This document shows, piece by piece, positions 1 to 64,000 of a stretch of DNA of 64,000 nt. The DNA is from Agathobaculum butyriciproducens (lineage in GTDB: Bacteria; Bacillota; Clostridia; Oscillospirales; Butyricicoccaceae). The stretch is taken from positions 62,001-126,000 of the forward strand of contig QEKJ01000002.1 in NCBI GenBank assembly GCA_003096535.1. Reading direction: 5' to 3'. The position numbers and the translations under genes were made by a program. Each line of letters begins with the position of its first letter. Position 1 is the stretch's first letter. The notes beneath the pieces were generated by a model. The model worked only from the letters and a program-made list of their open reading frames with translations. It did no database searches and was not told where the DNA came from.

Positions 1-454
1 CGAGTTCCGTGAGGCCGGTCTGTCCTTCTCGCCGAGTGCGATGCAGGAGCTGCATACCATGTGCGAAGCGGTTGCCGAGGTGCTCGACATGACCGTTGAC
101 GGCTATGACAATCAGGCTGTTTCGACCGCCCGTATGGTCGAGCCACTGGAAGAAGTTGTGGATACGATGAAGGAGCGTCTCAAGAGCCGCCACATCGAGC
201 GTCTGGGCCGGAACGAGTGCACCATGCAGACCGGTATCCACTTCCTGGATATTGTGCATGACCTTGAGAAGATCAGCGACCACTGCTCGAATATCGCCAT
301 TTATACCATCCAGCTGGCCGAGGGCGCAGCCGAGTTTGATACGCACGCCTACGTCAAGCAGGCGTATAAGGAGACCCCGCAGTTCGCGGAGAAGCTCAAA
401 TTCTATCAGAATAAGTACCTCACCAAGATTGATGAAGTCGAGGCGATGGAGTAA
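1..454 (+). CDS. Na/Pi cotransporter family protein, C-terminal PhoU domain (5' truncated by window)
   Basis: The reading frame is open from base 2 and ends at the stop at 452-454, so only about the last 150 residues are visible. They form a helical PhoU-like domain with the pattern FLDIVHDLEKISDHCSNIA near the end, typical of the cytoplasmic C-terminus of Na+/phosphate cotransporter (NptA/YjbB-like) proteins of Firmicutes. The membrane part lies before the window. An internal ATG at 41 is unlikely to be the start because the frame continues upstream with matching protein sequence. The alternative is a free-standing PhoU, but PhoU proteins usually do not end this way. A strong terminator follows directly. 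Confidence 0.75.
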   Translation, partial: EFREAGLSFSPSAMQELHTMCEAVAEVLDMTVDGYDNQAVSTARMVEPLEEVVDTMKERLKSRHIERLGRNECTMQTGIHFLDIVHDLEKISDHCSNIAIYTIQLAEGAAEFDTHAYVKQAYKETPQFAEKLKFYQNKYLTKIDEVEAME

Positions 455-460
455 CACAAA

Positions 461-489
461 AAGAGATTGGCTTTGCCAATCTCTTTTTT
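461..489 (+). terminator. Rho-independent terminator of the Na/Pi cotransporter gene
   Basis: An 11-bp perfect stem (461-471 with 475-485, sequence AAGAGATTGGC) with a TTT loop is followed by a run of T. Confidence 0.9.
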
Positions 490-490
490 T

Positions 491-638
491 ATTGAGAATG
501 GATAATGGAGAATTGAGAATTGTGGTATCGCGCCGTGCGCGATATAATAACGCGCGCAGCGCGTACTTCCACGCGGCGAGGATGGAACTCGCGCAGGGAT
601 AGCGTCATTTTCCATTCTCCATTCTCAATTTTCCATTA
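491..638. repeat. MITE-like inverted repeat with AATGGAGAAT-type ends
   Basis: The left end (ATTGAGAATGG, AATGGAGAATTGAG) is the approximate reverse complement of the right end (CCATTCTCCATTCTCAAT). The centre is GC-rich and itself palindromic. Related ends occur at 6371-6415 and 52986-53230, so this is a dispersed non-coding repeat family. It lies between two convergent genes. Confidence 0.7.
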
Positions 639-647
639 CTTCACCGG

Positions 648-1943
648 TTAACTCAACTGCACATACTGAGTGGGATCTACCTTTTCATCATTGACCTGCA
701 CCTCAAAATGCAGATGCGGGCCGGTGGAGTTGCCGGTATTGCCGGAAAGCGCGATTTTATCGCCCTTGCTGACTACATCGCCGACCGACACGAGCAGCTG
801 TGAATTATGCCCGTACAGCGTCTTGAAGCCGTTCCGGTGGTCGAGGATGATATAGCTGCCGTAGCCGTTGCCGGAGTCCTCTGCAACGATGACCTTGCCG
901 TTATCCGCGGCATAGACCGGCGTGCCTTCGTCCACGGCGAGGTCTACGCCGCCGTGCAGGCGGCCCCAGCGGTACTTGAACGCCGAGGTGAACGTGTAGC
1001 TGGTCAGCGGCACGGCAAATTCTCCGGTGCCGATGCCAACATTGCGCGTGCCGACCTCGACAATTTCATCGGTGGCCTGCCGGAGCACGGTGCGCGCAAG
1101 GATGGTGCGCGTGCGCTCCTCGCCGTCCACGGTTTCAATCTCGGCGGTGACCTGCGCTGTGCCTGCACAGCCCTGCCGAACGGTCTCGCGGTAGGTCTGG
1201 TCCTGATTTTCGTTCTCCTGCGTCACGGTATCGAACGGAATCTGCTCGGTGTAGGTGACGGCGCGGGTCGCGGTCACGTCAAGGCATTGCGACAGGGTAT
1301 CATACAGCGCGGAATCGGTCTCTGCAAGCGCGGCTGGCGCAACGGCCTTGTCCACGCGGACGGTCTGCAGGAAGTGTACGTTTTCGTCTGCCGCTGTCGT
1401 GTACGCGGCCTTGATCCGGTCGAGCGCGGCCTGCGCGCCGTCCGTATCGGCGGCAATGGCGGTCTGTTTGCCGTCCACCGAAATAATGGCAAGCGTGTCT
1501 AACTCGCCGCTGGCAGTAATGAGATTGCGCTCGAGTTCCTCCTGCGTCAGCAGGGGAGCGGCTGTCCGCACCGGCCTGGCCTGCAGGCGCAGCGGCAGGT
1601 AATAGTCCGTGCCGGAAACAGAGGATGCGCTGGATTCAACCGCGTTTACTGCGTTCAGCAGCGTTGCGCTATCCTCGATGACACCGAGCGGCTGACCGTC
1701 CGCAAGCAGCAGCGTGCCCGGCCGGGTCAGCAGCAGAGCGGGCAGCAGGAACAGCAGTCCGAATACGCTCAGCGCACAGACCGAACGGCGGCGGCCTGCC
1801 TGCCGCAGAACGCCGGCGAACCGGCTCCAGACCGGCAGGTCGTATACGCGGCAGATCGTGCGGTCGAGCAGCAGGATGAGCCGCAGAAGCAGGTAGAGCA
1901 GGCGTGAAATCACGCCCAAAACAAAAGATAACAGGTTTCGCAT
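648..1943 (-). CDS. M23 family metallopeptidase with G5-like domain, membrane anchored
   Basis: A 431-residue protein. Hydrophobic stretches near residues 1-27 and 55-73 suggest an N-terminal membrane anchor. A G5-like segment (about 225-300) precedes the peptidase domain. The M23 (LytM) zinc motif is complete: H330 and D334 in LHGGVDLA, and H410/H412 in HLHFE. It should cut peptidoglycan cross-links outside the membrane; related G5-M23 proteins act in cell-wall remodelling and, in spore formers, sometimes around the forespore. No operon partner: the upstream gene is 130 bp away. The substrate is not shown by the sequence. Confidence 0.85.
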   Translation of the reverse strand: MRNLLSFVLGVISRLLYLLLRLILLLDRTICRVYDLPVWSRFAGVLRQAGRRRSVCALSVFGLLFLLPALLLTRPGTLLLADGQPLGVIEDSATLLNAVNAVESSASSVSGTDYYLPLRLQARPVRTAAPLLTQEELERNLITASGELDTLAIISVDGKQTAIAADTDGAQAALDRIKAAYTTAADENVHFLQTVRVDKAVAPAALAETDSALYDTLSQCLDVTATRAVTYTEQIPFDTVTQENENQDQTYRETVRQGCAGTAQVTAEIETVDGEERTRTILARTVLRQATDEIVEVGTRNVGIGTGEFAVPLTSYTFTSAFKYRWGRLHGGVDLAVDEGTPVYAADNGKVIVAEDSGNGYGSYIILDHRNGFKTLYGHNSQLLVSVGDVVSKGDKIALSGNTGNSTGPHLHFEVQVNDEKVDPTQYVQLS

Positions 1944-2072
1944 GATGGTAGTATGGCGGAATGATGTGCGCCATATTCACTCCTTTCAATGGTTACAATT
2001 TGGTAACAGCACCAAGAATACCCATTTCAGGGAGCGAAGTCATACGAAACCTGTCGCTAAGTTATAAAATTT

Positions 2073-2975
2073 TTACTTTTTGATGGGTGTGCCCGTAAAA
2101 TCCGTGGGGAAAAAGCGCGGATCGAGCGGCTTCTGCTGATAATAGCGGTCGAGAGCGGCACGCTGCAGCGAGACTGCCAGCGGCACGGCGGCATCAAACA
2201 GATCGTAGAACGAATCCGTTCGCTCGCCGGTGCGGGATGTCCACGGACGGTGCTCCTGATTGGTGCAGTCCGCCGAGAGCGGCTCTGTCGGACGGATAAG
2301 CGAGGACGCAAAACCGGATTTGCCGATCAGGTGCTCGAACCGCTGCAGACGGCTGAGCGCAGAGGCACCCTGATGCGCGAGATGGTGCATGCGGCGCATA
2401 TCGTTCATCGAGTGGTAGACGGCGGCAGGCGTGATGTGCACGCCGTACGTCTCTCGCAGGGCCTGCGCCAGAATTTTCGCCGCGAGAGGGGACTCGGGCG
2501 CATCCGGCTCCAGCTGACGGTACGCCTCGTACTCGGCGGGCGTGTCCGAGACAAAATCCGCGATCATCACACCGTCGATGTCGCTCTCGACTAAATGGCG
2601 GCGTGCCTCGGCAGAGTAGCCCGGCATGAACTGCGACAGCCTGTCCGCCTGTGCGGAAACAAACGAATAGGTTACGCGGCTGAGTGCATAGTGCGTGCAG
2701 AATCCGAATACATACGCGAGCGCAGCCGTGTTGTGCGACGCGACGGCGGCTTTGCACAGTGACTCGAACAGCGGCGCGGGCGGCTCGGTGCAGACGCGGT
2801 TCGCCAGTCTGCGCAGGGCGGATGGGAACGGCGCGTGATAGAGCGCCAGCGGGTCCGCTCCCTGCGAGCCCCATCGGTAGGCCGCCGGATAGGAGGACGC
2901 GATATGGGCGACCGAATCACTGGTTACGCGCTGTACGGTAGCCGCAAAAATATGGTAAGTGACATAAGAAGGCAT
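2073..2975 (-). CDS. Zinc-dependent phospholipase C family protein
   Basis: A 300-residue helical protein resembling the zinc-dependent phospholipase C superfamily (PF00882 type). Its ligand-like histidines and acids are spread through helices (HIASSYPAAYRWGSQGAD near the N-terminus, FGFCTHYALSR, and later NDMRRMHHLAHQG). No signal peptide is evident, so it is probably cytoplasmic, unlike secreted clostridial toxins. Enzyme activity is inferred from the family only. It is divergent from ychF and the two promoter regions overlap: an AGTATA at 3011-3016 reads TATACT on this strand. Confidence 0.7.
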   Translation of the reverse strand: MPSYVTYHIFAATVQRVTSDSVAHIASSYPAAYRWGSQGADPLALYHAPFPSALRRLANRVCTEPPAPLFESLCKAAVASHNTAALAYVFGFCTHYALSRVTYSFVSAQADRLSQFMPGYSAEARRHLVESDIDGVMIADFVSDTPAEYEAYRQLEPDAPESPLAAKILAQALRETYGVHITPAAVYHSMNDMRRMHHLAHQGASALSRLQRFEHLIGKSGFASSLIRPTEPLSADCTNQEHRPWTSRTGERTDSFYDLFDAAVPLAVSLQRAALDRYYQQKPLDPRFFPTDFTGTPIKK

Positions 2976-3026
2976 GGCTCTTCACCTCTTGCAGACAAAT
3001 TGGTATCTTTAGTATAGCGCAAAACA

Positions 3027-3055
3027 TTGCAAAATTCCAGCGAAAGCGGTATACT
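3027..3055 (+). promoter_or_regulatory. Sigma-A type promoter of ychF
   Basis: TTGCAA (3027-3032), 17 bp, TATACT (3050-3055). The leader that follows contains a small GGGGA/TCCCC hairpin before the ribosome binding site GGAGGA. Confidence 0.75.
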
Positions 3056-3114
3056 ATTTTTATGCAGAAAACGGGGAGCAGAAAATCCCCTTATAAAGTT
3101 GGAGGAATTACATT

Positions 3115-4218
3115 ATGAAACTCGGCATCGTCGGACTGCCAAACGTCGGCAAGTCTACCTTGTTCAACGCAATTACGCAGGCGGGCGCGGAAAGCGCAAA
3201 CTATCCGTTCTGCACCATCGACCCGAACGTCGGCATGGTTGCTGTACCGGATGAGCGTCTGCAGCCGCTGACCGATCTCTATCACGCAAAGAAGACCACG
3301 CCTGCGGTGGTCGAGTTCGTGGACATCGCCGGTCTGGTGCGCGGCGCAAGCAAGGGCGAGGGTCTGGGCAACAAGTTCCTGTCCCACATCCGCGAGGTTG
3401 ACGCCATCGTTCACGTTGTCCGCTGCTTCGACAACGAGAACATCGTGCACGTTGAAGGCTCGGTCGATCCGGCCCGTGACATCGAGACCATCAACCTCGA
3501 GCTGATCCTTGCGGACATCGAGCACCTCGAGCGCCGTCTTGAGCGTACCCGCAAGGCTGCGAAGGCAGACAAGAAGCTGCTCCGTGATGTGGAAATCCTC
3601 GAGAACCTGAAGGCGCATCTGGAGGAGGGCAAGACCGCCCGCACCTTCGAGGGCTTTGGCGAGGACGAGGACATTGACCGCGTGATCGGCGAGAGCGACC
3701 TGCTGTCCGCGAAGAAGGTCATCTACGCGGCAAATATGGACGAGGAAGGCTTCACCGGCAACGATACCGAGAACGAGCGCCTCAAGGCGGTACAGGCCAT
3801 CGCAGACGCAGAAGGCGCGATGGTTCTGCCGATCTGCGCAAAGCTGGAGGAGGATATCGCCGGCATGGACGCAGAGGAGAAGGAGATGTTCCTGTCCGAG
3901 CTCGGCCTGCATGAGTCCGGTCTGGACCGTCTGATCAAGGTCTGCTACGACCTGCTCGGCCTGATGAGCTACCTCACCGCCGGCGAGCAGGAGGTTCGCG
4001 CGTGGACCATCGAGAAGGGCACAAAGGCGCCGCAGGCTGCCGGCAAGATTCACACCGACTTCGAGCGCGGCTTCATTCGCGCTGAGGTTATCAACTATAA
4101 GGACCTCATCGAGCTTGGCTCGCTGGCTGCTGCCCGCGAAAAGGGTCTGGTTCGCTCCGAGGGCAAGGAGTATGTGATGCAGGACGGCGATGTTGTTCTG
4201 TTCCGTTTCAACGTCTGA
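3115..4218 (+). CDS. ychF: Redox-regulated ATPase YchF (Obg-family)
   Basis: 367 residues, the usual length for the family. The P-loop GLPNVGKST starts at residue 7, and the N-terminal signature [12 protein letters not shown] and the DIAGLV G3 region are present, followed by the C-terminal TGS-like domain ([20 protein letters not shown]). YchF is a P-loop NTPase that prefers ATP and associates with ribosomes. The start is fixed by GGAGGAATTACATT before the ATG. It is monocistronic, with its own promoter and terminator. Confidence 0.95.
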
Positions 4219-4236
4219 TTCAAACATTTTACGCAG

Positions 4237-4264
4237 ACCACAGTCGTTTAGACTGTGGTTTTGC
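4237..4264 (+). terminator. Terminator of ychF
   Basis: Nine-base-pair stem ACCACAGTC (4237-4245) with GACTGTGGT (4251-4259), followed by TTTGCTTT. Confidence 0.85.
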
Positions 4265-4269
4265 TTTGT

Positions 4270-4640
4270 AAAAGGAGAAATTTCGCTCCCTGAAGATAGC
4301 GTTTATCAGCAGATTTATTCATAGGTGCTGTCTGTTACAACGTGCCAACGGGTTGCGCGGCACTGTTATGCCGCGCTCTGCGGAGAGTAAACCACCTGTG
4401 TAGCAGTAATCTATCTGTGAACTGCGAATATTTCACGAAATGAACGGTAGAGTAACCCGACTGCCGTTCCCCTATAGTCTCAGCTCTGCAAATTTCGCCG
4501 TGCCCTCTTAGGAAAGTGGATGATTCACAAGAAGGAGGAAACCTCGGTGTCCTCCTTCTTGTGCCCTCGCCGGGCAGGCAAGATTCCGTTCGCTTCGCAA
4601 GCGATCGACCCCCATTTGGCGACCACACCAAAATAATCCC
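4270..4640. other. Non-coding stretch with a long perfect hairpin
   Basis: No convincing gene; the open frame on the minus strand here has low-complexity composition and no ribosome binding site. It holds a 14-bp perfect inverted repeat, CACAAGAAGGAGGA (4526-4539) with its complement at 4550-4563, without a T-run on either side. A weaker stem, AACGG...CCGTT, lies near 4443-4469. It could be a degraded repeat or an RNA. Confidence 0.4.
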
Positions 4641-4669
4641 TTGTTTTTTGTGCAGCTTTGCTGTATAAT
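4641..4669 (+). promoter_or_regulatory. Promoter of the iclR operon
   Basis: TTGTTT (4641-4646), 17 bp, TATAAT (4664-4669), 42 bp before the iclR start. Confidence 0.65.
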
Positions 4670-4710
4670 GGAGATGTGTTTTATAATACGGAACGAAGGG
4701 AAGCGTTTTC

Positions 4711-5484
4711 ATGGCGGAGCAATCGACCGTTCAATCGCTCGACCGCGCATTCGATTTGCTGGAAACTCTGTGCCGCAGCCGCAACGGCATGAGCATCGGC
4801 GGTCTGTCTGCGGAAACCGGCCTGCACAAAAGCACGGTTCACCGTCTGCTGACCAGCATGTGTGCGCGCGGCTATGTGCAGCGCGACGCGGAAACCAGCG
4901 TCTACCGCGCCGGTATGCGCCTGTGCGAGTTGAGCAGCTATATTGTGGATAATCTGGATATTGTTGAGAGAGCACGCGCGTCGCTTGAACGCCTCGAGCA
5001 GTGCACGGATGAGACGGTTCACCTTGTCATGCGCGACGACAAGGACATTGTGTACATCCACAAAGTGGATAACGGCTCGTCTGCCATCCGCATGTTCTCG
5101 CGCATCGGCATGCGCCTGCCGCTGTACTGTACGGGCGTCGGAAAGGCAATTCTTGCCACATGGGACACCGCAGAGGTGCGCGACGTGTGGCAGCACAGCG
5201 ATGTGCATGCGTGGACCGAGCACACCATCGTCGATGAGGACGCGTTTTTCCGTGAGATCGACAAGGTGCGTCAGCTTGGTTATGCGCTCGACAATGAGGA
5301 GAACGAGCTTGGCGTACGCTGCATTGCGGCCGCCATTCCGGATTACCGCGGACGCGCGTCCTACGCGATTTCGCTGTCTGCGCCGGTCAGCCGCATGACT
5401 GACCAGCGCGTGGCAGAGCTGCGTGCGCCGCTCATGGCTGCGCGGGACGAAATCGCGCGCGCGCTCGGCGGCAGCCGCTTTTGA
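4711..5484 (+). CDS. IclR family transcriptional regulator
   Basis: 257 residues with the two-domain IclR layout. A winged helix-turn-helix lies at about residues 8-65 (SLDRAFDLLETL ... GLHKSTVHRLLTSM). The C-terminal effector domain has the family landmarks CTGVGKAILA and GYALDNEENELGVRCIAAAI. Members bind small carbon compounds and control nearby catabolic genes; the ligand here is unknown. It is followed after 12 bp by a methyltransferase gene and is probably co-transcribed with it, which gives no hint of a regulated pathway. Confidence 0.9.
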   Translation: MAEQSTVQSLDRAFDLLETLCRSRNGMSIGGLSAETGLHKSTVHRLLTSMCARGYVQRDAETSVYRAGMRLCELSSYIVDNLDIVERARASLERLEQCTDETVHLVMRDDKDIVYIHKVDNGSSAIRMFSRIGMRLPLYCTGVGKAILATWDTAEVRDVWQHSDVHAWTEHTIVDEDAFFREIDKVRQLGYALDNEENELGVRCIAAAIPDYRGRASYAISLSAPVSRMTDQRVAELRAPLMAARDEIARALGGSRF

Positions 5485-5496
5485 GGAGGGCAGAGC

Positions 5497-6045
5497 ATGA
5501 ACACACTTTCGGTTGTGCATGATGTGCTCCGGCGGCAGGTTCGGGAAGGCGATTTTTGTATTGATGCGACCGCGGGCAAGGGCAGAGACACAGCGCTGCT
5601 GTGCCGTCTGACAGGCGAAAACGGCCGTGTGCTGGCCTTTGATGTGCAGGAGGATGCCGTCCGGCAGACCCGCGAGCTGCTGGCGAAGGAGCACCTCAGC
5701 GCCGAGGTGTACCTCGACAGCCACGCTAACATGGCGCACTACGCCGAACCGGAGACGGTGGACTGCATCGTGTTCAATTTCGGCCGTCTGCCCGGCGGAG
5801 ACCCGACAAAATTCACCACCGCAGAAACTTCACTGCCTGCTGTTGATGCGGGACTGAAGCTGCTCAAAAAAGGCGGATTGATGGCGCTTGCGCTCTATTA
5901 CGGCAAGGAAAACGGCTATGAGGAGCGCGACGCGATTCTGGCTCACTTGCGGGAACTCGACGACCGAACCTATACCGTGCTCGGCTGTGAATGGATGAAC
6001 CGCAAAAATGATCCGCCGCTGCCGATTTTCATCTGGAAGGAGTAA
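5497..6045 (+). CDS. mnmM: MnmM-type tRNA (mnm5s2U34) methyltransferase (class I SAM-dependent)
   Basis: 182 residues. The SAM motif I is DATAGKGRDTALL (around residue 24) and the family signature FNFGRLPGGDPTKFTT follows near residue 92. This is the pattern of the YtqB/MnmM family, which in Bacillus subtilis methylates nm5s2U34 of tRNAs. Older annotation is 'rRNA methyltransferase'. The start has the ribosome binding site GAGGAGGGC. It lies 12 bp after iclR and 6 bp before the zinc-ribbon gene. Confidence 0.8.
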   Translation: MNTLSVVHDVLRRQVREGDFCIDATAGKGRDTALLCRLTGENGRVLAFDVQEDAVRQTRELLAKEHLSAEVYLDSHANMAHYAEPETVDCIVFNFGRLPGGDPTKFTTAETSLPAVDAGLKLLKKGGLMALALYYGKENGYEERDAILAHLRELDDRTYTVLGCEWMNRKNDPPLPIFIWKE

Positions 6046-6051
6046 CGAATT

Positions 6052-6288
6052 ATGCCTTGGTGCCCGAAATGCGGCGCGGAATACGTCGAGAATGTTCGTA
6101 AATGCAAGGATTGCGACGTGAGGCTGCTCGACCATAAGCCGACACCGGACGAAATGCTTCCTCCGGACCCGAAGCTGACAGGTTGGCGGCGGTTTGTCAC
6201 AAGAGAACGATTCCTGCGCGTGCTGAAAACGCTGATCGCCATTCTGCTGGCGCTGGCGGCAGTTTATTCACTGCAGGGACTTTTGTAA
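6052..6288 (+). CDS. Small zinc-ribbon membrane protein
   Basis: 78 residues. An N-terminal treble-clef-like zinc ribbon (CPKCGAEY near residue 4 and CKDCDVRL near 18) is followed by a linker and one C-terminal membrane helix (about 58-75). It starts 6 bp after mnmM with ribosome binding site AAGGAG, so it is the third gene of the iclR operon. No function can be assigned; such proteins are common in clostridia. Confidence 0.7.
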   Translation: MPWCPKCGAEYVENVRKCKDCDVRLLDHKPTPDEMLPPDPKLTGWRRFVTRERFLRVLKTLIAILLALAAVYSLQGLL

Positions 6289-6329
6289 GATCAGCAGTTG
6301 GTAATTATTGTATAGGATGACATTCTGCA

Positions 6330-6362
6330 GGGGCGGCCGGTGGCTGCCCTTCTTTGTTTTTG
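6330..6362 (+). terminator. Terminator of the iclR-mnmM operon
   Basis: Stem GGGCGGC (6331-6337) with GCTGCCC (6343-6349), then TTCTTTGTTTTT. The hairpin resembles the GGGGCGGCC-type palindromes inside the repeat at 52986-53230. Confidence 0.6.
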
Positions 6363-6370
6363 TAAAATAA

Positions 6371-6415
6371 AATGGAGAACGGATGACATCAGTTCACGTC
6401 ATTTTCCATTCTCCA
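6371..6415. repeat. Minimal copy of the AATGGAGAAT inverted repeat
   Basis: AATGGAGAACGGATGAC at the left faces GTCATTTTCCATTCTCCAT at the right, with almost no interior. It shares its ends with the repeats at 491-638 and 52986-53230. Confidence 0.6.
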
Positions 6416-6420
6416 TATAT

Positions 6421-6475
6421 ACAAAAAGCCGGATAAGGAACAGGTATCTCAACCTGTCACCTTATCCGGCTTGTC
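6421..6475 (-). terminator. Terminator of the acyl-CoA ligase gene
   Basis: A compound hairpin: 13-bp outer stem (6426-6438 with 6460-6472, AAGCCGGATAAGG) and inner stem ACAGGT/ACCTGT. On the minus strand it ends in TTTTTGT. Confidence 0.8.
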
Positions 6476-6525
6476 ATTTCTGATGAATGACTTGCCCTCC
6501 GTATTTTAACAATAGGGAACGGCTG

Positions 6526-8151
6526 TCAAGCCTTGTTGCGCAGGGCGCGGTGCATGATTTTGCCGGTCGCGGTGTGCGGCAGGGAATCAACGATGTTGTA
6601 GATGCGCGGCCACTTGTACGAGGACAGCACGGGACTGTTCGTGCAGTACTCCTTCAGCTCCTCAACGGTGAGGGAGGGATCGCTCGGCACAACATATGCC
6701 GCAACGACTTCGCCGCGCAGCTTGTCCGGCGCACCGATAACGGCGCTCTCTGCGACCTTGGGATGGTCGTTCAGCACGGCCTCGATCTGCGGCGGATAGA
6801 TGTTCTCGCCGGCGGAAACGATCATATCGTCCTTGCGGCCGCGCACGGTGACGAACTCGTTCTCGTCCCATGTGCCGACATCGCCGGTGTACAGAAAGCC
6901 CTTGTAGAACTTCTGTTCGGTCATTTCCGGGTTATTATAGTAACAAAATGCGCTCTTTGCCGGAGAGGAAATGATAATCTCGCCCTCGGCCACGTTGTCG
7001 TGCGGGACCAGATCGTCCGGCTCGGAATGGGAGCCGTCCTCGCGCAGCTTTACGATGCGGACCTCGTCATCCGTACACGAGCGGCCGGCCGAGCCTGCGT
7101 TATCCGGCAGGTCGAACGGGCGCAGAAATGTGTTCCAGAAGGATTCCGTCGTGCCGTAGCCGTTGAAAATGTTCGGCGTGAGCAGCTTCATGTACTTCTC
7201 GCATGCGCTCTTTTCAAACGGCGCGCCCATGGTGACAATGCCGCGCAGCGCGGACAGGTCGTGCGGGGTGCGCTCCTGCGTGCGGGCGAGCATGGCAATG
7301 ATGGTCGGTACACCGATCAGGAACGAAATGTTGTACTTCGCGGCATATTCCAGGCAGCGCTTCGGTGCAAAATCGCGCAGAATGACAACTTCACCGCCCG
7401 CATAGAGGGTCGGGCACGGGCCGCCGGAGTGGATGCCGCCGCGGTGGAACCACGGGGTCATGTTCATCGTGCGGTCGGTCGGACCGAGAGGGAAGTGCAT
7501 CATAACGTCATGCGCGGAAAGCACCTCGTTGATATTGTTGATCGGCACGCCCTTCGGACGGTTGGTTGTGCCGGAAGTGTACAGACGGGTGGTCTCGTCG
7601 TAGATGTGCGGGTCGAAGTCGATCGGCGGGTCGTTCTCCGGCTGATCGGCAACGTAATCCGCATAGCGCACCTGACCGGCAGGTACGGCATCATCCGCGC
7701 CGACAACGATCTTGATAGCAGGCTTGCTCTCGCACAGGTCGAGCGCACCGCCGGACAGCTCGCCGAACTCGGCGTCGTAGATGAAAGCTTTGGGCGTGCT
7801 GTCATCAATGACGAGTGCAATCTCGCCTGCGCCCTGCCGGTAGTTGACCGGACACGCGACCGCACCAATCTTGTGCGCCGCCAGATAGCAGAAAACAAAC
7901 TCCGGCGAATTGAGCAGGGTGAACATGACAACATCGTTCTTGCCGACGCCGTCCGCGCGCAGCGCATGCGCCAGACGGTTGGCTTCGGCGTTCAGTTCGC
8001 GGTAGGTCCAGCGGCGGCCGGAATGCGGGTCAAAGAGTGCCGGTCGGCTGCCGAAACGCGAAACATTGCGCAGGAAACCGTTCAGATAGGTGAAACGGGT
8101 TTCAAATGTGTCGCGGAACATGGAAATATCATAGGTGTATTCGTGACTCAA
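6526..8151 (-). CDS. Class I adenylate-forming enzyme, acyl-CoA synthetase (AMP-binding)
   Basis: 541 residues of the ANL superfamily. Motifs: A3 loop YTSGTTNRPKGVP (around residue 190), A5 GYGTTE (around 335), A7 YTGDVG (around 421), and the C-terminal catalytic lysine in TATGKIMHR. It should activate a carboxylic acid, probably a fatty acid, with ATP and load it on CoA. Substrate is not determined by sequence. It is monocistronic, next to fabF, and its promoter region shares a CTACTTAA box with that of fabF, suggesting joint control of lipid genes. The ATG at 8149-8151 is preceded by AAGAGGTGATCCC. Confidence 0.85.
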   Translation of the reverse strand: MSHEYTYDISMFRDTFETRFTYLNGFLRNVSRFGSRPALFDPHSGRRWTYRELNAEANRLAHALRADGVGKNDVVMFTLLNSPEFVFCYLAAHKIGAVACPVNYRQGAGEIALVIDDSTPKAFIYDAEFGELSGGALDLCESKPAIKIVVGADDAVPAGQVRYADYVADQPENDPPIDFDPHIYDETTRLYTSGTTNRPKGVPINNINEVLSAHDVMMHFPLGPTDRTMNMTPWFHRGGIHSGGPCPTLYAGGEVVILRDFAPKRCLEYAAKYNISFLIGVPTIIAMLARTQERTPHDLSALRGIVTMGAPFEKSACEKYMKLLTPNIFNGYGTTESFWNTFLRPFDLPDNAGSAGRSCTDDEVRIVKLREDGSHSEPDDLVPHDNVAEGEIIISSPAKSAFCYYNNPEMTEQKFYKGFLYTGDVGTWDENEFVTVRGRKDDMIVSAGENIYPPQIEAVLNDHPKVAESAVIGAPDKLRGEVVAAYVVPSDPSLTVEELKEYCTNSPVLSSYKWPRIYNIVDSLPHTATGKIMHRALRNKA

Positions 8152-8223
8152 GGGATCACCTCTTAATAATTTGTATGGGGAATTAGCAATTCATAATTAC
8201 CTCAGGGGATGGTTGTATGTAGA

Positions 8224-8275
8224 GTTAAAAACTACTTAACGAATATTATAATACCATACAATCACGAAATTGCAA
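8224..8275 (-). promoter_or_regulatory. Promoter and candidate operator of the acyl-CoA ligase gene
   Basis: On the minus strand: -35 TTGCAA (8270-8275), 19 bp, -10 TATAAT (8245-8250). Just downstream is a 5-bp inverted repeat GTTAA-N7-TTAAC (8224-8240). It contains CTACTTAA (8232-8239), also found downstream of the fabF -10. Confidence 0.5.
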
Positions 8276-8288
8276 GAAGAAAAATCTT

Positions 8289-8321
8289 ACAGGGACACAG
8301 GCTGCATGCCGATGTCCCTGT
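8289..8321 (-). terminator. Terminator of fabF
   Basis: Nine-base-pair stem ACAGGGACA (8289-8297) with TGTCCCTGT (8313-8321). Reading on the minus strand it is followed by AAGATTTTT. Confidence 0.7.
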
Positions 8322-8397
8322 TATATTTATTTGCAATAGGATAAAAATTCGCAATTTTAAGGATACATAATCACTAACTGCGTATTCTTGATAGGAA

Positions 8398-9633
8398 TTA
8401 TTTTTCGTATTTGGCAACAATCAGGCTGGAATTCTGTCCGCCGAAGCCGAGCGAATTGCTCATTGCAGCGTTGATTTCCGCCTTGCGCGCGGTATTCGGC
8501 ACATAATCCAGATCGCATTCCGGATCGGGCTTTGCCAGGTGCAGGGTAGGCGGAAGAACGCCTTCCTCGATGGCCTTGATGCAGGCGATGGCTTCGGTCA
8601 GGCCGCCGGCGCCCATGAGGTGGCCGGTCGCGGACTTGGTGGAGCTCATCGGCGGTGCGCTTTCGCGGCCGCCGAACACGGCCTTGACCGCCAGTGTTTC
8701 GGCCTTGTCGCCGAGCGGCGTGGACGTGCCGTGCGCGTTGATATAGCCAATGTCGGATGGCTGCATGCCGGCCCTCTTGAGCGCCAGCTTCATGCAGCGG
8801 GAAGCGCCTTCGCCGTCCGGGCAGGGCGCGGTAACGTGGTGTGCATCCGAGGTATTCGCGTAACCGGCGAGTACGGCGTGGATTTTTGCGCCGCGGGCGA
8901 GTGCATGCTCCTCGGTCTCGATCAGGAGAGCGCCGCCGCCTTCACCGATAACGAAGCCGTCGCGGTCAAGGTCGAACGGGCGGCACGCCTGCTCGGGGTC
9001 GTCGTTTCGGCGGGAAAGCGCCTTGGCCTGCGACAGACCGGAAACCACGATCGGGCACAGAATGCTTTCGCCGCCGACTGCCAGAACCGCGTCTGCCTCG
9101 CCGGAGCGGAGCAGCATCGCTGCGGTCATGATGGCGTCGCCGCCTGCCGAGCATGCCGTATTGAGTGTCAGGCTCGGGCCGTGAATGCCGTGAGCAATCG
9201 AGATCTGGGCGGCAGCGATGTTGCCGATGGTCATCGGCACAAAGCGAGGGCCGACGCGCTTGCCTGTGTCGAACGCAGCCTGCGTCTGTGCAACGGTGGT
9301 AACGCCGTCCATTGCAGTGCCCATGACGATGCCGATACGGTCGCTTTCGCTCTCGATGGACAGCTCACTGTTCTTGAGAGCCTCCTCGGCCGCCACAAAG
9401 GCAAACTGCATGAACGGGTCCATCGTGCGGGCCAGCGTTTTCGGCATGTAGGCAGCGGGATCGAAGTCCTTCAGCTCTGCCGCGATCTGCACGGGCAGTT
9501 CGGATGCATCAAAGCGGGTAATTTTTCCTACACCGCATTGTCCCTCCACCAGTGCGGACCAGTATGCGTCCACACCAATACCGATCGGCGTAACAGCGCC
9601 CATACCGGTGATGACCAATTTCTGTTCTTTCAT
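8398..9633 (-). CDS. fabF: 3-oxoacyl-[acyl-carrier-protein] synthase II
   Basis: 411 residues, full length for FabF. The catalytic triad is intact: C161 in NTACSAG, H300 in NAHGTSTPLGD and H337 in SATGHLMG, with K332 also present. It condenses malonyl-ACP with acyl-ACP in type II fatty acid elongation in the cytoplasm. Here it stands alone rather than in a fab cluster, beside an acyl-CoA ligase gene with a similar promoter box. The start is fixed by the conserved N-terminus KLVITGMGAVTPIG. Confidence 0.93.
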   Translation of the reverse strand: MKEQKLVITGMGAVTPIGIGVDAYWSALVEGQCGVGKITRFDASELPVQIAAELKDFDPAAYMPKTLARTMDPFMQFAFVAAEEALKNSELSIESESDRIGIVMGTAMDGVTTVAQTQAAFDTGKRVGPRFVPMTIGNIAAAQISIAHGIHGPSLTLNTACSAGGDAIMTAAMLLRSGEADAVLAVGGESILCPIVVSGLSQAKALSRRNDDPEQACRPFDLDRDGFVIGEGGGALLIETEEHALARGAKIHAVLAGYANTSDAHHVTAPCPDGEGASRCMKLALKRAGMQPSDIGYINAHGTSTPLGDKAETLAVKAVFGGRESAPPMSSTKSATGHLMGAGGLTEAIACIKAIEEGVLPPTLHLAKPDPECDLDYVPNTARKAEINAAMSNSLGFGGQNSSLIVAKYEK

Positions 9634-9705
9634 GCTTGTTCCCCTACTTACTGAAATTTATGCGAAGGCCTGTCCGATAGTGATCAGGCAAATATATAAT
9701 ATGCG

Positions 9706-9768
9706 CTACTTAATAGCATTATAGCAGAAATGCACGGAAAAGAAAAGACACTTTACACAGTAAAGTGT
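9706..9768 (-). promoter_or_regulatory. fabF promoter region with palindromic site
   Basis: On the minus strand the -10 is TATAAT (9718-9723) with a poor -35. Downstream is the CTACTTAA box (9706-9713, read TTAAGTAG on the coding strand). Upstream is a perfect 9-bp inverted repeat, ACACTTTAC (9748-9756) and GTAAAGTGT (9760-9768), spaced 3 bp, a position suited to an activator. Confidence 0.5.
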
Positions 9769-9818
9769 TCAAATTTGTTTTGCACAGTGCCCTAGATTGA
9801 TGCAGTATTTGCACAAAA

Positions 9819-9845
9819 AAGGAGACGGTCAGGGACCATCTCCTT
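9819..9845 (-). terminator. Terminator of the cotJ operon
   Basis: Stem AAGGAGACGGTC (9819-9830) with GACCATCTCCTT (9834-9845), one mismatch, 3-nt loop. On the minus strand it is followed by TTTTTT. It sits 10 bp past the cotJC stop. Confidence 0.85.
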
Positions 9846-9854
9846 GCAAATGCG

Positions 9855-10061
9855 TTATTTCTCTTTGGGCCGGATGTCGATGGACGGGTTGTAGGCATAG
9901 TAGTTCTTGGCATCCAGATTATCCTGCACAACGCGCAGCGCGTCTCCGAACCGCTGGAAATGCACGACTTCTCGTTCTCGCAGGAATTTGAGCGGCTCGC
10001 GAACATCCGGGTCGTCGATCAGGCGGAGAAGGTTGTCGTAGGTTGTTCTGGCTTTTTGCTC
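9855..10061 (-). pseudogene. cotJC: 3' part of cotJC (manganese catalase-like spore coat protein), split by the ICE
   Basis: The last 67 codons of CotJC, beginning QKARTTYDNLL and including FLREREVVHFQRFGDAL, the conserved C-terminal helix of the manganese catalase/CotJC family. The 5' part lies 29.5 kb away at 39621-40028 on the same strand. Joining them at the shared dinucleotide (10060-10061 and 39622-39623) gives an uninterrupted 203-residue protein with AAEQKAR across the seam, matching the family. The minus-strand frame runs on into the element, but that part is not CotJC. It is split by recombination, otherwise undamaged. Confidence 0.92.
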
Positions 10062-10090
10062 TGGTACGATGGGATAAGAACAACTTTTAG
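10060..10090. other. attL of the 29.6-kb ICE
   Basis: The crossover dinucleotide TC is at 10060-10061. Inside the element, 13 bp further on, is the arm TAAGAACAA-CTTTTAG (10075-10090). The same arm lies in inverted orientation 13 bp inside the right end, so the two arms are symmetric about the core in the excised circle. Confidence 0.85.
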
Positions 10091-10276
10091 GGGAGATTTG
10101 TACAAGCTGTTTCGGGCTGCGATGTGACAAGAACAACAAAATTTCCGTAAAATGACAAAAATAAAGCAGGACAAGCTGTTTCCTAAAATACAAACCATAT
10201 TACGCCAAAAACTGGTAAAGCGAAAGCCGTTCTCAAAGAAGGACGGCTTTTTCATTGCTCGAAAAAGGAGAAGATT
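10062..10276. other. ICE left-end non-coding region
   Basis: No supported gene. It carries the direct repeat ACAAGCTGTTTC at 10102-10113 and 10171-10182, possibly a site for recombinase accessory factors, and a terminator-like hairpin AAAGCCGT (10223-10230)/ACGGCTTT (10243-10250) followed by T's. Confidence 0.5.
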
Positions 10277-10345
10277 ATGCTTACTCAATATAGAATCTAT
10301 TGTCTGCTTGCCAGACCGCCGCCGTTCAGCGTACAGATAGTATGA
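10277..10345 (+). CDS. Possible 22-codon leader peptide
   Basis: ATG at 10277 with a good ribosome binding site (AAAAAGGAGAAGATT) and a stop at 10343-10345. The product has no recognisable features. It lies between a terminator-like hairpin and the first ICE gene, so it could be a leader peptide or chance. Confidence 0.3.
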   Translation: MLTQYRIYCLLARPPPFSVQIV

Positions 10346-10374
10346 CAATTCATGTAATAGCAGGAGGGATACTC

Positions 10375-10530
10375 ATGTACTACAACACCTGTCCGCACTG
10401 CGGGGCACACTTGGACCCGGACGAGCACTGCGACTGCCTTGCCCGTGTACGCGGCAAGAAAATCCGCACCGGCAACTGCCGTATCCACGGCATGATGGGC
10501 CGCACGAGGTATGCGCGTGACCGCACTTAA
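10375..10530 (+). CDS. Small zinc-finger protein of the ICE
   Basis: 51 residues with a Cys cluster CPHCGAHLDPDEHCDC near the N-terminus and basic residues after it. ATG at 10375 is chosen because AGGAGGG lies 6 bp upstream; a longer frame to 10300 lacks a site. It overlaps the start of the methyltransferase gene by 20 bp, so the two are translationally coupled. Function unknown. Confidence 0.6.
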   Translation: MYYNTCPHCGAHLDPDEHCDCLARVRGKKIRTGNCRIHGMMGRTRYARDRT

Positions 10531-11578
10531 ACTCGGCAGTCTGTTCGATGGAATCGGCGTGTTTCCATTGGCGGCGGTACACTGCGGCATGGAACCTGTG
10601 TGGGCGAGCGAGATCGAAGCACGCCCGATCTCCATCACCAAACGGCATTTCCCGGATATGCTGCACCTGGGTGACATTACAAAGATCAGCGGCGCAGAGA
10701 TACCGCCGGTCGATGTGATTACGTTCGGCTCGCCCTGTCAGGACTTGTCGCAGATTGGCACGAGAAACGGTTTTGCGGGCAAGAAATCCAGCCTGTTTTA
10801 TCAGGCGATGCGAATTATCGAGGAGATGAGATATGCAACCAATGGTCGGTATCCAGCTTTCTGTATTTGGGAAAACGTTGCGGGAGCGTTTTCTTCAAAT
10901 GACAGGATGGATTTTGCAGCCATGCTCAGTGCGTTCACAGGTGCCGAGGTTTCAGTGCCTCCTCGTGGATGGGCACACGCCGGAATGGTGCGAGGGGGAT
11001 GCGCTGATACCGCTTGGCGACTGCTGGACGCCCAGTATTGGGGAGAACCCGCCCTCGCACAGCGGCGCAAGCGCGTGTTCGTCGTGGCGGATTTTGCAGG
11101 CCAGCGTGCCGGAGAAGTATTATTTAAGCCCCGGACTATGTTCCCGTTTTCTTCGATTGGCGGTACGGGCGGGCTGCCCGCCACCCAAAGAGGTGGAGTA
11201 CCTGCTGCTCAAACAGGGCGGCAGGTACCCATTGTCAGACCGTTTTCCCTCCGGCGGATGCGAACTATGGCACAGGTCGGAGATCAGAAAGGGTTCTGCG
11301 CCAGCTTTGGACGAGGAGGAGAACCGTTCCCAACTCTGCTTGCGAGTGTAACGGCGCCGTTTTCGTTTTGGTACGAGGGTGAGGAACAAGACGGATTCCT
11401 GCGTGTGCTGACACCGCTGGAATGTGAGCGGTTGATGGGTCTGCCTGAAAACTGGACAAAGTACGGCTGCAAGAATGAAGAAATCAGCGATCATGCCCGT
11501 TATCGAGCACTCGGCAACTCGATTGCCCTGCCGTGTGCAGAATATGTGATGGCAGGTATCGCGGAAGTAATGAATTAA
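10511..11578 (+). CDS. DNA (cytosine-5-)-methyltransferase
   Basis: 355 residues with ordered C5-methyltransferase motifs: I LFDGIGVFPLA (about residue 10), IV with catalytic Cys GSPCQDLS (Cys near 75), VI WENVAGAFSSN (about 120), VIII QRRKRVFVVADF (about 187) and X RALGNSIALP near the end. No restriction endonuclease lies next to it, so it is an orphan methylase. On conjugative elements such enzymes probably protect incoming DNA from host restriction, alongside ArdA encoded at 16022. The target sequence cannot be read from the gene. Confidence 0.9.
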   Translation: MRVTALKLGSLFDGIGVFPLAAVHCGMEPVWASEIEARPISITKRHFPDMLHLGDITKISGAEIPPVDVITFGSPCQDLSQIGTRNGFAGKKSSLFYQAMRIIEEMRYATNGRYPAFCIWENVAGAFSSNDRMDFAAMLSAFTGAEVSVPPRGWAHAGMVRGGCADTAWRLLDAQYWGEPALAQRRKRVFVVADFAGQRAGEVLFKPRTMFPFSSIGGTGGLPATQRGGVPAAQTGRQVPIVRPFSLRRMRTMAQVGDQKGFCASFGRGGEPFPTLLASVTAPFSFWYEGEEQDGFLRVLTPLECERLMGLPENWTKYGCKNEEISDHARYRALGNSIALPCAEYVMAGIAEVMN

Positions 11579-11595
11579 AATTTGGAGGTAATTTT

Positions 11596-11919
11596 ATGGA
11601 ACTGAAATTTGTTATCCCTAACATGGCGAAGTCGCTCGGCAATTTGGAATTTGGCGGTCCGGCCGAGGTAAAGCGCGGCGACACCCGCCGCAACGGCACC
11701 CAGACCAAGGTGCTGTACCGCCGCTACAAGCTGTTCAGCGATGTGCAGCGTGCGGATGATATTGAGGTCGTGATCGACGGTGCGGCAGGCCAGAAGCAGT
11801 TCGCGTACATGGAGCCGGTCAAGCTCAAGAACCCGTCGGTGACGGCTGAGGGCTATGTTATCAACGGTCGCGCGTTCGTGGACTACATTCTGCACGCGGA
11901 AGATATGGAAAAGGCGTAA
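11596..11919 (+). CDS. DUF961 (YdcP-like) conjugative element protein 1
   Basis: 107 residues, starting MELKFVIPNMAKSLGNLEFGG, the typical DUF961 N-terminus (Tn916 Orf22/Orf23, ICEBs1 YdcP). ATG 11596 is preceded by TTTGGAGGTAATTTT; a longer frame upstream runs into the methylase gene. In ICEBs1-type elements DUF961 proteins accompany DNA processing genes. It is followed by a paralogue, an arrangement shared with Tn916. Confidence 0.85.
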   Translation: MELKFVIPNMAKSLGNLEFGGPAEVKRGDTRRNGTQTKVLYRRYKLFSDVQRADDIEVVIDGAAGQKQFAYMEPVKLKNPSVTAEGYVINGRAFVDYILHAEDMEKA

Positions 11920-11941
11920 ACAGGAAAGGACGGTATAAATT

Positions 11942-12322
11942 ATGAGATTCAGCAATGGTTTTTTCGGTGAAAATGAAGCAACGCTCGGCACGCTGCGTTT
12001 TTCGGCAATGCGCCGCGAGGTGTTCGAGGAAAACGCAGACGGCACGCCGTCCGAGGTGGTCAAGGAGCGCACCTACGATCTGAAAAGCGACAAGCAGGGG
12101 CGCATGATTCAGGTCAGTATTCCGGCAACCGTTCCGGTGCGCGATTTTGCGTACAACGCGGAAGTGAAGTTGGTCAACCCGATGTTCGGTGCGATCGCCC
12201 ATGTGACGTTCGGCAACAGCGCCGAGGTGGACTGGTACATCAAGGCGGACGATCTGGTGCTCAAAACGCCCGCACAGAACAGCCAGCCGCACAAGGATGT
12301 TCCGGCAGATAAGAAATCGTAA
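11942..12322 (+). CDS. DUF961 (YdcP-like) conjugative element protein 2
   Basis: 126 residues, paralogous to the preceding gene (GTLRFS near the N-terminus, then KERTYDLKSDKQGRMIQVSI, then KLVNPMFGAIAHV). Ribosome binding site AGGAAAGG. Its stop overlaps the ATG of the coupling protein gene by one base. It corresponds by position to Tn916 Orf22. Confidence 0.8.
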   Translation: MRFSNGFFGENEATLGTLRFSAMRREVFEENADGTPSEVVKERTYDLKSDKQGRMIQVSIPATVPVRDFAYNAEVKLVNPMFGAIAHVTFGNSAEVDWYIKADDLVLKTPAQNSQPHKDVPADKKS

Positions 12323-13632
12323 TGCACAGGCTGTGTAGAAATCGCGGCAGGCGAATTCGTCCGAACGATAAAGATTTGGTGTTCCGAACGGTGTTTTTCC
12401 TGCTGTTCGCGGTGTTTGCCGTGACATTTGTACTGCTGAATATCCGCACAGACTGGCGCAGTCCGTCCGTGGCTTACCTGCTGTTCAGCGCGGCCATGGG
12501 TGTAAAAGTGTGTACCGTGACGGCGTGGCTGCTGTACCGCCGGTTTCCGGACAAGCTGAATGAAATGCGCCATTGGCAAAAGCTGGCGCGCATGGTACTG
12601 GAAAACCAGTGGTATGAGCAGAGCGACACCAAACAGTCCGAGGGATTTTTTAAGGACCTGCCCGCAAGTTCAAAACCGAAGATCGTCCGTTTTCCGCGAT
12701 TGTATTACCGCATGGAAAACGGGCTTTTGCATATCACGGCGGAGATTACGCTCGGAAAGTTTCAAGAACCGCTGCTGCACTTGGAAAACAAGCTGGAAAG
12801 CGGCCTGTATTGTGAACTTATCAGCAGGGAACTGCTGGACGGATTTGTGGAGTACACGCTGCTGTATGATATGATCGCAAACCGTATTCCAATCTCTGAG
12901 GTTCGCGTGGAGAATGGCAAAATGCGGCTTATGCAGAACACCTATTGGGAGTTTGACAGCCTGCCGCATATGCTGATTGCGGGCGGTACAGGCGGCGGTA
13001 AAACGTACTTTATCCTGACACTGATTCGGGCTTTGCTGCAAACTAATGCGGTTTTGTACATTCTTGACCCGAAAAATGCGGATTTAGCGGATTTGTCGTC
13101 TGTCCTGCCAAACGTGCACAGCCGCAAAGAGGAGATCGTGCAGTGTATCACGGATTTCTGTTCTGCTATGCACGAACGCAGTGCGGATATGAAGCGCATG
13201 GAAAATTATAAAACCGGCGAAAACTATGCATATCTCGGACTTTCACCGCATTTTCTCGTGTTTGACGAGTACGTTGCGTTCATGGAAATGCTGACAAGCA
13301 GGGAGCGCGAAGATGTGCTCAACAAGCTGCGGCAGATTGTCATGCTGGGACGGCAGGCGGGATTCTTCCTGATTCTCGCTTGTCAGCGCCCGGATGCTAA
13401 ATATCTCGGTGACGGTATCCGCGACCAGTTTAATTTCCGTGTCGCACTTGGCAGAATGTCCGAACTCGGATACAGTATGATGTTCGGCGAAACGAAAAAG
13501 GAGTTCTTTTTCAAGAATATCAAGGGCAGAGGTTATGCAGATACCGGAAAGGGGGTGATTACGGAGTTTTATACTCCGATCGTGCCGAAAGGGTACGACT
13601 TTTTACAGGAGATTGGGAGGTGCGCAAAATAA
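12322..13632 (+). CDS. FtsK/SpoIIIE-type coupling protein (TcpA/ConQ, Tn916 Orf21-like)
   Basis: 436 residues. Two N-terminal membrane helices (about 22-40 and 50-70), then an FtsK-like ATPase domain with Walker A GGTGGGKT near residue 221 and Walker B-like HFLVFDEYVAF. It should bring the relaxase-DNA complex to the transfer channel. The start overlaps the upstream stop (TAATG). By position and length it matches Tn916 Orf21 and ICEBs1 ConQ. Confidence 0.9.
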   Translation: MHRLCRNRGRRIRPNDKDLVFRTVFFLLFAVFAVTFVLLNIRTDWRSPSVAYLLFSAAMGVKVCTVTAWLLYRRFPDKLNEMRHWQKLARMVLENQWYEQSDTKQSEGFFKDLPASSKPKIVRFPRLYYRMENGLLHITAEITLGKFQEPLLHLENKLESGLYCELISRELLDGFVEYTLLYDMIANRIPISEVRVENGKMRLMQNTYWEFDSLPHMLIAGGTGGGKTYFILTLIRALLQTNAVLYILDPKNADLADLSSVLPNVHSRKEEIVQCITDFCSAMHERSADMKRMENYKTGENYAYLGLSPHFLVFDEYVAFMEMLTSREREDVLNKLRQIVMLGRQAGFFLILACQRPDAKYLGDGIRDQFNFRVALGRMSELGYSMMFGETKKEFFFKNIKGRGYADTGKGVITEFYTPIVPKGYDFLQEIGRCAK

Positions 13633-13688
13633 TTATGTAGCAACAATGTAGCTACATAATTGACGCATAGAATACGATGTGTTATACT
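13633..13688 (+). promoter_or_regulatory. Promoter and operator of the RelB/RelE-type pair
   Basis: TTGACG (13660-13665), 17 bp, TATACT (13683-13688). A 9-bp inverted repeat TTATGTAGC (13633-13641)/GCTACATAA (13651-13659) abuts the -35, a likely site for autoregulation by the antitoxin. Confidence 0.75.
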
Positions 13689-13712
13689 AAATTTGAAAAG
13701 GAGGTCTGCAAG

Positions 13713-14015
13713 ATGGATAATGTTATTTCTTCTGCAAAAACAGATATGTTCCGTATTCGCATGAATCCTGAAATTCGTGAAGAATTGGAGCAGATTTATG
13801 CAAAAACGGGGTTGACACTCACGGACGCAATCAATGTGTTTTTTCAGCAGTCATTAAATGCAGGCGGTTTCCCCTTTGCAGTGACAGGAGATAATGCGGA
13901 AATTGTTAAGGCAAAGGCCCTGGCACGGTTGGTGAAAGAACTGAAAAAGGGCGATGATTGCACCGAAAGCTATTCTGCCGAGCAGGCCCGGGCTATGTTG
14001 GGTATTGCTGAATGA
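13713..14015 (+). CDS. RelB/DinJ family antitoxin
   Basis: 100 residues from ATG 13713 (AAGGAGGT is 7 bp upstream; an earlier ATG at 13677 overlaps the promoter). The N-terminus FRIRMNPEIREELEQIYAKTGLTLTDAINVFF is a ribbon-helix-helix as in DinJ/RelB. It should bind the toxin encoded next and repress the operon through the palindrome upstream. The stop overlaps the toxin ATG by four bases (ATGA). Confidence 0.85.
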   Translation: MDNVISSAKTDMFRIRMNPEIREELEQIYAKTGLTLTDAINVFFQQSLNAGGFPFAVTGDNAEIVKAKALARLVKELKKGDDCTESYSAEQARAMLGIAE

Positions 14016-14317
14016 GAATTAAATTTAAGAAAACTGCTGTTGAAGATATGCGGGCAACGAAACGATATATTAGGGAGCAGCTTAACAATCCGTCAGCAGC
14101 AGCAAAATTAACTCGTCGGGTGTATGACGCGATTATGCTGTTAGAGGATAATCCGTTTATGGGCACAGAATTGTGCAGTCGCTATGCGGTAGATACGGAC
14201 ATTCGGTTTTTAGTAGTAGCAAAGCAGATTGTGTTCTATCGTGTTGTGGGCAACGAATATGTAGAAGTTACCCGTGTACTTGATGGGCGTCAGGATTATA
14301 TGGCGCTGCTTTTTTGA
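14012..14317 (+). CDS. RelE/ParE superfamily toxin
   Basis: 101 residues with the RelE/ParE fold pattern: FKKTAVEDMRATKRYIREQL at the N-terminus, then DIRFLVVAKQIVFYRV and VTRVLDGRQDY at the C-terminus. The IRFLVV and YRV strands resemble ParE more than RelE, so the target (gyrase or mRNA) is open. The pair sits between the coupling protein gene and oriT, a place where Tn916 has none, and may stabilise the ICE. Confidence 0.8.
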   Translation: MRIKFKKTAVEDMRATKRYIREQLNNPSAAAKLTRRVYDAIMLLEDNPFMGTELCSRYAVDTDIRFLVVAKQIVFYRVVGNEYVEVTRVLDGRQDYMALLF

Positions 14318-14335
14318 AATTAAATATGTACACGC

Positions 14336-14369
14336 AAAACGCGCAGAGGAAAGAACTCTGCGCGTTTTT
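14336..14369 (+). terminator. Terminator of the toxin-antitoxin operon
   Basis: Thirteen-base-pair stem AAAACGCGCAGAG (14336-14348) with its complement 14356-14368, 7-nt loop, ending in TTTTT. Confidence 0.85.
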
Positions 14370-14379
14370 CTATGCCCTT

Positions 14380-14533
14380 GCGCCGTCCGTGCGGCGGCGT
14401 GCAGCGCGAAAGCCGACGGCACGGAACGGTGCAGCGGGCGCGGCGTCAGCCGCGCCCGAACGTCGGAACCCCCTTTCTCTAACAGGGGGGTACAAATCGG
14501 ACAAGATAGGCGAACTACGCAAAACTTTGAACA
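14380..14533 (+). other. Origin of transfer (oriT) of the ICE, Tn916/ICEBs1 type
   Basis: A GC-rich palindromic block (CGCCG...CGGCG) is followed by CCCCC (14469-14473)-TTTCTCTAACA-GGGGGG (14485-14490)-TACAAATCGG. The pattern of C-run, CTAACA, G-run and TACAAATC is that of Tn916/ICEBs1 oriT around the nick site, and it lies directly upstream of the relaxase gene as in those elements. A second copy, with local divergence, is at 54535-54689. Confidence 0.8.
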
Positions 14534-14558
14534 AAATCAATCAGAAACGGAGGTAAAA

Positions 14559-15755
14559 TTGCAAAACAGGACTTGGATAACGGACTTTCGGGCAAAACGG
14601 ATGCAAATTGGCGTATCCGAACAGGAACTGGCTCTGGAAGCCGGACTGACACCGGAATATTACCGCCGGTTGGAGCAGGAAAACCAATCCGTGCCGCAAA
14701 AGGTACGCAAGCGGCTGAAAGACGCGCTCATTCGTCTGCATCCTGAGCCGCTGACACTGCTGTTCGACTATGTGCGTATCCGTTTTCCAACAATGGATGT
14801 GAAGCACGTCATTGAAGATGTTCTTCGACTGAAAATGAAATATCTGGTGCAGGAGCCGCGTGGAATGTACGGCTACACGAGCACTTACCGGATTGGTGAC
14901 GTGATGGTGCTGACCTCACCGCTGGAAGAAATGGGCGTGCTGCTCGAACTGCGCGGCAAAGGCTGTCGGCAGTTTGAAGCGTATCTGGACGGACAAAAGC
15001 GGACTTGGTACGAATTTTTCCGCAAGTGCATGAAAGAAAAGGCGGTGTTCAAACGGGTAGACCTCGCGGTGAATGACTTGGTGGGTATGCTGGACATTCC
15101 GCTTCTCATCAGCAAATGCCGCAAGGAGGAATGCGTTTCGGTGTTCCGCAGTTTTCGGGCGTTTCGCTCGGGCGGGCTGGGAAGTCGGCAGGAGCAGGAC
15201 AGCGCCCACATGGGCGCAACGCTGTACATCGGCTCGATGCAGTCCGATTTGTACTTTTGCCTTTACGAGAAAGCGTATGAGCAGCTTGTGAAAAACGGTA
15301 CGCCGCTCGAACAAGCGGACATTCAGAACCGCTTTGAAATCCGGCTGAAAAATGAGCGGGCGGACAACGCCGTGTATGATCTTGTGTCGAACGAGAATCC
15401 GGAACAGACGGCGTTCGGCATTATCAACCGCTATGTGCGTTTTGTGGATAAGGAAAGCGGCAAACCGCGTGAGGAATGGCCGCTGAACCCGATGTGGGAA
15501 ACCTTTATAGGCAAGCACCGGAACACACTTAAACTGACGACTGCGCCTGAGCCGTATACGCTGGAACGGACGCTGAATTGGTTTTCTCATCAGGTTGCGC
15601 CGACGGCGAAAATGCTCATGCTGATTGATGAAAAGTGTGGAACGTCCCATGTACAAGACATTTTAGACAATACGGAACTGCGGGACAAGCACCGGAAAAT
15701 CATTCAGCAGAAGATGAGAACGGTTAATGAAATGATTCAGATGGAGGATAACTAA
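14559..15755 (+). CDS. Relaxase / replication initiation factor (Rep_trans, Tn916 Orf20-like) with N-terminal HTH
   Basis: 398 residues from a TTG start at 14559, chosen because ACGGAGGT lies 5 bp before it while the upstream frame runs through oriT. The N-terminus (about 7-50) resembles an XRE helix-turn-helix (MQIGVSEQELALEAGLTPEYYRRLEQ). The rest is a Rep_trans domain (KRVDLAVNDLVGMLDI, RFEIRLKNERADNAVYDL). It should nick oriT just upstream and start single-strand transfer. The stop overlaps the next start by one base. Confidence 0.88.
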   Translation: MQNRTWITDFRAKRMQIGVSEQELALEAGLTPEYYRRLEQENQSVPQKVRKRLKDALIRLHPEPLTLLFDYVRIRFPTMDVKHVIEDVLRLKMKYLVQEPRGMYGYTSTYRIGDVMVLTSPLEEMGVLLELRGKGCRQFEAYLDGQKRTWYEFFRKCMKEKAVFKRVDLAVNDLVGMLDIPLLISKCRKEECVSVFRSFRAFRSGGLGSRQEQDSAHMGATLYIGSMQSDLYFCLYEKAYEQLVKNGTPLEQADIQNRFEIRLKNERADNAVYDLVSNENPEQTAFGIINRYVRFVDKESGKPREEWPLNPMWETFIGKHRNTLKLTTAPEPYTLERTLNWFSHQVAPTAKMLMLIDEKCGTSHVQDILDNTELRDKHRKIIQQKMRTVNEMIQMEDN

Positions 15756-15976
15756 TGAATTTTGGCGTAAATCTGTATAACTGGCTGTTGTCGAACGCCC
15801 AGCCGCTGGTGCTGGTGGTTATCGTGGTGATTGGCTTGTATCTCGGCTTTAAGCGTGAGTTTACCAAACTGATTGGCTTTCTTGAGGTGGCCATGCTGTC
15901 GGTTGGTCTGGTGTTCAACGCGGCAGGTGTTAAGGATGTTCTGCTGAATCTGTTCAATCAGATTCTTGGAGCGTAA
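15755..15976 (+). CDS. TcpD family membrane protein
   Basis: 73 residues with two hydrophobic segments (about 16-30 and 40-58). The start ATG overlaps the relaxase stop, so translation is coupled. The size, membrane profile and place after the relaxase gene match the small TcpD-like proteins of Tn916/pCW3-type transfer regions. Confidence 0.7.
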   Translation: MNFGVNLYNWLLSNAQPLVLVVIVVIGLYLGFKREFTKLIGFLEVAMLSVGLVFNAAGVKDVLLNLFNQILGA

Positions 15977-16004
15977 GGCTGGCTAAAAAGTCAGCCTTTT
16001 CTTA
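15975..16004 (+). terminator. Terminator-like hairpin after tcpD
   Basis: Stem AAGGCTG (15975-15981) with CAGCCTT (15992-15998), then TTTCTT. It may only attenuate, since transfer genes continue downstream. Confidence 0.55.
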
Positions 16005-16021
16005 TGGAATGAGGTGAAATT

Positions 16022-16510
16022 ATGGAAGAAATGCGCGTTTATATTGCCAATCTTGGCAAATACAACGAGGGCGAACTTGTTGGCGCGTGGTTTGAACCTC
16101 CTATTGATTTTGATGAGGTCAAGGAGCGTATCGGTCTGAACGATCAGTACGAGGAATATGCCATCCACGATTTTGAATTACCGTTCGAGATCGAGGAGTA
16201 TACACCCATCGAGGAGATCAACCGCTTGTGTGAAATGGTGGAGGACCTGCCGGACTACATTCGGGATAACATGGGTTCGCTGCTCAGTTATTACAGCGGT
16301 GTGGAGGATTTCTGCGAGCACGCGGACGATATTATCCTGTGGAGTGGTTGTGACACAACAGCCGATGTGGCGGAGCAGATGCTGGACGAAGGGCTGATCT
16401 CGGATGAAACCCTGCGTCGGTATTTTGACAGTGTGCAGTACGGGCGCGACCTCTCGATGGAGGGGGATTTCGTGGAAACCAAAGACGGCGTATTTGAACT
16501 GATTCGATAA
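16022..16510 (+). CDS. ardA: ArdA family antirestriction protein
   Basis: 162 residues, the family length. It is acidic throughout, as expected for a DNA mimic (for example YIANLGKYNEGELVGAWFEP at the N-terminus, EEYAIHDFELPFEIEEYTP in the middle). ArdA of Tn916 (Orf18) mimics bent DNA and blocks type I restriction enzymes. Gene place matches Tn916. It is notable because this chromosome also carries a type I system at 55979-64000. Confidence 0.9.
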   Translation: MEEMRVYIANLGKYNEGELVGAWFEPPIDFDEVKERIGLNDQYEEYAIHDFELPFEIEEYTPIEEINRLCEMVEDLPDYIRDNMGSLLSYYSGVEDFCEHADDIILWSGCDTTADVAEQMLDEGLISDETLRRYFDSVQYGRDLSMEGDFVETKDGVFELIR

Positions 16511-16682
16511 AAGGAGGGCCGCTGCGAGAATGGTGAGGGGGTGAAGCACGGCTGTGTGTAACTGCCGACAGGGAGTTATACATCAACCGTGCAGGGGGAG
16601 AGGAAAGACGCCTGCGGCTGGAACTCGTTCCTCGCCCCCTGACTCTCTATATCATGTAGAAAAAGTGAAAAGGAGCTGCAAT

Positions 16683-17075
16683 TTGAAAAAACTAAGAAGT
16701 TACAGCAGTGTATGGAAAGTAGAACAGGTAATATACTCGTTCGGTGACGCAAAACTGCCGACACCTGTCACCGTGACCCAGTTGCTTTGGCTGGCGGTAA
16801 GCGGTGTGCTAGTGTTCGCGTTCCGTAAAGTGCCGCCGCTGGTGCTTATTCATAACCCACTGATTTTGTGCTGTATTCCGTTCGGTGTGACGTGGTTTAT
16901 GAGCAAAAAGACCTTTGACGGCAAGAAACCGTACAGTTTCATGCGCTCGGTGATTGCCTATGCGCTGCGCTCGAAAGTCACCTTTACTGGAAAGCCTGTC
17001 CGGCTGAAAAAGCACCGCGAGAACGCGGATATTACCGTAGTGAGGAGTGAGATTATCCGTGCCGTATCCGATTAA
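16683..17075 (+). CDS. TcpE family conjugal transfer membrane protein (Tn916 Orf17-like)
   Basis: 130 residues from a TTG at 16683, selected for the AAAAGGAG site 7 bp upstream and the family N-terminus KKLRSYSSVWKVEQVIYSFG. Two membrane helices (about 32-50 and 55-75) with a short loop, as in the TcpE/PrgI-like subunits of Gram-positive transfer channels. Its 3' end overlaps the ATPase gene. The 170 bp between it and ardA have no convincing gene. Confidence 0.8.
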   Translation: MKKLRSYSSVWKVEQVIYSFGDAKLPTPVTVTQLLWLAVSGVLVFAFRKVPPLVLIHNPLILCCIPFGVTWFMSKKTFDGKKPYSFMRSVIAYALRSKVTFTGKPVRLKKHRENADITVVRSEIIRAVSD

Positions 17076-19509
17076 ATATATCGAAAATAACCTTGTGTGG
17101 AACATTGAGGGCGAGTGCTTCGCGTACTATGAACTGATTCCGTTCAACTACTCGTTCCTGTCGCTGGAACAGAAAGACGCAGTACATGACGCTTTCCGAC
17201 AACTTATCGCGCAGAATCGTGACGGCAAGATTCACGCTTTGCAGATTAGCACAGAAAGCAGTATCCGCGCCGCACAGGAGCGTTCCAAGAAAAGCGTGAC
17301 CGGACGGCTGAAAGAGATCGCTTGCGCTGAGATTGACGAGCAGACGGAAAATCTCGTTGCTTCGCTCGGTGATACACAGGTCGATTACCGCTTTTTTCTC
17401 GGCTTTAAGCTGGTCGTGACGGATAAAGAACTCTCTGTCAAGGAAATGGGAAAGACCGCAAAGAACCTGCTGCATGACGCGGCAAATGCTATTGGTCATT
17501 CGTTCATGGGTGATTTTGTTTCCATGCCAAATGATGAAATTCGTCGGTATATTCGCATGGAAAAGTTGATGGAAAATAAGCTGTCGCGTCGTTTTAAGGT
17601 GCGTCGGCTAAATAAGAATGATTTCGGCTATCTGTTGGAGCATATCTACGGCAGGACCGGCACGGCCTATGAAGATTTTGAGTTTACGCTGCCGCTCAAA
17701 AAGCGTAAGCGTGATACGCTGGTTAAGCGGTACGATCTTATCAAGCCTGCCCGCTGTCTGATTGAGGAAAAACAGCGGTATTTGCACATGAAATCCGAGG
17801 ATTCGGAAAGCTACGTCGCGTACTTTACGATTTCCGATGTGGTCGGTGAACTGGATTTCCCATCCAGTGAGATTTTTTACTATCAGGAACAGCAGTTTGA
17901 TTTTGCCATTGATACCAGCATGAATGTTGAGATTATCACAAACAAAGCTGCTTTGCATACGGTTCGCAACAAGAAAAAGGAGCTGAAAGACCTCGGTAAC
18001 CATGCGTGGGAAAACAACTCGGAAACCACTAATCAGGTGGCGGAAGCCCTGGACAGCGTGGATGAGCTGGAAAGTGTCCTTGACCAGAGCAAGGAAAGTA
18101 TGTACAAGCTGTCTTATGTCGTTCGTGTTACCGCGCCCGATGTGGAAGAACTCAAACGCCGCTGTAACCAAGTGCGCGATTTCTACGATGATGCAAGCAT
18201 TAAGCTGGTGCGGCCTATCGGTGATATGATGGGGCTGCATAACGAGTTTATCCCGTCCAGTAAGCGGTATATGAACGACTATGTGCAGTATGTCACCAGC
18301 GATTTTCTCGCCGGACTGGGCTTCGGTGCAACGCAAATGCTCGGTGAGCGTGACGGTATCTATCTCGGCTACAATGTCGATACAGACCAGAATGTGTATG
18401 TGCAGCCTGCAAGAGCGGCACAGGGCGTTAAGGGTCCTGTTACCAATGCGCTGTCCGGTGCGTTCCTCGGCTCTCTGGGCGGCGGTAAATCGCTGTCGTT
18501 CAACCTGCTTACTTACTACGCTGTTCTGAACGGCGCACAGGCTCTTATCCTTGACCCGAAATCTGAACGCGGTCTTTGGAAAGAGAAGCTGCCGGAGATC
18601 GCGGACGAGATCAACATTGTAAATCTGACCTCGGACGAGGAAAACAAGGGTATGCTTGACCCGTATATCATCATGCGGAAAACTAAGGATGCAGAAAGCC
18701 TTGCGCTGGATGTGCTCACTTTCCTTACGGGCATTTCCTCGCGTGACGGCAAGCTGTTTCCTGTCCTGCGACGGGCGGTTCGTGCCGTGACCAACAGCGA
18801 AATGCGCGGACTGCTCCGTGTCATTGATGCGCTGCGGGACGATGGCTCGGAAAACGCGCTTGCGATTGCCGATCATATCGAATCCTTTACGGACTATGAC
18901 TTTGCTCACCTGTTGTTCTCAAATGGCAAGGTGCAGCAGACTATCAGCCTTGAAAAGCAGCTTAACATCATTCAAGTTGCCGATCTGGTTCTGCCGGACA
19001 AGGACACCGCACCTGCGGACTATACCACCATCGAAATGCTGTCGATCTCTATGCTGATCGTCATTTCTACCTTTGCACTGGATTTCATTCATTCAGACCG
19101 CAGTATCTTCAAGATGGTTGGACTTGATGAAGCATGGGCGTTCCTCAATGTGGCACAGGGCAAAACGCTGGCAAACAAGCTGGTTCGTGCCGGTCGTTCG
19201 ATGAACGCTGCCGTTTACTTTGTCACTCAGAATGCCGGTGATGTGGCAGACGAGAATATCAAGAACAACATCGGCATGAAGTTTGCGTTCCGCTCTACGG
19301 ATATGAACGAGATCAAGAAAACGCTTGAATTTTTTGGTCTGGATTCTGAGGACGAAAATAACCAGAAACGGCTTCGCAATCTGGAAAACGGTCAGTGCCT
19401 TTTCCAAGATCTGTACGGTCGTGTCGGCGTGATCAAGTTCCATGTCATGTTCGATTATCTGTTCCATGCGTTTGATACTCGCCCGCCGGTTACAGGGAAT
19501 GAGGTGTAA
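17059..19509 (+). CDS. VirB4-like conjugation ATPase (Tn916 Orf16/ConE-like)
   Basis: About 816 residues. Walker A GSLGGGKSLSF lies near residue 475, with the Walker B-like FKMVGLDEAWAFL and the C-terminal motif TQNAGDVADENIKNNIGMKF, as in VirB4/TraC-type AAA ATPases that power type IV secretion. GTG 17059 is preferred: GAGGAG sits 11 bp before it, whereas the GTG at 17047 overlaps that site. The gene overlaps tcpE by 17 bp. Confidence 0.9.
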   Translation: MPYPIKYIENNLVWNIEGECFAYYELIPFNYSFLSLEQKDAVHDAFRQLIAQNRDGKIHALQISTESSIRAAQERSKKSVTGRLKEIACAEIDEQTENLVASLGDTQVDYRFFLGFKLVVTDKELSVKEMGKTAKNLLHDAANAIGHSFMGDFVSMPNDEIRRYIRMEKLMENKLSRRFKVRRLNKNDFGYLLEHIYGRTGTAYEDFEFTLPLKKRKRDTLVKRYDLIKPARCLIEEKQRYLHMKSEDSESYVAYFTISDVVGELDFPSSEIFYYQEQQFDFAIDTSMNVEIITNKAALHTVRNKKKELKDLGNHAWENNSETTNQVAEALDSVDELESVLDQSKESMYKLSYVVRVTAPDVEELKRRCNQVRDFYDDASIKLVRPIGDMMGLHNEFIPSSKRYMNDYVQYVTSDFLAGLGFGATQMLGERDGIYLGYNVDTDQNVYVQPARAAQGVKGPVTNALSGAFLGSLGGGKSLSFNLLTYYAVLNGAQALILDPKSERGLWKEKLPEIADEINIVNLTSDEENKGMLDPYIIMRKTKDAESLALDVLTFLTGISSRDGKLFPVLRRAVRAVTNSEMRGLLRVIDALRDDGSENALAIADHIESFTDYDFAHLLFSNGKVQQTISLEKQLNIIQVADLVLPDKDTAPADYTTIEMLSISMLIVISTFALDFIHSDRSIFKMVGLDEAWAFLNVAQGKTLANKLVRAGRSMNAAVYFVTQNAGDVADENIKNNIGMKFAFRSTDMNEIKKTLEFFGLDSEDENNQKRLRNLENGQCLFQDLYGRVGVIKFHVMFDYLFHAFDTRPPVTGNEV

Positions 19510-19512
19510 CGT

Positions 19513-21654
19513 GTGACAAATACTTCAAAAGTTCAGAAAATTGCCATTACAGCCTTTATCGCGGTTGTGATGGCTTTTCTTTTCCTCAATTTGTTCACCG
19601 TGCAGGCGTACGCCGCTGGACTGCTGGACGAAACCATTGATACGGCGCACGAGTTCAGCCGTTATCCGATTGATAACTACCAGCTTGATTTTTATGTTGA
19701 TTCCTCGTGGGATTGGCTGCCGTGGAACTGGCTGGATGGTATCGGAAAAACGGCGCAGTACGCAATTTACCTGTTTACGAACTTCTTGTGGACGCTGAAT
19801 TTGTACATTTCAAATGCAGTTGGTTATCTGATTCAGCAGGCGTATGACCTCGACTTCATCAGCAGTGCCGCAAGTACGATCGGCAAAAATATTCAGTTGA
19901 TTGCGGGTGTGTCGGCCAGCGGATTTGACAGCACGGGCCTGTTTCCCGGTATGATGGCGATTGTCACGCTACTGGTCGGCGTGTACTGCACCTATGTTGG
20001 ACTGGTCAAACGTGAAACGACAAAAGCGTTTCATGCGGCACTGAACTTTGTGGTCGTGTTCGTGGTGTCAGTTGGACTGATTGCCTACGCACCATCTGCA
20101 ATTACCGGTGTAAACGAGTTTTCGAGCGACATCAGCAACGGCATTGTCGATGTGAGCGCGAAAATCCTTGCGCCGGACACGGCAGGTGAGCACACCGGCG
20201 TTTCTGCGATTCGGGACTGTTTATTCGGTATCCAAGTCAAGCAGCCGTGGCTTATCATGCAGTTTGGCGATTCGGATGTGGAGAATATCGGAGAAGAACG
20301 GGTAAACAGCCTGCTCGGCACTTCGCCGGACGAGAATCGCGGCAAAGACAGGGAAGAAGTCGTGAAATCGGAACTGGAAGATTACGATAATGGCAATCTG
20401 ACCGTAACCGAGGTGACAAGCCGGTTCGGCCTGTCAGTGTTCTTCCTGATTTTTAACCTGATTGTGTCGGCGTTTGCGATTATGCTGACAGGCAGTATGC
20501 TGTTGTCGCAGATTTTGTTCATCATCAGTGCAATGTTCCTGCCGATTAGCTTGCTAATCAGCATGATTCCGGCGTTCTCCGGCACGAGCAGACGAGCAGT
20601 CATCTCACTATTTAACACAATCATGCTGAGAGTGGGAACAACACTGCTGACCACGTTTGTGCTGGTGCTGTCCTCGCTGGCGTACACGATTGCGAACGGA
20701 AAACCGTTTGTGGTGGTCGTGCTGCTGCAGGTGATCGTGTTCGCGGGCGTGTATATGGAGCGCGACAAACTGCTCGGCATGATTGGTCTGCGTGATGAGG
20801 GCACGGGGCGTGTCGGTCGAGCCATGACAAACCGGCCGCGCCGGACGATTTCGAGGGCGGTTCGCAAGGCACTGCCATTTGCGGCAGGAGTCGGAGTGGG
20901 AAAGCGTTCTGCACAGCGCCGTGCCGCGCAAAGAACCCAGAGGACGGCTTCGACCTCTGCTAACCGTGAAAGTGCAAGCCGTGAAACCGTTCAGCCGGAA
21001 AAGAAGAATCTCGGTCAGAGAGTAGGCGAAACGGCAGGCAAGATTGCAGATACGCCATCTCGTGTGCGGGATAAGGCAGTGGAAACCGTGCAAAAGGTTA
21101 AGGACGTACCGACCAATGCAGAGTACGCGGTTCACAGCAATATTGAATCTGCACGGAAAAGTGTACGGGAAACCATGCAGAAACGTCGAGAAGCGCGTGC
21201 TGCACAGATGGAATCTCGTAGAACTACCACTGCAAGTCGCCGGGAGCAGTTATCTCAGCGAAAAAGAGAACGCAATGAGGGTAATACGGAGAAGTCCAGA
21301 ACAGAAAGCACTCGTGTTGCACCAAAGGAGCGCCCAACTGTCCCCAAACAGCAGAAAACTGAACCGGAAAAGCCGTCTGCACCGCAGAATCGACCTCGGT
21401 CGGAACGGATTGAACCGACACCCAGACAGCGGGAAGATCGTCCGACGGTCAAGGATAAGCCGCAGACTACGGTTGCAGACCGCAAGCCGGACCGTCCGGC
21501 AGAACGTCCGATGGTGCCGGACAAGCCGAAAACACGATATACAATGCCAAAAGGACTGGACGAAGAAACCTTTGGTGCGGAGTTCAAACAGCGGAAAACC
21601 GGAAAAATCACGCGCAAACAGCGGCGCTCCGAAAGCCGAGGTGAGCGAAAATGA
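19513..21654 (+). CDS. VirB6/TrbL-like channel protein (CD3337/EF1877 family, Tn916 Orf15-like)
   Basis: 713 residues from GTG 19513 (GAGGTG upstream). A signal-like N-terminal helix (about 10-35) and several membrane helices up to about residue 420 are followed by a long basic, disordered C-terminal tail rich in R, K, E, T and P (about 430-713). The tail is probably cytoplasmic and may bind DNA or partners. Position and profile match Orf15 of Tn916. It overlaps the next gene by four bases. Confidence 0.82.
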   Translation: MTNTSKVQKIAITAFIAVVMAFLFLNLFTVQAYAAGLLDETIDTAHEFSRYPIDNYQLDFYVDSSWDWLPWNWLDGIGKTAQYAIYLFTNFLWTLNLYISNAVGYLIQQAYDLDFISSAASTIGKNIQLIAGVSASGFDSTGLFPGMMAIVTLLVGVYCTYVGLVKRETTKAFHAALNFVVVFVVSVGLIAYAPSAITGVNEFSSDISNGIVDVSAKILAPDTAGEHTGVSAIRDCLFGIQVKQPWLIMQFGDSDVENIGEERVNSLLGTSPDENRGKDREEVVKSELEDYDNGNLTVTEVTSRFGLSVFFLIFNLIVSAFAIMLTGSMLLSQILFIISAMFLPISLLISMIPAFSGTSRRAVISLFNTIMLRVGTTLLTTFVLVLSSLAYTIANGKPFVVVVLLQVIVFAGVYMERDKLLGMIGLRDEGTGRVGRAMTNRPRRTISRAVRKALPFAAGVGVGKRSAQRRAAQRTQRTASTSANRESASRETVQPEKKNLGQRVGETAGKIADTPSRVRDKAVETVQKVKDVPTNAEYAVHSNIESARKSVRETMQKRREARAAQMESRRTTTASRREQLSQRKRERNEGNTEKSRTESTRVAPKERPTVPKQQKTEPEKPSAPQNRPRSERIEPTPRQREDRPTVKDKPQTTVADRKPDRPAERPMVPDKPKTRYTMPKGLDEETFGAEFKQRKTGKITRKQRRSESRGERK

Positions 21655-22691
21655 TGAAAAAGGCGGCAATGGCAGGTGCCCTGGGCTTCGGACTGCTGAT
21701 TGCTTTACTTCTGTCGATGTTTCTGATTATTGCTTCGGATGATGAGAGCGGCGGAAGCGGTTCGGGTTTGTACATCGGCGTGAATCTCTCCGCGGAAGTG
21801 CTCGCGCATCAACCCATGGTTGAGAAGTACGCACGCCAGAACGGTATCAGCGATTATGTTTATGTCCTGCTTGCCATCATTCAGGTGGAAAGCGAGGGCA
21901 AATTGGAGGACGTTATGCAGTCCTCGGAATCTGCCGGATTGCCGGTGAATACGCTCGGCACAGAGGACAGTATCAAGCAGGGCTGCAAGTATTTCTCGGA
22001 ACTGGTCGCAAAGGCGGACAAGCTCGGTTGTGATATGGACGCCATCATTCAAGCGTACAATTACGGCAGTGGCTTTCTGGATTTCGTTGCACGAAACGGC
22101 AAACGGTACACCTTTGAACTGGCACAGGAGTTTTCCCGACAGCACTCCGGCGGCGTGAAGGTCACCTATAAAAACGAGATTTCCACGCCGATCAACGGCG
22201 GCTGGCGGTATAACTACGGCAATATGTTCTATGTCAAGCTGGTAAAGCAGTTTTTGACGCAGAGGGGCGGTGATGCGCTGGGAAGTGATGTACAAAACCG
22301 TATCGTAGAGATTGCACGGAATTCTGGCAGTTACGGCATACCGGCAACGAGCGGCTTGTGCGAAACATGGGTAGAAGCCGTTTACCGCAAGGCTGGTGTG
22401 TCGATCAACAACATCTGCTGTGCGGGTAAGAACCGCTCTCTCTATGCGGTGAGCAAGTCTAGCGCCGATATTCCTCTCGGCGCGATGGTTTACAATGACC
22501 CGGCGGTTTATCCTTCCAGAACGACAGACAGCTATTGCGGCTTGAACGCCGGTCATGTCGGCATTTACATTGGCAAGGGCCAGATCGCGTCCAACATCGG
22601 CGGCGTGGCTTTCGATACCATTGAAAGCTGGACGGCCTACTATGGTTTCGGCGGCTGGGGCTGGGGCGGCGCTGTGGTTGCACAAAAATAA
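21651..22691 (+). CDS. CwlT-like cell wall hydrolase: lysozyme-like plus NlpC/P60 domain (Tn916 Orf14-like)
   Basis: 346 residues. A membrane anchor (about 8-28), then a lysozyme-like domain with the likely catalytic Glu80 in AIIQVESEGK, then a C40 (NlpC/P60) domain with Cys237 in SGLCETWVEAVY and His302 in NAGHVGIYIG. Such bifunctional muramidase/peptidases open peptidoglycan for the transfer channel (CwlT of ICEBs1). Start ATGATG overlaps the upstream stop. Confidence 0.87.
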   Translation: MMKKAAMAGALGFGLLIALLLSMFLIIASDDESGGSGSGLYIGVNLSAEVLAHQPMVEKYARQNGISDYVYVLLAIIQVESEGKLEDVMQSSESAGLPVNTLGTEDSIKQGCKYFSELVAKADKLGCDMDAIIQAYNYGSGFLDFVARNGKRYTFELAQEFSRQHSGGVKVTYKNEISTPINGGWRYNYGNMFYVKLVKQFLTQRGGDALGSDVQNRIVEIARNSGSYGIPATSGLCETWVEAVYRKAGVSINNICCAGKNRSLYAVSKSSADIPLGAMVYNDPAVYPSRTTDSYCGLNAGHVGIYIGKGQIASNIGGVAFDTIESWTAYYGFGGWGWGGAVVAQK

Positions 22692-22709
22692 GACAAAGGA
22701 GAACGAATT

Positions 22710-23615
22710 ATGTTTCAGAAAAAGAAAGAAAAGCAGCAGAAACCAAAGAAACTGCGCGTTTACACGGTGAACAGCCGCAAACCTGCTGTAATTGCAATGT
22801 GGCTGCTGTTTGTCTGCGGATTTGTGTTTGCAGTGTATAAGAACTTTACTGCGATTGATACACATACCGTTCACGAAAAGGAGATTGTTGAGCGCCGTGT
22901 GGAGGATACCAGCGGCGTAGAAGCGTTTGTACGGAACTTTGCGAAAACGTACTATTCATGGAGTAATAACAAGGATTCTGTGGCACAGCGTACCGATGCG
23001 CTGACCGGTTATCTGACTGAGGATTTGCAGCATTTGACGGCTGATACTGTGAAAAGTGACGTTGCGGTTTCTTCTTCCGTACAGGATGTGCAGATTTGGT
23101 CTGTGGAGCAGAACGGCGGTGAAAACGATTTTGCAGTCGTGTTCACAGTGGCGCAGATGATTTCGGACGGCAAGAAAAAAGACACTGTATCCAGCGTGTA
23201 CAAAACAGCCGTCCACAAGGATGATAATGGAGATATGGTCATTACGCAAGCACCGACGATCACCGGTAAGCCTGCAAAATCTGCATATACGCCAAAAGCC
23301 GCAGAACCCGATGGAACGGTTTCTGCGGCTGAGAGCGAAGATATTGCGGATTTTCTGACCACTTTTTTCACACTGTATCCAACGGCGACAGAAAAAGAGC
23401 TGTCTTACTACGTCAGCGGGGATTCCATGCCGCCGGTAAAGTGCGCGGACTATACGTTCAGCCAGCTTAAAAGCACGGTGCTGAATAAGAACGGCGATAC
23501 CGTAACGGCAACTGTGGCGGTGGAATATCTGGACAGCGTTACGAAAATGACGCAGATTTCACAGTTTGAGCTTGCGCTGAAACTGGTGGATGGAAATTGG
23601 AAAATCGTCGGGTGA
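22710..23615 (+). CDS. TcpC family conjugal transfer protein (Tn916 Orf13/ConG-region)
   Basis: 301 residues: basic cytoplasmic N-terminus, one membrane helix (about 27-45), then two VirB8/NTF2-like domains outside the membrane (about 70-165 and 210-300). TcpC of pCW3 and Orf13 of Tn916 have this layout and are structural parts of the transfer channel. Ribosome binding site AAAGGAG. A decayed copy of its 3' 220 bp lies at 25213-25432. Confidence 0.85.
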   Translation: MFQKKKEKQQKPKKLRVYTVNSRKPAVIAMWLLFVCGFVFAVYKNFTAIDTHTVHEKEIVERRVEDTSGVEAFVRNFAKTYYSWSNNKDSVAQRTDALTGYLTEDLQHLTADTVKSDVAVSSSVQDVQIWSVEQNGGENDFAVVFTVAQMISDGKKKDTVSSVYKTAVHKDDNGDMVITQAPTITGKPAKSAYTPKAAEPDGTVSAAESEDIADFLTTFFTLYPTATEKELSYYVSGDSMPPVKCADYTFSQLKSTVLNKNGDTVTATVAVEYLDSVTKMTQISQFELALKLVDGNWKIVG

Positions 23616-23681
23616 TGTATGCGTTTGTACGGGGAAAAGTAGCAAGTAACGAAGTGTGAAAATCGAATACCGAAGAGGAAA

Positions 23682-23725
23682 AAGGCTCGTCGCAGAATGT
23701 TTCGATTCTGAGACGAGCCTTCTAT
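23682..23725 (+). terminator. Terminator of the ICE transfer operon
   Basis: Ten-base-pair stem AAGGCTCGTC (23682-23691)/GACGAGCCTT (23712-23721) with inner CAGAAT/ATTCTG, then TCTATTCT. Confidence 0.8.
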
Positions 23726-23750
23726 TCTCGCGGTGGCGAGCGCAGAAATT

Positions 23751-24899
23751 TTATGATTCACTTGATATTTTTATACATGGATACTTAGTTTCTTGCGTTT
23801 GTGTATTTGTTTCACACCAAACCAGATAATCTTCATCAAAAGGATATAATACATAATCAATTAACCCAGAAACATTTTCGGACAAATCCAATACTTTATT
23901 GGTTGTTATATCCCACACATAAAGTGCATTTCCAGTAATCGGACGCCATGTTATAAAATCGTTTGAAGATTGCAGTTCAGCAAATTCTAAGGTGCTGTCA
24001 ATATTGTTTGGATATAATTTCGTGGTGGCGTCTATCTGTTTTGACCATTTCTTATGAGCAAAGTCATAACAGTATAATGATTCTGATTTTTGCGGCTGCC
24101 ACTCCGAAACGCCTACGATAAAAGAGTTTGTGATGCATATTTCCTGCAACGGTTCGGGCGGCTCGATACACATACGTTTATGTTTTTCTATGTCATATGT
24201 CCAAAGGGAACTGCCATTAGAATCATATTTTAGATAAACAACATTTTTGTCATTCACAGACGGTGAACCAAAAGTGGTTTGCATGGAATCTGCTGTATCT
24301 GCAATTTCCAATTTATGATTGTTCAAATCATAAATTTTTATTGCAGGGTAAATACCATCTTCATTAGCTGTATAGCTGGCGTAAACAACAAAGCTGCCAT
24401 TTACCGAAAGCGACCACGGGTGCGGGTCAAAATTCCGTGTTTTAGGGAAGAAATCGTTTTCGCCATCTACTAATATGATTTCTCCTGTACGCAGGTCAGC
24501 CGCGTATACAGCCCAATTTTCACCAATAGAACTTCCTACACGCAGTTCGGCGTCTTGGCTCTCGGACCAGACAAACCAATTATCCTTATAATCAAAGGTT
24601 GTCATGGTGCCGTTTGTTTGCGTGTCCAATTTAATAAGTTCCTGTTGCTCTTGGGTATTTAAGTCAACCGACCTGATATAGTTATCAGCGTAATTTTTAT
24701 ATAATATCTCATGGTCGGATTTGTGACCGATATAAATGCTTTTTTCAAAATCAATATAATCTGATAAGATTACTGCGGTTTCGGTGTATGGTTCAATGGA
24801 AGCAGGTAAACTTTTGGTTTCGCGCTCTTGATAAAAATACAGACTGAATATAGTTACTACAGCTAATAGAATACATGAAATGGAAAGGTTCTTTTTCAT
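23751..24899 (-). CDS. Secreted or membrane-anchored beta-propeller-like protein (ICE cargo 1)
   Basis: 382 residues. An N-terminal membrane helix/signal (about 5-23) is followed by repeated blade-like units, each a short strand plus turn with W or Y (DYKDNWFVWSESQDAELRVG, SLSVNGSFVVYASYTA, NDKNVVYLKYDSNGSSLWTYDI), resembling TolB/WD-like propellers. No enzyme motif. Lower GC than the transfer genes. The 3' end faces tcpC; a decayed agrC end lies upstream, so it occupies the same place relative to tcpC and agrC as cargo 2. Function unknown. Confidence 0.55.
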   Translation of the reverse strand: MKKNLSISCILLAVVTIFSLYFYQERETKSLPASIEPYTETAVILSDYIDFEKSIYIGHKSDHEILYKNYADNYIRSVDLNTQEQQELIKLDTQTNGTMTTFDYKDNWFVWSESQDAELRVGSSIGENWAVYAADLRTGEIILVDGENDFFPKTRNFDPHPWSLSVNGSFVVYASYTANEDGIYPAIKIYDLNNHKLEIADTADSMQTTFGSPSVNDKNVVYLKYDSNGSSLWTYDIEKHKRMCIEPPEPLQEICITNSFIVGVSEWQPQKSESLYCYDFAHKKWSKQIDATTKLYPNNIDSTLEFAELQSSNDFITWRPITGNALYVWDITTNKVLDLSENVSGLIDYVLYPFDEDYLVWCETNTQTQETKYPCIKISSES

Positions 24900-25044
24900 T
24901 ACTTTTCTCCTGCAATAGCCATTATAATTTAACTCAAATATAGCTGGTAAGACTATAAAATGCTTTACAGTTATTGTGAAAGATAATCGAGTATGTAAAT
25001 TGTTTATTTCATATTTGCATTATACCATTAAAAGTGGAATTTGT

Positions 25045-25165
25045 ACTGAAAATGCAGAGTTCAGTATGATTTTTGCAGTAAAATGCACAGATGACGAATG
25101 GCGTTTTGGAAAGCTGTTGTCTGTTGTTTTACATTTTTAAAATAATCGCTACGGTATATTGATTA
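25045..25165 (-). pseudogene. Decayed 3' end of an agrC-type gene plus downstream sequence
   Basis: The stretch TTTAAAATAATCGCTACGG matches the 3' end of intact agrC (27694 onward, TTCAAAATAATCTCTACGG). The next bases on both sides also align (GCAGAGTT, TGCAGTAAAATG). In the minus frame it reads YTVAIIL before a stop, against YTVEIILNL in agrC. No frame longer than this remains. Confidence 0.6.
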
Positions 25166-25212
25166 TTATTCGTTGCGTGTTATGGATTTCTTGATTATCT
25201 TTTTCATATTAT

Positions 25213-25432
25213 AGCCGACGGCAACCTAAAGGACTATCTTACTATGTTAGCAATGATTCCATGCTTACATATATAGTCAGCCAGCTTAAAAGCATAGTGT
25301 TGAACAGGCATAGCGATACTGTAATGGTAACTGTGACAGTAGAATACTGGATACTGTTAAAAAATGATACAAATTTCGCAGTTTGAACTTGCGCTGAAAC
25401 TGGTGGAGGGGAATTGGAAGATTGGTGGATAA
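25213..25432 (+). pseudogene. Decayed duplicate of the 3' end of tcpC
   Basis: It aligns with 23395-23615 along its length. Shared blocks include CAGCCAGCTTAAAAGCA, GAACTTGCGCTGAAACTGGT and GGGAATTGGAA versus GGAAATTGGAA. Frameshifts and stops abolish the frame. It is followed by its own terminator at 25457-25488, as tcpC is. It marks a recombination scar between two versions of the cargo region. Confidence 0.8.
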
Positions 25433-25456
25433 GCATTTCAATGCAAAAAACAATAA

Positions 25457-25488
25457 AACAGAGGGTAGTAAAACACCCTCCGTTTTTT
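25457..25488 (+). terminator. Terminator after the tcpC remnant
   Basis: Stem GAGGGT (25461-25466)/ACCCTC (25475-25480), extended by AAC/GTT across one mismatch, then GTTTTTT. Confidence 0.65.
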
Positions 25489-25515
25489 CGTTTGATTCAT
25501 CAATATTTTGCTAGG

Positions 25516-27141
25516 TCAATGATGTTTGTTGGATATAAAGTATTTTATTATTACATATCCGATAATTACGGATATTATTAGAAGAACAGACGCATAAATA
25601 GTAATAGGCGTATTAATGATATTTGCCAGATGAAATTCCCTGGAAGAAAAATTTGGCGTTGCAGAAGTGAAATCGGTACAGAGGAAAGAATGTTCGATAT
25701 TGGTCGTTTCAACACCGGCAGTTGTAGTGCAAATGATGGCTGGTGTAACTTGAGTAATCATCTGTCCAGTTGGAGCCGTAAACAAAATTGTTCCATTACC
25801 ATCGGTGAGTGATTCTGTATATGCATTGATTGATGTGTCTGAAACCTGTATATACCGTATTTCGCCGTTTACTATAAATGCTGTGCGAATGTTATTTTTT
25901 AATAATGTGCCGGATTGATTATATAAAGTTGCAATGCGTAAACCGTTTTGAAGATTTGATACACAGGCGATTTCATTTTGAAAATTATTATTAAATACGT
26001 TTGCTACATATAACTCCTCATTGGAAGGAATAGGTATTAGTGTATTGGTATCTAGATTCCTTATTTGAATTGTATTTTCTTTTAAAAGTTGGAAAATAGA
26101 ATTACTTTGTACAGCATTTTTAATGCTATCGAATGTGGGTGGGACTAATAATGTTCCATCTTGCTTCATTATGCCCCATTTGCCGTTTTTTGTTTGCACA
26201 AGGACACGATCAAATAAATCTGCATGGCTTCCTGCCAATGAAATTATAGAGCTATATTGATCAAAAGTTCTTATATGTCCACTATGATTCCAATAGGAAA
26301 TGCTATTATTCTTTTGGACGGCTGCAAGGTCGGAAGATAGAAGTGTGATAGAATCCGCACCTTGCGTGATTTCACGACCGCTTGTATCAAGAAGTGTAGC
26401 TGTGCCGTTAGCTTGTGCAGTGAATAACTGCGTTTTCCCTATGTAATACGGTTCAATGTCATCATACTGTTTGCTTACACAAGTACTATTATGGTATATG
26501 GCATATTGAGTGTTGTTGCATCCAATCCACAGTATATTATCTTGTGCTTGATTCGTTGTAGCAGATATAATTTCAGCAATATCGGTTTGAAATATCGAAT
26601 TACCGGTAGCATCATAAATTGTATTCTCAGCGAAAAAGTAATGATCATCTTCGGATACATTAATGGTATGTCCTTTTACAGAAGTAATGACTTGTTGTTT
26701 TTTCAAATCAATCAATTCGGAAGTCTGAGCTGACAGGTCAACAGGAGAAGCATCATCAGGAGCAAAGACACCAATGGCAAAATCTCCATAAAATTGCACA
26801 CTGTTATATTTGTAAGGAGTAAGTTGTGAGAAATCTTGGCTGAAGATGGAGTATTTACCATCTTTTGGAAGAATAAAATATGAAGTATGATTGAGCATCG
26901 TGTAATCAGGCAATTCTGCAATGTGTTCTATAATCTTAAATTCTGTTAAAACTCCTTGATTATTAGTGTATAGGTGGAGTTCTTGTGCCTTTTCATCCAG
27001 ATGTGCAACATATTCGCCTAGTCCGAACAGATGTTGATTTTCAGGTATTTCATCCCATGTAGGTTTAATAGCAAGTGCACTGTTCAACAATACAGCTATG
27101 AGTGGAATACATAATAATTTCTTGATAATAATATTTATCAC
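25516..27141 (-). CDS. Exported WG-repeat-like protein with C-terminal membrane anchor (ICE cargo 2)
   Basis: 541 residues. N-terminal signal (about 5-24), a long extracellular region of short beta units with at least one clear WG repeat (KNGKWGIMKQDGTLLVPP), and a C-terminal membrane helix (about 512-532) followed by KYFISNKHH. So it is probably displayed outside and anchored at its end. WG repeats are binding scaffolds without known catalysis. It lies downstream of the agr genes on the same strand and has low GC. It replaces cargo 1 in the second copy of the tcpC-cargo-agrC module. Confidence 0.55.
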   Translation of the reverse strand: MINIIIKKLLCIPLIAVLLNSALAIKPTWDEIPENQHLFGLGEYVAHLDEKAQELHLYTNNQGVLTEFKIIEHIAELPDYTMLNHTSYFILPKDGKYSIFSQDFSQLTPYKYNSVQFYGDFAIGVFAPDDASPVDLSAQTSELIDLKKQQVITSVKGHTINVSEDDHYFFAENTIYDATGNSIFQTDIAEIISATTNQAQDNILWIGCNNTQYAIYHNSTCVSKQYDDIEPYYIGKTQLFTAQANGTATLLDTSGREITQGADSITLLSSDLAAVQKNNSISYWNHSGHIRTFDQYSSIISLAGSHADLFDRVLVQTKNGKWGIMKQDGTLLVPPTFDSIKNAVQSNSIFQLLKENTIQIRNLDTNTLIPIPSNEELYVANVFNNNFQNEIACVSNLQNGLRIATLYNQSGTLLKNNIRTAFIVNGEIRYIQVSDTSINAYTESLTDGNGTILFTAPTGQMITQVTPAIICTTTAGVETTNIEHSFLCTDFTSATPNFSSREFHLANIINTPITIYASVLLIISVIIGYVIIKYFISNKHH

Positions 27142-27183
27142 ATCCTATTGATTTATAGATAGTAAACAAGAACTATAGATAGC

Positions 27184-27219
27184 ACAAGAAACGATACCTG
27201 ATTCAGTATCGTTTCTTGT
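27184..27219 (-). terminator. Terminator downstream of the 90-codon frame
   Basis: Fourteen-base-pair perfect stem, ACAAGAAACGATAC (27184-27197) with its complement at 27206-27219, 8-nt loop. The T-run is weak on both strands. Confidence 0.6.
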
Positions 27220-27223
27220 AAAA

Positions 27224-27496
27224 TTATAGAATTTTCATTGATAAATCACCGGAATTTCCGCCGATTAAAATAATTTGTAATAAAGAAGTGGTAGACGCAT
27301 CGTATGTAAATGGCAGTGCTTTAGCATACCATGTTCCGTTGTTTACTCGTGTCATAATGGTGCCAGCGTTGTTTGTAGCCTTAGAAAATTGAATTTTTCG
27401 ACCATTACAACCGGATAGATTCAAATCATAAATGATACCGTAATTTCCGATAACCAACCATCGTGTATCTAATATAACGGTACCCGCATCGTTCAT
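27224..27496 (-). CDS. Small hypothetical protein or gene fragment
   Basis: 90 residues from ATG 27496, with no strong ribosome binding site. The frame continues upstream for about 16 more codons to a stop with no better start. The sequence alternates small beta-like strands with G, N and T (TRWLVIGNYGIIYDLNLSGC, RVNNGTWYAKALPF). It could be the end of a longer surface protein lost by deletion. Not recognised. Confidence 0.35.
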   Translation of the reverse strand: MNDAGTVILDTRWLVIGNYGIIYDLNLSGCNGRKIQFSKATNNAGTIMTRVNNGTWYAKALPFTYDASTTSLLQIILIGGNSGDLSMKIL

Positions 27497-27663
27497 TTGT
27501 TGCGTGCCAATTCCATCAACGCCAGCGATAGCATCTAGCTGGACTTACTGCATTGGGTTCATTCCCTTCATTTGGTGTATTTGTATTATACAACATACGG
27601 TAAAATACACAATGAGATTGCAGAGTTTGGCAGGCCTGATGCAGTAAAATGTACCAATAAAGA

Positions 27664-27685
27664 GCGGTAGCTTTGAAGCTATCGC
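27664..27685 (-). terminator. Terminator of the agrC-agrA-XRE transcript
   Basis: Ten-base-pair stem GCGGTAGCTT (27664-27673)/AAGCTATCGC (27676-27685) with one G-T/A mismatch, short loop, CTCTTTATT on the minus strand. Confidence 0.55.
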
Positions 27686-27693
27686 CCTTTGTT

Positions 27694-28959
27694 TTACAAA
27701 TTCAAAATAATCTCTACGGTATATAGATTATTCTCTTGATTGATTTGCATTGTGCCGCCGATTTGTTCTACTGTGGAACTGACGTTTTTCAGCCCATAAC
27801 CATGAATACCCTCGCGTTTCTTAGAAGAAAATTCTGGGTCATAGGGATTGGAAATGCGGTAATACAGAATACTGTCCTTTTGTCTTAAAGTTAAACTTAC
27901 GATTTTAGGCGTATCGGCAGATACACCGCTGCATGCGCGAATTGCGTTATCCAATGTATTTCCGAGAATAACACTTAAAACCAGCGGGGACAGGGCAAGC
28001 TGAGGGGAAACAAAAACGTCGATTTTTAAAGTAATACCGGCAAGCGAGGATTTTCCCAGTGCATCATTCAAAATTGCGTTAATAACCGGATGGTCTACAT
28101 CAACGATTTTGCTAAGCGAATTAAATGATTTGGTAATGGTTTCGAGATATAACTCTGCTTGTGATACATCACTGTCCTTGACTAATGCAGTAACAGCAGT
28201 TAATTGCTTTTTTATATCATGCCACAGGCTTCGCGTTTGCTCGTTAGCGGATTTCATCTGTTCGTAATAAGACAGCTGAGTTTCGAGTTGCTGTTCAGCC
28301 AAACGCCGCTGCTGCTCGTTTTCGTAATTTGTACGAATAGATCGCATATATACGAAGAATACAATGTTGATGTACAAAATTCCGGCAATAGAAAGTGTTA
28401 ATAATATTAAAAGAAAGTGCGATACGGTTCCGACCAATTCCAATGATACAATGCAGATAAATACACTGACGAGCTGGCAGGTCGTGAGTGGGAGCAATTC
28501 TTTGAATGGAATATCAAGTAAACCTTTTTTGCCGAACAGTGTGACAATAAAAAGAATGAGCAGCAAGTTTATCAGCTTTGCAAAGATGATAAATATGCAG
28601 CGTGCTAACCCCTGTCCGAGGATAACCGTTCGTGAAATGCCGGAGAGATAAAAAGGATATTCACATATTACGTCAACCAACACACTGAGGGTTATAAATG
28701 CTGTTGAAGTTAAAAGTGCCTTGCGAACAGTGGATTCAAAAATCGCATATGTTGATACACTGATAATGCTCCAGCTAAGTAGGATACGAAGTATACCCAG
28801 CATAGGGATACAGCTCATCACGATAATAAAAATACCTACAAGCAAGTATAAATGTCCTTTGTATTTAGCGCTGCGATATTTTGAGTAAAATCCAGATGCA
28901 AAAAGATAGAGTAGAAAGGTGTCTAATACACCACTGAGGGCTTCAATTAGCAAAGTCAT
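27694..28959 (-). CDS. agrC: AgrC-like sensor histidine kinase (GHKL family)
   Basis: 421 residues. Six or so N-terminal membrane helices (about 1-205), a coiled-coil (about 212-245), the phospho-acceptor H247 in SLWHDIKKQL, and a GHKL ATPase domain with the N-box GNTLDNAIRAC and G-box HGYGLKNV. This is the layout of AgrC peptide-pheromone receptors. It overlaps the response regulator by four bases (ATGA). Its ligand is likely the peptide encoded in the agrB'-'agrD frame at 30204. Confidence 0.87.
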   Translation of the reverse strand: MTLLIEALSGVLDTFLLYLFASGFYSKYRSAKYKGHLYLLVGIFIIVMSCIPMLGILRILLSWSIISVSTYAIFESTVRKALLTSTAFITLSVLVDVICEYPFYLSGISRTVILGQGLARCIFIIFAKLINLLLILFIVTLFGKKGLLDIPFKELLPLTTCQLVSVFICIVSLELVGTVSHFLLILLTLSIAGILYINIVFFVYMRSIRTNYENEQQRRLAEQQLETQLSYYEQMKSANEQTRSLWHDIKKQLTAVTALVKDSDVSQAELYLETITKSFNSLSKIVDVDHPVINAILNDALGKSSLAGITLKIDVFVSPQLALSPLVLSVILGNTLDNAIRACSGVSADTPKIVSLTLRQKDSILYYRISNPYDPEFSSKKREGIHGYGLKNVSSTVEQIGGTMQINQENNLYTVEIILNL

Positions 28960-29642
28960 ATGTTTTCCCTCGCAAACTTTGTAAAAGCTGCAATGACATC
29001 TTTCTTTCGGTTTCTACTGATTTTGATGAGTTGATGGTCCTGCATTTCTATATCGTCTTTTGTTATGCGAACTACATGATGCAGATTGATTAGGAAACTG
29101 GCATGAATACGAAGAAAATTTGCAGATGATAATTGTGGTTCAACCTCTTTTAAGCTCAATCGAGTTTTATAAATCTGCTGCTGTGTATGAATGAAAAGCA
29201 TATAATTACGGGACTCGAAATACAGAATTTCTTGTACAGGGATACGATACAGTTCGCCATTCGAGGAGAATGAAAAATACTGCGGAACGATCAGACGCAA
29301 AGCGCGCTTGAGAACCTCATAGAACTTTTCCTCATTAAGAGGTTTTACAAGATAATGAAAAGCCACGTCATAACCACGAATCGTATATTCGGTGCTCTTG
29401 GTTACAAAAACAATAAGCGGCTGTGAGCTCCCCGACATAAGTTCTTCTGCAGCATCAAAGCCATTTGTATCATCCATTTCAATATCCAGAAAAATCAATG
29501 GGAAAAATGTCGTTTTTGCTGCTGTCAACAGTTCGTCTGCTGACGAAAAAAGGACAATAGATAATTCGGGGGCATATCGTTTGACTAATGCTTTAATGTT
29601 GAGTCGTTCTTGATCTTCATCATCACAAATTGCAATTCGCAT
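28956..29642 (-). CDS. agrA: AgrA-like LytTR response regulator
   Basis: 228 residues: receiver domain with D53 in FLDIEM and acidic pocket CDDED at 6-10, then a LytTR DNA-binding domain (about 125-225, with YFESRNYMLFIHT and RIHASFLINLHHV). It should bind pairs of direct repeats; a candidate pair with 21-bp period lies at 30083-30118 upstream of the divergent agr promoter. Co-transcribed with agrC. Confidence 0.88.
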   Translation of the reverse strand: MRIAICDDEDQERLNIKALVKRYAPELSIVLFSSADELLTAAKTTFFPLIFLDIEMDDTNGFDAAEELMSGSSQPLIVFVTKSTEYTIRGYDVAFHYLVKPLNEEKFYEVLKRALRLIVPQYFSFSSNGELYRIPVQEILYFESRNYMLFIHTQQQIYKTRLSLKEVEPQLSSANFLRIHASFLINLHHVVRITKDDIEMQDHQLIKISRNRKKDVIAAFTKFARENI

Positions 29643-29653
29643 AAATACTCCTG

Positions 29654-29971
29654 TTAAAAATCACATCTTGAAATTAGTTTTAACATTCCAAGGGCTAATT
29701 GTTGCTGTTTCTTTGAGAGCTTGGAATAGAGTTGTGCGTATTCTTGCTTCAGTTTTTCACTTTCTTCGAGCGTTGATGTGCAGAATAGAGATTGTACATC
29801 AAGCTCTAATGTTTCAATCAACTGTAATAAAACCGGATAAGATGGATAACTGAGCCCGCGTTCAATTTGGCCGATGTATCCAGCTGTTTTCCCGATTTTT
29901 TCAGCAAGACGCTCTTGCGTCAACCCTAACTCTTTTCGTTTGGCTTGAATAATTTCTCCAAGACCTGTCAT
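29654..29971 (-). CDS. XRE family transcriptional regulator
   Basis: 105 residues. Helix-turn-helix at about 6-60 (AKRKELGLTQERLAEKIGKTAGYIGQIERG) and a C-terminal helical part with KLSKKQQQLALGML. Transcribed together with agrA and agrC (11 bp gap). The inverted repeat at 29986-30023 lies just upstream, so autoregulation is likely. Related GGTAT/ATACTA boxes occur at the agr promoter, suggesting a second layer on the pheromone switch. Confidence 0.82.
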   Translation of the reverse strand: MTGLGEIIQAKRKELGLTQERLAEKIGKTAGYIGQIERGLSYPSYPVLLQLIETLELDVQSLFCTSTLEESEKLKQEYAQLYSKLSKKQQQLALGMLKLISRCDF

Positions 29972-29985
29972 TTATAATCACCTCA

Positions 29986-30023
29986 GGTATAGCGATACTA
30001 TTATTCTAAGTAGTATGGATACC
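29986..30023. promoter_or_regulatory. Candidate operator in the agr divergent region
   Basis: Imperfect inverted repeat: GGTAT-AGCG-ATACTATTA on one side and TAAGTAGTAT-GG-ATACC on the other. Similar boxes (TATACTATC near 30059-30067, GGTATAGTAG near 30155) flank the other promoter. It is a likely XRE-protein site. Confidence 0.45.
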
Positions 30024-30082
30024 AATTAGAAGCGATTAATACTATTATTTTATAATAGTTATACTATCTTTTCAACTAATTA

Positions 30083-30142
30083 CTGCAAAAACATGACTAA
30101 ACTCTGCAAGGACATTGAAATACTTCAAGAGGTCGATATAAT
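30083..30142 (+). promoter_or_regulatory. agr promoter with LytTR-type direct repeats
   Basis: TTGAAA (30115-30120), 16 bp, TATAAT (30137-30142). Two direct repeats CTGCAAAAACATGA (30083-30096) and CTGCAAGGACATTGA (30104-30118) are 21 bp apart, two helical turns, ending at the -35: the usual arrangement for AgrA/LytTR activators. Confidence 0.65.
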
Positions 30143-30203
30143 AGTGGGTATCAGGTATAGTAGTAAATAAGAGAGAATAGAGTATTTTTATGAAGAAATT
30201 TGT

Positions 30204-30506
30204 ATGAAGAAATTTGTCGATTCTTATTGTAACTATCTCCAAAAGAAGCGGATTATTGTATCAAATGAGCAATGGGAAATCTGTGCGTACGGTTTAGAAT
30301 TGATCGTTTCGGCAATCCTGAATATTGTAATTTTGGTAATGTGCTCATTTGTACTACATGAAGAAAGGTATATCAACTGGTGTATTGTGCATGGTAGTCA
30401 GCTTATTACTGCACTGGTAATTGTTGCAGCAACCGCTTCAGTGGGCACTACTTGTCTGTTTGAATCGTATCAGCCGGAAGTTCCAGAATGCCTTCGTGAG
30501 CGATAA
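30204..30506 (+). CDS. agrB'-'agrD in-frame fusion (truncated processing protease joined to autoinducer precursor)
   Basis: 100 residues. Residues 1-60 look like the start of AgrB (YCNYLQKKRIIVSNEQWEI, YGLELIVSAILNIVILV). Residues 65-100 look like AgrD: hydrophobic helix, then TTC-LFES-YQPEVPECL. The tail aligns with S. aureus AgrD-I (C-DFIM-DEPKVPEEL), predicting a ring of Cys plus LFES. The His and Cys of AgrB catalysis would lie in the missing segment, so the protein cannot process itself. A 14-bp tandem duplication at the start (30190-30203, 30204-30217) leaves a five-codon decoy frame. Loss-of-function deletion or a real fused precursor are both possible. Confidence 0.65.
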   Translation: MKKFVDSYCNYLQKKRIIVSNEQWEICAYGLELIVSAILNIVILVMCSFVLHEERYINWCIVHGSQLITALVIVAATASVGTTCLFESYQPEVPECLRER

Positions 30507-30566
30507 TATGTGGGCGGATGTACAAATATTGAAATAAAAAATTCAAATCTGTAAAATTTGATCAGT

Positions 30567-30612
30567 ACGCTACTGCAATCCTAATCAAGGGTGTTGTCAG
30601 TAGCGTTTTGAT
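30567..30612 (+). terminator. First terminator-like hairpin after the agr fusion
   Basis: Stem ACGCTACTG (30567-30575)/CAGTAGCGT (30598-30606), followed by TTTGATTT. Confidence 0.55.
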
Positions 30613-30633
30613 TTGTAAAATGTTTTATGAAGC

Positions 30634-30680
30634 AAAGCCATTTGTATAGCTTAATAGCTATGCGGAAGGCTTTATTTTTT
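30634..30680 (+). terminator. Second terminator after the agr fusion
   Basis: AAAGCC (30634-30639)/GGCTTT (30668-30673) with an inner ATAGCT/AGCTAT stem and a following ATTTTTTT. Confidence 0.7.
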
Positions 30681-30799
30681 TGCCCTAAAATCAAAAAGCG
30701 CAGAGCATTTCGCTCTTTTATAGATTCTTGGCAAGCCTGCATTGCCCGCTATCCATAAGTTCCAATCTCAAACAAAAATTTGGAGATTGGAGCTTGAAA

Positions 30800-31288
30800 A
30801 TGAAAAACTGGCAGAAAAACCGCAACTACAAGCGGGTTAAAGATAAGGACGGTAACGTAGTTGCAAACATCATCACCGTGTTCGGACAGGATGTAGAGGT
30901 TTCGGACGAGATATTTGCTACATACGCACAGGTAGACCGACGTGCAAGATATGTTGGTGAGGATATTCCGGCGCAGCACGAACTTTCGCTGGAACAGTTT
31001 GAAGAAGAAGGTGTATCACTTGAAAAGCTGATTCGTGAGACCGCGCCCAGTGCTGAGGAATGGTTCATGGAACAGGAAGAAAGCAATGCGTTTGAACGGG
31101 AATTGTTCAAGGTGCCTGCCGTGTTGGATATGTTAGAAGATTCGGACCGTCAGTTGATCAACGCATTGTTCTATAAAGGCATTTCTGTACGTGAGTATGC
31201 ACAGCGGCTTGGTATTTCGCACACAATGGTACGAAAGCGGAGAGACCGTATTTTGCGCAATATGAAAAAATATTTTTCAAAAGACTGA
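30800..31288 (+). CDS. Sigma-70 region 4-like regulatory protein (Tn916 Orf7-like)
   Basis: 162 residues from ATG 30800; GGAG lies upstream, and the frame to 30728 lacks a site. The C-terminal 60 residues resemble sigma region 4 (DSDRQLINALFYKGISVREYAQRLGISHTMVRKRRDRILRNMKK). No clear region 2 is present, so it may be an accessory regulator rather than a full sigma factor. Tn916 has a similar gene (Orf7) after the transfer operon. Confidence 0.7.
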   Translation: MKNWQKNRNYKRVKDKDGNVVANIITVFGQDVEVSDEIFATYAQVDRRARYVGEDIPAQHELSLEQFEEEGVSLEKLIRETAPSAEEWFMEQEESNAFERELFKVPAVLDMLEDSDRQLINALFYKGISVREYAQRLGISHTMVRKRRDRILRNMKKYFSKD

Positions 31289-31320
31289 AAAAGACGGTTT
31301 CCACTGGCCGTTACAGCGGG

Positions 31321-31720
31321 GGAATTAGTGAGAGGAATAAGTATTTTCTCTCACTGTTCCTTGGCAACTGAACATCAAACATCAGGTACAAATTCTGTGC
31401 GGAGAGCTGCGGCGTAAAGCCGCGAACTGTCGGGCGGCTCCCGACAAGGCGACGACCCACATAGATGATAATGATACTCCCGATCAGTCACCGTCCGAGC
31501 GTGAAAAGCGTCGCAGGCCATGAGATCGGACAACAAGATAGGTGCAATGCCTGTGAGGTCGGTACGCCGCCGGCCGCCTGATGTTTCCCGGCAGTCGGGG
31601 GTGAGGACGAATAGGCTGACAGAGAAATGCGAGGTGATGATATATATGATAGTGTAAAAATCCGGACAACAGAATAATCACAAACCGGAAGAACCGCATG
31701 GATTCCTCCGGTTTTGCTTT
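31321..31720 (+). ncRNA. Candidate structured RNA with closing helix and terminator
   Basis: 444 bp without a gene, but with dense pairing. A 10-bp perfect long-range helix, AAACATCAGG (31377-31386)/CCTGATGTTT (31577-31586), encloses GCGGC-GTAAA-GCCGC (31409-31423), TGTCGGG-N5-CCCGACA (31428-31446) and GTCCGA/TCGGAC (31493-31498/31526-31531). An alternative pairing CCGATC (31480-31485)/GATCGG (31524-31529) competes with the last. Before it is GGAA-AGTGAGAG/CTCTCACT-TTCC (31321-31360). After it is a terminator-like stem AAACCGGA (31682-31689)/TCCGGTTT (31708-31715) right before the next ribosome binding site. It is either an independent RNA or a leader controlling the downstream genes. No known class recognised. 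Confidence 0.5.
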
Positions 31721-31732
31721 TGGAGGTTATCT

Positions 31733-31933
31733 ATGGAATGGAAAAACGCAAATAAGATACTGCCGGAGCGCGGTCATCGGGTTCTGTGCCTGTATCCGAA
31801 CGGCAAAATGGACGTACAGCTTTACTTAGGCCGTGAGAGTTTCGTTCACGATCTGTACGGCCGCTGTATTTTCTGGACGGAACTGCCGAAACGTCCCAAA
31901 GCCTACTTCAAACTCATGGGGCGCAATGAATAA
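31733..31933 (+). CDS. Small DUF551-like protein
   Basis: 66 residues from ATG 31733 (GGAGGT 6 bp upstream). The pattern W...LPERGHRVLCLYPNG...FWTELPKRP resembles DUF551, short proteins common in phages and conjugative elements. Function unknown. It overlaps the next gene by 8 bp. Confidence 0.5.
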   Translation: MEWKNANKILPERGHRVLCLYPNGKMDVQLYLGRESFVHDLYGRCIFWTELPKRPKAYFKLMGRNE

Positions 31934-32804
31934 GGAACAGCAGGCAATCACTCGTCTGCGGCTGGCTGCGGAAATGAGTGAAACCTATTACCACGCATCG
32001 TTGGTCATTACCACATCGGGCGGCAAGGACAGCGATGTGTGTCTTGCGCTGGCACGGGCGGCCGGTATCCGGTACGAAGTACAGCATAATCATACCTCGG
32101 TAGATGCTCCCGAAACGGTTTACCATGTGCGCGAAACTTTTCATCGGCTGGAAAACGAGGGTATCAAGTGTACCGTCAACCTGCCAACGTACAAGGGTGC
32201 TCGCGTGACAATGTGGAATTTGATACCGCAAAAACTCATGCCGCCGACGCGCGTTGTACGATACTGCTGTTCGGTTCTCAAAGAGCAGGGCGGCAAAGGT
32301 CGCATGATAACAACAGGTGTCCGTTGGGCCGAAAGCGCCAAACGCCGCAAGAACCGCGGTATTTACGAAAAACAATCCGCAGACATAAGCCGCAGAATCA
32401 CGATCAGCAATGATAACGACGATACCCGGAGGCTGTTCGAGAACTGCCGATTGCAGGCAAAGCGCGTCTGTAATCCAATCGTAGACTGGACGGACAGAGA
32501 AGTGTGGGACTACATTCGTTCCGAGCATATCCCGGTCAATCCGTTGTATGAGCGCGGCTTTCATCGTGTCGGCTGTATTGGCTGTCCGCTGGCAGGCCGT
32601 GCCGGGCGGCAGTTTGAGTTTGGTCGGTATCCGACCTACGAGCGGGCGTATCTGCACGCATTTGAACGGATGCTTGCGGAACGCCGCTGCAGAAACCTGC
32701 CTGCTGTCTGGCAGAGCGGGGAAGAAGTGCTGCACTGGTGGCTGCAGGATGGTGTGCTGCCGGGGCAGTTGAGCATTTCAGATTACTTAACAGAAATGGA
32801 GTGA
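31926..32804 (+). CDS. Phosphoadenosine phosphosulfate reductase family protein
   Basis: 292 residues from ATG 31926. PP-loop SGGKDS near residue 36 binds ATP/PAPS. Cysteine pairs (RYCCSVLK, and VGCIGCPLAGRAGR) could hold a metal or Fe-S cluster, as in DndC-like and phage-borne relatives. These accessory versions do not assimilate sulfate; roles in DNA or tRNA sulfur modification have been shown only for some. No dnd genes are near. Its role in the ICE is not known. Confidence 0.75.
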   Translation: MNKEQQAITRLRLAAEMSETYYHASLVITTSGGKDSDVCLALARAAGIRYEVQHNHTSVDAPETVYHVRETFHRLENEGIKCTVNLPTYKGARVTMWNLIPQKLMPPTRVVRYCCSVLKEQGGKGRMITTGVRWAESAKRRKNRGIYEKQSADISRRITISNDNDDTRRLFENCRLQAKRVCNPIVDWTDREVWDYIRSEHIPVNPLYERGFHRVGCIGCPLAGRAGRQFEFGRYPTYERAYLHAFERMLAERRCRNLPAVWQSGEEVLHWWLQDGVLPGQLSISDYLTEME

Positions 32805-32816
32805 AGGAGTGAAACA

Positions 32817-35800
32817 ATGTCGATTATAAAGCGAATCATCTCAGCGGGATTGTCGCTGGCGATGGCGGCAACGATTATCCCTAATTCGTTTGCTGTCAGT
32901 ACACAGTCTGCAAGCACGCTATCCTCGGTGACGGCAAAATATCTTGACGCAGAAAACGGCAAGGAGATTGCCAAAAAGCAGACATACAGCGTCACACACG
33001 AGGAAAAGTCCCCGCAGACGATCACAAACTACACCTACGCGGATTATACCGAAAGTGTTGAGTATGTGTATTCGCATAAGGACTTGACCTACATCATCGG
33101 TTATCCCGACAAGGGCGTACACCCGAACGGTGATCTGACCCGCGCCGAAGCTGCTATGATCTTCTACCGCCTGTATGACGGTGATTATCCCAGCTTTACG
33201 CGGCGTATGTCAAATAGCACCTTCAAGGATGTAAACGCAAAGAACTGGTTCTATGAGCCTGTTGAAACGCTGTACAATATTGGACTTCTGGAAGGCAAGT
33301 CCAAGGACAGCTTTGCACCGAATGCGCCCATCAGTCGTGCGGAGTTTGCTGTACTGGCGGCGCGTTTCCAGAACCTCAAATACACCAGCGGCAAGGTTTT
33401 CTCGGATGTAGAGAAAGGTCACTGGGCGTACAGCTATATCAATGCTGCGAGTGAAGCGGGCTGGATTCAGGGCTATCCGGACGGCACTTTCCGTCCCGAC
33501 AAGGAGATTACCCGAACCGAAATCGTAACGCTGGTGAACAGCATGATTAACCGCACTGTTACCCGCGAAAAGCTGAAAGCACTGAAAGTGCGAAATCCGT
33601 ACAACGATCTTGCAGAATCGTTCTGGGGCTACACAAACCTCATGGAAGCAACGGTATCCCATACCGCCGAGGAATGGCATGACGCGAAGTACAACGATGG
33701 CAAGTACAACATCATTGTCGAGAAATTCGTAGACATGAGCGGCAAGGAGATCGCAAAGTCTGTCACTACGGCGGGCAAGGCAGAAACCGCGCCCAAGTCC
33801 ATTCCGGCGTATGAGTATCGCGGCTATATCCGCACGATCACTTACCGGTACAGCACCGGTGATGCGCTCCCGTCCATCGAAAAGACGGCAAGCGTCAAGG
33901 ACGCAAAGGTAGGCGATGAGATCACTTACACGATCAAGCTGTCAAACGATAAGAAAGCAAGTTCCGCATGGAAAAGCGTCGTGCTGACCGATAAAATCCC
34001 GTCCGGCATGACCTTTATCGAGGGCAGCGTCTATGTGAACAATGCAGCGGCTACCCATACCGTCAAGAACGGCACTCTGACCGTGGGTCTCGGTGATATT
34101 GCCGCTGGCAAGACTGTAACTGTCACTTTCAAGGCAAAAATCAATGGCGATATGTACAATCAGACGATCTACAACACCGCTGTTGCCAAGGGAACGAACG
34201 GTTATGTAACCGCTGCGGACGGCAAGAAAACCAACATTTACGAGGACAAAGACGATGGCGTATATGTCAAGAAAGGCGATACCGCGCCGTATGTGACCAA
34301 GACTGCGGATAAGGAAACCGCGAATGTCGGTGACAAGCTCACCTACACCGTCAAGGTCGGCAACGGTGATGGTGCTGTTTACGAGATCGAAAACGCTAAA
34401 ATGGCAGATACCATTCCGGCTGAATTTGACTTCGTAGACGGCAGCGTGCAGGTGGATGGCAAGTCCTATCCGTACAGCTACGACAACGCCAGCCGCAAGC
34501 TGTCTGTCGTGATCGACAATCTGAAGCCGAACGCTGCCCGCACCGTAACTTTCGCTGTGACCGTGGGCAAGTCGGCTTACGGCAAGACCGTACACAACAT
34601 CGCTGTCCTCTCCGGCGATAACATCAAGGACACCGAGGGCAAGGACAAGGGCGTTGAGATCGGTGACGGCAAGACCAAGCCGGAAGTTACTAAGACGGCG
34701 GACAAGTCCGCTGCCAATGTTGGCGATAAGGTAACTTACACCATCAAGCTGGCAAACGGCGAGTTCGCAAGCGTAGCGATCAAGGACGCTGTGCTGACCG
34801 ATACCATTCCGAACGGACTGGATATGCAGTACGGCTCGGTTACGCTGAACGGCAAGCTGATCAACGGTTACAGTTATGATGAAGCGTCCCGCGTGCTGAC
34901 CGTCAAGGTCGGTGATCTCGCCATTGAGAAAAGCGCGACGGTAACTTTCGTTGCAGTAGTCAATACCGCTGCTTACGGCAAGACCATCTACAATACCGCC
35001 GTCATGAAGTCTGATAATGCACCGGACACCAGCGGCAAGGACAACGGTGTAACCGTTGGTGACGGCAAGGCAAAGCCGCAGATCGATAAGGCTGCAAACA
35101 AGTCCTCTGCCCGCGTTGGCGATAAGATTGCGTACACGCTGACCGTAAAGAATGATGATACCGCAACTGTTCCGGTTGAGAACGGCGTTATTACCGATGT
35201 TCTTCCGGCTGGACTGACCTTTGAATACGGTTCTGTCACGCTGAACGGCAAGAACACCAACGATTACACCTACGATGAAAACACTCGCCTGCTGACCGTC
35301 AATGTCGGCACGATTGAGCCGGATGCAAAGCAGATCATCGGCTTCACCGCAACGGTGAACGAATCCGCATACAACACCACCATCCAGAACCTTGCAACGC
35401 TGACCTCTGATAATGCAGACCCGGTGCAGGACAAGGACGATGGTGTAGCAATCGCGGACGGTGACGCGCTGCTGACCGTTTCCAAGTCCGCAGACAAGAC
35501 CACCGCCAAGGTTGGCGATACGATCACTTACACCGTAAACGTAGCGAATGCGACCGGTGCGGATGTGAATATCCGCGACGCGGTTATGACCGATACCATT
35601 CCGAACGGACTGACCTTCCGCGGCAATGTAACCGTAGACGGCTACTCCGCAGAATATCAGTACGACAATACCGGCAAGACCCTGACCGTATCGCTCGGTG
35701 AGATCGCGCCGAACCAGACCAAGGCAATTCGCTTTGATGTGACTGTCAACAGCGATGCTTACGGTATGCACATTGAAAATACCGCCCTCGTCAGCGGCAG

Positions 35801-37631
35801 CAATACGCCGGACAAGAGCGGTACGGATAACGGTGTGGATATTGAAGATGGTACGGCAGACGGTCATGCGGGCAATAAGACCGCAAACAAGACCACCGCA
35901 GCAGTTGGTGATACGATCACTTACTCCATTCGCCTGGAAAACGGTGCAGCAGCTACCGCAGACTGGGAGAACATGAAAGTGATTGACGTTCTGCCTGACG
36001 GCGTAAGTTTTGCAGGAAACGTGCAGGAGAATGGTTCGGCAACGGTCAATTATTCGTACAATGCTACGATGAAAACAATTACGTTCACGCCGGATGCTAT
36101 CGCAGCAGGCGCACAGACCGTTCTTAGCTTCGATGTAACTGTTGATGATGGTTCGCAGGGCAAGTTCATTGTCAATACCGCTATCCTCGATGATAACGGC
36201 AAGGAAACGCCTATGCCGGACGGCGGCGTACAGATTGATGAGGGCGAAGCTGCTCCGATTGTCAACAAGTCCGCAAGCGTCACGACTGCCAATGCAGGTG
36301 ATACTTTTACCTACACCATTACCGCAAAGAACGGCAATAAGGCAACTGCCGCATGGAAGAATGTCGTACTGAATGATACGCTCCCGACTGGTGTTAAGCT
36401 GGTAGGCGGCGTGTATATCAACAACGAATTTGCGCTGTATCATTTGAGCGGCAATGCGCTGTCTGTGCTCGTAGGTGATCTCGAACCGGGCGAATCGGCT
36501 GAAATTACTTTTGACGTGCAGGTGCTTGAAAGTGCGGCTGGTACAACGATTACCAACACTGCTTCGCTTGATGGCGATAACGGTCACGGCACTGCAACGG
36601 ATAAGGGTGTAACGATTCCTGACACGGCAGAACAGCCGGACGTTAACGCAAATTTTTATGTAACCAAAGAGGTTGATAAAACTGTGGTGAATGTGGGTTC
36701 TGGCGTTTCGGCAGACCGCAAACGTGCCACTTTTACCATCACGGTTGGCAACGATTCTAACCAGACGTGGAAACGGGTTATTCTCAAAGACACGCTGGAT
36801 ACCACGCTGGTAACGCCGGTTTTGAAAAATAACGTCTATGTGGACGGTGTTCTGAACAACAAGTGGAGTTTCCGGAGCAAAGTATTTACTCTGGAACTCG
36901 GTGACATTGCGCCGAACGAAAAGCGCGTGGTGAAAATCACGGTTGAGTTTAAGACCGATGCGGGCGGCAAGACGTACACCAACCTTGCCGCGGCTACGGG
37001 TGACAATGGTTCGGCTTCGGGCCGTTCGCCGGAGATTGAAGTCGTTTCGTCTGGTTCGTCCGGTACACCGGTGCTGACGGATATTCACTATCAGCTGTTC
37101 GGTGGTTACGCGGACGGTCTGTGGCGGCCGAATGATCGCGTATCCCTGCAGGAAGCCTGCACGGTTGTATATCGCCTGATTGCAAACGGCGGCAATACTT
37201 GGTTGCCGCGCGGCACGATTACCGTTCCGAAATACAAGTACGATATTCCGGAAGAAGCAAAGTATTTCGTTTCCATCGGCGTTCTGCCTGCGTCCGCGTT
37301 TGATACCACTCGCATGGACGAGGGTGACGATTACGAGATTAACTATACGATCTCTAAGAACGGCTACCTGCGTATCTGGGCTGCGTCTGGTCAGCTGAAT
37401 TCACTGGTGGCCTATGCAACGAAAACGAACATCGGCCTCAGCGGTGATGTATCTCGTCTGACGTTTGCAAAGGCAATCTGCCAGATTACCGGCCGCGACA
37501 CCTCGCCGGATGTTTCCGGTTACAGCGGCAATCTCCGCACATGGGCGGACGCTCCCTCGTCTGTTGTAACCGAGGTTTCGCACGAACATGATTTCATTAT
37601 GGACAGCGACCGCAACGAATACTGGATTTGA
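32817..37631 (+). CDS. Large S-layer-type surface protein: SLH domains plus eight DUF11 repeats
   Basis: 1604 residues. Signal peptide (about 1-26). MucBP-like segments with GKEIAKK and GKEIAKS (about 40-90 and 300-345) flank three SLH units (about 93-265: GYPDKGVHPNGDLTRAEAA, LLEGKSKDSFAPNAPISRAE, GWIQGYPDGTFRPDKEITRT). Then eight DUF11-type repeats of about 130 residues (about 351-1417, each with a K-A/S-x(5-8)-VGD-x-ITYT start), and a C-terminal SLH-like end (GGYADGLWRPNDRVSL). SLH domains bind cell-wall polymers, so this is a long wall-attached stalk, probably an adhesin or a mating-contact protein. It is the largest ICE gene. AAGGAGTGAAACA precedes the ATG. Confidence 0.88.
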   Translation: MSIIKRIISAGLSLAMAATIIPNSFAVSTQSASTLSSVTAKYLDAENGKEIAKKQTYSVTHEEKSPQTITNYTYADYTESVEYVYSHKDLTYIIGYPDKGVHPNGDLTRAEAAMIFYRLYDGDYPSFTRRMSNSTFKDVNAKNWFYEPVETLYNIGLLEGKSKDSFAPNAPISRAEFAVLAARFQNLKYTSGKVFSDVEKGHWAYSYINAASEAGWIQGYPDGTFRPDKEITRTEIVTLVNSMINRTVTREKLKALKVRNPYNDLAESFWGYTNLMEATVSHTAEEWHDAKYNDGKYNIIVEKFVDMSGKEIAKSVTTAGKAETAPKSIPAYEYRGYIRTITYRYSTGDALPSIEKTASVKDAKVGDEITYTIKLSNDKKASSAWKSVVLTDKIPSGMTFIEGSVYVNNAAATHTVKNGTLTVGLGDIAAGKTVTVTFKAKINGDMYNQTIYNTAVAKGTNGYVTAADGKKTNIYEDKDDGVYVKKGDTAPYVTKTADKETANVGDKLTYTVKVGNGDGAVYEIENAKMADTIPAEFDFVDGSVQVDGKSYPYSYDNASRKLSVVIDNLKPNAARTVTFAVTVGKSAYGKTVHNIAVLSGDNIKDTEGKDKGVEIGDGKTKPEVTKTADKSAANVGDKVTYTIKLANGEFASVAIKDAVLTDTIPNGLDMQYGSVTLNGKLINGYSYDEASRVLTVKVGDLAIEKSATVTFVAVVNTAAYGKTIYNTAVMKSDNAPDTSGKDNGVTVGDGKAKPQIDKAANKSSARVGDKIAYTLTVKNDDTATVPVENGVITDVLPAGLTFEYGSVTLNGKNTNDYTYDENTRLLTVNVGTIEPDAKQIIGFTATVNESAYNTTIQNLATLTSDNADPVQDKDDGVAIADGDALLTVSKSADKTTAKVGDTITYTVNVANATGADVNIRDAVMTDTIPNGLTFRGNVTVDGYSAEYQYDNTGKTLTVSLGEIAPNQTKAIRFDVTVNSDAYGMHIENTALVSGSNTPDKSGTDNGVDIEDGTADGHAGNKTANKTTAAVGDTITYSIRLENGAAATADWENMKVIDVLPDGVSFAGNVQENGSATVNYSYNATMKTITFTPDAIAAGAQTVLSFDVTVDDGSQGKFIVNTAILDDNGKETPMPDGGVQIDEGEAAPIVNKSASVTTANAGDTFTYTITAKNGNKATAAWKNVVLNDTLPTGVKLVGGVYINNEFALYHLSGNALSVLVGDLEPGESAEITFDVQVLESAAGTTITNTASLDGDNGHGTATDKGVTIPDTAEQPDVNANFYVTKEVDKTVVNVGSGVSADRKRATFTITVGNDSNQTWKRVILKDTLDTTLVTPVLKNNVYVDGVLNNKWSFRSKVFTLELGDIAPNEKRVVKITVEFKTDAGGKTYTNLAAATGDNGSASGRSPEIEVVSSGSSGTPVLTDIHYQLFGGYADGLWRPNDRVSLQEACTVVYRLIANGGNTWLPRGTITVPKYKYDIPEEAKYFVSIGVLPASAFDTTRMDEGDDYEINYTISKNGYLRIWAASGQLNSLVAYATKTNIGLSGDVSRLTFAKAICQITGRDTSPDVSGYSGNLRTWADAPSSVVTEVSHEHDFIMDSDRNEYWI
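33868..37068 (+). repeat. Eight coding DUF11 repeats
   Basis: About 390-bp units starting near 33868, 34282, 34684, 35074, 35470, 35866, 36250 and 36640. They diverge at the DNA level but share short blocks such as GGCGATAAG and ACTTACACC. The repetition could let recombination vary the protein length. Confidence 0.75.
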
Positions 37632-37643
37632 GAGTAGAATGAG

Positions 37644-37678
37644 AAAACCCGCCTGTTTTGCAGCAGGCGGGTTTTACA
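37644..37678 (+). terminator. Terminator of the surface protein gene
   Basis: Twelve-base-pair stem AAAACCCGCCTG (37644-37655)/CAGGCGGGTTTT (37664-37675). Confidence 0.85.
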
Positions 37679-37725
37679 TTAGTAGAGAGTAACATAGGCT
37701 ATTCTGAAAGGAAAGGTGAAGCCGT

Positions 37726-37875
37726 ATGGCAAAACAGCAGATTAAAGCGGTTTGCACACACGTTTTTCAGAATGGAGGGGAAACCTGCGACCGGAAACGG
37801 TTTACAGAGAAATGGGTAGAAATGATTAACCGTATCGAACAGGCAGAGACGAAAATTACGGAGAAAAGGCAATGA
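37726..37875 (+). CDS. Small basic protein preceding the recombinase
   Basis: 49 residues from ATG 37726 with AAAGGAAAGGTGAA upstream; stop at 37873-37875. Composition is basic and helical in the second half (WVEMINRIEQAETKITEKRQ). Lying 69 bp before the serine recombinase gene, it is a candidate for a directionality (excision) factor, but nothing in the sequence proves this. Confidence 0.5.
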   Translation: MAKQQIKAVCTHVFQNGGETCDRKRFTEKWVEMINRIEQAETKITEKRQ

Positions 37876-37944
37876 CAAAAGTGCAGTTATGCGTTACAAT
37901 AAAAGTAGGAAACAGCTTGTTCTTATCTGAATGAGGTATAGAAC

Positions 37945-39501
37945 ATGAAGAAAGTAGCAATTTATTGCCGTTTATCCGAAGAAGATAAAAACAAGCTATG
38001 TGCAACCGATGATTCGGGCAGCATTCAGAATCAGAAAGCAATGCTGATGCAGTATGCAGAAGAACAGGGGTGGGAAGTTTATCAGATTTATAGTGATGAT
38101 GATTATACAGGTGCAGACAGGCGGCGGCCGCAGTTCAATCGGCTGCTGAAAGACGCAGAGCAACACAAGTTCGATATTATCCTCTGCAAAACACAGTCCC
38201 GCTTTACCCGCGAATTGGAGCTGGTAGAGAAGTATATCCACGGTCTGTTCCCGATTTGGGGTATTCGTTTTGTTAGCATTGTGGATAATGCGGATACGGA
38301 CAACAAAGGCAACAAAAAATCACGTCAGATCAACGGCCTTGTGAACGAATGGTATCTGGAAGATATGTCGGATAATATTCGCAGTGTACTGACGAACCGC
38401 CGTGTCAACGGTTTGCATATCGGCGCGTTTGCGCTGTATGGCTATCGCAAAGACCCTGACCGCAAAGGGCATTTGCTGATAGATGAAGAGGCTGCTGCAG
38501 TGGTTCGTGAGGTGTTCAACCTGTTTGCACAGGGATATGGGAAAACTTCGATCGCCCGTATTTTGAACGCCCGCGGGATTCCCAATCCCACCGAGTACAA
38601 ACGACAGCATGGCTTACGCTACAAGCAGGCGGTGAGCAAAAACAGCACCTTGTGGAAATACTTTGCGATTGCGGATATGCTGGAAAATGAAATTTACATC
38701 GGCAATATGGTGCAGGGCAAGTATGGCAGTGTGTCGTATAAAACCAAGCAGTGTAAGCCGCGTCCGAAAGATCAGTGGTATGTTGTGCGTGGTACGCACG
38801 AGCCGATTATTGACCAGGAACTGTGGGACAAGGTATGTCGGCGGCGAGCAGAGCGCAGCAGACCGTTCAGTGATGGAAAAATTGGTATTTTCGCACGCAA
38901 AGCACGGTGCGCATATTGCGGCTATACGCTTCGGTCCTCCAAGACGCAGGACCGGCACTATCTGCAATGTCCGAATCGGCATATCTCTGTGGAAGCCTGT
39001 CCCGGTGCGTTTATTGCGGTCAGCCATTTGGAGGAAGCTGTACTGGAAGAGCTGAACCGGATGGCGCAGGAATTTCTCGATAAGGATGAAGCGGCCGAGA
39101 GCGTAGCGTTCTGCAAGGATTTGCAGAAACAGAAGAAATGCCTGCAAAAGGAGATCAACACCTATCGTCAGAAGCAGGAGGAATATACAACAGGCATTCG
39201 CAATCTGTACCTCGACAAGGTAAAGGGACTGCTGACAGAGCAGGACTATCTTGCTATGTCGAAAGATTTTGCCGGAGAGCGTGATCGGCTGGAGCATGTG
39301 ATCGAGGATGGCGAAAAGCAGATGCGAGAACTTGAGGAGCGAATCGCTATCGGAGATAACCGCCGTGCACTGGTCGAGAAGTACATGAACATTGAGCACC
39401 TGAACCGTGAGATGGTCGATACGCTGATTGACTATGTGACTGTCGGTCGGCGCGCCAAGGGCACGAAAACGGTTCCTGTGGAGATTCATTGGAATTTTTA
39501 A
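37945..39501 (+). CDS. Large serine recombinase (ICE integrase)
   Basis: 518 residues. Resolvase domain with catalytic Ser11 in YCRLSEEDKN, and conserved TQSRFTREL and the DDYTGADRRRPQF loop. A recombinase domain follows (YGYRKDPDRKGHLLIDEEAAAVVREVF), then a zinc ribbon (CAYCGYTLRSS, and C in QCPNRH), then a coiled-coil (about 390-475). The family integrates elements at 2-bp cores without homology. The gene ends 120 bp from attR, consistent with acting on the cotJC sites. Tn916 uses a tyrosine integrase here instead, so the element is a mosaic. Confidence 0.93.
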   Translation: MKKVAIYCRLSEEDKNKLCATDDSGSIQNQKAMLMQYAEEQGWEVYQIYSDDDYTGADRRRPQFNRLLKDAEQHKFDIILCKTQSRFTRELELVEKYIHGLFPIWGIRFVSIVDNADTDNKGNKKSRQINGLVNEWYLEDMSDNIRSVLTNRRVNGLHIGAFALYGYRKDPDRKGHLLIDEEAAAVVREVFNLFAQGYGKTSIARILNARGIPNPTEYKRQHGLRYKQAVSKNSTLWKYFAIADMLENEIYIGNMVQGKYGSVSYKTKQCKPRPKDQWYVVRGTHEPIIDQELWDKVCRRRAERSRPFSDGKIGIFARKARCAYCGYTLRSSKTQDRHYLQCPNRHISVEACPGAFIAVSHLEEAVLEELNRMAQEFLDKDEAAESVAFCKDLQKQKKCLQKEINTYRQKQEEYTTGIRNLYLDKVKGLLTEQDYLAMSKDFAGERDRLEHVIEDGEKQMRELEERIAIGDNRRALVEKYMNIEHLNREMVDTLIDYVTVGRRAKGTKTVPVEIHWNF

Positions 39502-39590
39502 TCGATTATCATAAATTGACATGTATTTATCATATTACGTATGATAACACACAAAAAAGAACAGTATGTACGCTAAAATGATGCGTAAAG

Positions 39591-39623
39591 GCTAAAAGAT
39601 TGTTCTTACAAAGGTGTAGCTTC
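39591..39623. other. attR of the 29.6-kb ICE
   Basis: Core TC at 39622-39623. The inner arm CTAAAAG-A-TTGTTCTTA (39592-39608) is the inverted counterpart of the arm at attL, again 13 bp from the core. Confidence 0.85.
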
Positions 39624-40028
39624 CGCTGCCATATCCTCAAACAGATCGGTGATCGGGTCGCCTTTGGACTGGAACGTTGCGGCGCTCCACGGCACACCGG
39701 AGGCCGACTGCGGGTAAATGCCGGTCGTGTGATCGACAAAGTAGGCGTCAAAGCCGCCCTCCTTGATCTGCTCGGGCGTGAGATTGCGCGTCAGCTGGTA
39801 CACGATAGCGGAGATCATCTCCATGTGCGCAAGTTCTTCCGTGCCGATGTCCGTCAAAATGCCCTTGCATTCCTTATACGGCATGGCGTACCGCTGGTTG
39901 AGATAGCGCATGGACGCACCCAGCTCGCCGTCCGGGCCGCCAAGCTGAGAGATAACAATTTTGGCGGTCTGCGGATTCGGATTCTTGATCTTCACCGGAA
40001 ATTGCAATCGTTTATCGTATGACCACAT
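39621..40028 (-). pseudogene. cotJC: 5' part of cotJC (manganese catalase-like spore coat protein), split by the ICE
   Basis: Codons 1-136. It keeps the ferritin-like metal-binding helices (GTEELAHMEMISAIVYQL) and ends DLFEDMAAE at the junction; the frame then reads four foreign codons and stops at 39606. CotJC is a manganese catalase relative of the inner spore coat, made in the mother cell together with CotJA and CotJB. Start ATG overlaps the cotJB stop by one base. Joined with 9855-10061 it gives a whole gene. Confidence 0.92.
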
Positions 40029-40285
40029 CAGTCCTCAGCTCCTTCCCACGGCCACGGATCGTCGATCCACGTCCAGTGTCCGCTGCGGGTATCCACCTCG
40101 CGGGCGGTCAGCGGACCGAATGCGTCCTCGTACTCGGCGGCGGCCTTGTCAAACGCCGTGCGCATTTCGTTGTAGTATTTGAGCGCGGCAGCGTTGTCCG
40201 GATGGCCGTCGAGGTACTCGATCACCTCAACGAGCGCGAAATCGTACATGCGCACGCGCCCGAGCAGTTTGGCCTTGTCGGTCAT
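40028..40285 (-). CDS. cotJB: Spore coat protein CotJB
   Basis: 85 residues. The pattern RVRMYDFALVEVIEYLDGHPDNAAALKYY and the C-terminal W-rich tail (HWTWIDDPWPWEG) are typical of CotJB. Its start overlaps the cotJA stop (ATGA), and its stop overlaps the cotJC start. In B. subtilis the cotJ operon is sigma-E dependent and its products are coat components. Confidence 0.9.
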   Translation of the reverse strand: MTDKAKLLGRVRMYDFALVEVIEYLDGHPDNAAALKYYNEMRTAFDKAAAEYEDAFGPLTAREVDTRSGHWTWIDDPWPWEGAED

Positions 40286-40461
40286 TGCGGCACTGCCTCC
40301 TCTCCGAGAAACGGCTTGTCGAGTGCCGGAAAGATCGTGCCGCGCGAGAACGCCAGCACCGGATCATACGGCGTATCAAATTCCTGCGTCGGCACAAAGG
40401 CCATCGCAAGTGAAAGCAGACCGGCAGGGATACTCTCAGCCGATTGTGCAGTATTGCTCAT
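40282..40461 (-). CDS. cotJA: Spore coat associated protein CotJA
   Basis: 59 residues from ATG 40461 (AGAAAGGGTG upstream). It contains LSLAMAFVPTQEFDTPYDP and GTIFPALDKPFLGE, the CotJA family signature. First gene of the cotJABC operon. The promoter would lie within or beyond the inverted repeat at 40481-40584; no clear sigma-E -10 is visible next to the gene. Confidence 0.88.
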   Translation of the reverse strand: MSNTAQSAESIPAGLLSLAMAFVPTQEFDTPYDPVLAFSRGTIFPALDKPFLGEEAVPQ

Positions 40462-40480
40462 AAAATCACCCTTTCTAACA

Positions 40481-40584
40481 GAGTGAAGAGTGGAGAGTTA
40501 AGAGTGAAGAGATAGTGAGATTTTCGCAGTACAAACGCAAATCTTTACGTTCTCTCCACTCTCTACTCCGCACTCTCCACTCTC
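40481..40584. repeat. Inverted repeat with GAGTGGAGAG-type ends upstream of cotJA
   Basis: The left arm (GAGTGAAGAGTGGAGAGTTA, then AGAGTGAAGAG) faces the right arm (CTCTCCACTCTCTACTCCG, then CACTCTCCACTCTC). Repeats of GTGRAGAG make it low in complexity. The build resembles the AATGGAGAAT family but with different sequence. Confidence 0.6.
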
Positions 40585-40602
40585 AATATACGCCGTTGGG
40601 TC

Positions 40603-40631
40603 TTAACAAGTTCCGACATTTATGTTATACT
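40603..40631 (+). promoter_or_regulatory. Promoter of the UPF0340-HAD operon
   Basis: TTAACA (40603-40608), 17 bp, TATACT (40626-40631); GGGGAGG follows as ribosome binding site. Confidence 0.7.
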
Positions 40632-40662
40632 AATAGTACTCTTATAAGGGGAGGCATGAAAA

Positions 40663-41223
40663 ATGGAGCTTTCTAAAATCAGAGAACAAAGTGCGAAGGC
40701 GGCAGAGCAGGTTTGCGAGGCGGCCAAGCTGAAGATCGGCGACCTGTTTGTGGTCGGCTGCTCGTCAAGTGAGATTCTGGGCGAGAAGATCGGCACGCAT
40801 TCCAGTGTAGAGGTAGCCGAAGCGGTATTCGAGGGCATTCACAGCGTACTGCATGAGCACGGCGTGGAACTGGCGGCACAGTGCTGCGAGCACCTCAACC
40901 GTGCGCTGATCGTGGAGCGTGCTGTGGCAGAGCAGTTCGGTCTGGAGGAGGTCAACGTCGTTCCGCAGCCCAAGGCAGGCGGTTCGTTCGGCACGACCGC
41001 GTACAAGCGCTTTGATGATCCGGTGGCGGTTGAGTCGCTCAAGCAGAGCGCCTCTGCGGGCATGGACATCGGCGGAACGCTGATCGGCATGCACATCAAG
41101 CCGGTGGTCGTACCGCTGCGCATTGAGACCAAGAAGATCGGCGAAGCCGTTCTGCTGTGCGCACGCCGCCGTCCGAAGTTTGTAGGCGGCAGCCGCGCAG
41201 TCTATAACGAAAAACTTTTGTGA
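40663..41223 (+). CDS. TIGR01440/UPF0340 family protein (YwlG-like)
   Basis: 186 residues, full length. Family blocks: FVVGCSSSEILGEKIGTHSS, QCCEHLNRALIVER and VVPQPKAGGSFGTTAYKRF. Widely conserved in Firmicutes; biochemical function is not known. It is followed after 7 bp by a HAD hydrolase gene and probably shares its transcript. Confidence 0.85.
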   Translation: MELSKIREQSAKAAEQVCEAAKLKIGDLFVVGCSSSEILGEKIGTHSSVEVAEAVFEGIHSVLHEHGVELAAQCCEHLNRALIVERAVAEQFGLEEVNVVPQPKAGGSFGTTAYKRFDDPVAVESLKQSASAGMDIGGTLIGMHIKPVVVPLRIETKKIGEAVLLCARRRPKFVGGSRAVYNEKLL

Positions 41224-41230
41224 GGATTTT

Positions 41231-41935
41231 ATGGGATTAAAAGCAGTTTTTTTCGATCTGGATGACACGTTATACACCAGCTTTCAGGCCGGGGACGCCT
41301 ACGCCTACGAAAAGCTGGAGGAGTGGGCCATCAGCACGTTTGGAGACAAAGGCAAAGGGTTCGCGGACGCATTCCGCGTCAACCGCAAGCGTCTGGCACG
41401 GCAGCAGCCTGCCATGCCGCCTACGCATGACCGTGTGCTGTTTGCACAGGGTGCACTCGAGCGCATGGGCCTGAACGCCGTTCGCTATTCGCGCGAGGCA
41501 TTCCGCGTGTACTGGAATGCGGTGTTCGCTAAGATGACCTTGCGCCCGGGCGTGGCTGAGTTTTTGGACGAGCTGCGTGCAGCGGGCATTAAGGTGGCCA
41601 TCTGCACCAATATGCTGGCGGATATCCAGATGGAAAAGCTGGAGTACCTCGGCATTGCCGACAAGGTGGACTGCCTTGTTACGAGTGAGGAAGCCGGTGT
41701 GGATAAGCCGGGTTCGGCGATTTTCTGGCTGGCGATGCACAAATGCCGCTGTCTGCCGGAGGAGACCGTCATGGTTGGCGACAACTTCACGCACGATATT
41801 CAGGGTGCGCTCGACGTCGGCATTGATGGCGTGTGGCTCAACTGGACGGACAAGCCGAAACCGGTCGGTGAGTTGTCCTACACCGAGGTGAGCACATTCG
41901 AGCAGGCAGCGGCGCATATCCGCACTTTGCTCTGA
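41231..41935 (+). CDS. HAD family hydrolase
   Basis: 234 residues, HAD subfamily IA. Motif I FFDLDDTLY (D9 and D11, by count), motif II ICTNM, motif III lysine in VDKPG, motif IV VMVGDNFTHDIQGAL. The cap is a helical C1 type. Probably a small-molecule phosphatase like YjjG; substrate unknown. Middle gene of a three-gene operon. Confidence 0.85.
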   Translation: MGLKAVFFDLDDTLYTSFQAGDAYAYEKLEEWAISTFGDKGKGFADAFRVNRKRLARQQPAMPPTHDRVLFAQGALERMGLNAVRYSREAFRVYWNAVFAKMTLRPGVAEFLDELRAAGIKVAICTNMLADIQMEKLEYLGIADKVDCLVTSEEAGVDKPGSAIFWLAMHKCRCLPEETVMVGDNFTHDIQGALDVGIDGVWLNWTDKPKPVGELSYTEVSTFEQAAAHIRTLL

Positions 41936-41960
41936 TCAGTTAGGGAGGACAAGGAAAGAC

Positions 41961-42215
41961 ATGCAGCATTTTGACTACAAGCCGCACGGCGTATGTCCGA
42001 TGAATATCTCGTTCGATCTGGACGGTGATACTGTGCACAACGTATCCTTCAAGGGCGGCTGCAACGGCAATCTGCAGGCAATCAGCCGCGTGGTCGAGGG
42101 CATGACCGTGGAGCAGATTGAAGGCTACTTCAAGGGTATTTCATGCAACGGACGCGGCACAAGCTGCTCGGATCAGCTGGCGACAGCGGTTCGCAAGGCG
42201 AAAGAGTCTGAATAA
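41961..42215 (+). CDS. TSCPD domain-containing protein (TIGR03905-like)
   Basis: 84 residues with VCPMNISFDLDGDTVHNVSFKGGC and a late CNGRGTSCSDQLA, the Cys-rich TSCPD domain also found at the end of some ribonucleotide reductases. Function of the stand-alone version is unclear. AGGGAGGAC precedes the ATG. Followed by a terminator that has been duplicated by an insertion. Confidence 0.8.
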   Translation: MQHFDYKPHGVCPMNISFDLDGDTVHNVSFKGGCNGNLQAISRVVEGMTVEQIEGYFKGISCNGRGTSCSDQLATAVRKAKESE

Positions 42216-42219
42216 ACAG

Positions 42220-42251
42220 AAAGAACCGATACCTTATGGTATCGGTTCTTT
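42220..42251 (+). terminator. Duplicated terminator hairpin, left copy
   Basis: A 32-bp hairpin with 12-bp stem (AGAACCGATACC) starting 5 bp after the TSCPD gene. The same 32 bp recur perfectly at 42512-42543, on the other side of the repeat element. Only the right copy keeps the full T-run. Confidence 0.8.
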
Positions 42252-42511
42252 CTGTCTGTCGAAAAAGTCGTATAGTCAGCATTTTTTCAGCATTTCGCGC
42301 GGCAGCGCGCATGAAATAGCATTTGCTCTGCAAATGCTCAAAAAGGGGGGAGCATGTATCAGCGCAGCGCGGCAGAGAAGCCGCGCAAGGATAGCGCCCC
42401 TTTTGAACTTCTGGAGGGAGAAAGTTTCTGTATAGGAACTTTCGGACGACTTTGGAACGGCCCACGGTCCGTTCCTGCTTGTCGGCGAAACTGTAGTTTC
42501 GCGACAGCCTC
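42252..42511 (+). mobile_element. ~260-bp non-coding element, copy A, flanked by duplicated terminator
   Basis: Ends CTGTCGAAAAAGTCG and TTTCGCGACAGCCTC carry a 6-bp inverted repeat (CTGTCG/CGACAG). Inside are several hairpins: GCATTTGCTCTGCAAATGC, GCGCGGCAGCGCGC, GAAAGTTTC/GAACTTTC, GGAACGG/CCGTTCC and GCGAAACTGTAGTTTCGC. No gene. The inverse copy at 53881-54129 is nearly identical. Perfect direct repeats of 32 bp flank it. Confidence 0.8.
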
Positions 42512-42546
42512 AAAGAACCGATACCTTATGGTATCGGTTCTTTTTT
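42512..42546. terminator. Duplicated terminator hairpin, right copy
   Basis: Identical to 42220-42251 and continued by TTTTTT. It also faces the end of the phosphopantetheinyl transferase gene on the minus strand, so it may serve both directions. Confidence 0.85.
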
Positions 42547-42551
42547 GCGTT

Positions 42552-43211
42552 TTATGGGGTGGATAGATGCTGTAAAACAGTGAGAGCAGGTGCTTCGGAG
42601 TGTTCTTCCTGCACGCATACGCCGAGCTTGTAGGCGGGATCGGGGAAATCCGGCACAAAGAGGGAGCCAGGTGCGCCGACGGTGATTGCCGGCGGCTGAC
42701 AGGCGATATCTACGCAGAACTGCCGCAGCAGCCGCAGACCGCGGCCGTCGGCCTTGACGTAGCTTTCCTTGAGCGCCCACAGCGTGTAGAACGCGTTTTC
42801 GCGCTCGGCAGGCGAGAGCGAGGACAGGTACTGCACCTCATCGGGGTGGAAGAAGCGGTCGGCAATATTGGGTTTGAAGGAGCGGCACTGCTGAATGTCT
42901 ACGCCGACCGGGTGGTCGCTCACCGCACAGACTGCCCATGCGGCGGAATGCGACAGGCTGAAATGAACATCCGGCGCGGCGGTCAGATACGGCTTGCCGT
43001 TCTCGTTCGCGGCAATGTCGAGCGGGCGCGGCACGGACGGACAGCAAAGGCGGATTGCCTCATCCAGCAGCAGGGAAGCGGTGAAGCTCTGCTGACGGGA
43101 GGTGCCGTGCAGGCTGTCGATATACGTCAGCCGCGCGGCGGACAGGCGGGAACGAAGCGAAATATTCATAATATCGGCGGCCGCTGCGGACAGGGCGAAA
43201 AGATGGGTCAA
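42552..43211 (-). CDS. 4'-phosphopantetheinyl transferase, Sfp type
   Basis: 219 residues with the Sfp motifs: NGKPYL, HFSLSHSAAW, VGVDIQQC, and RFFHPDEVQYL ... FYTLWALKESYVKADGRGL (metal and CoA binding). It loads the phosphopantetheine arm on carrier proteins; with no secondary-metabolite cluster near, the partner may be the fatty acid ACP. It stands alone, between the duplicated terminator and the Nudix gene. Confidence 0.87.
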   Translation of the reverse strand: MTHLFALSAAAADIMNISLRSRLSAARLTYIDSLHGTSRQQSFTASLLLDEAIRLCCPSVPRPLDIAANENGKPYLTAAPDVHFSLSHSAAWAVCAVSDHPVGVDIQQCRSFKPNIADRFFHPDEVQYLSSLSPAERENAFYTLWALKESYVKADGRGLRLLRQFCVDIACQPPAITVGAPGSLFVPDFPDPAYKLGVCVQEEHSEAPALTVLQHLSTP

Positions 43212-43320
43212 AGTAATGCTCCTCTTGCAACATTCATGTAATTTGCTGTCTGATTAACGAATAAATGTATCAGTCCGGAAAGGCTTCGCGGATGATGGCT
43301 GCACCGCCTTGCATTACAGT

Positions 43321-43722
43321 TCAAGATGGCAGCAAAGCGAGCGCTTTCTCAATCTTTTCAATCAGCCCGGAATCAGCCGGCAGCCAATCCACGCTTTTCA
43401 GTGTTTCCTTGGTCAGCCATCGCGCTTCGGCGGCCTCTAACAGTTCAAGATTACCGCGAATCAGCTGACACCAGAAGCAATCCATTGAAAGGTGAAAGGT
43501 CGGATAATCAAATTCAACGGTATCAATCAACTCGCCAACCGAAATCTCGGAGGCCAGTTCTTCCCGGATTTCTCTTTTTAAGGCCTCCTGCGGTGTTTCG
43601 CCAGACTCGATTTTTCCGCCGGGAAACTCCCACAGTCCCCTAAAGTCACCGTAGCCGCGCATGGTGGCAAAGATTTTTTCGCCATCACGAATAACTGCGG
43701 CGACGACTCGAATTGTTTTCAT
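43321..43722 (-). CDS. Nudix hydrolase, MutT-like (deoxy)nucleoside triphosphate pyrophosphohydrolase
   Basis: 133 residues. Complete Nudix box from GGKIESGETPQEALKREI to REELASEI, with the N-terminal start VVAAVIRDGEKIFATMRGYG of the MutT 8-oxo-dGTP family. It begins 12 bp after the stop of the large helicase gene on the same strand, so the two form an operon. Either nucleotide-pool cleaning or a part of a helicase-Nudix defence pair. Confidence 0.85.
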   Translation of the reverse strand: MKTIRVVAAVIRDGEKIFATMRGYGDFRGLWEFPGGKIESGETPQEALKREIREELASEISVGELIDTVEFDYPTFHLSMDCFWCQLIRGNLELLEAAEARWLTKETLKSVDWLPADSGLIEKIEKALALLPS

Positions 43723-43734
43723 AAAATGCCTTCC

Positions 43735-46700
43735 TTATCCGACTACCAGCTTGTTCGTCTTGCGAAGATACTTCGCCGGAATTGGCTGGTCCAGATGCCA
43801 TGTAATATTCATTGGCTTGCTGCCGGTGTGCTTCACATAGGCTGCCGTTCCAAGACAGGTATACGGTGCAGCGCCAATGCTGTCCTGCTTGAACTCCCGC
43901 ACAAAGAGAACGACCTTGCTGCCGCGCTGCCGGTGGTTGATATAACGCTGACCGGTGCTTGCCGTATCGGAGGTCGTGCTCTGACTTTGCCAATGGAACA
44001 GGCTTTCGTTGATCGAATAGTCGTTGTACATGGTAGTCGGGGAGTAGTCCTTGTCCGCCTTGTTGAGCGTGATAAAGAACACATCGACCTGCTTGTCCGG
44101 CAGCCATTTGACACCTTCCCGCACATTTTTCGGCGTCATATAGTCCATTGCAATCAGAATTTGATCTCTGGTATAGGTGCAATGCAGGTCCAGCGGACAA
44201 TCAAAGCCAAGCGGGACAGGCTGATCGATAAAGTCAATACGTTCCAGATTGAACGACAGAAGCTCGTTCAGTTCGTGCATCATGATCGGACTGTCCGCGA
44301 GCAGCTGCATGTTGGCTTGCGTAGTATGGGAACGCCAGTCTGCCGCCTCCTGAAATACGGTGATGTAGAACATTTGCAGCATGCGCTTTTCAAAATCGGA
44401 AAGCGAAGCCGCAAGTTCACAGGAGAAGCGCGGAAGAATATCCGTCAGGAACTTAATCCAGCGCCGGGAATCCACGGCAACCAGCTTGCTGAACGCCTTT
44501 GTCAGAATGCTTTCGGCAGGTTCGATAAAATCATCAAGGACGCCTGCATCTGCACAGAGACGGGAGAAGGAGAATTTACCGTAGATCGACCGCGGGTCGA
44601 GGTGATAGTAGCCGATGAAATTCTTCAAGGAAAGGGAAAGGCCGCTGTCCTGTGTGAAGGTTTCGATACGCGAGATCAGACCGGCACGGTCGCCGAAGGA
44701 GCGGCGAATATTCGCCAGAATGACTTCGGAAGCCTTCTTTTCCAGCTGGATATAGCAGCCCTTCGGCAGTGATACAAAGCCCTTTTTCACCTCGTACTGC
44801 ATGCTGTGATTGCTGTGAGAGAGCAGTGCAGCAAACTTTTCTTCAAAATTGTATTTCTTGTTTGCCTGACCGATGAAATCCAAAACGGTCAGGCATTCTT
44901 TTCCTTCCGAGAGACGCAGACCGCGGCCGAGCTGCTGTAGGAAAATCGTGAGCGACTCGGTAGGGCGCAGAAAGAGAATGGTGTCAATTTCGGGAATATC
45001 AACGCCCTCGTTATACAAATCTACAACAAAGATAAAGCGGATTTCACCGGAGACCAGACGCTGTCTGGCTTCAGTTCGTTCCTTATCGCTGGAAGTACCG
45101 GTAAGGGACATGCAGGGGATACCCTTCGATGAGAAATATTCCTCCATGAATTCAGCATGCTCGACAGAGACGCAAAACCCAAGACCGCGAACCGTATTGA
45201 TGTCGGTTACATACCGATAGAGAGAATTGACAATATGGCCGGCGCGCTTTTCGGCGACAGCACGGTTCAGAGAAAATACGTTGTTAAGCTCAGCTTTATC
45301 ATAACCGCCGCGTGTCCAGCGAATATTGGACAGGTCAACATCATCGGAAACGCCGAAATATTGAAATGGGCAGAGCAGCTTGCGCTCGATCGCCTCCGGC
45401 AGTCGGATTTCAGATGCAATGCGGCCATTGAAGTAATCCAGAACGTTTTTTCCATCCATGCGTTCCGGCGTTGCGGTCAGACCCAATAAGATTTTCGGCT
45501 TGAAGTGGTTCAGCAGTCCTTGATAGGTGGGCGCTGCTGCGTGATGGAACTCGTCCACAATGATGAAATCGTAATAGTCCTCCGGGAGAACGTCATACAG
45601 CTTCTGGGAGGCTAATGTCTGCACCGAAATAAATAGATGCTCCAGACTGCTCGGCTTGAAGCTGCCCACAAAAAGCTCTCCGAAATTGGGATCTTTCAAC
45701 ACAGCACGGAAAGCACTTCGGCTCTGTTTCAGAATTTCCTCTCGATGAACGACAAACAGCAGACGGGGCTTCGAACCGGAAAAGGCTTTGCAGAACCGTC
45801 GGTAATCAAAGGCGGAGATTAAGGTTTTGCCGGTGCCGGTTGCCGCAACGACAAGATTGCGGTAATAGCCACGCACCTCGCGCTCTGCCTGCAGGCGATC
45901 CAAAATCTCCTGCTGGTAGGGGTAGGGCTGAATATCGAAAACGAACTGCATCTCGCTTGTCGGATTGGCTTTGCCGTTTGTTGACAGTGCACGCTCCAGT
46001 CTTTCCCTGCACCCGTCCTCATAGACTTCAAAGCTGGCGGTGTTCCAATAACTATCGAAGGTTGCCTCCATCTTCTGAATGGTCGGCAGCATATCCTTGG
46101 TTGTCAGCTTAACATTCCATTCCAGTCCGCTGGACATAGCCGGATTGGAGAGGTTAGAAGAACCAACGTACGCCGTGGTAAAGCCGGTTTCACGATAGAA
46201 CATATACGCCTTTGCATGAAGTCTGGTACGCTCGGTATCGTAAGATACACGGATTTCTGTGTTGGGGAGATTGCGAAGCGCCTCCACCGCTTTCACATCT
46301 GTTGCGCCCATGTATGTTGTCGTAATAACGCGGAGCCTGCCGCCGCGTTCCGCAAAATGCTGAAGATCATCGATGATTAAACGAAGACCGCTCCATTTGA
46401 CAAACGAAACCAGCATATCAATGCGGTCTGCGGAGGCGATTTCTTTCTTCAGCTCGGAAAACATCTGCGGCTCGTGAACTGCTCCGGTAAATAAGCTGCT
46501 TTGAGCAATCGATGTTTCAGGGCGGGGGAGATCCTTTGCTTTTTTCCGGCCGATGCGCATCATAGGATCATCGCGGGACAGCAATGCGAATAACTGCTCA
46601 CCCTCATCGTCCACAGTAAAATCACGCAGGTCGTCCTGCGCTGTCTCCTGCGAAATCAGATCAACAATTTTGTTGACCAGATTTAGCTGCGCAGAAATAT

Positions 46701-46878
46701 CGTCACCCGCAATGCGGTCAAGACCTTTGTGAACGACTTCGGACAGGTACTGCGTTAAGACAGAGGAGGACTCGGCTGTGTCGATTTTTTCGACGTGCTT
46801 GCTGTCTTCCGGCAGCTGACGCAGCTCATCTTTGATTTCGGTATTTACTACTTGCTCGTAAAGGCCTTGTTTAAGCAT
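43735..46878 (-). CDS. PLD-like nuclease / SF2 helicase / DUF3427 fusion protein
   Basis: 1047 residues from ATG 46878 (CAGGAGAC upstream), beginning MLKQGLYEQVVN as in DUF3427 helicases; the frame upstream to 47118 has no site. Order: N-terminal helical part, a PLD-like domain with TRLHAKAYMFYRE and the SSNLSNPAM stretch, DEAD-like helicase with VVAATGTGKT and IIVDEFHHA, helicase C domain (VVDLYNEGVDIPEID, QQLGRGLRLSEGK), then DUF3427 to the end. Such proteins occur in defence islands and may degrade or unwind foreign DNA; this is inference. Operon with a Nudix hydrolase. Confidence 0.85.
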   Translation of the reverse strand: MLKQGLYEQVVNTEIKDELRQLPEDSKHVEKIDTAESSSVLTQYLSEVVHKGLDRIAGDDISAQLNLVNKIVDLISQETAQDDLRDFTVDDEGEQLFALLSRDDPMMRIGRKKAKDLPRPETSIAQSSLFTGAVHEPQMFSELKKEIASADRIDMLVSFVKWSGLRLIIDDLQHFAERGGRLRVITTTYMGATDVKAVEALRNLPNTEIRVSYDTERTRLHAKAYMFYRETGFTTAYVGSSNLSNPAMSSGLEWNVKLTTKDMLPTIQKMEATFDSYWNTASFEVYEDGCRERLERALSTNGKANPTSEMQFVFDIQPYPYQQEILDRLQAEREVRGYYRNLVVAATGTGKTLISAFDYRRFCKAFSGSKPRLLFVVHREEILKQSRSAFRAVLKDPNFGELFVGSFKPSSLEHLFISVQTLASQKLYDVLPEDYYDFIIVDEFHHAAAPTYQGLLNHFKPKILLGLTATPERMDGKNVLDYFNGRIASEIRLPEAIERKLLCPFQYFGVSDDVDLSNIRWTRGGYDKAELNNVFSLNRAVAEKRAGHIVNSLYRYVTDINTVRGLGFCVSVEHAEFMEEYFSSKGIPCMSLTGTSSDKERTEARQRLVSGEIRFIFVVDLYNEGVDIPEIDTILFLRPTESLTIFLQQLGRGLRLSEGKECLTVLDFIGQANKKYNFEEKFAALLSHSNHSMQYEVKKGFVSLPKGCYIQLEKKASEVILANIRRSFGDRAGLISRIETFTQDSGLSLSLKNFIGYYHLDPRSIYGKFSFSRLCADAGVLDDFIEPAESILTKAFSKLVAVDSRRWIKFLTDILPRFSCELAASLSDFEKRMLQMFYITVFQEAADWRSHTTQANMQLLADSPIMMHELNELLSFNLERIDFIDQPVPLGFDCPLDLHCTYTRDQILIAMDYMTPKNVREGVKWLPDKQVDVFFITLNKADKDYSPTTMYNDYSINESLFHWQSQSTTSDTASTGQRYINHRQRGSKVVLFVREFKQDSIGAAPYTCLGTAAYVKHTGSKPMNITWHLDQPIPAKYLRKTNKLVVG

Positions 46879-47195
46879 GAAGACGTCTCCTGTGTGATAT
46901 CGTAATTCGTAATAGGTATTATTCCTTGAACTGTTTTGAGCAATTTCAACAATTTTATTGTACGCTAAACCGCGAGGAAAATCAAACCATTTATTGATGG
47001 CCAACATCCAATCTCTTGTATTTGCCCACGGTTTTGGGCACGAAAAAGAGCGCCTATTCATCCACGATGCGGGGAAAATAGACGCACTGTGTACATAACA
47101 ATATGCAATATTAAACATACTACAACGATCAGTAGATGAAAAGAGAGCACTTAATCACGGGTGCTCTCTTAGATGGGCGGGTTATCAAAGCCTGC
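46879..47195. other. Upstream region of the helicase gene
   Basis: 317 bp without a supported gene. A possible minus-strand promoter lies about 35-80 bp before the helicase ATG (TTGCTC, 16 bp, TAATAC). Near the other end is a hairpin AAGAGAGCAC (47141-47150)/GTGCTCTCTT (47161-47170), terminator-like for the integrase remnant on the minus strand. Confidence 0.4.
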
Positions 47196-47947
47196 CGACT
47201 ATCGCGCTTAGAATTTTTAACAGGTCCGGGTTCTCGGAGATTTTCTTCAGCAGCGACGGATCGATGCTGGAAACAGCTGTTTCTTGTGAATCAGGGGCTT
47301 TTCCACGCGTTCAAAAGTGCAGCGATGCGTGTCCGCTCCATCGGATGACCCAAGCCGTTGGCGAGGACCAGGTTGTAGTCGGTGTACTCACCCCCGAGAG
47401 CTTCCTTGGTGCGTTCCTGCTCGCGCTTCCATGATTCAAGCTGATGGGCAACGGTCGCCGGAATGAAAACCTTGCGGACGCTGGATTCGGTCTTGGGCTT
47501 TTTCAGAACGAGCATGCTCGTGTTGCGCTTCGAGCTCTGCGGGTAGAGGAAGAGGACGTCTTTTTGCTCAAGAGACTTCATGGCCGGCTTGTCGACACGC
47601 TGGAGCTCTTTTTCAATTATGATGGATGCCGTTCCGGCTGCGATGCTTTTCGGAGAAATATCGACACAGTCCCATGTCAGACCAAGAATTTCACCGATTC
47701 ACATACTGTATGCAAAGGAAGGGTTGATAGCCAGCTTCAGATGGGCATCATCGCAAACATCAAGTGCGAGAAAAATCGTCTCGGCATCCCAGACTTCACG
47801 TTTTTGGGGTACAGCCTTAGGAACCGTGGCATGGAGAGTTGGATTTTTCTCCCTAAGCTCCTACTTCTGCTTGTTTTTGCCGGATATCTTGTCGCGTTCG
47901 TAATGCACGACGAGCAAACAATCATTTCTGTGAACAATTGATGCCAT
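47196..47947 (-). pseudogene. Decayed tyrosine-family integrase
   Basis: Pieces in one minus-strand order: N-terminus MASIVHRNDCLLVVHYERDK from ATG 47947 with AAGGTGA upstream, a stop after KNKQK, then ELREKNPTLHATVPKAVPQKR, VWDAETIFLALDVCDD, then AINPSFAYSM-stop-IGEILGLTWDCVDIS, then KPKTESSVRKVFIP and LLNAWKSP before another stop. The stop (TGA) stands where SxR-x-GE would have the first catalytic arginine, a CGA to TGA change. The catalytic C-terminal third is missing. A remnant of an integrative element other than the cotJC ICE. Confidence 0.75.
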
Positions 47948-48122
47948 TATTTTCACCTTCTCGGATTAAGTTAAGGCTTTCTTTTGCCTTTCATTTAAAT
48001 CCTTCACTTTTCAATATGTACTTTTTTGGCGCAAGTTTGCTGGTAACTTTTTTAAAAATTTTGGATGATATTCCGAGTCGATATTGAACTGGTTCAGAAA
48101 GAAGTTTGTATTTTTGAAAGTG

Positions 48123-48533
48123 TCATCTGGAGGGTATGCAGTCGAGTAAAATGTAATCGTACTGCGATTTTACCGACTCTAAAACCTGCTTTAAGACGGT
48201 CTCGCGGCTTATTGCGTTCACGAGCGAGACTTCAAGGCCGGACAGCATAATGCTGGCAGGAATGAGGTCCACGCCTTTTGTGTGTGACAGAATGGTTTCT
48301 TCGGGGTTGACAGGCCGCTCCTGCATGACGTTCGTCATTAAATCGGTCGGCGTAACCGGAAGATCATCCGGCCGGGGGTACCCGAGGGCAATGGTGAGAG
48401 AGGCCTGCGGATCGGTATCCACGAGCAGCACATGCTTGCCTTCTCTCGCAAGACCGATGCCCAGATTTTCGCAGGTCGTCGTTTTGCCGGTGCCGCCCTT
48501 TTGATTGGCGACGGCAATGATCGTTGCGGACAT
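48123..48533 (-). pseudogene. Truncated ParA family ATPase
   Basis: 136 codons: deviant Walker A VANQKGGTGKTTT, then DTDPQASLTIALG, ending YDYILLDCIPSR where an intact ParA would continue CPPSLG and another 120 residues. So the 3' half has been lost by deletion. It starts 2 bp after the next small gene. Such ParA genes lead the replication/segregation block of Tn1549-like elements. Confidence 0.75.
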
Positions 48534-48535
48534 AT

Positions 48536-48763
48536 TTATGCGCCTCCCTTGCCGGAAAATTTGTCGCGAGTCAGCGGCTTGCGGCGAAACACATTTTCCT
48601 TTAATGCATAGGGACAGCGGGTGAACTGACAGAAACGGAACTTAAAATCCGGGCGATAGTACAGACAGCGCGAGCAACTGCCGGGCTTATCCCCGGACAA
48701 ATTCTTCTTTGCGGATTTTGCCATCCGCTCGAAGCGGCGGAAACAATCGTCGTGTTTAGTCAT
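48536..48763 (-). CDS. Small Cys-rich protein of a conjugative element remnant
   Basis: 75 residues from ATG 48763 (GAAGGAAGGT 7 bp upstream). A Cys cluster SCSRCLYYRPDFKFRFC, later RCPYALKENV, suggests a zinc site. It overlaps the previous gene end by 8 bp. Not recognised by function; company of parA points to a mobile element. Confidence 0.5.
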   Translation of the reverse strand: MTKHDDCFRRFERMAKSAKKNLSGDKPGSCSRCLYYRPDFKFRFCQFTRCPYALKENVFRRKPLTRDKFSGKGGA

Positions 48764-49070
48764 TTGCGGCACCTTCCTTCGGTTCCGTGTTTTTGGATGC
48801 GTTGAACTGCGTCATCAAATCCTTATAGCAGGTCGCACTCACGCAGGAGCGGCCGGATGCGTAACAGCAGCCCTCGCATTTCTTCTGCTGCTCGGATTGA
48901 ATGATTTCAGCGAGATAGTAGCAGTTTTCCTGCCCGAGAATGCAGGGAACCTTGCGGTTTTTCCAGAAAAAGCAGCTGCGGCAGGTCTCGGGCTTGTCGC
49001 TGTAATACTTGACTCCATCGATCAGAACGATGTGAGGTTTGACGTCTTTTTGCACGTTAGTTGCCTCCAT
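48756..49070 (-). CDS. Cys-rich hypothetical protein of a conjugative element remnant
   Basis: 104 residues with paired cysteines (ETCRSCFFWKNRKVPCILG, KCEGCCYASGRSC). ATG 49070 with GGAGGCAACT upstream. First gene of a three-gene string ending in truncated parA. Function unknown. Confidence 0.5.
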   Translation of the reverse strand: MEATNVQKDVKPHIVLIDGVKYYSDKPETCRSCFFWKNRKVPCILGQENCYYLAEIIQSEQQKKCEGCCYASGRSCVSATCYKDLMTQFNASKNTEPKEGAAND

Positions 49071-49093
49071 TCAAATGATTTTCGGATAAAATA

Positions 49094-49126
49094 AAACCCT
49101 GTGATGAAAATTTCACCACAGGGTTA
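49094..49126 (-). terminator. Bidirectional terminator-like hairpin
   Basis: Stem AACCCTGTG (49095-49103)/CACAGGGTT (49117-49125) flanked by TTTTAT on the minus strand. Confidence 0.55.
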
Positions 49127-49295
49127 TGTTAAAAGTGATATCAGACAGTTTCCTGCTAACAGCAGGGAACAGGCTGTCACACACCATTTATTAGCAGCTT
49201 TTTGTGTTCAAAACAACCGAAAATGGCGCGTGTTATTAGAAAAATTGCGGTTTTATTAGACGATTAGACAGAATTTTTGAAATTTGTTAGAGAAA

Positions 49296-49326
49296 AAGAA
49301 CGCAGAAATATATCTTCTGCGTTCTT
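49296..49326 (-). terminator. Terminator of tRNA-Arg
   Basis: Eleven-base-pair stem AAGAACGCAGA (49296-49306)/TCTGCGTTCTT (49316-49326), with TTTTTCT after it on the minus strand, 3 bp past the tRNA end. Confidence 0.85.
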
Positions 49327-49329
49327 GAT

Positions 49330-49406
49330 TGGCGTCCCAGGGGGGAGTCGAACCCTCGGCCCCATGCTTAGGAGGCATGTGCTCTATCCAACTGAGCTAC
49401 TGAGAC
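49330..49406 (-). tRNA. tRNA-Arg (anticodon CCT)
   Basis: A 77-nt cloverleaf read on the minus strand: acceptor GTCTCAG/CTGGGAC, D arm GCTC...GAGC, anticodon stem CATGC/GCATG with loop CTCCTAA (anticodon CCT, codon AGG), T arm with GGTTCGACTC, discriminator G and an encoded CCA. Confidence 0.93.
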
Positions 49407-49553
49407 ATAAAAACAAAAGTTTTTGCGAGCGGCTCTTTCGTGCGGAATCGCAGCACGCGATATATTTATATTACTGCATTGAGAGCAAAAAGTCAATTCC
49501 GAATGCGGTGAAAAAAGTAAAGTGCAGCTGTGCAAAATTAAAAAATCATAATC

Positions 49554-49582
49554 TTGCAAGCGGGTGCAGAAAGTGATATGAT
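49554..49582 (+). promoter_or_regulatory. Promoter of the decarboxylase operon
   Basis: TTGCAA (49554-49559), 17 bp, TATGAT (49577-49582), 71 bp before oadA. Confidence 0.65.
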
Positions 49583-49653
49583 ACAATTATATATATGGGG
49601 TTAATGAGGGGAATCACGAAACCCATTTATTTCCCGAAGGAGGGGGCATACTT

Positions 49654-51030
49654 GTGAAACAAATGCACATCACCGAAACGGTGCTGCGTGACGCGCAGCA
49701 GTCGCTGATTGCGACGCGAATGCCGTTTGAGGATTTCGAGGGCATTCTCGATGAGATGGATCAGGCCGGTTATCACTCGATTGAGTGCTGGGGCGGTGCG
49801 ACCTTTGATTCCTGCCTGCGCTATCTGCATGAGGATCCGTGGGAGCGTCTGCGCAAGATCAAATCTCACATGAAGAACACCAAGCTGCAGATGCTGCTGC
49901 GCGGTCAGAACCTGCTCGGCTATCACCATTATTCGGATGACACCGTGCGCCGTTTTGTTCGCAAGAGCATCGAGAACGGCATGGATATTATCCGTATTTT
50001 CGATGCGCTGAACGATCTGCGCAACATCGAGACCGCTGTGGACGAATGTCTCAAGGCAGGCGGCCATGCACAGGGTTGTATCTGCTATACGCTGAGTCCG
50101 ATCCACAATCTGGAGATGTTCGTTTCGCTCGGCAGGCAGATCGAAGCTATGGGCTGCAACTCGCTGTGCATTAAGGATATGGCGGGCATTATGTCTCCGC
50201 AGGAGTGCTATGACCTGGTTACCGCACTCAAGCAGAACATCAAAATTCCGGTTTATGTGCATACACACGCGACCACCGGTCTGGGGTATATGACTTATCT
50301 GAAGGCAGCGGAAGCCGGTGCGGACGGCATCGACTGTGCGACCTCGTGCATGTCGGGCGGCACCAGCCAGCCGGCAACCGAGTCCATGGTCTACGCGCTG
50401 CAGCAGATGGGCTTCGACTGCGGCGTGGATGCTCACGAGCTGAACAGGATCAACGAATTTTTCATTCCGGTTAAGGATAAGTTCTCTGCAAACGGCACCT
50501 TTGACCCGTATGTCCTGTCCACCAAGACGGATGCGCTCATCTACCAGATTCCGGGCGGCATGCTGTCCAACCTGGTGGCACAGCTGAAGGCACAGAACGC
50601 AATCGACCGTCTCGATGAGGTACTCGCCGAAACACCGCGCGTGCGTGCCGATATGGGTTATCCGCCGCTGGTAACGCCGCTTTCGCAGATGGTCGGCGTA
50701 CAGGCAACGGTCAACGTTCTCCTCGGCGGCCGTTACAAGTCGATCGGCAAGGAGATCAAGAGCTACATCCGCGGCGAATACGGCAAGGCACCGGGCGAAG
50801 TCAATCCCGAACTCGCCAAGCAGGTGCTCGGTGACGAGCAGCCGATGACCGGCCGTTTTGCCGATACGCTCGAGCCGGAATTCCCGGCTGCACGCGAGCA
50901 TCTCGGCACGCATGCCCGCAGTGAAGAGGACGTCCTGTCCTATATCGCATTCCCGCAGCAGGCAGAGCAGTTCTTTGAGCGCCGGGAGCAGACCTTCACC
51001 GCAAGCTATTCGTTCAAGGAGGTTAAGTGA
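49654..51030 (+). CDS. oadA: Oxaloacetate decarboxylase subunit alpha (carboxyltransferase, without biotin domain)
   Basis: 458 residues from GTG 49654 (GAAGGAGGGGG upstream). HMGL-like TIM barrel with the start ETVLRDAQQSLIATRM, metal and substrate residues in YVHTHATTGLGY, and the key lysine in CIKDMAGIM, then the PYC/OADA domain. It moves CO2 from oxaloacetate to biotin. The biotin carrier, fused in Klebsiella-type OadA, is here a separate protein two genes downstream. Confidence 0.9.
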   Translation: MKQMHITETVLRDAQQSLIATRMPFEDFEGILDEMDQAGYHSIECWGGATFDSCLRYLHEDPWERLRKIKSHMKNTKLQMLLRGQNLLGYHHYSDDTVRRFVRKSIENGMDIIRIFDALNDLRNIETAVDECLKAGGHAQGCICYTLSPIHNLEMFVSLGRQIEAMGCNSLCIKDMAGIMSPQECYDLVTALKQNIKIPVYVHTHATTGLGYMTYLKAAEAGADGIDCATSCMSGGTSQPATESMVYALQQMGFDCGVDAHELNRINEFFIPVKDKFSANGTFDPYVLSTKTDALIYQIPGGMLSNLVAQLKAQNAIDRLDEVLAETPRVRADMGYPPLVTPLSQMVGVQATVNVLLGGRYKSIGKEIKSYIRGEYGKAPGEVNPELAKQVLGDEQPMTGRFADTLEPEFPAAREHLGTHARSEEDVLSYIAFPQQAEQFFERREQTFTASYSFKEVK

Positions 51031-51032
51031 GC

Positions 51033-51368
51033 ATGGTACACGATCCGATCAGCGTACTGGACGCGCTCATGATCGCCCTGTCCGGTATCGTTATTGTATT
51101 TTTGATGCTGGCACTTCTCTGGGGTGTCATCGCTGTTATTTCCCGTGTGATGGGCGTGCTCGAAAAGCACACCGCGCATCCGGCTTCGGTCAGTGCAGCG
51201 GCTCCGGCGGCTGCGGCTCCGGCTCCGGCAGCAGCACCTGCACCGGTTCCGCAGGTCAAGCTGGAAGGCGTCAGCGAGGTGGAGGCGGCCTGCGTTATGG
51301 CTATTGTCAGCCACGAAACGGGCATTCCGCTCGATCAGCTTGTATTTAAGTCCATCAAGGCGGTTTAA
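51033..51368 (+). CDS. oadG: OadG family subunit (gamma)
   Basis: 111 residues from ATG 51033; AAGGAGG is 9 bp upstream, whereas the GTG at 51027 is too close. One membrane helix (about 13-35), an Ala-Pro linker, and a C-terminal helical part. The gamma subunit anchors the alpha and carrier subunits to the membrane beta subunit. Its 5' end nearly abuts the oadA stop. Confidence 0.8.
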   Translation: MVHDPISVLDALMIALSGIVIVFLMLALLWGVIAVISRVMGVLEKHTAHPASVSAAAPAAAAPAPAAAPAPVPQVKLEGVSEVEAACVMAIVSHETGIPLDQLVFKSIKAV

Positions 51369-51382
51369 GGGGAGAAAGAAAC

Positions 51383-51769
51383 ATGAAATATCAGGTATCG
51401 CTTAACGGCAAGCAGTTTGAAGTAGAAGTAGAAAAGGGATCGGTAAGCGCAGTACCGACCGGCGCGGCTCCCGCACCGGCACCGGCTGCAGCAGCACCGG
51501 CACCCGCGGCAGCGCCGGCTCCGGCAGCAGCACCCGCACCCGCAGCAGCGCCTGCAGGCGGCGAGACCGTTGCAGCGCCCATGCCGGGCACCATTCTGGA
51601 TATCCGATGCACGGCAGGTCAGGCCGTTAAGGGCGGCGATGTGCTGTTCATTCTCGAGGCCATGAAGATGGAGAATGAGATCTGCGCACCGCATGACGGC
51701 ACGGTCGGCACTGTCTGCGTACAGAAGGGCGCTTCCGTACAGACCGGCGCAGCACTCTGCACGATGTAA
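51383..51769 (+). CDS. Biotin carboxyl carrier subunit of the decarboxylase
   Basis: 128 residues: small N-terminal part, a long Ala/Pro linker (about 26-59), and a biotinyl domain with the biotin lysine K95 in EAMKMEN. It shuttles the carboxyl group between OadA and OadB. GGGGAGAAAGA before the ATG. The linker length is probably variable because of its repetitive GCACCGGC units. Confidence 0.9.
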   Translation: MKYQVSLNGKQFEVEVEKGSVSAVPTGAAPAPAPAAAAPAPAAAPAPAAAPAPAAAPAGGETVAAPMPGTILDIRCTAGQAVKGGDVLFILEAMKMENEICAPHDGTVGTVCVQKGASVQTGAALCTM

Positions 51770-51784
51770 CGGGAGGCGCGTACT

Positions 51785-52936
51785 ATGCAATTTTCGTTTT
51801 TCGGTGCATTAGGCAGCATTCTGGCAAGCTCGGGCTTCGCGTCCTTTGCGGAGGACCCGCGCAGCCTGATCATGATCATCATTGCATGCGTGCTGCTGTA
51901 CATGGGTATCGGCAAAAAGTTTGAGCCGCTGCTGCTCGTTCCGATCGCATTCGGCATGCTGCTGGCCAACCTGCCGCTGACCGGCCTGCTCAACGCACCG
52001 GTTGACGGTTCCAGTCCCGGCATGCTGTGGGTGTTCTATCAGGGCGTCCAGCATGCGATTTATCCGTCCATCATCTTCCTCGGTATCGGTGCCATGACCG
52101 ACTTCGGCCCGCTGATCGCGCGCCCGTCCTCGCTGCTGCTGGGTGCAGCGGCACAGCTCGGCATCTTCTCCGCATTTCTGCTCGCGCTTGTGCTCGGCTT
52201 CCCGGGCAAGGTTGCGGCAGCCATCGCCATCATCGGCGGTGCGGACGGCCCGACCTCCATTCTGGTCGCATCCCGTCTGGCAGCGGATTATCTGCCCGCC
52301 ATCGCTATTGCGGCGTACTCGTATATGGCGCTCATACCGCTTATCCAGCCGCCGATCATGCGTCTGCTGACCACCAAGAAGGAGCGCGAGGTCAAGATGG
52401 AGCAGCTGCGTCAGGTCTCCAAGACCGAGAAGATCGTATTCCCGATCGCAGTTGCCATCATCGTTATCCTGCTGATTCCGGATACTGCTCCGCTGATCGG
52501 CATGCTCATGCTGGGCAATCTGCTGCGTGAGTGCGGCGTAACCGACCGCCTGAGCGACACCGCGCAGAACGCGCTGTGCAACATCGTCACCATCTTCCTC
52601 GGTCTGTCGGTAGGCTGCAAGGCGATTGCGTCCACCTTCCTGACCTGGGAGACCATCAAGATCATCATCCTCGGCCTGATCGCGTTCACGTTCTCGACCG
52701 TCGGCGGCCTGCTGTTCGGCAAGGTTATGTATAAGCTGACCGGCGGCAAGGTAAACCCGCTGATCGGCTCGGCCGGTGTATCTGCCGTTCCGATGGCAGC
52801 CCGCGTTTCGCAGGTTGAGGGCCAGAAGGCCAATCCGGCAAACTTCCTGCTCATGCACGCGATGGGCCCGAACGTAGCCGGTGTTATCGGCTCCGCTGTT
52901 GCCGCAGGCTTTGTCCTCAAGGTATTCGGCGCGTAA
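51785..52936 (+). CDS. oadB: Sodium ion-translocating decarboxylase subunit beta
   Basis: 383 residues with about nine membrane helices and the family motifs [22 protein letters not shown] (with the Na+-linked Asp) and [13 protein letters not shown]. It decarboxylates carboxybiotin and pumps Na+ out. Last gene of the operon, followed by a terminator. Beta subunits of methylmalonyl- and glutaconyl-CoA decarboxylases look alike; the oadA partner decides for oxaloacetate. Confidence 0.92.
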
Positions 52937-52946
52937 GTGCAAAGCA

Positions 52947-52978
52947 AAAGAACCCGAGAAATCGGGTTCTTTTTTGCT
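52947..52978 (+). terminator. Terminator of the decarboxylase operon
   Basis: Eleven-base-pair stem AAAGAACCCGA (52947-52957), GAAA loop, complement 52962-52972, then TTTT. Confidence 0.9.
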
Positions 52979-52985
52979 TTTTCGA

Positions 52986-53230
52986 TGGAGAAGAATTGAA
53001 AATGGAGAATTGAGAATGGAAAATGAACGTGGAATCAGGCATTTTCCGTTGCGTTATCCGAACTGCATATTGCCTAACCGTAGGGGCGGCCAGTGGCCGC
53101 CCGTGTAACGCTACATCATATCGGTTGGTGGGCGACCACTGGTCGCCCCTACGGGTACGCGTTTGCAACTGGTTTGAAAAATTAACCCATTGCGTTAATT
53201 CTCCATTCTCCATTTTCCATTCTCAATTTT
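52986..53230. repeat. Largest AATGGAGAAT-type inverted repeat with nested GGGCGGCC palindromes
   Basis: The left end (AATTGAAAATGGAGAATTGA, then GAATGG) is the inverted counterpart of the right end (CTCCATTCTCCATTTTCC, then ATTCTCAATT). In the middle are GGGGCGGCCAGTGGCCGCCC and GGGCGACCACTGGTCGCCCC, which are inverted versions of each other. The right end stops 11 bp before the tetR-type promoter. Confidence 0.75.
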
Positions 53231-53240
53231 TTATGCTTTC

Positions 53241-53270
53241 TTGACAATTTATGTCGCCCTGTTTTATAAT
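53241..53270 (+). promoter_or_regulatory. Promoter of the TetR-type regulator
   Basis: TTGACA (53241-53246), 18 bp, TATAAT (53265-53270). Transcription would start near 53277, which excludes the ATG at 53251 as start codon. Confidence 0.8.
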
Positions 53271-53301
53271 AAATGCAAGAAACGAACGGGTGGTCCTTAT
53301 T

Positions 53302-53874
53302 GTGCAGGTACTAAAAGACGAACTTCGACACAAAATTCTGCTCGAATCCGAGCATTTATTCCTGCAGCGCGGGTACGACCGCACCTCACTGCAGATGATC
53401 GCGGACAAGGTAAATATCAGCAAGAGCAACCTCTACCACTACTTCAAAAACAAGGAGGAGCTGTTCTACGAGCTGACCGACAGCGCTGCAGACGGCCTGA
53501 AGCGCATGATCCTGCGCTTCCGCAGCATGCGGTTTGACCTGAACATGGACGCGCAGGAATTCCGCATGCTGCTCACCGAGGAGGTACTCTCACTGCTGCT
53601 GGCGGAGAAATACGGCCTTCTTCTTATCATGGAGCAGGCCAACGGCACTCGATATGAAAACCTGCGGCCGGTAATGATTGAGCTGATTGCGTCCAAGATC
53701 GTGCCCATGCTGGCTGACGAGGAGAACAGCCCGATGATGGCGCAGATCATGGCACGCAATCTGGTGGACGGGACGGTACATATCCTCAAGAACCGCGTTC
53801 GCCCGAGCGAGGTCCGTGCCGGACTGAATCAGCTGATCACCTATCACACACAGGGAATGCACGCGCTGCAATAG
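53302..53874 (+). CDS. TetR/AcrR family transcriptional regulator
   Basis: 190 residues from GTG 53302 (GTG 53290 is an alternative; 53251 lies inside the promoter). N-terminal TetR domain with ILLESEHLFLQRGYDRTSLQMI and KVNISKSNLYHYFKNKEELF; helical ligand domain after residue 60. Ligand and targets unknown. The leader is only about 25 nt. The stop codon TAG is inside the loop of its own terminator hairpin, which was duplicated by the repeat element. Confidence 0.85.
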   Translation: MQVLKDELRHKILLESEHLFLQRGYDRTSLQMIADKVNISKSNLYHYFKNKEELFYELTDSAADGLKRMILRFRSMRFDLNMDAQEFRMLLTEEVLSLLLAEKYGLLLIMEQANGTRYENLRPVMIELIASKIVPMLADEENSPMMAQIMARNLVDGTVHILKNRVRPSEVRAGLNQLITYHTQGMHALQ

Positions 53875-53880
53875 CAGCGC
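53862..53880 (+). terminator. Duplicated terminator hairpin, left copy (contains the tetR-type stop codon)
   Basis: CGCGCTGC-AATA-GCAGCGC, 19 bp, repeated perfectly at 54130-54148. Here it lacks a T-run. Confidence 0.75.
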
Positions 53881-54129
53881 TGAGGCTGTCGCGAAACTAC
53901 AGTTTCGCCGACAAGCAGGAACGGACCGTGGGCCGTTCCAAAGTCGTCCGAAAGTTCCTATACAGAAACTTTCTCCCTCCAGAAGTTCAAAAGGGGCGCT
54001 ATCCTTGCGCGGCTTCTCGGCCGCGCTGCGCTGATACATGCTCACCCCTTTTGAGCATTTGCAGAGCAAATGCTGTTTCGTGCGCGCTGCCGCGCGAAAT
54101 GCTGACTATACGACTTTTTCGACAGACTG
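53881..54129 (-). mobile_element. ~250-bp non-coding element, copy B (inverse of copy A)
   Basis: Reverse complement of 42252-42511 with few differences: an 11-bp TTTTTCAGCAT-type gap near one end and scattered changes. It is bracketed by a 19-bp perfect direct repeat of the local terminator hairpin. The flanks of copies A and B are unrelated, so the flanking repeats come from the target and not from the element. Confidence 0.8.
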
Positions 54130-54158
54130 CGCGCTGCAATAGCAGCGCGTTTTCTTTT
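54130..54158 (+). terminator. Duplicated terminator hairpin, right copy
   Basis: Identical 19-bp hairpin followed by GTTTTCTTTT, giving a working terminator. Confidence 0.8.
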
Positions 54159-54202
54159 GCCCTTAAACGGATACAAATGCGTTCTAACCGTCTCCGAATC
54201 CA

Positions 54203-54210
54203 CATACACT
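54203..54210 (+). promoter_or_regulatory. Candidate sigma-E -10 element of spoIIID
   Basis: CATACACT fits the sigma-E -10 consensus CATACANT and lies 40 bp before the spoIIID start. The expected -35 is not clear. spoIIID is sigma-E dependent in B. subtilis. Confidence 0.45.
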
Positions 54211-54249
54211 GTCACAGATGAAACCTCATCAGGCAGGAGGGAAACAGCG

Positions 54250-54363
54250 GTGAAGGGCTTACCGGAGGAGCGCACGATCCGTCTGGCGCAGTACATGATC
54301 GAGCAGAAGGCCACCGTGCGGCAGACTGCGGCACGGTTCGGAATATCCAAGTCAACCGTACAT
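54250..54363 (+). pseudogene. spoIIID: 5' part of spoIIID (sporulation transcriptional regulator), interrupted
   Basis: GTG 54250 with AGGCAGGAGG upstream. Codons 1-38 encode EERTIRLAQYMIEQKATVRQ ... ARFGISKSTVH, the N-terminal helix-turn-helix of SpoIIID (B. subtilis: ERTIKIGKYIVETKKTVR ... EFGVSKSTVH). After His38 the expected KDLTERL is replaced by IEVMKMSGSFG and a stop at 54397-54399. So the gene is cut within the recognition region, and the rest is not in the window. SpoIIID controls mother-cell genes including sigK. Confidence 0.8.
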
Positions 54364-54534
54364 ATAGAAGTAATGAAAATGAGCGGTTCATTTGGTTAAT
54401 TTGATAACGAAACCCGGAGTGCAGACATGAGGAAATGTTCGTACTCCGGGTTTACTTATGTGGGGGATTCATCGCTGAATTTGGGCTAACAGGGATTTTT
54501 AGGGATAAATATTATGGGCTTTGCATACAAGCTG
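54361..54534. other. Left end of a second integrated element
   Basis: Sequence changes from spoIIID to AT-richer DNA at about 54363-54366. The first 170 bp have no gene, but a hairpin AAACCCGGAGT (54410-54420)/ACTCCGGGTTT (54443-54453). Other end and recombinase are outside the window. Confidence 0.65.
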
Positions 54535-54689
54535 GCGCCGTCCGTGCGGCGGCGTGCAGCGCGTAAGCCGACGGCACAAGATGGTGCCGAGGGCGCGGCG
54601 ATAGCCGCGCCCTAAATATATGGCCCCCTTTTATCTAACAGGGGGGTGCAAATCGGAATAGATCAGCAAATTTCGCAAAACTTTGAACA
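54535..54689 (+). other. Tn916-type oriT copy on the second element
   Basis: Aligned with 14380-14533 over its whole length. Identical blocks include CGCCGTCCGTGCGGCGGCGT, CTAACAGGGGGGT and CGCAAAACTTTGAACA; the C-run/G-run hairpin (54624-54628/54641-54646) and CAAATCGG are kept. No relaxase gene follows; the next gene is a Fic protein 190 bp away. Confidence 0.75.
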
Positions 54690-54833
54690 TAATGGGTGGC
54701 AAAACTTGCATTTCACATGATTTTAAGGCGAAAATACGGGAGTTTTTGCAAAAGCGATGTATAAACAGAATGTATTCGTGATATATGTTAGCGTTCTTCT
54801 AATTTATGTACTAAAAATATGATGCAAATAGCG

Positions 54834-54862
54834 TTGACATTGATAATACTTGGACATATACT
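54834..54862 (+). promoter_or_regulatory. Promoter of the fic-hsd operon
   Basis: TTGACA (54834-54839), 17 bp, TATACT (54857-54862). Confidence 0.8.
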
Positions 54863-54878
54863 ATAATTATATCATTGT

Positions 54879-55976
54879 ATGAAAAATGATAATATTAAAG
54901 GCTGGATGGAAAATTGCATGAGAGATTTCATCTTTAAGACAGAATATAAAAAACTACTTACACCAGAGGTTGTGTCCTGTCTTACACAGATTCATGAGTA
55001 TAAGGGCCAGCAGAGCTTTCTTGTCAAGGTAAAAGCAGATGCACTATCAAATCTCTTGGAGAGTGCAAAAATCCAGAGTATAGAAGCATCCAACTGTATC
55101 GAAGGCATTATCACAACAGATAATCGTCTGAAAAAAATCGTAAGGGACAAGACCATCCCCAAAACTCGAAATGAGAAAGAAATCGCGGGATATCGTGATG
55201 TACTTGCAGTGATTCATGAGAGTTATGACTATATTCCGCCAAAGCCATCGGCTATTCTGCAGCTTCATCGTGATTTGTATAAATTCTGCGGAAAGACCGT
55301 TGGCGGTAGCTATAAAAGCTCAGACAACATCATTACGGCGGAACAAGAAAACAGAGGACGAGCAGTGCGTTTCCAACCTGTTTCCACATTAGAAACGCCG
55401 CAATCCATGATTGCGTTATGCGATGCGTTTCAGAACGCAAGGCAGGATGCCGAACTGGATCCACTGTTGCTTATTCCTATGTTTATTTTAGACTTCCTGT
55501 GCATTCACCCGTTCAACGATGGCAATGAACGCATGAGCAGGCTGTTGATATTATTGCTTCTGTATCGTTCCGGCTATATCGTGGGAAAGTATATCAGTAT
55601 TGAAAAGCTGATTTCCGATACTAAAGAAACTTATTATGATGCTGTGCAAGCCAGCTCTTATAACTGGCATGAGGGTACTAACGATTATGTACCCTTTGTT
55701 ATCTATATGCTGCGTATTTTTGTAACAGCCTATCGTGATTTTGAAGACAAAATCGAACTGCTGACTACCAAGAGGCTTTCAAAGCCTGACCGGGTACGGG
55801 AAACTATAAAAAAACATCTCGGTAAGATTACAAAGAGCGAAATCATGGCTAATTGCCCAGACATCAGCCAGATCACTGTTCAGCGAGCACTGGCAGATCT
55901 GATGAGATCGGGTGAGATTATCAAACTCAGCGGAGGTCGTTATACCTCTTACATCTGGAATAGGGAGAGAAAATAG
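54879..55976 (+). CDS. Fic family protein with N-terminal inhibitory motif
   Basis: 365 residues from ATG 54879; ATG 54906 or 54918 may be the true start, since the promoter leaves only about 10 nt of leader. Fic motif HPFNDGNERMSR with catalytic H210; the usual GN-G-R is GN-E-R. An inhibitory helix motif SNCIEG (S-x3-E-G) lies near residue 72, so it is a self-inhibited class II Fic. A C-terminal winged helix follows. Fic proteins AMPylate targets. It leads the type I restriction operon, 2 bp before hsdM. Confidence 0.85.
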   Translation: MKNDNIKGWMENCMRDFIFKTEYKKLLTPEVVSCLTQIHEYKGQQSFLVKVKADALSNLLESAKIQSIEASNCIEGIITTDNRLKKIVRDKTIPKTRNEKEIAGYRDVLAVIHESYDYIPPKPSAILQLHRDLYKFCGKTVGGSYKSSDNIITAEQENRGRAVRFQPVSTLETPQSMIALCDAFQNARQDAELDPLLLIPMFILDFLCIHPFNDGNERMSRLLILLLLYRSGYIVGKYISIEKLISDTKETYYDAVQASSYNWHEGTNDYVPFVIYMLRIFVTAYRDFEDKIELLTTKRLSKPDRVRETIKKHLGKITKSEIMANCPDISQITVQRALADLMRSGEIIKLSGGRYTSYIWNRERK

Positions 55977-55978
55977 AA

Positions 55979-57487
55979 ATGATTACAGGCGAACTGAAAA
56001 ACAAAATCGACAGCTTATGGGACATTTTTGCGGCTGGCGGATTGGTCAATCCGCTCGATGTCATTGAACAGATTACTTATCTGATGTTCATTCATGATTT
56101 GGACGATTCTGATAATCTCAGAGCGAAAGAAGCGGCTATGCTGGGGTTGCCGTATCAGAGTATTTTTGCAGATGAGATACAAGTAGGTGAGCGTACCATT
56201 GATGGTCAGCAGCTCAAATGGTCTGTGTTCCATGACTTCCCGGCTGGCAAGATGTACTCTGCTATGCAGGAATGGGTATTCCCATTCATCAAGACACTTC
56301 ATACGGATAAAAACAGTGCTTATTCCAAGTATATGGACGATGCCATTTTTAAGCTGCCCACGCCGCTGCTGCTGTCCAAAGTCGTGGATTCATTGGATGA
56401 GATTTACCGCTTAATGAACGAATCGCAGGCAGTGGATGTACGCGGCGATACATATGAGTATCTGCTCAGCAAGATCAGCCAGTCCGGCCGGAACGGTCAG
56501 TTCCGTACCCCGCGTCATATCATTCGCATGATGGTGGAACTGATGGATCCGAAAGCTGATGATGTGATCTGCGACCCGGCTTGCGGCACCTCCGGTTTCC
56601 TTGTTTCTGCGGGTGAATATCTGAAAGAACATCGCAAGGAAGAAATCTTCTTCGACCGACAGAAGAAAGACCACTACATGAACCATATGTTCTTCGGCTA
56701 CGATATGGATCGCACCATGTTGCGTATCGGTGCCATGAACATGATGACTCACGGTATTGACAATCCTTTTATCGAATACCGGGACAGCCTCAGTGATCAG
56801 AATCCGGACAAGGAGAAGTATTCGCTCATCCTTGCCAATCCGCCGTTCAAGGGCAGTCTGGATGCAGATACCGTTTCGGCGGACTTGCTGAAGGTCTGCA
56901 AAACCAAGAAAACCGAGCTGCTGTTTCTGGCACTCTTTCTGCGTATGCTGCGCATCGGTGGGCGCTGTGCCTGCATCGTACCGGACGGCGTATTGTTCGG
57001 CTCGTCCACGGCGCACAAAGCCATCCGAAAGGAACTGGTAGAGGGTAATCGGTTGGAAGCGGTCATCTCCATGCCGTCCGGCGTGTTCAAGCCATATGCC
57101 GGTGTTTCTACTGCAATCTTGGTCTTCACGAAGACCGGACACGGCGGCACGGATAACGTATGGTTCTATGATATGCAGGCTGACGGCTTTTCTCTCGATG
57201 ATAAGCGCAGTCCGGTGCAGGATAACGATATTCCCGACATCATCGCGCGTTTCCGTAATATAGAGGGCGAAAAAGACCGTCAGCGCACGGAAAAATCCTT
57301 CTTCGTGCCCAAGACGGAAATCGCAGAAAACGGCTATGATCTGTCCATCAACAAATACAAAAAGACGGAGTATATCCCCGTGGAGTATCCGCCTACCAGT
57401 GAGATTATGGCCCAGCTGCGGAAGCTGGAGAAGCAGATTGGCACTGCGATGGATGAGCTGGATAAGATGCTGCAAGGAGAAAAATAA
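55979..57487 (+). CDS. hsdM: Type I restriction-modification system methyltransferase subunit (HsdM)
   Basis: 502 residues. N-terminal helical HsdM domain, then SAM motif I DPACGTSGFLVS (about 199) and catalytic motif IV NPPF (287-290), an N6-adenine methylase. Together with HsdS it methylates, and with HsdR it cuts, unmodified DNA. One-base overlap with the next gene (TAATG). Confidence 0.93.
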   Translation: MITGELKNKIDSLWDIFAAGGLVNPLDVIEQITYLMFIHDLDDSDNLRAKEAAMLGLPYQSIFADEIQVGERTIDGQQLKWSVFHDFPAGKMYSAMQEWVFPFIKTLHTDKNSAYSKYMDDAIFKLPTPLLLSKVVDSLDEIYRLMNESQAVDVRGDTYEYLLSKISQSGRNGQFRTPRHIIRMMVELMDPKADDVICDPACGTSGFLVSAGEYLKEHRKEEIFFDRQKKDHYMNHMFFGYDMDRTMLRIGAMNMMTHGIDNPFIEYRDSLSDQNPDKEKYSLILANPPFKGSLDADTVSADLLKVCKTKKTELLFLALFLRMLRIGGRCACIVPDGVLFGSSTAHKAIRKELVEGNRLEAVISMPSGVFKPYAGVSTAILVFTKTGHGGTDNVWFYDMQADGFSLDDKRSPVQDNDIPDIIARFRNIEGEKDRQRTEKSFFVPKTEIAENGYDLSINKYKKTEYIPVEYPPTSEIMAQLRKLEKQIGTAMDELDKMLQGEK

Positions 57488-58365
57488 TGACAGAAAATGA
57501 TAAGCTGCAAATGTTTGAAAACCAACCGATTCGTACAGCATGGGATGAGGAACAGGAAGAATGGTACTTTTCTGTGGTGGATGTAGTTGCTGTACTTACC
57601 GATCAACCTGATAGCAGACACGCTGCGAAATATTGGAGTGTGCTTAAGACACGTCTGAAAAACGAGGGAAGTGAACTGACTACAAATTGTAGTCAGTTGA
57701 AAATGAAGGCCGCCGATGGCAAGCGCCGTCTGACCGATGTTGCAACCACTGAGCAGCTTTTACGCATCATTCAGTCGATTCCTTCAAAGAAAGCCGAGCC
57801 ATTCAAAATGTGGCTGGCTATGGTCGGTCGGGAACGCATTGAGGAAATCATAGACCCAGAACTGACGATTGAGCGGGCGCTGGATACCTATGCAAAGAAG
57901 GGCTACTCTCCCGAGTGGATTAACCAACGTATGCAGACCATTCGTGCCCGTAAAGAATTGACTGATGCTTGGGATGCCCACGGTGTCAAAAAAGGAAAAG
58001 AATACGGGATTTTGACCGATGAGGTTACAAAAGCGTGGTCTGGTATGACGACTCGGCAGTATAAGAATCACAAGGGACTGAAAAAGGAAAATCTGCGGGA
58101 TAACATGAGTACATTGGAGTTGGCGCTGAATATGTTAGCAGAGGCAACCACAACAGAGCTGACCAATGCACAGAATCCGCGTGGACTGGAAGAAAATCGT
58201 GCTGTTGCAAAGCAGGGCGGTAAAGTTGCAGGAAATGCCCGGAAAGAAATTGAATCGCAGACAGGGCGGCCGGTGATTACTTCTGACAACGCGCAGACAA
58301 TGCTGCTTGGAAACGCCGTAGTCGAAATGATCGAGAGTGTGGCCAAAGAGGACGAAAAGAAATGA
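57487..58365 (+). CDS. BRO-N domain protein (phage antirepressor-like) inside the hsd operon
   Basis: 292 residues. The N-terminal part (EEWYFSVVDVVAVLTDQPDSRHAAKYW) is a BRO-N domain; the middle and C-terminal parts are helical and basic (GRERIEEIIDPELTIERALDTY, AWSGMTTRQYKNHKGLKKENL). BRO-N proteins bind DNA and often act as prophage antirepressors. Between hsdM and hsdS it may regulate the operon or sense phage. Translationally coupled to hsdM. Confidence 0.75.
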   Translation: MTENDKLQMFENQPIRTAWDEEQEEWYFSVVDVVAVLTDQPDSRHAAKYWSVLKTRLKNEGSELTTNCSQLKMKAADGKRRLTDVATTEQLLRIIQSIPSKKAEPFKMWLAMVGRERIEEIIDPELTIERALDTYAKKGYSPEWINQRMQTIRARKELTDAWDAHGVKKGKEYGILTDEVTKAWSGMTTRQYKNHKGLKKENLRDNMSTLELALNMLAEATTTELTNAQNPRGLEENRAVAKQGGKVAGNARKEIESQTGRPVITSDNAQTMLLGNAVVEMIESVAKEDEKK

Positions 58366-58368
58366 CAA

Positions 58369-58388
58369 TTCGGATTTGTGGGGATGAA
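58369..58388 (+). repeat. Direct repeat, copy 1, before hsdS1
   Basis: TTCGGATTTGTGGGGATGAA, exact copy at 60634-60653. Each lies just before an hsdS start codon. Confidence 0.85.
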
Positions 58389-58390
58389 CG

Positions 58391-59593
58391 ATGGCAAAAT
58401 TGATTGAAATCACAGGGAAAGCCCTTTCGGGAGAATGGGGAACTGATGATGAAACGGGATGTGGAATTCCTGTACTCAGAACCACTAACTTCACAAACGA
58501 GGGCATTGTTAATTATCGTAATGTGGTTACGAGAACCATTACAAAGAAGAAAATTGCAGAAAAATATCTACGTCAAGGAGATATTATCATCGAAAAGTCA
58601 GGTGGTAGCGATAAGCAACCTGTAGGTCGAGTCATTTATTTCGATGGGCCAGATAGCACCTATTTATTCAATAATTTTACTGGTTTACTAAGAGTAAAAG
58701 ATAGAAATGTATGGTATCCACGATATGTGTTTTATTCCCTTTTTTTTAATTATCGAAGAGGTGGAACAAAAGCATTCGAAAATAAAACAACTGGTCTCCA
58801 CAATCTAAAAGTAGATGATTATGTGTCTCGATGTGAGGTGAGAGTAGAAAATATTCAAAAACAGGTTGCAATTTGCGAACAACTTGATCGAATTTTTGAT
58901 ATTATCAGAGCGCGTCAGCAGCAACTCCAAAAGCTGGATGAACTAATTAAAGCCCGATTTGTAGAACTCTTTGGGGATTTGGAAAGCAATCCTTTCGATT
59001 GGCCGGTGTGTGCCTTGAAGGAATTGGTTAGTATTGAACCACAAAATGGGTTGTATAAGCCTCAATCAGCTTATGTACAGGATGGATCAGGCTTCCCAAT
59101 CGTTAGGATAGATGCCTTCTACAACGGCAGAGTTACCGACTTTTCAGCACTAAAACGTTTGGAATGTTCTGAATCCGAAGTTCAAAGATATCTGCTTCAG
59201 GAGGACGATATTGTTATTAACCGTGTGAATAGCATTGAATATTTGGGGAAATGTGCACATATTAAAGGATTACTTGAAGAAACGGTTTTTGAATCCAACA
59301 TGATGCGACTTCATTTGGATGATACAGTTATGAATGCAGTTTTTGCCACGAAGTTATTGTGCTCCCAATATATGCACAAACAAATTATGATTCGAGCAAA
59401 GAAGGCAGTCAACCAGGCAAGCATTAATCAGCAGGATGTATTAAGCTTTCGTATGTTTGTTCCGCCACTTGAGCTCCAAGAGCAATTCGCGGCCTTCGTC
59501 GAACAAACCGACAAATCAAAATCTGTCGTACAGAAAGCCTTGGATGAGGCGCAGCTGCTTTTTGACAGCCTGATGCAGCAGTATTTCGGATAA
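58391..59593 (+). CDS. hsdS: Type I restriction specificity subunit HsdS (first)
   Basis: 400 residues: two target recognition domains (about 1-150 and 205-360) separated by a helical spacer with KLDELIKARFVELFGD (about 183-200), and a C-terminal helix (QLLFDSLMQQYFG). Each recognition domain reads one half of a bipartite DNA site. It starts directly after the direct repeat and ends with a 23-bp block (59499-59521) that is identical to one in hsdS2. Confidence 0.88.
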   Translation: MAKLIEITGKALSGEWGTDDETGCGIPVLRTTNFTNEGIVNYRNVVTRTITKKKIAEKYLRQGDIIIEKSGGSDKQPVGRVIYFDGPDSTYLFNNFTGLLRVKDRNVWYPRYVFYSLFFNYRRGGTKAFENKTTGLHNLKVDDYVSRCEVRVENIQKQVAICEQLDRIFDIIRARQQQLQKLDELIKARFVELFGDLESNPFDWPVCALKELVSIEPQNGLYKPQSAYVQDGSGFPIVRIDAFYNGRVTDFSALKRLECSESEVQRYLLQEDDIVINRVNSIEYLGKCAHIKGLLEETVFESNMMRLHLDDTVMNAVFATKLLCSQYMHKQIMIRAKKAVNQASINQQDVLSFRMFVPPLELQEQFAAFVEQTDKSKSVVQKALDEAQLLFDSLMQQYFG

Positions 59594-59628
59594 AATCAAT
59601 TAAACCAAGGGCAATGCGCCGGTGCAGG

Positions 59629-59660
59629 ATGATGGTACACGGATAAAGGAGTACCATCAT
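59629..59660 (+). promoter_or_regulatory. Inverted repeat overlapping the recombinase start codon
   Basis: ATGATGGTAC (59629-59638) and GTACCATCAT (59651-59660), spaced 12 bp. AAGGA lies in the loop and the ATG begins at 59659 in the right arm. It could sequester translation initiation or be a recombination site. Confidence 0.55.
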
Positions 59661-60627
59661 GGAAGAAAAGTTAGTGCATATTTTGAACGAAATGGCTGAA
59701 TATCTGAGCATTTCTCAGATGAAAAAACTGCAGGAGGTACTGCTCAAGAACCTTTCTGAAGCCGAAGCACACAAAACCGAGGTATCTAACACAGAATATC
59801 TGCAAATGTTCCTCGATGCCAAGAAAATCGAAGGCTGCTCGGAACGCACACTGCAATATTACCGTGTAACGGTGGAGCACCTGCTGTGCAGCATTTCCAC
59901 GCCGGTCCGCAAAATGAATACGGAGGAAATCCGCAGTTATCTTTCGGGTTATCAGCAGATCAACGGCTGTGGAAAGGTCACGGTAGATAATATCCGCCGA
60001 AATATTTCGAGCTTTTTCTCCTGGCTGGAGGAAGAAGACTACATTTTGAAAAGTCCCATGCGACGGATTCACAAAATCAAAACCAAACAGCAGGTCAAGG
60101 AGATTATTTCTGATGAAGCGATCGAGCAGCTGCGCGATCATTGTTCCTGTTCTCGAGATTTGGCTATGATTGATTTGCTGTATTCCACAGGTATTCGTGT
60201 GGGTGAACTGGTCAATCTGAATATTGCTGATGTGAATTTTGAAGCTCGAGAATGTGTGGTATTCGGCAAGGGCGACAAGGAGCGCAGAGTGTATTTCGAT
60301 GCCAAAGCCAAACTGCACTTGCAAAATTATTTGAATAGCCGTTCTGACGGTAATCCGGCACTGTTTGTCACCCTTGATGCTCCCCATGATCGGTTAAAGA
60401 TCAGTGGTGTGGAGGTGCGTTTGCGCACCTTGGGAAGATGTGTGAATCTGACGAAAATTCATCCACATAAGTTCCGCCGAACGATGGCAACACGCGCGAT
60501 TGATAAGGGTATGCCTATCGAACAGGTGCAGAAAATCCTTGGCCATTCGCAGATTGATACCACCATGAAATACGCCATGGTCAACCAGACTAATGTGAAA
60601 ACATCCCACCAGAAGTTTATCGCCTGA
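59659..60627 (+). CDS. Tyrosine recombinase (XerC/D-like) within the hsdS locus
   Basis: 322 residues. N-terminal SAM-like core-binding domain (about 45-130) and a catalytic domain with R180 (STGIRVGEL), K204/K207 (FGKGDKER), H270 and R273 (HPHKFRR), H296 (LGHSQIDTT) and the nucleophile Y305 (MKYAMVNQ): complete. Recombinases at hsdS loci (CreX/PsrA type) shuffle recognition domains. Here the two hsdS genes are in direct orientation, so deletion or exchange rather than inversion is expected. Confidence 0.9.
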   Translation: MEEKLVHILNEMAEYLSISQMKKLQEVLLKNLSEAEAHKTEVSNTEYLQMFLDAKKIEGCSERTLQYYRVTVEHLLCSISTPVRKMNTEEIRSYLSGYQQINGCGKVTVDNIRRNISSFFSWLEEEDYILKSPMRRIHKIKTKQQVKEIISDEAIEQLRDHCSCSRDLAMIDLLYSTGIRVGELVNLNIADVNFEARECVVFGKGDKERRVYFDAKAKLHLQNYLNSRSDGNPALFVTLDAPHDRLKISGVEVRLRTLGRCVNLTKIHPHKFRRTMATRAIDKGMPIEQVQKILGHSQIDTTMKYAMVNQTNVKTSHQKFIA

Positions 60628-60633
60628 TACAAC

Positions 60634-60653
60634 TTCGGATTTGTGGGGATGAA
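60634..60653 (+). repeat. Direct repeat, copy 2, before hsdS2
   Basis: Same 20 bp as 58369-58388. The distance between copies is 2265 bp and holds hsdS1 and the recombinase gene. Confidence 0.85.
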
Positions 60654-61762
60654 TGATGAAATACAGACTTGGAGAAATATGTGATGTTGTTTCTGGAGGG
60701 ACTCCTTCAAGGGCAACCGCAGAATTTTGGGACGGTGGCACTATCCCGTGGATAAAAATAGGAAATATACAGAGAAAGTACGTAGATGAAGCGGATGAGT
60801 ATATTACACAGGCGGGACTCGAGGGTTCGTCTGCAAAAATGCTTTCAGCTGGAACCATTCTATTTACTATTTTTGCAACGCTTGGCGAAGTAGGAATATT
60901 AACAATAGAAGCTTGCACAAATCAAGCTATTGCGGGAATTACTATTAAAAACCAGTCTGATATTTTAACAGACTATCTGTACTATTTCCTTAAATCTCAG
61001 AAGTCATGTATAGCTGCTTTGGGACGAGGAGTAGCGCAGAATAACATTAATCTTTCGATATTACGAAATTTCGAGGTGCCGATACCTGACTTGCCGATGC
61101 AAAAGCAAATAGTGGCTATACTTGATAAAACTGCGAAGGTTGTTGAAGTCCGTCAGCAGCAACTGCAGCAACTGGACGAACTGGTCAAAGCCCGATTTGT
61201 CGAATTGTTTGGTGATGGAAACCATCCGCACATAGCACTGATAGATCTTATAATTGAAGGTGCAGGGCTGTCCTACGGAATAGTGCAACCTGGCGACGAT
61301 GGCACGGGAGATATGGGAGTTCTACGCCCTGTCGATATGGTAGATGGTAAGATATCGACTGCATCGATTAAGTACATTGATCGTTCTATCGGTGACGGAT
61401 TCAAAAAAACCGAGCTATACGGAGATGAATTGCTTATTACCGTGAGAGGAACGACAGGAATAACTGCATTAACCGATATCCGCTTCAATGGGATGAATGT
61501 CACCCGTGGTATAGCAGTTGTCCGATATGATCGTAATAAAATCAATCCTGTGTATCTGAATGCCTATCTCAATACAGATGAGAGTCAGCGGTACATACAA
61601 GAGCATACAAGGGGTGCCACACTGCAGCAAATCAACCTATCTGATTTGCGGGTGCAGCAGATTATGGTTCCTCCATTGGCACTTCAAGAACAGATGGCGG
61701 CCTTCATCGAACAAACCGACAAATCAAAAGTTGTAGTACAAGATGAGGTCAATGGTCTTTAG
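60653..61762 (+). CDS. hsdS: Type I restriction specificity subunit HsdS (second)
   Basis: 369 residues; alignment with hsdS1 favours the second ATG at 60656. Two recognition domains differing from those of hsdS1 (start LGEICDVVSGGTPSR; second IDLIIEGAGLSYGIVQPGDDG), sharing the spacer QLDELVKARFVELFGD and the C-terminal block. It ends early: after DEVNGL the TAG at 61760 is followed in frame by LLYNRFLKEV, so the last helix is lost by a stop. May be a donor or an active alternative subunit. Confidence 0.85.
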   Translation: MMKYRLGEICDVVSGGTPSRATAEFWDGGTIPWIKIGNIQRKYVDEADEYITQAGLEGSSAKMLSAGTILFTIFATLGEVGILTIEACTNQAIAGITIKNQSDILTDYLYYFLKSQKSCIAALGRGVAQNNINLSILRNFEVPIPDLPMQKQIVAILDKTAKVVEVRQQQLQQLDELVKARFVELFGDGNHPHIALIDLIIEGAGLSYGIVQPGDDGTGDMGVLRPVDMVDGKISTASIKYIDRSIGDGFKKTELYGDELLITVRGTTGITALTDIRFNGMNVTRGIAVVRYDRNKINPVYLNAYLNTDESQRYIQEHTRGATLQQINLSDLRVQQIMVPPLALQEQMAAFIEQTDKSKVVVQDEVNGL

Positions 61763-61799
61763 CTGCTATACAATCGTTTTTTGAAAGAGGTGATTATTT

Positions 61800-64000
61800 A
61801 TGACCAATTTTGACATTTTTGATGCCATCCCACAATTTGAATCTTTCGCTTCAGTAGCTGTCTCGGCTGAGCGTATTTTACATATCGACGCCTCTGCCTG
61901 TGTGTTGAACTGCCGCAGGGCGATGGAGTTCGCCGTGAAGTGGATGTATTCCGTGGATAAAGCACTGGTCATGCCGTATCAAGATACGCTGGTAAGCCTT
62001 ATGAATACTGAGGATTTCCGTGATATTGTGGGTACGGATATCTGGCGGCGAATGGATTTTATTCGCCGTATGGGCAATAACGCCGCCCATACCGGAAAAA
62101 AGATCACCGAAGAGCAGGCGGCGCTGTGTCTGGAAAACCTCTATGTATTTCTGGATTTCGTAGCATATTGTTACGGTGAAAACTATACCGAGGGACATTT
62201 TGACCGTGATCTGTTGACACAGCCCCCCGAAATGCCTGCTGTTTCGATGCAAGGGACGACGGAGGTTGATTTGGCGGCACTCATGGCAGAGAATGCCGCA
62301 CTGAAAGAAGAGCTCACTGCTCGTCGTGCCGTGCAGCAGCAGACCTATGTGCCCAAGCCCCTTGATCTGTCGGAATATAAGACACGTAAGCTGTATATCG
62401 ACACTATGCTCACCGATGTGGGCTGGACTGAGGGTAAAGACTGGCGGGGCGAGGTGGAACTGCCCGGTATGCCCAATAAGAGTGAGGTGGGATATGCGGA
62501 CTATGTACTCTACGGCGATGATGGCCGTCCATTGGCGGTGGTGGAGGCTAAGCGCACTTGCGTAGATGTCGCTAAAGGACGACAGCAGGCAAAATTGTAT
62601 GCTGATCTGCTGGAAAAGGAGTACCACCGTCGTCCGGTCATCTTTCTGACGAACGGCTTTGAGACGCGCATTACTGATAACATCTATCCGGAACGCAGGT
62701 GCGCTGCAATTTATTCCAAGCGAGATTTGGAAAAGCTGTTTAATCTCCAGAGTATGCGAACAAGCCTGAAAAACATTATGGTGAACCGCAGCATTGCAGG
62801 GCGCTACTATCAGGAGGGTGCAATCAAAGCAACCTGTGATGCCTTTGCGCGCAATCGCCGCAAGGCTCTGCTGGTTATGGCTACCGGTTCCGGCAAGACG
62901 AGAACTGTTATCGCTCTGTGTGATGTATTGCTTCAGCACGGCTGGGTGAAGAATATCCTCTTTCTGGCCGACCGTAACAGTCTGGTGACACAAGCTAAAC
63001 GCAGCTTTGTGAATCTATTGCCCGATCTCTCTGTCACCAATCTCTGTGAGGAGAAGGACAACTATACCGCTCATTGTGTCTTTTCCACCTATCAGACCAT
63101 GTACAATGTCATTGACAGCGTGCAGGATGAGGCGGGCAAGCTCTTTACCTGCGGCCACTTTGATTTGGTGATCTGCGATGAGGCACACCGCTCGGTTTAT
63201 AACAAGTACCGGGATATTTTCAACTATTTTGATGCGCCGTTAGTGGGTCTGACCGCTACCCCTAAAGACGAAATCGACAAGAATACTTATGAAATTTTTG
63301 AGTTGGAAAACGGCGTCCCTACTTATGGCTATGAACTGGCGCAAGCGGTGAAGGACGGCTATTTGGTGGATTTCCTATCTGTGGAAACAAAGCTGAAATT
63401 CATTGAGCAGGGCATTGTTTACGACGAGCTTTCCGACGAGGACAAGGCGGCTTATGAAGACACCTTTGAAGACGAAAACGGAGAGTTACCAGAGCGTATT
63501 GCGGCCGCTGCACTGAATGAGTGGATTTTTAACGAAGATACCATTCGGCAAGTGTTGCATACGCTGATATCTAACGGCCTGACTATCGACTACGGCAATA
63601 AACTTGGTAAAACCATTATATTTGCAAAGAACCATACCCACGCGGAGAAAATTCTTGAGGTTTTTAATCGTGAGTATCCGTACTTACCCGGCTTTGCCAA
63701 GGTCATCGATAATTATATGACCTATGCTCAAAGTGCAATCGACGAGTTTTCTGACCCGAAGAAGCTGCCGCAAATCGCCATTTCTGTGGATATGCTGGAT
63801 ACTGGCATTGATGTGCCGGAAATATTGAATCTGGTATTCTTCAAAAAAGTCATGAGTAAGGCAAAGTTCTGGCAGATGATCGGCCGCGGCACGCGCCTAT
63901 GCCCCAGTTTGATTGACGGTAAAGATAAGGACAAGTTTTATATTTTTGATTTCTGCGGCAACTTTGAGTTCTTCCGCATGAATAAGGGAAAAGCAACCGC
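61800..64000 (+). CDS. hsdR: Type I restriction enzyme R subunit (HsdR), 3' end beyond window
   Basis: At least 733 residues from ATG 61800 (AAAGAGGTGATT upstream), frame still open at the window end. An N-terminal DUF4145-like helical part (about 1-125), a restriction nuclease domain with ADYVLYGDDGRPLAVVEAKR (Asp and ExK, around 240-258), helicase Walker A ATGSGKT (about 360) and DEAH (460), TATPKDE, and a helicase C domain (VDMLDTGIDVPEI, QMIGRGTR). It translocates and cuts DNA unmodified at HsdS sites. Confidence 0.92.
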   Translation, partial: MTNFDIFDAIPQFESFASVAVSAERILHIDASACVLNCRRAMEFAVKWMYSVDKALVMPYQDTLVSLMNTEDFRDIVGTDIWRRMDFIRRMGNNAAHTGKKITEEQAALCLENLYVFLDFVAYCYGENYTEGHFDRDLLTQPPEMPAVSMQGTTEVDLAALMAENAALKEELTARRAVQQQTYVPKPLDLSEYKTRKLYIDTMLTDVGWTEGKDWRGEVELPGMPNKSEVGYADYVLYGDDGRPLAVVEAKRTCVDVAKGRQQAKLYADLLEKEYHRRPVIFLTNGFETRITDNIYPERRCAAIYSKRDLEKLFNLQSMRTSLKNIMVNRSIAGRYYQEGAIKATCDAFARNRRKALLVMATGSGKTRTVIALCDVLLQHGWVKNILFLADRNSLVTQAKRSFVNLLPDLSVTNLCEEKDNYTAHCVFSTYQTMYNVIDSVQDEAGKLFTCGHFDLVICDEAHRSVYNKYRDIFNYFDAPLVGLTATPKDEIDKNTYEIFELENGVPTYGYELAQAVKDGYLVDFLSVETKLKFIEQGIVYDELSDEDKAAYEDTFEDENGELPERIAAAALNEWIFNEDTIRQVLHTLISNGLTIDYGNKLGKTIIFAKNHTHAEKILEVFNREYPYLPGFAKVIDNYMTYAQSAIDEFSDPKKLPQIAISVDMLDTGIDVPEILNLVFFKKVMSKAKFWQMIGRGTRLCPSLIDGKDKDKFYIFDFCGNFEFFRMNKGKAT

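Follow-up and report, generated by a model that had tools for sequence, protein, structure and literature searches.

What brings two interrupted sporulation genes together in a single stretch of chromosome? The window, by which we mean the whole 64,000-nucleotide stretch analysed here, corresponds to C2:62001-126000 of a genome assembled in 57 contigs and 99.7% complete. It carries the 5' half of spoIIID and both parts of cotJC, and in each of these mother-cell genes the coding sequence runs into foreign DNA. The original prediction left two readings, specialised intervening elements or a strain that is losing sporulation. Having followed both genes through the rest of the genome and through its relatives, we consider it probable that the two insertions are skin-type elements excised in the mother cell. 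In what follows G numbers denote genomes of our sample, L numbers denote loci, and C2 coordinates refer to contig 2.

Both genes rejoin in frame

The SpoIIID N-terminus is encoded from window position 54250 up to the residues STVH, where similarity to the family ends; the gene is interrupted at codon 39 by a 13.8-kb element. The C-terminal half lies at C2:130139 on the + strand, ~4.1 kb past the window end, and immediately follows the gene for a large serine recombinase (LSR), the stop codon of which overlaps the 10-bp core ACCGTACATA. This core occurs exactly twice in the 16.5 kb examined, once at each end of the element, and joining the flanks there by script restores the frame and yields a complete SpoIIID. 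A genome-wide profile search found no second full-length spoIIID: the C-half was the sole other match above the Pfam cut-off, and the four weaker matches that fell below it sit in different frames, 255 to 379 aa long. The two parts of cotJC, joined at a 2-bp core (GA), likewise give an uninterrupted CotJC, DMAAEQKARTTY. Like skin-type elements, each insertion thus lies within the coding sequence of a mother-cell gene whose parts are collinear, has short direct repeats at its ends and carries its own LSR near one end.

The view that spoIIID and cotJC are each split by an integrated element, put forward from the window sequence, therefore holds, as both genes rejoin in frame. The codons then proposed for the breaks, 38 and 136, are correct within one codon. 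The spoIIID 3' part, expected past 64 kb, is indeed present on the + strand and adjoins a recombinase gene; rather than a full second spoIIID with no 3' half beyond the element, only the two halves were found.

Table 1. The two split genes, their intervening elements and annotated cargo (window positions unless a contig or locus is given)
Feature	Position	Strand	Details
cotJC 3' part	9855..10061	-	codon 136 to stop
cotJC-intervening element	10062..39621	.	29.6 kb, Tn916-like ICE
cargo: C5 DNA methylase	10511..11578	+	Pfam PF00145
ICE: FtsK/SpoIIIE-type coupling protein	12322..13632	+	Pfam PF01580
ICE: Rep_trans-type relaxase	14274..15755	+	Pfam PF02486
ICE: ArdA antirestriction protein	16022..16510	+	Pfam PF07275
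ICE: VirB4-like ATPase (AAA_10)	17047..19509	+	Pfam PF12846
ICE: lysozyme-like protein	21651..22691	+	Pfam PF13702
ICE: TcpC	22710..23615	+	Pfam PF12642
49-aa ORF upstream of cotJC-element LSR, candidate RDF	37726..37875	+	CATA box 33 bp before start
LSR of cotJC (site C) element, 518 aa	37945..39501	+	Pfam PF00239/PF07508/PF13408; site-C clade
cotJC 5' part	39622..40028	-	codons 1-135 plus GA core
spoIIID 5' half	54250..54364	+	GTG start through 10-bp att core
attL core ACCGTACATA of spoIIID element	54355..54364	+	second copy C2:130142-130151, outside window
spoIIID-intervening element	54365..64000	.	left 9.6 kb of ~13.8 kb; continues to C2:130141
cargo: Fic family protein	54879..55976	+	Pfam PF02661
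cargo: type I restriction methylase HsdM	55979..57487	+	Pfam PF02384/PF12161
cargo: Bro-N domain protein	57487..58365	+	Pfam PF02498
cargo: type I specificity subunit HsdS, first copy	58391..59593	+	Pfam PF01420
cargo: tyrosine recombinase, between both hsdS genes	59659..60627	+	Pfam PF00589
cargo: type I specificity subunit HsdS, second copy	60653..61762	+	Pfam PF01420
cargo: 1097-aa ORF start (full length L007:7801-11094)	61800..64000	+	HsdR candidate by position only
candidate RDF of spoIIID element	L007:12352-12519		past window end
LSR of spoIIID element, 511 aa	L007:12618-14153		past window end

Our scans covered part of the ORFs in each element, and among the ORFs scanned we met restriction-modification and ICE genes and no prophage-like content. 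The cotJC element contains a conjugation module with coupling protein, relaxase, VirB4-like ATPase, lysozyme and TcpC, and it has an LSR where Tn916 has a tyrosine integrase, which presumably makes it an element of the Tn5397 kind. Judged by these genes, the cotJC element of this strain is a conjugative element and not a domesticated skin. It also holds a repetitive 1604-aa ORF (window 32817-37631) that is surface-protein-like in appearance. In the spoIIID element, the order hsdS, tyrosine recombinase, hsdS (window 58391-61762) suggests an invertible type I specificity locus.

The same codons of spoIIID are hit in other genomes

In the family of the window's genome, spoIIID was matched in 78/87 genomes and was present as two complementary halves in two: the window's genome itself and G051, of another genus. 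Across the order it was matched in 322/346, with at least two matches and a weak best score in 21. We took coordinates for 24 order genomes, comprising 20 of these 21 (the window's excluded) and four with a single partial match. Both halves were found in 20/24, nearly always with an end near model position 41 and a start near 34, the exception being G371 (pieces at 2-56 and 38-80). They share one contig in 15 of the 20, or 16 pairs with the window's genome; all 16 are collinear, rejoin at codons 38-40 with no internal stops, and have their halves 5 to 35 kb apart. An LSR abuts the 3' half in 14 of the 16. The LSR found in G051 and G383 instead follows the 5' half at a distance of 0.4-0.5 kb, and in G189 the 5' half is followed, 1 kb on, by an additional LSR.

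We also scanned public genomes with an alignment of the spoIIID-element LSRs and kept the best 80 of 499 relatives, which are 71-89% identical and come from Lachnospiraceae, Oscillospiraceae, a Christensenella and others. A first scoring placed the SpoIIID C-half immediately 3' of the LSR in 68 of these 80 loci (12 unscored); counting L165, L169, L179 and L186, the detached 3' half abuts the LSR in 72, with abutment not established in seven and one locus at a contig edge. Genome-wide searches behind 25 of the 80 loci recovered spoIIID only as partial pieces in 25/25; in 22 of these genomes the two halves were collinear and shared a contig. Chance can be ruled out, since the same codons are hit again in dozens of genomes.

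As a separate observation, silent positions of intact spoIIID (L014-L043) are unusually constrained at the att core, codons 37-38: Val is GTA in 24/30 genes compared with 40/170 Val codons elsewhere, and CAT is used in 28/30 compared with 23/41 elsewhere. Such constraint is absent in cotJC.

cotJC is cut at several sites, sometimes repeatedly

In the family, cotJC was matched in 78/87 genomes and is present as complementary pieces, read from the match list, in 29/87. The cuts fall at three sites, near model positions 32 (A), 64 (B) and 151 (C), which carry the conserved motifs GGPDGE, GTEELAH and AAEQKAR; we take these to be manganese-ligand motifs. In 14 of these genomes two or more pieces are found on the same contig, in every case collinear. 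Insertions can be stacked: a single contig of G023 carries four ordered pieces (three cuts), and G001, G004, G045 and G050 have three pieces each. An additional intact cotJC is present in 4/29 (G004, G033, G046 and G050). G003 and G004, of near-identical species, form a natural empty-site pair at 96-99%, with cotJC intact in G003 (L113) and bearing two insertions in G004 (L074-L076).

Order-wide, cotJC was matched in 307/346 genomes, and in ~100 genomes outside the family even the best match scored too low for a full-length gene; complementary pieces were seen in ~59 of the 64 weak-score genomes inspected. Pieces on the same contig are collinear in 29/32 order genomes. In the other three, G155, G188 and G315 (L312-L317), the fragments show no decay and have been stranded by rearrangement; their pieces not being collinear, simple excision could not mend them. 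We examined 55 junctions in 44 genomes. All 47 same-contig pairs were collinear, the order-level sets having been selected as such, and no joined gene has an internal stop. Automatic placement restored the conserved motif at 52 of the 55 junctions, and the other three, of which G050 holds two and G019 one, were misplaced by the script owing to alignments that extended into the element.

A fourth site is likely near codon 177, after HFQRFG(E/D), where three LSRs of one clade lie just after codon 175-178 (loci including L053, L077 and L103); no 3' tails for this site were found in the DNA examined. Two further observations concern the cotJC elements themselves. LSRs of the site A clade adjoin the 5' part of cotJC in some genomes and the 3' part in others (L086 versus L080, among others), as if the element could insert in both orientations. 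Some elements are only 2.4-3.9 kb long (L128 in G318, L106 in G216, L103 in G211 and L100 in G263) and consist of the LSR and a few ORFs that we named by eye, for example as ABC transporter-like or phosphorylase-like.

To place these figures, we followed two control genes. SpoIVA, another mother-cell protein, gave a single ATPase-domain hit in 69/87 family genomes and was split in 0/69; its frames are at least 493 aa long in 68 of them, and the remaining one begins 200 bases from a contig start. For the forespore gene GPR, two matches with a weak best score occurred in 4/301 genomes, three of these being assemblies of at least 110 contigs. With the controls rarely or never split, splitting is not general among sporulation genes.

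Recombinases sort by target site, not by host

We collected 77 LSRs near junctions, dropped four of unclear site and built a quick tree of the remaining 73, which came with long-branch warnings. The nearest relative of every LSR uses the same target site (73/73). Sites A (16 LSRs), C (13) and D (3) and spoIIID (16) form one clade each, and site B (25) forms two; the site labels need four changes on the tree, which is the minimum, compared with 40.6 in shuffles. The tree does not track hosts, and the spoIIID LSR of this strain clusters with LSRs of other families. Since the LSRs sort by site and not by host, the elements are both mobile and dedicated to their sites, and by this tree the spread of LSRs between families is horizontal. 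The departure from the host phylogeny also means that many of the insertions may be recent. As a general rule, the tree rejects vertical domestication of a single ancient element, though this holds for the pair G179/G373.

Split genes remain under purifying selection

Within the window's genus, pN/pS of cotJC is 0.109 among 13 split genes, 0.098 among seven intact ones and 0.100 between the groups; for the region after site C the values are 0.103 (split) and 0.102 (intact). No internal stops were found in the aligned parts of these genes, some of which are incomplete. In a neutral simulation, with insertion at a random point on the terminal branch and branch length set to half the nearest-neighbour distance, ~5 of 13 cotJC 3' parts would be expected to be stop-free, and the observed 13/13 has P = 9.5e-7.

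The one-contig genomes G179 and G373, of one genus, have cotJC elements that align, together with their flanks, at 92-94% except for one indel. As the whole element and its flanks are common to both, it was already present before they diverged. Since then the cotJC 3' part has accumulated 31 silent and four replacement changes, and the LSR 78 and 44. The spoIIID 3' halves show 18 silent and four replacement changes in G189/G255 and 10 and four in G166/G245; here the LSR and the spoIIID 3' half are 83% alike and most of the cargo differs. Against an expectation of 75% replacement changes, P is 3.7e-15 for cotJC of G179/G373, 3.6e-8 for G189/G255 and 3.4e-4 for G166/G245. Between 16 split and 30 intact spoIIID genes, the former taken order-wide and the latter from one family, the replacement share over all pairs is slightly higher for the split genes, a point against the reading preferred here: 0.51 versus 0.47 in the 3' half and 0.47 versus 0.44 in the 5' half.

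A small ORF before the LSR has a sigma-E-type promoter pattern

Upstream regions were examined for 71 spoIIID-type LSRs, of which 67 belong to the set of 80 public loci and four come from other loci; 60 of the 71 have at least 1 kb of upstream sequence. In 52 of the 71 loci an ORF of ~55 aa (KLNYRFHxPN...TADYxLKxxxEANxxKVExAI) lies upstream and, one stray match aside, on the strand of the LSR; the next commonest ORF family occurs in 10/71. Searches of Pfam (best E 0.04), NCBIfam and solved structures gave nothing over cut-off for this small ORF.

A start could be assigned for 44 of the small ORFs. The pattern [AC]TATT-N13-15-CATA, which we composed after inspecting these sequences and which we take to resemble the sigma-E consensus, is found upstream of 23, at 12 to 58 bp before the start (38-46 bp in 19 of the 23). 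Across 200 shuffles the mean was 0.29 and the highest count 2. With near copies removed the pattern is present in 20/37 regions, and the narrower ATATT form is present in 9/43, with 0.15 expected. GGACAA or GACAA, presumably a SpoIIID-like site, follows 3' of the -10 box in 12/44 of these promoters (0.33 expected); its position suggests a possible feedback once SpoIIID is made. The candidate gene of this strain has a good -10 box (CATAGAAAT) and a poor -35 box.

The regions directly upstream of the LSRs look different: the sigma-E pattern occurs in 3/60 (0.47 expected) and a sigma-A-like box pair in 13/60, compared with 0/44 for the latter upstream of the small ORFs. On these counts we rejected a sigma-E promoter driving the LSR. 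As positive controls we used genes supposed to depend on sigma-E. The pattern was found upstream of cotJA in 1/27 in both strict and loose form, upstream of intact spoIIID in 1/30 (strict) and 8/30 (loose), and upstream of split spoIIID in 2/16 and 6/16, respectively. Given how poorly cotJA and spoIIID match, the pattern lacks sensitivity as a detector.

At sites B and C, other small ORFs lie just before the LSR in 8/25 and 7/13 elements (15/38 in total), one site B candidate being only 17 aa long. The 49-aa ORF of the window's cotJC element is without a Pfam or NCBIfam match. Of the 15 candidates, 14 have CATA within the 85 bp preceding the start, compared with 0.26 per sequence in shuffles (P = 9e-8 over 15 sequences that are partly related). 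The three small-ORF families found upstream of LSRs are alike, by eye, only in size and place. We regard the small ORF as a candidate directionality factor (RDF), putatively driven by sigma-E.

Excision in the mother cell and competing explanations

Regulated excision in the mother cell is the simplest account of splits that are precise, mostly collinear, undecayed and recurrent, that come with dedicated LSRs and that, in the spoIIID class, are accompanied by a small gene with a mother-cell-type promoter. The LSR would insert mobile DNA at a conserved codon: in spoIIID this is codon 39, within the region that recognises DNA, and in cotJC the motif codons. With the target gene silent in growing cells, integration would be cheap and the element would be inherited through the germ line. 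At sporulation the small directionality factor, expressed from a sigma-E-type mother-cell promoter, would switch the LSR to excision, rejoining the gene exactly in the terminal cell, and the forespore chromosome would retain the element. We infer both that excision occurs and that it is confined to the mother cell.

A competing explanation is that these are ordinary mobile elements that use conserved codons of two dispensable genes under no developmental control. Lysogen-like carriage would then simply cost the cell the gene, or the gene would be mended only on departure of the element for transfer. In favour of this, LSRs have spread horizontally across families, the cotJC element of this strain is conjugative, and the cargo of the spoIIID element is restriction-modification. 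cotJC is moreover sometimes duplicated, and its loss may be tolerated, as a second intact copy is possible. Ordinary elements fit poorly, however, with purifying selection that is near equal in split and intact cotJC, with the lack of stops, with the G179/G373 element kept through a species split (31:4 silent to replacement changes in the 3' part), and with a sigma-E-type promoter on a conserved small ORF. Nor do they sit well with a genome in which spoIIID is present only as two halves, for the role of this gene is not dispensable in B. subtilis. We hold this explanation to be unlikely.

Loss of sporulation, the second option of the original prediction, would make the insertions symptoms of relaxed selection. 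The breakage of two mother-cell genes within a single genome, and the absence of spoIIID or GPR from some genomes of the order, could be read this way. However, SpoIVA and GPR are intact in the window's genome, GPR is present in 18/21 spoIIID-split genomes compared with 301/346 overall, and the split fragments show no decay; we reject this option as improbable. The other option, specialised intervening elements, is favoured by the same lack of decay and by the small gene with its mother-cell-type promoter.

More doubtful still is the proposal that the halves function without excision, for example through an element-driven fusion of the 3' part. The site A 3' part in G179 has an upstream open frame and might be expressed in this way, but the junction codons restore the motif only once joined, and a 3' part from site B, from site C or from spoIIID is missing the other half of the active site or HTH. 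Finally, assembly artefacts or chimaeric contigs, which several piece pairs on different contigs and the contig-edge pieces of G202 might bring to mind, are refuted by splits within one-contig genomes (spoIIID in G092; cotJC in G004, G179, G216 and G373) and by the recurrence of the same codon with the same LSR clade across families, and can be set aside with near certainty.

Were mother-cell excision confirmed, mobile elements would govern a regulator that acts early in the mother cell in roughly 1 of every 16 sampled order genomes (21/346) and a coat gene in about one third of the family genomes (29/87), and annotation of such genes as broken would be wrong. A broader proposal, to which we give about even weight, is that throughout the Clostridia spoIIID and cotJC are shared docking sites for unrelated elements whose excision is tied to the terminal lineage, so that the gene is mended just where losing the element has no heritable effect, with at least six site-dedicated LSR lineages and three small-ORF families that independently gained mother-cell promoter boxes. 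If that is true, the late mother-cell programme of ~6% of the sampled order genomes, and also that of many Lachnospiraceae, would depend on element excision. At least six families of LSR with their att sites, together with a testable RDF family, could be used as tools.

Relation to known elements

The elements described here belong with the skin type. Their novelty lies in which two genes they target, in the family of small genes, in how several elements can be stacked within a single gene, and in how widely they occur. We found no report of spoIIID or cotJC split by elements in the searchable literature, most subscription papers and preprints lying beyond its reach. Heterocyst elements, such as the fdxN element with XisF, are likewise removed from the DNA of a terminally differentiated cell, mending the gene, in a different phylum and a different differentiation pathway; the NCBIfam XisF model hits both LSRs of this strain far below its cut-off.

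Among solved structures, the spoIIID LSR has a relative in the SPbeta recombinase YokA, solved on its own and as a fusion with YotN; we take YokA and YotN to be SprA and its RDF SprB. SPbeta is a phage, whereas the spoIIID LSR has just one match above 50% identity among its best 80 in IMG/VR, and the script found no SpoIIID piece in any of these 80. SPbeta in spsM does share the arrangement of an active mobile element within a sporulation gene (PMC4191935).

A close parallel is skin of C. difficile, in sigK, where the LSR gene (CD1231; the RDF is CD1234) also lies immediately before the 3' half of the mother-cell gene. There, a sigma-A promoter drives the LSR, and expression of the RDF relies on a sigma-E promoter together with SpoIIID (PMC5025042), which closely resembles in its logic the division between sigma-A-type and sigma-E-type promoters seen here. 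Unlike skin, the present elements target spoIIID and cotJC rather than sigK, carry ICE, restriction or other cargo, are horizontally widespread, and have a small ORF that falls below every Pfam and NCBIfam cut-off.

Earlier split sporulation genes form a handful, sigK, spsM, spoVFB, gerE and yabG (PMC5595907, PMC10747680). The yin element in yabG of Clostridium botulinum is another LSR element in a sporulation gene, and its excision has been observed; it is reported as unique to one strain (PMC10747680), whereas the elements here are widespread. In C. difficile R20291, phi027 lies next to a cotJC-like catalase gene, although it is described as adjacent to the cotJC homologue and not as splitting it (PMC11222575). 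The gin element in gerE of Bacillus cereus (PMC5595907) is a non-phage element in the gene of a small mother-cell regulator and shows that phage content is unnecessary for such elements; it differs in gene, in bacterial class and in having three recombinases. The window's genome also has three tandem large serine recombinase genes elsewhere (G000:C15:20500-27000, L318), an arrangement that recalls gin.
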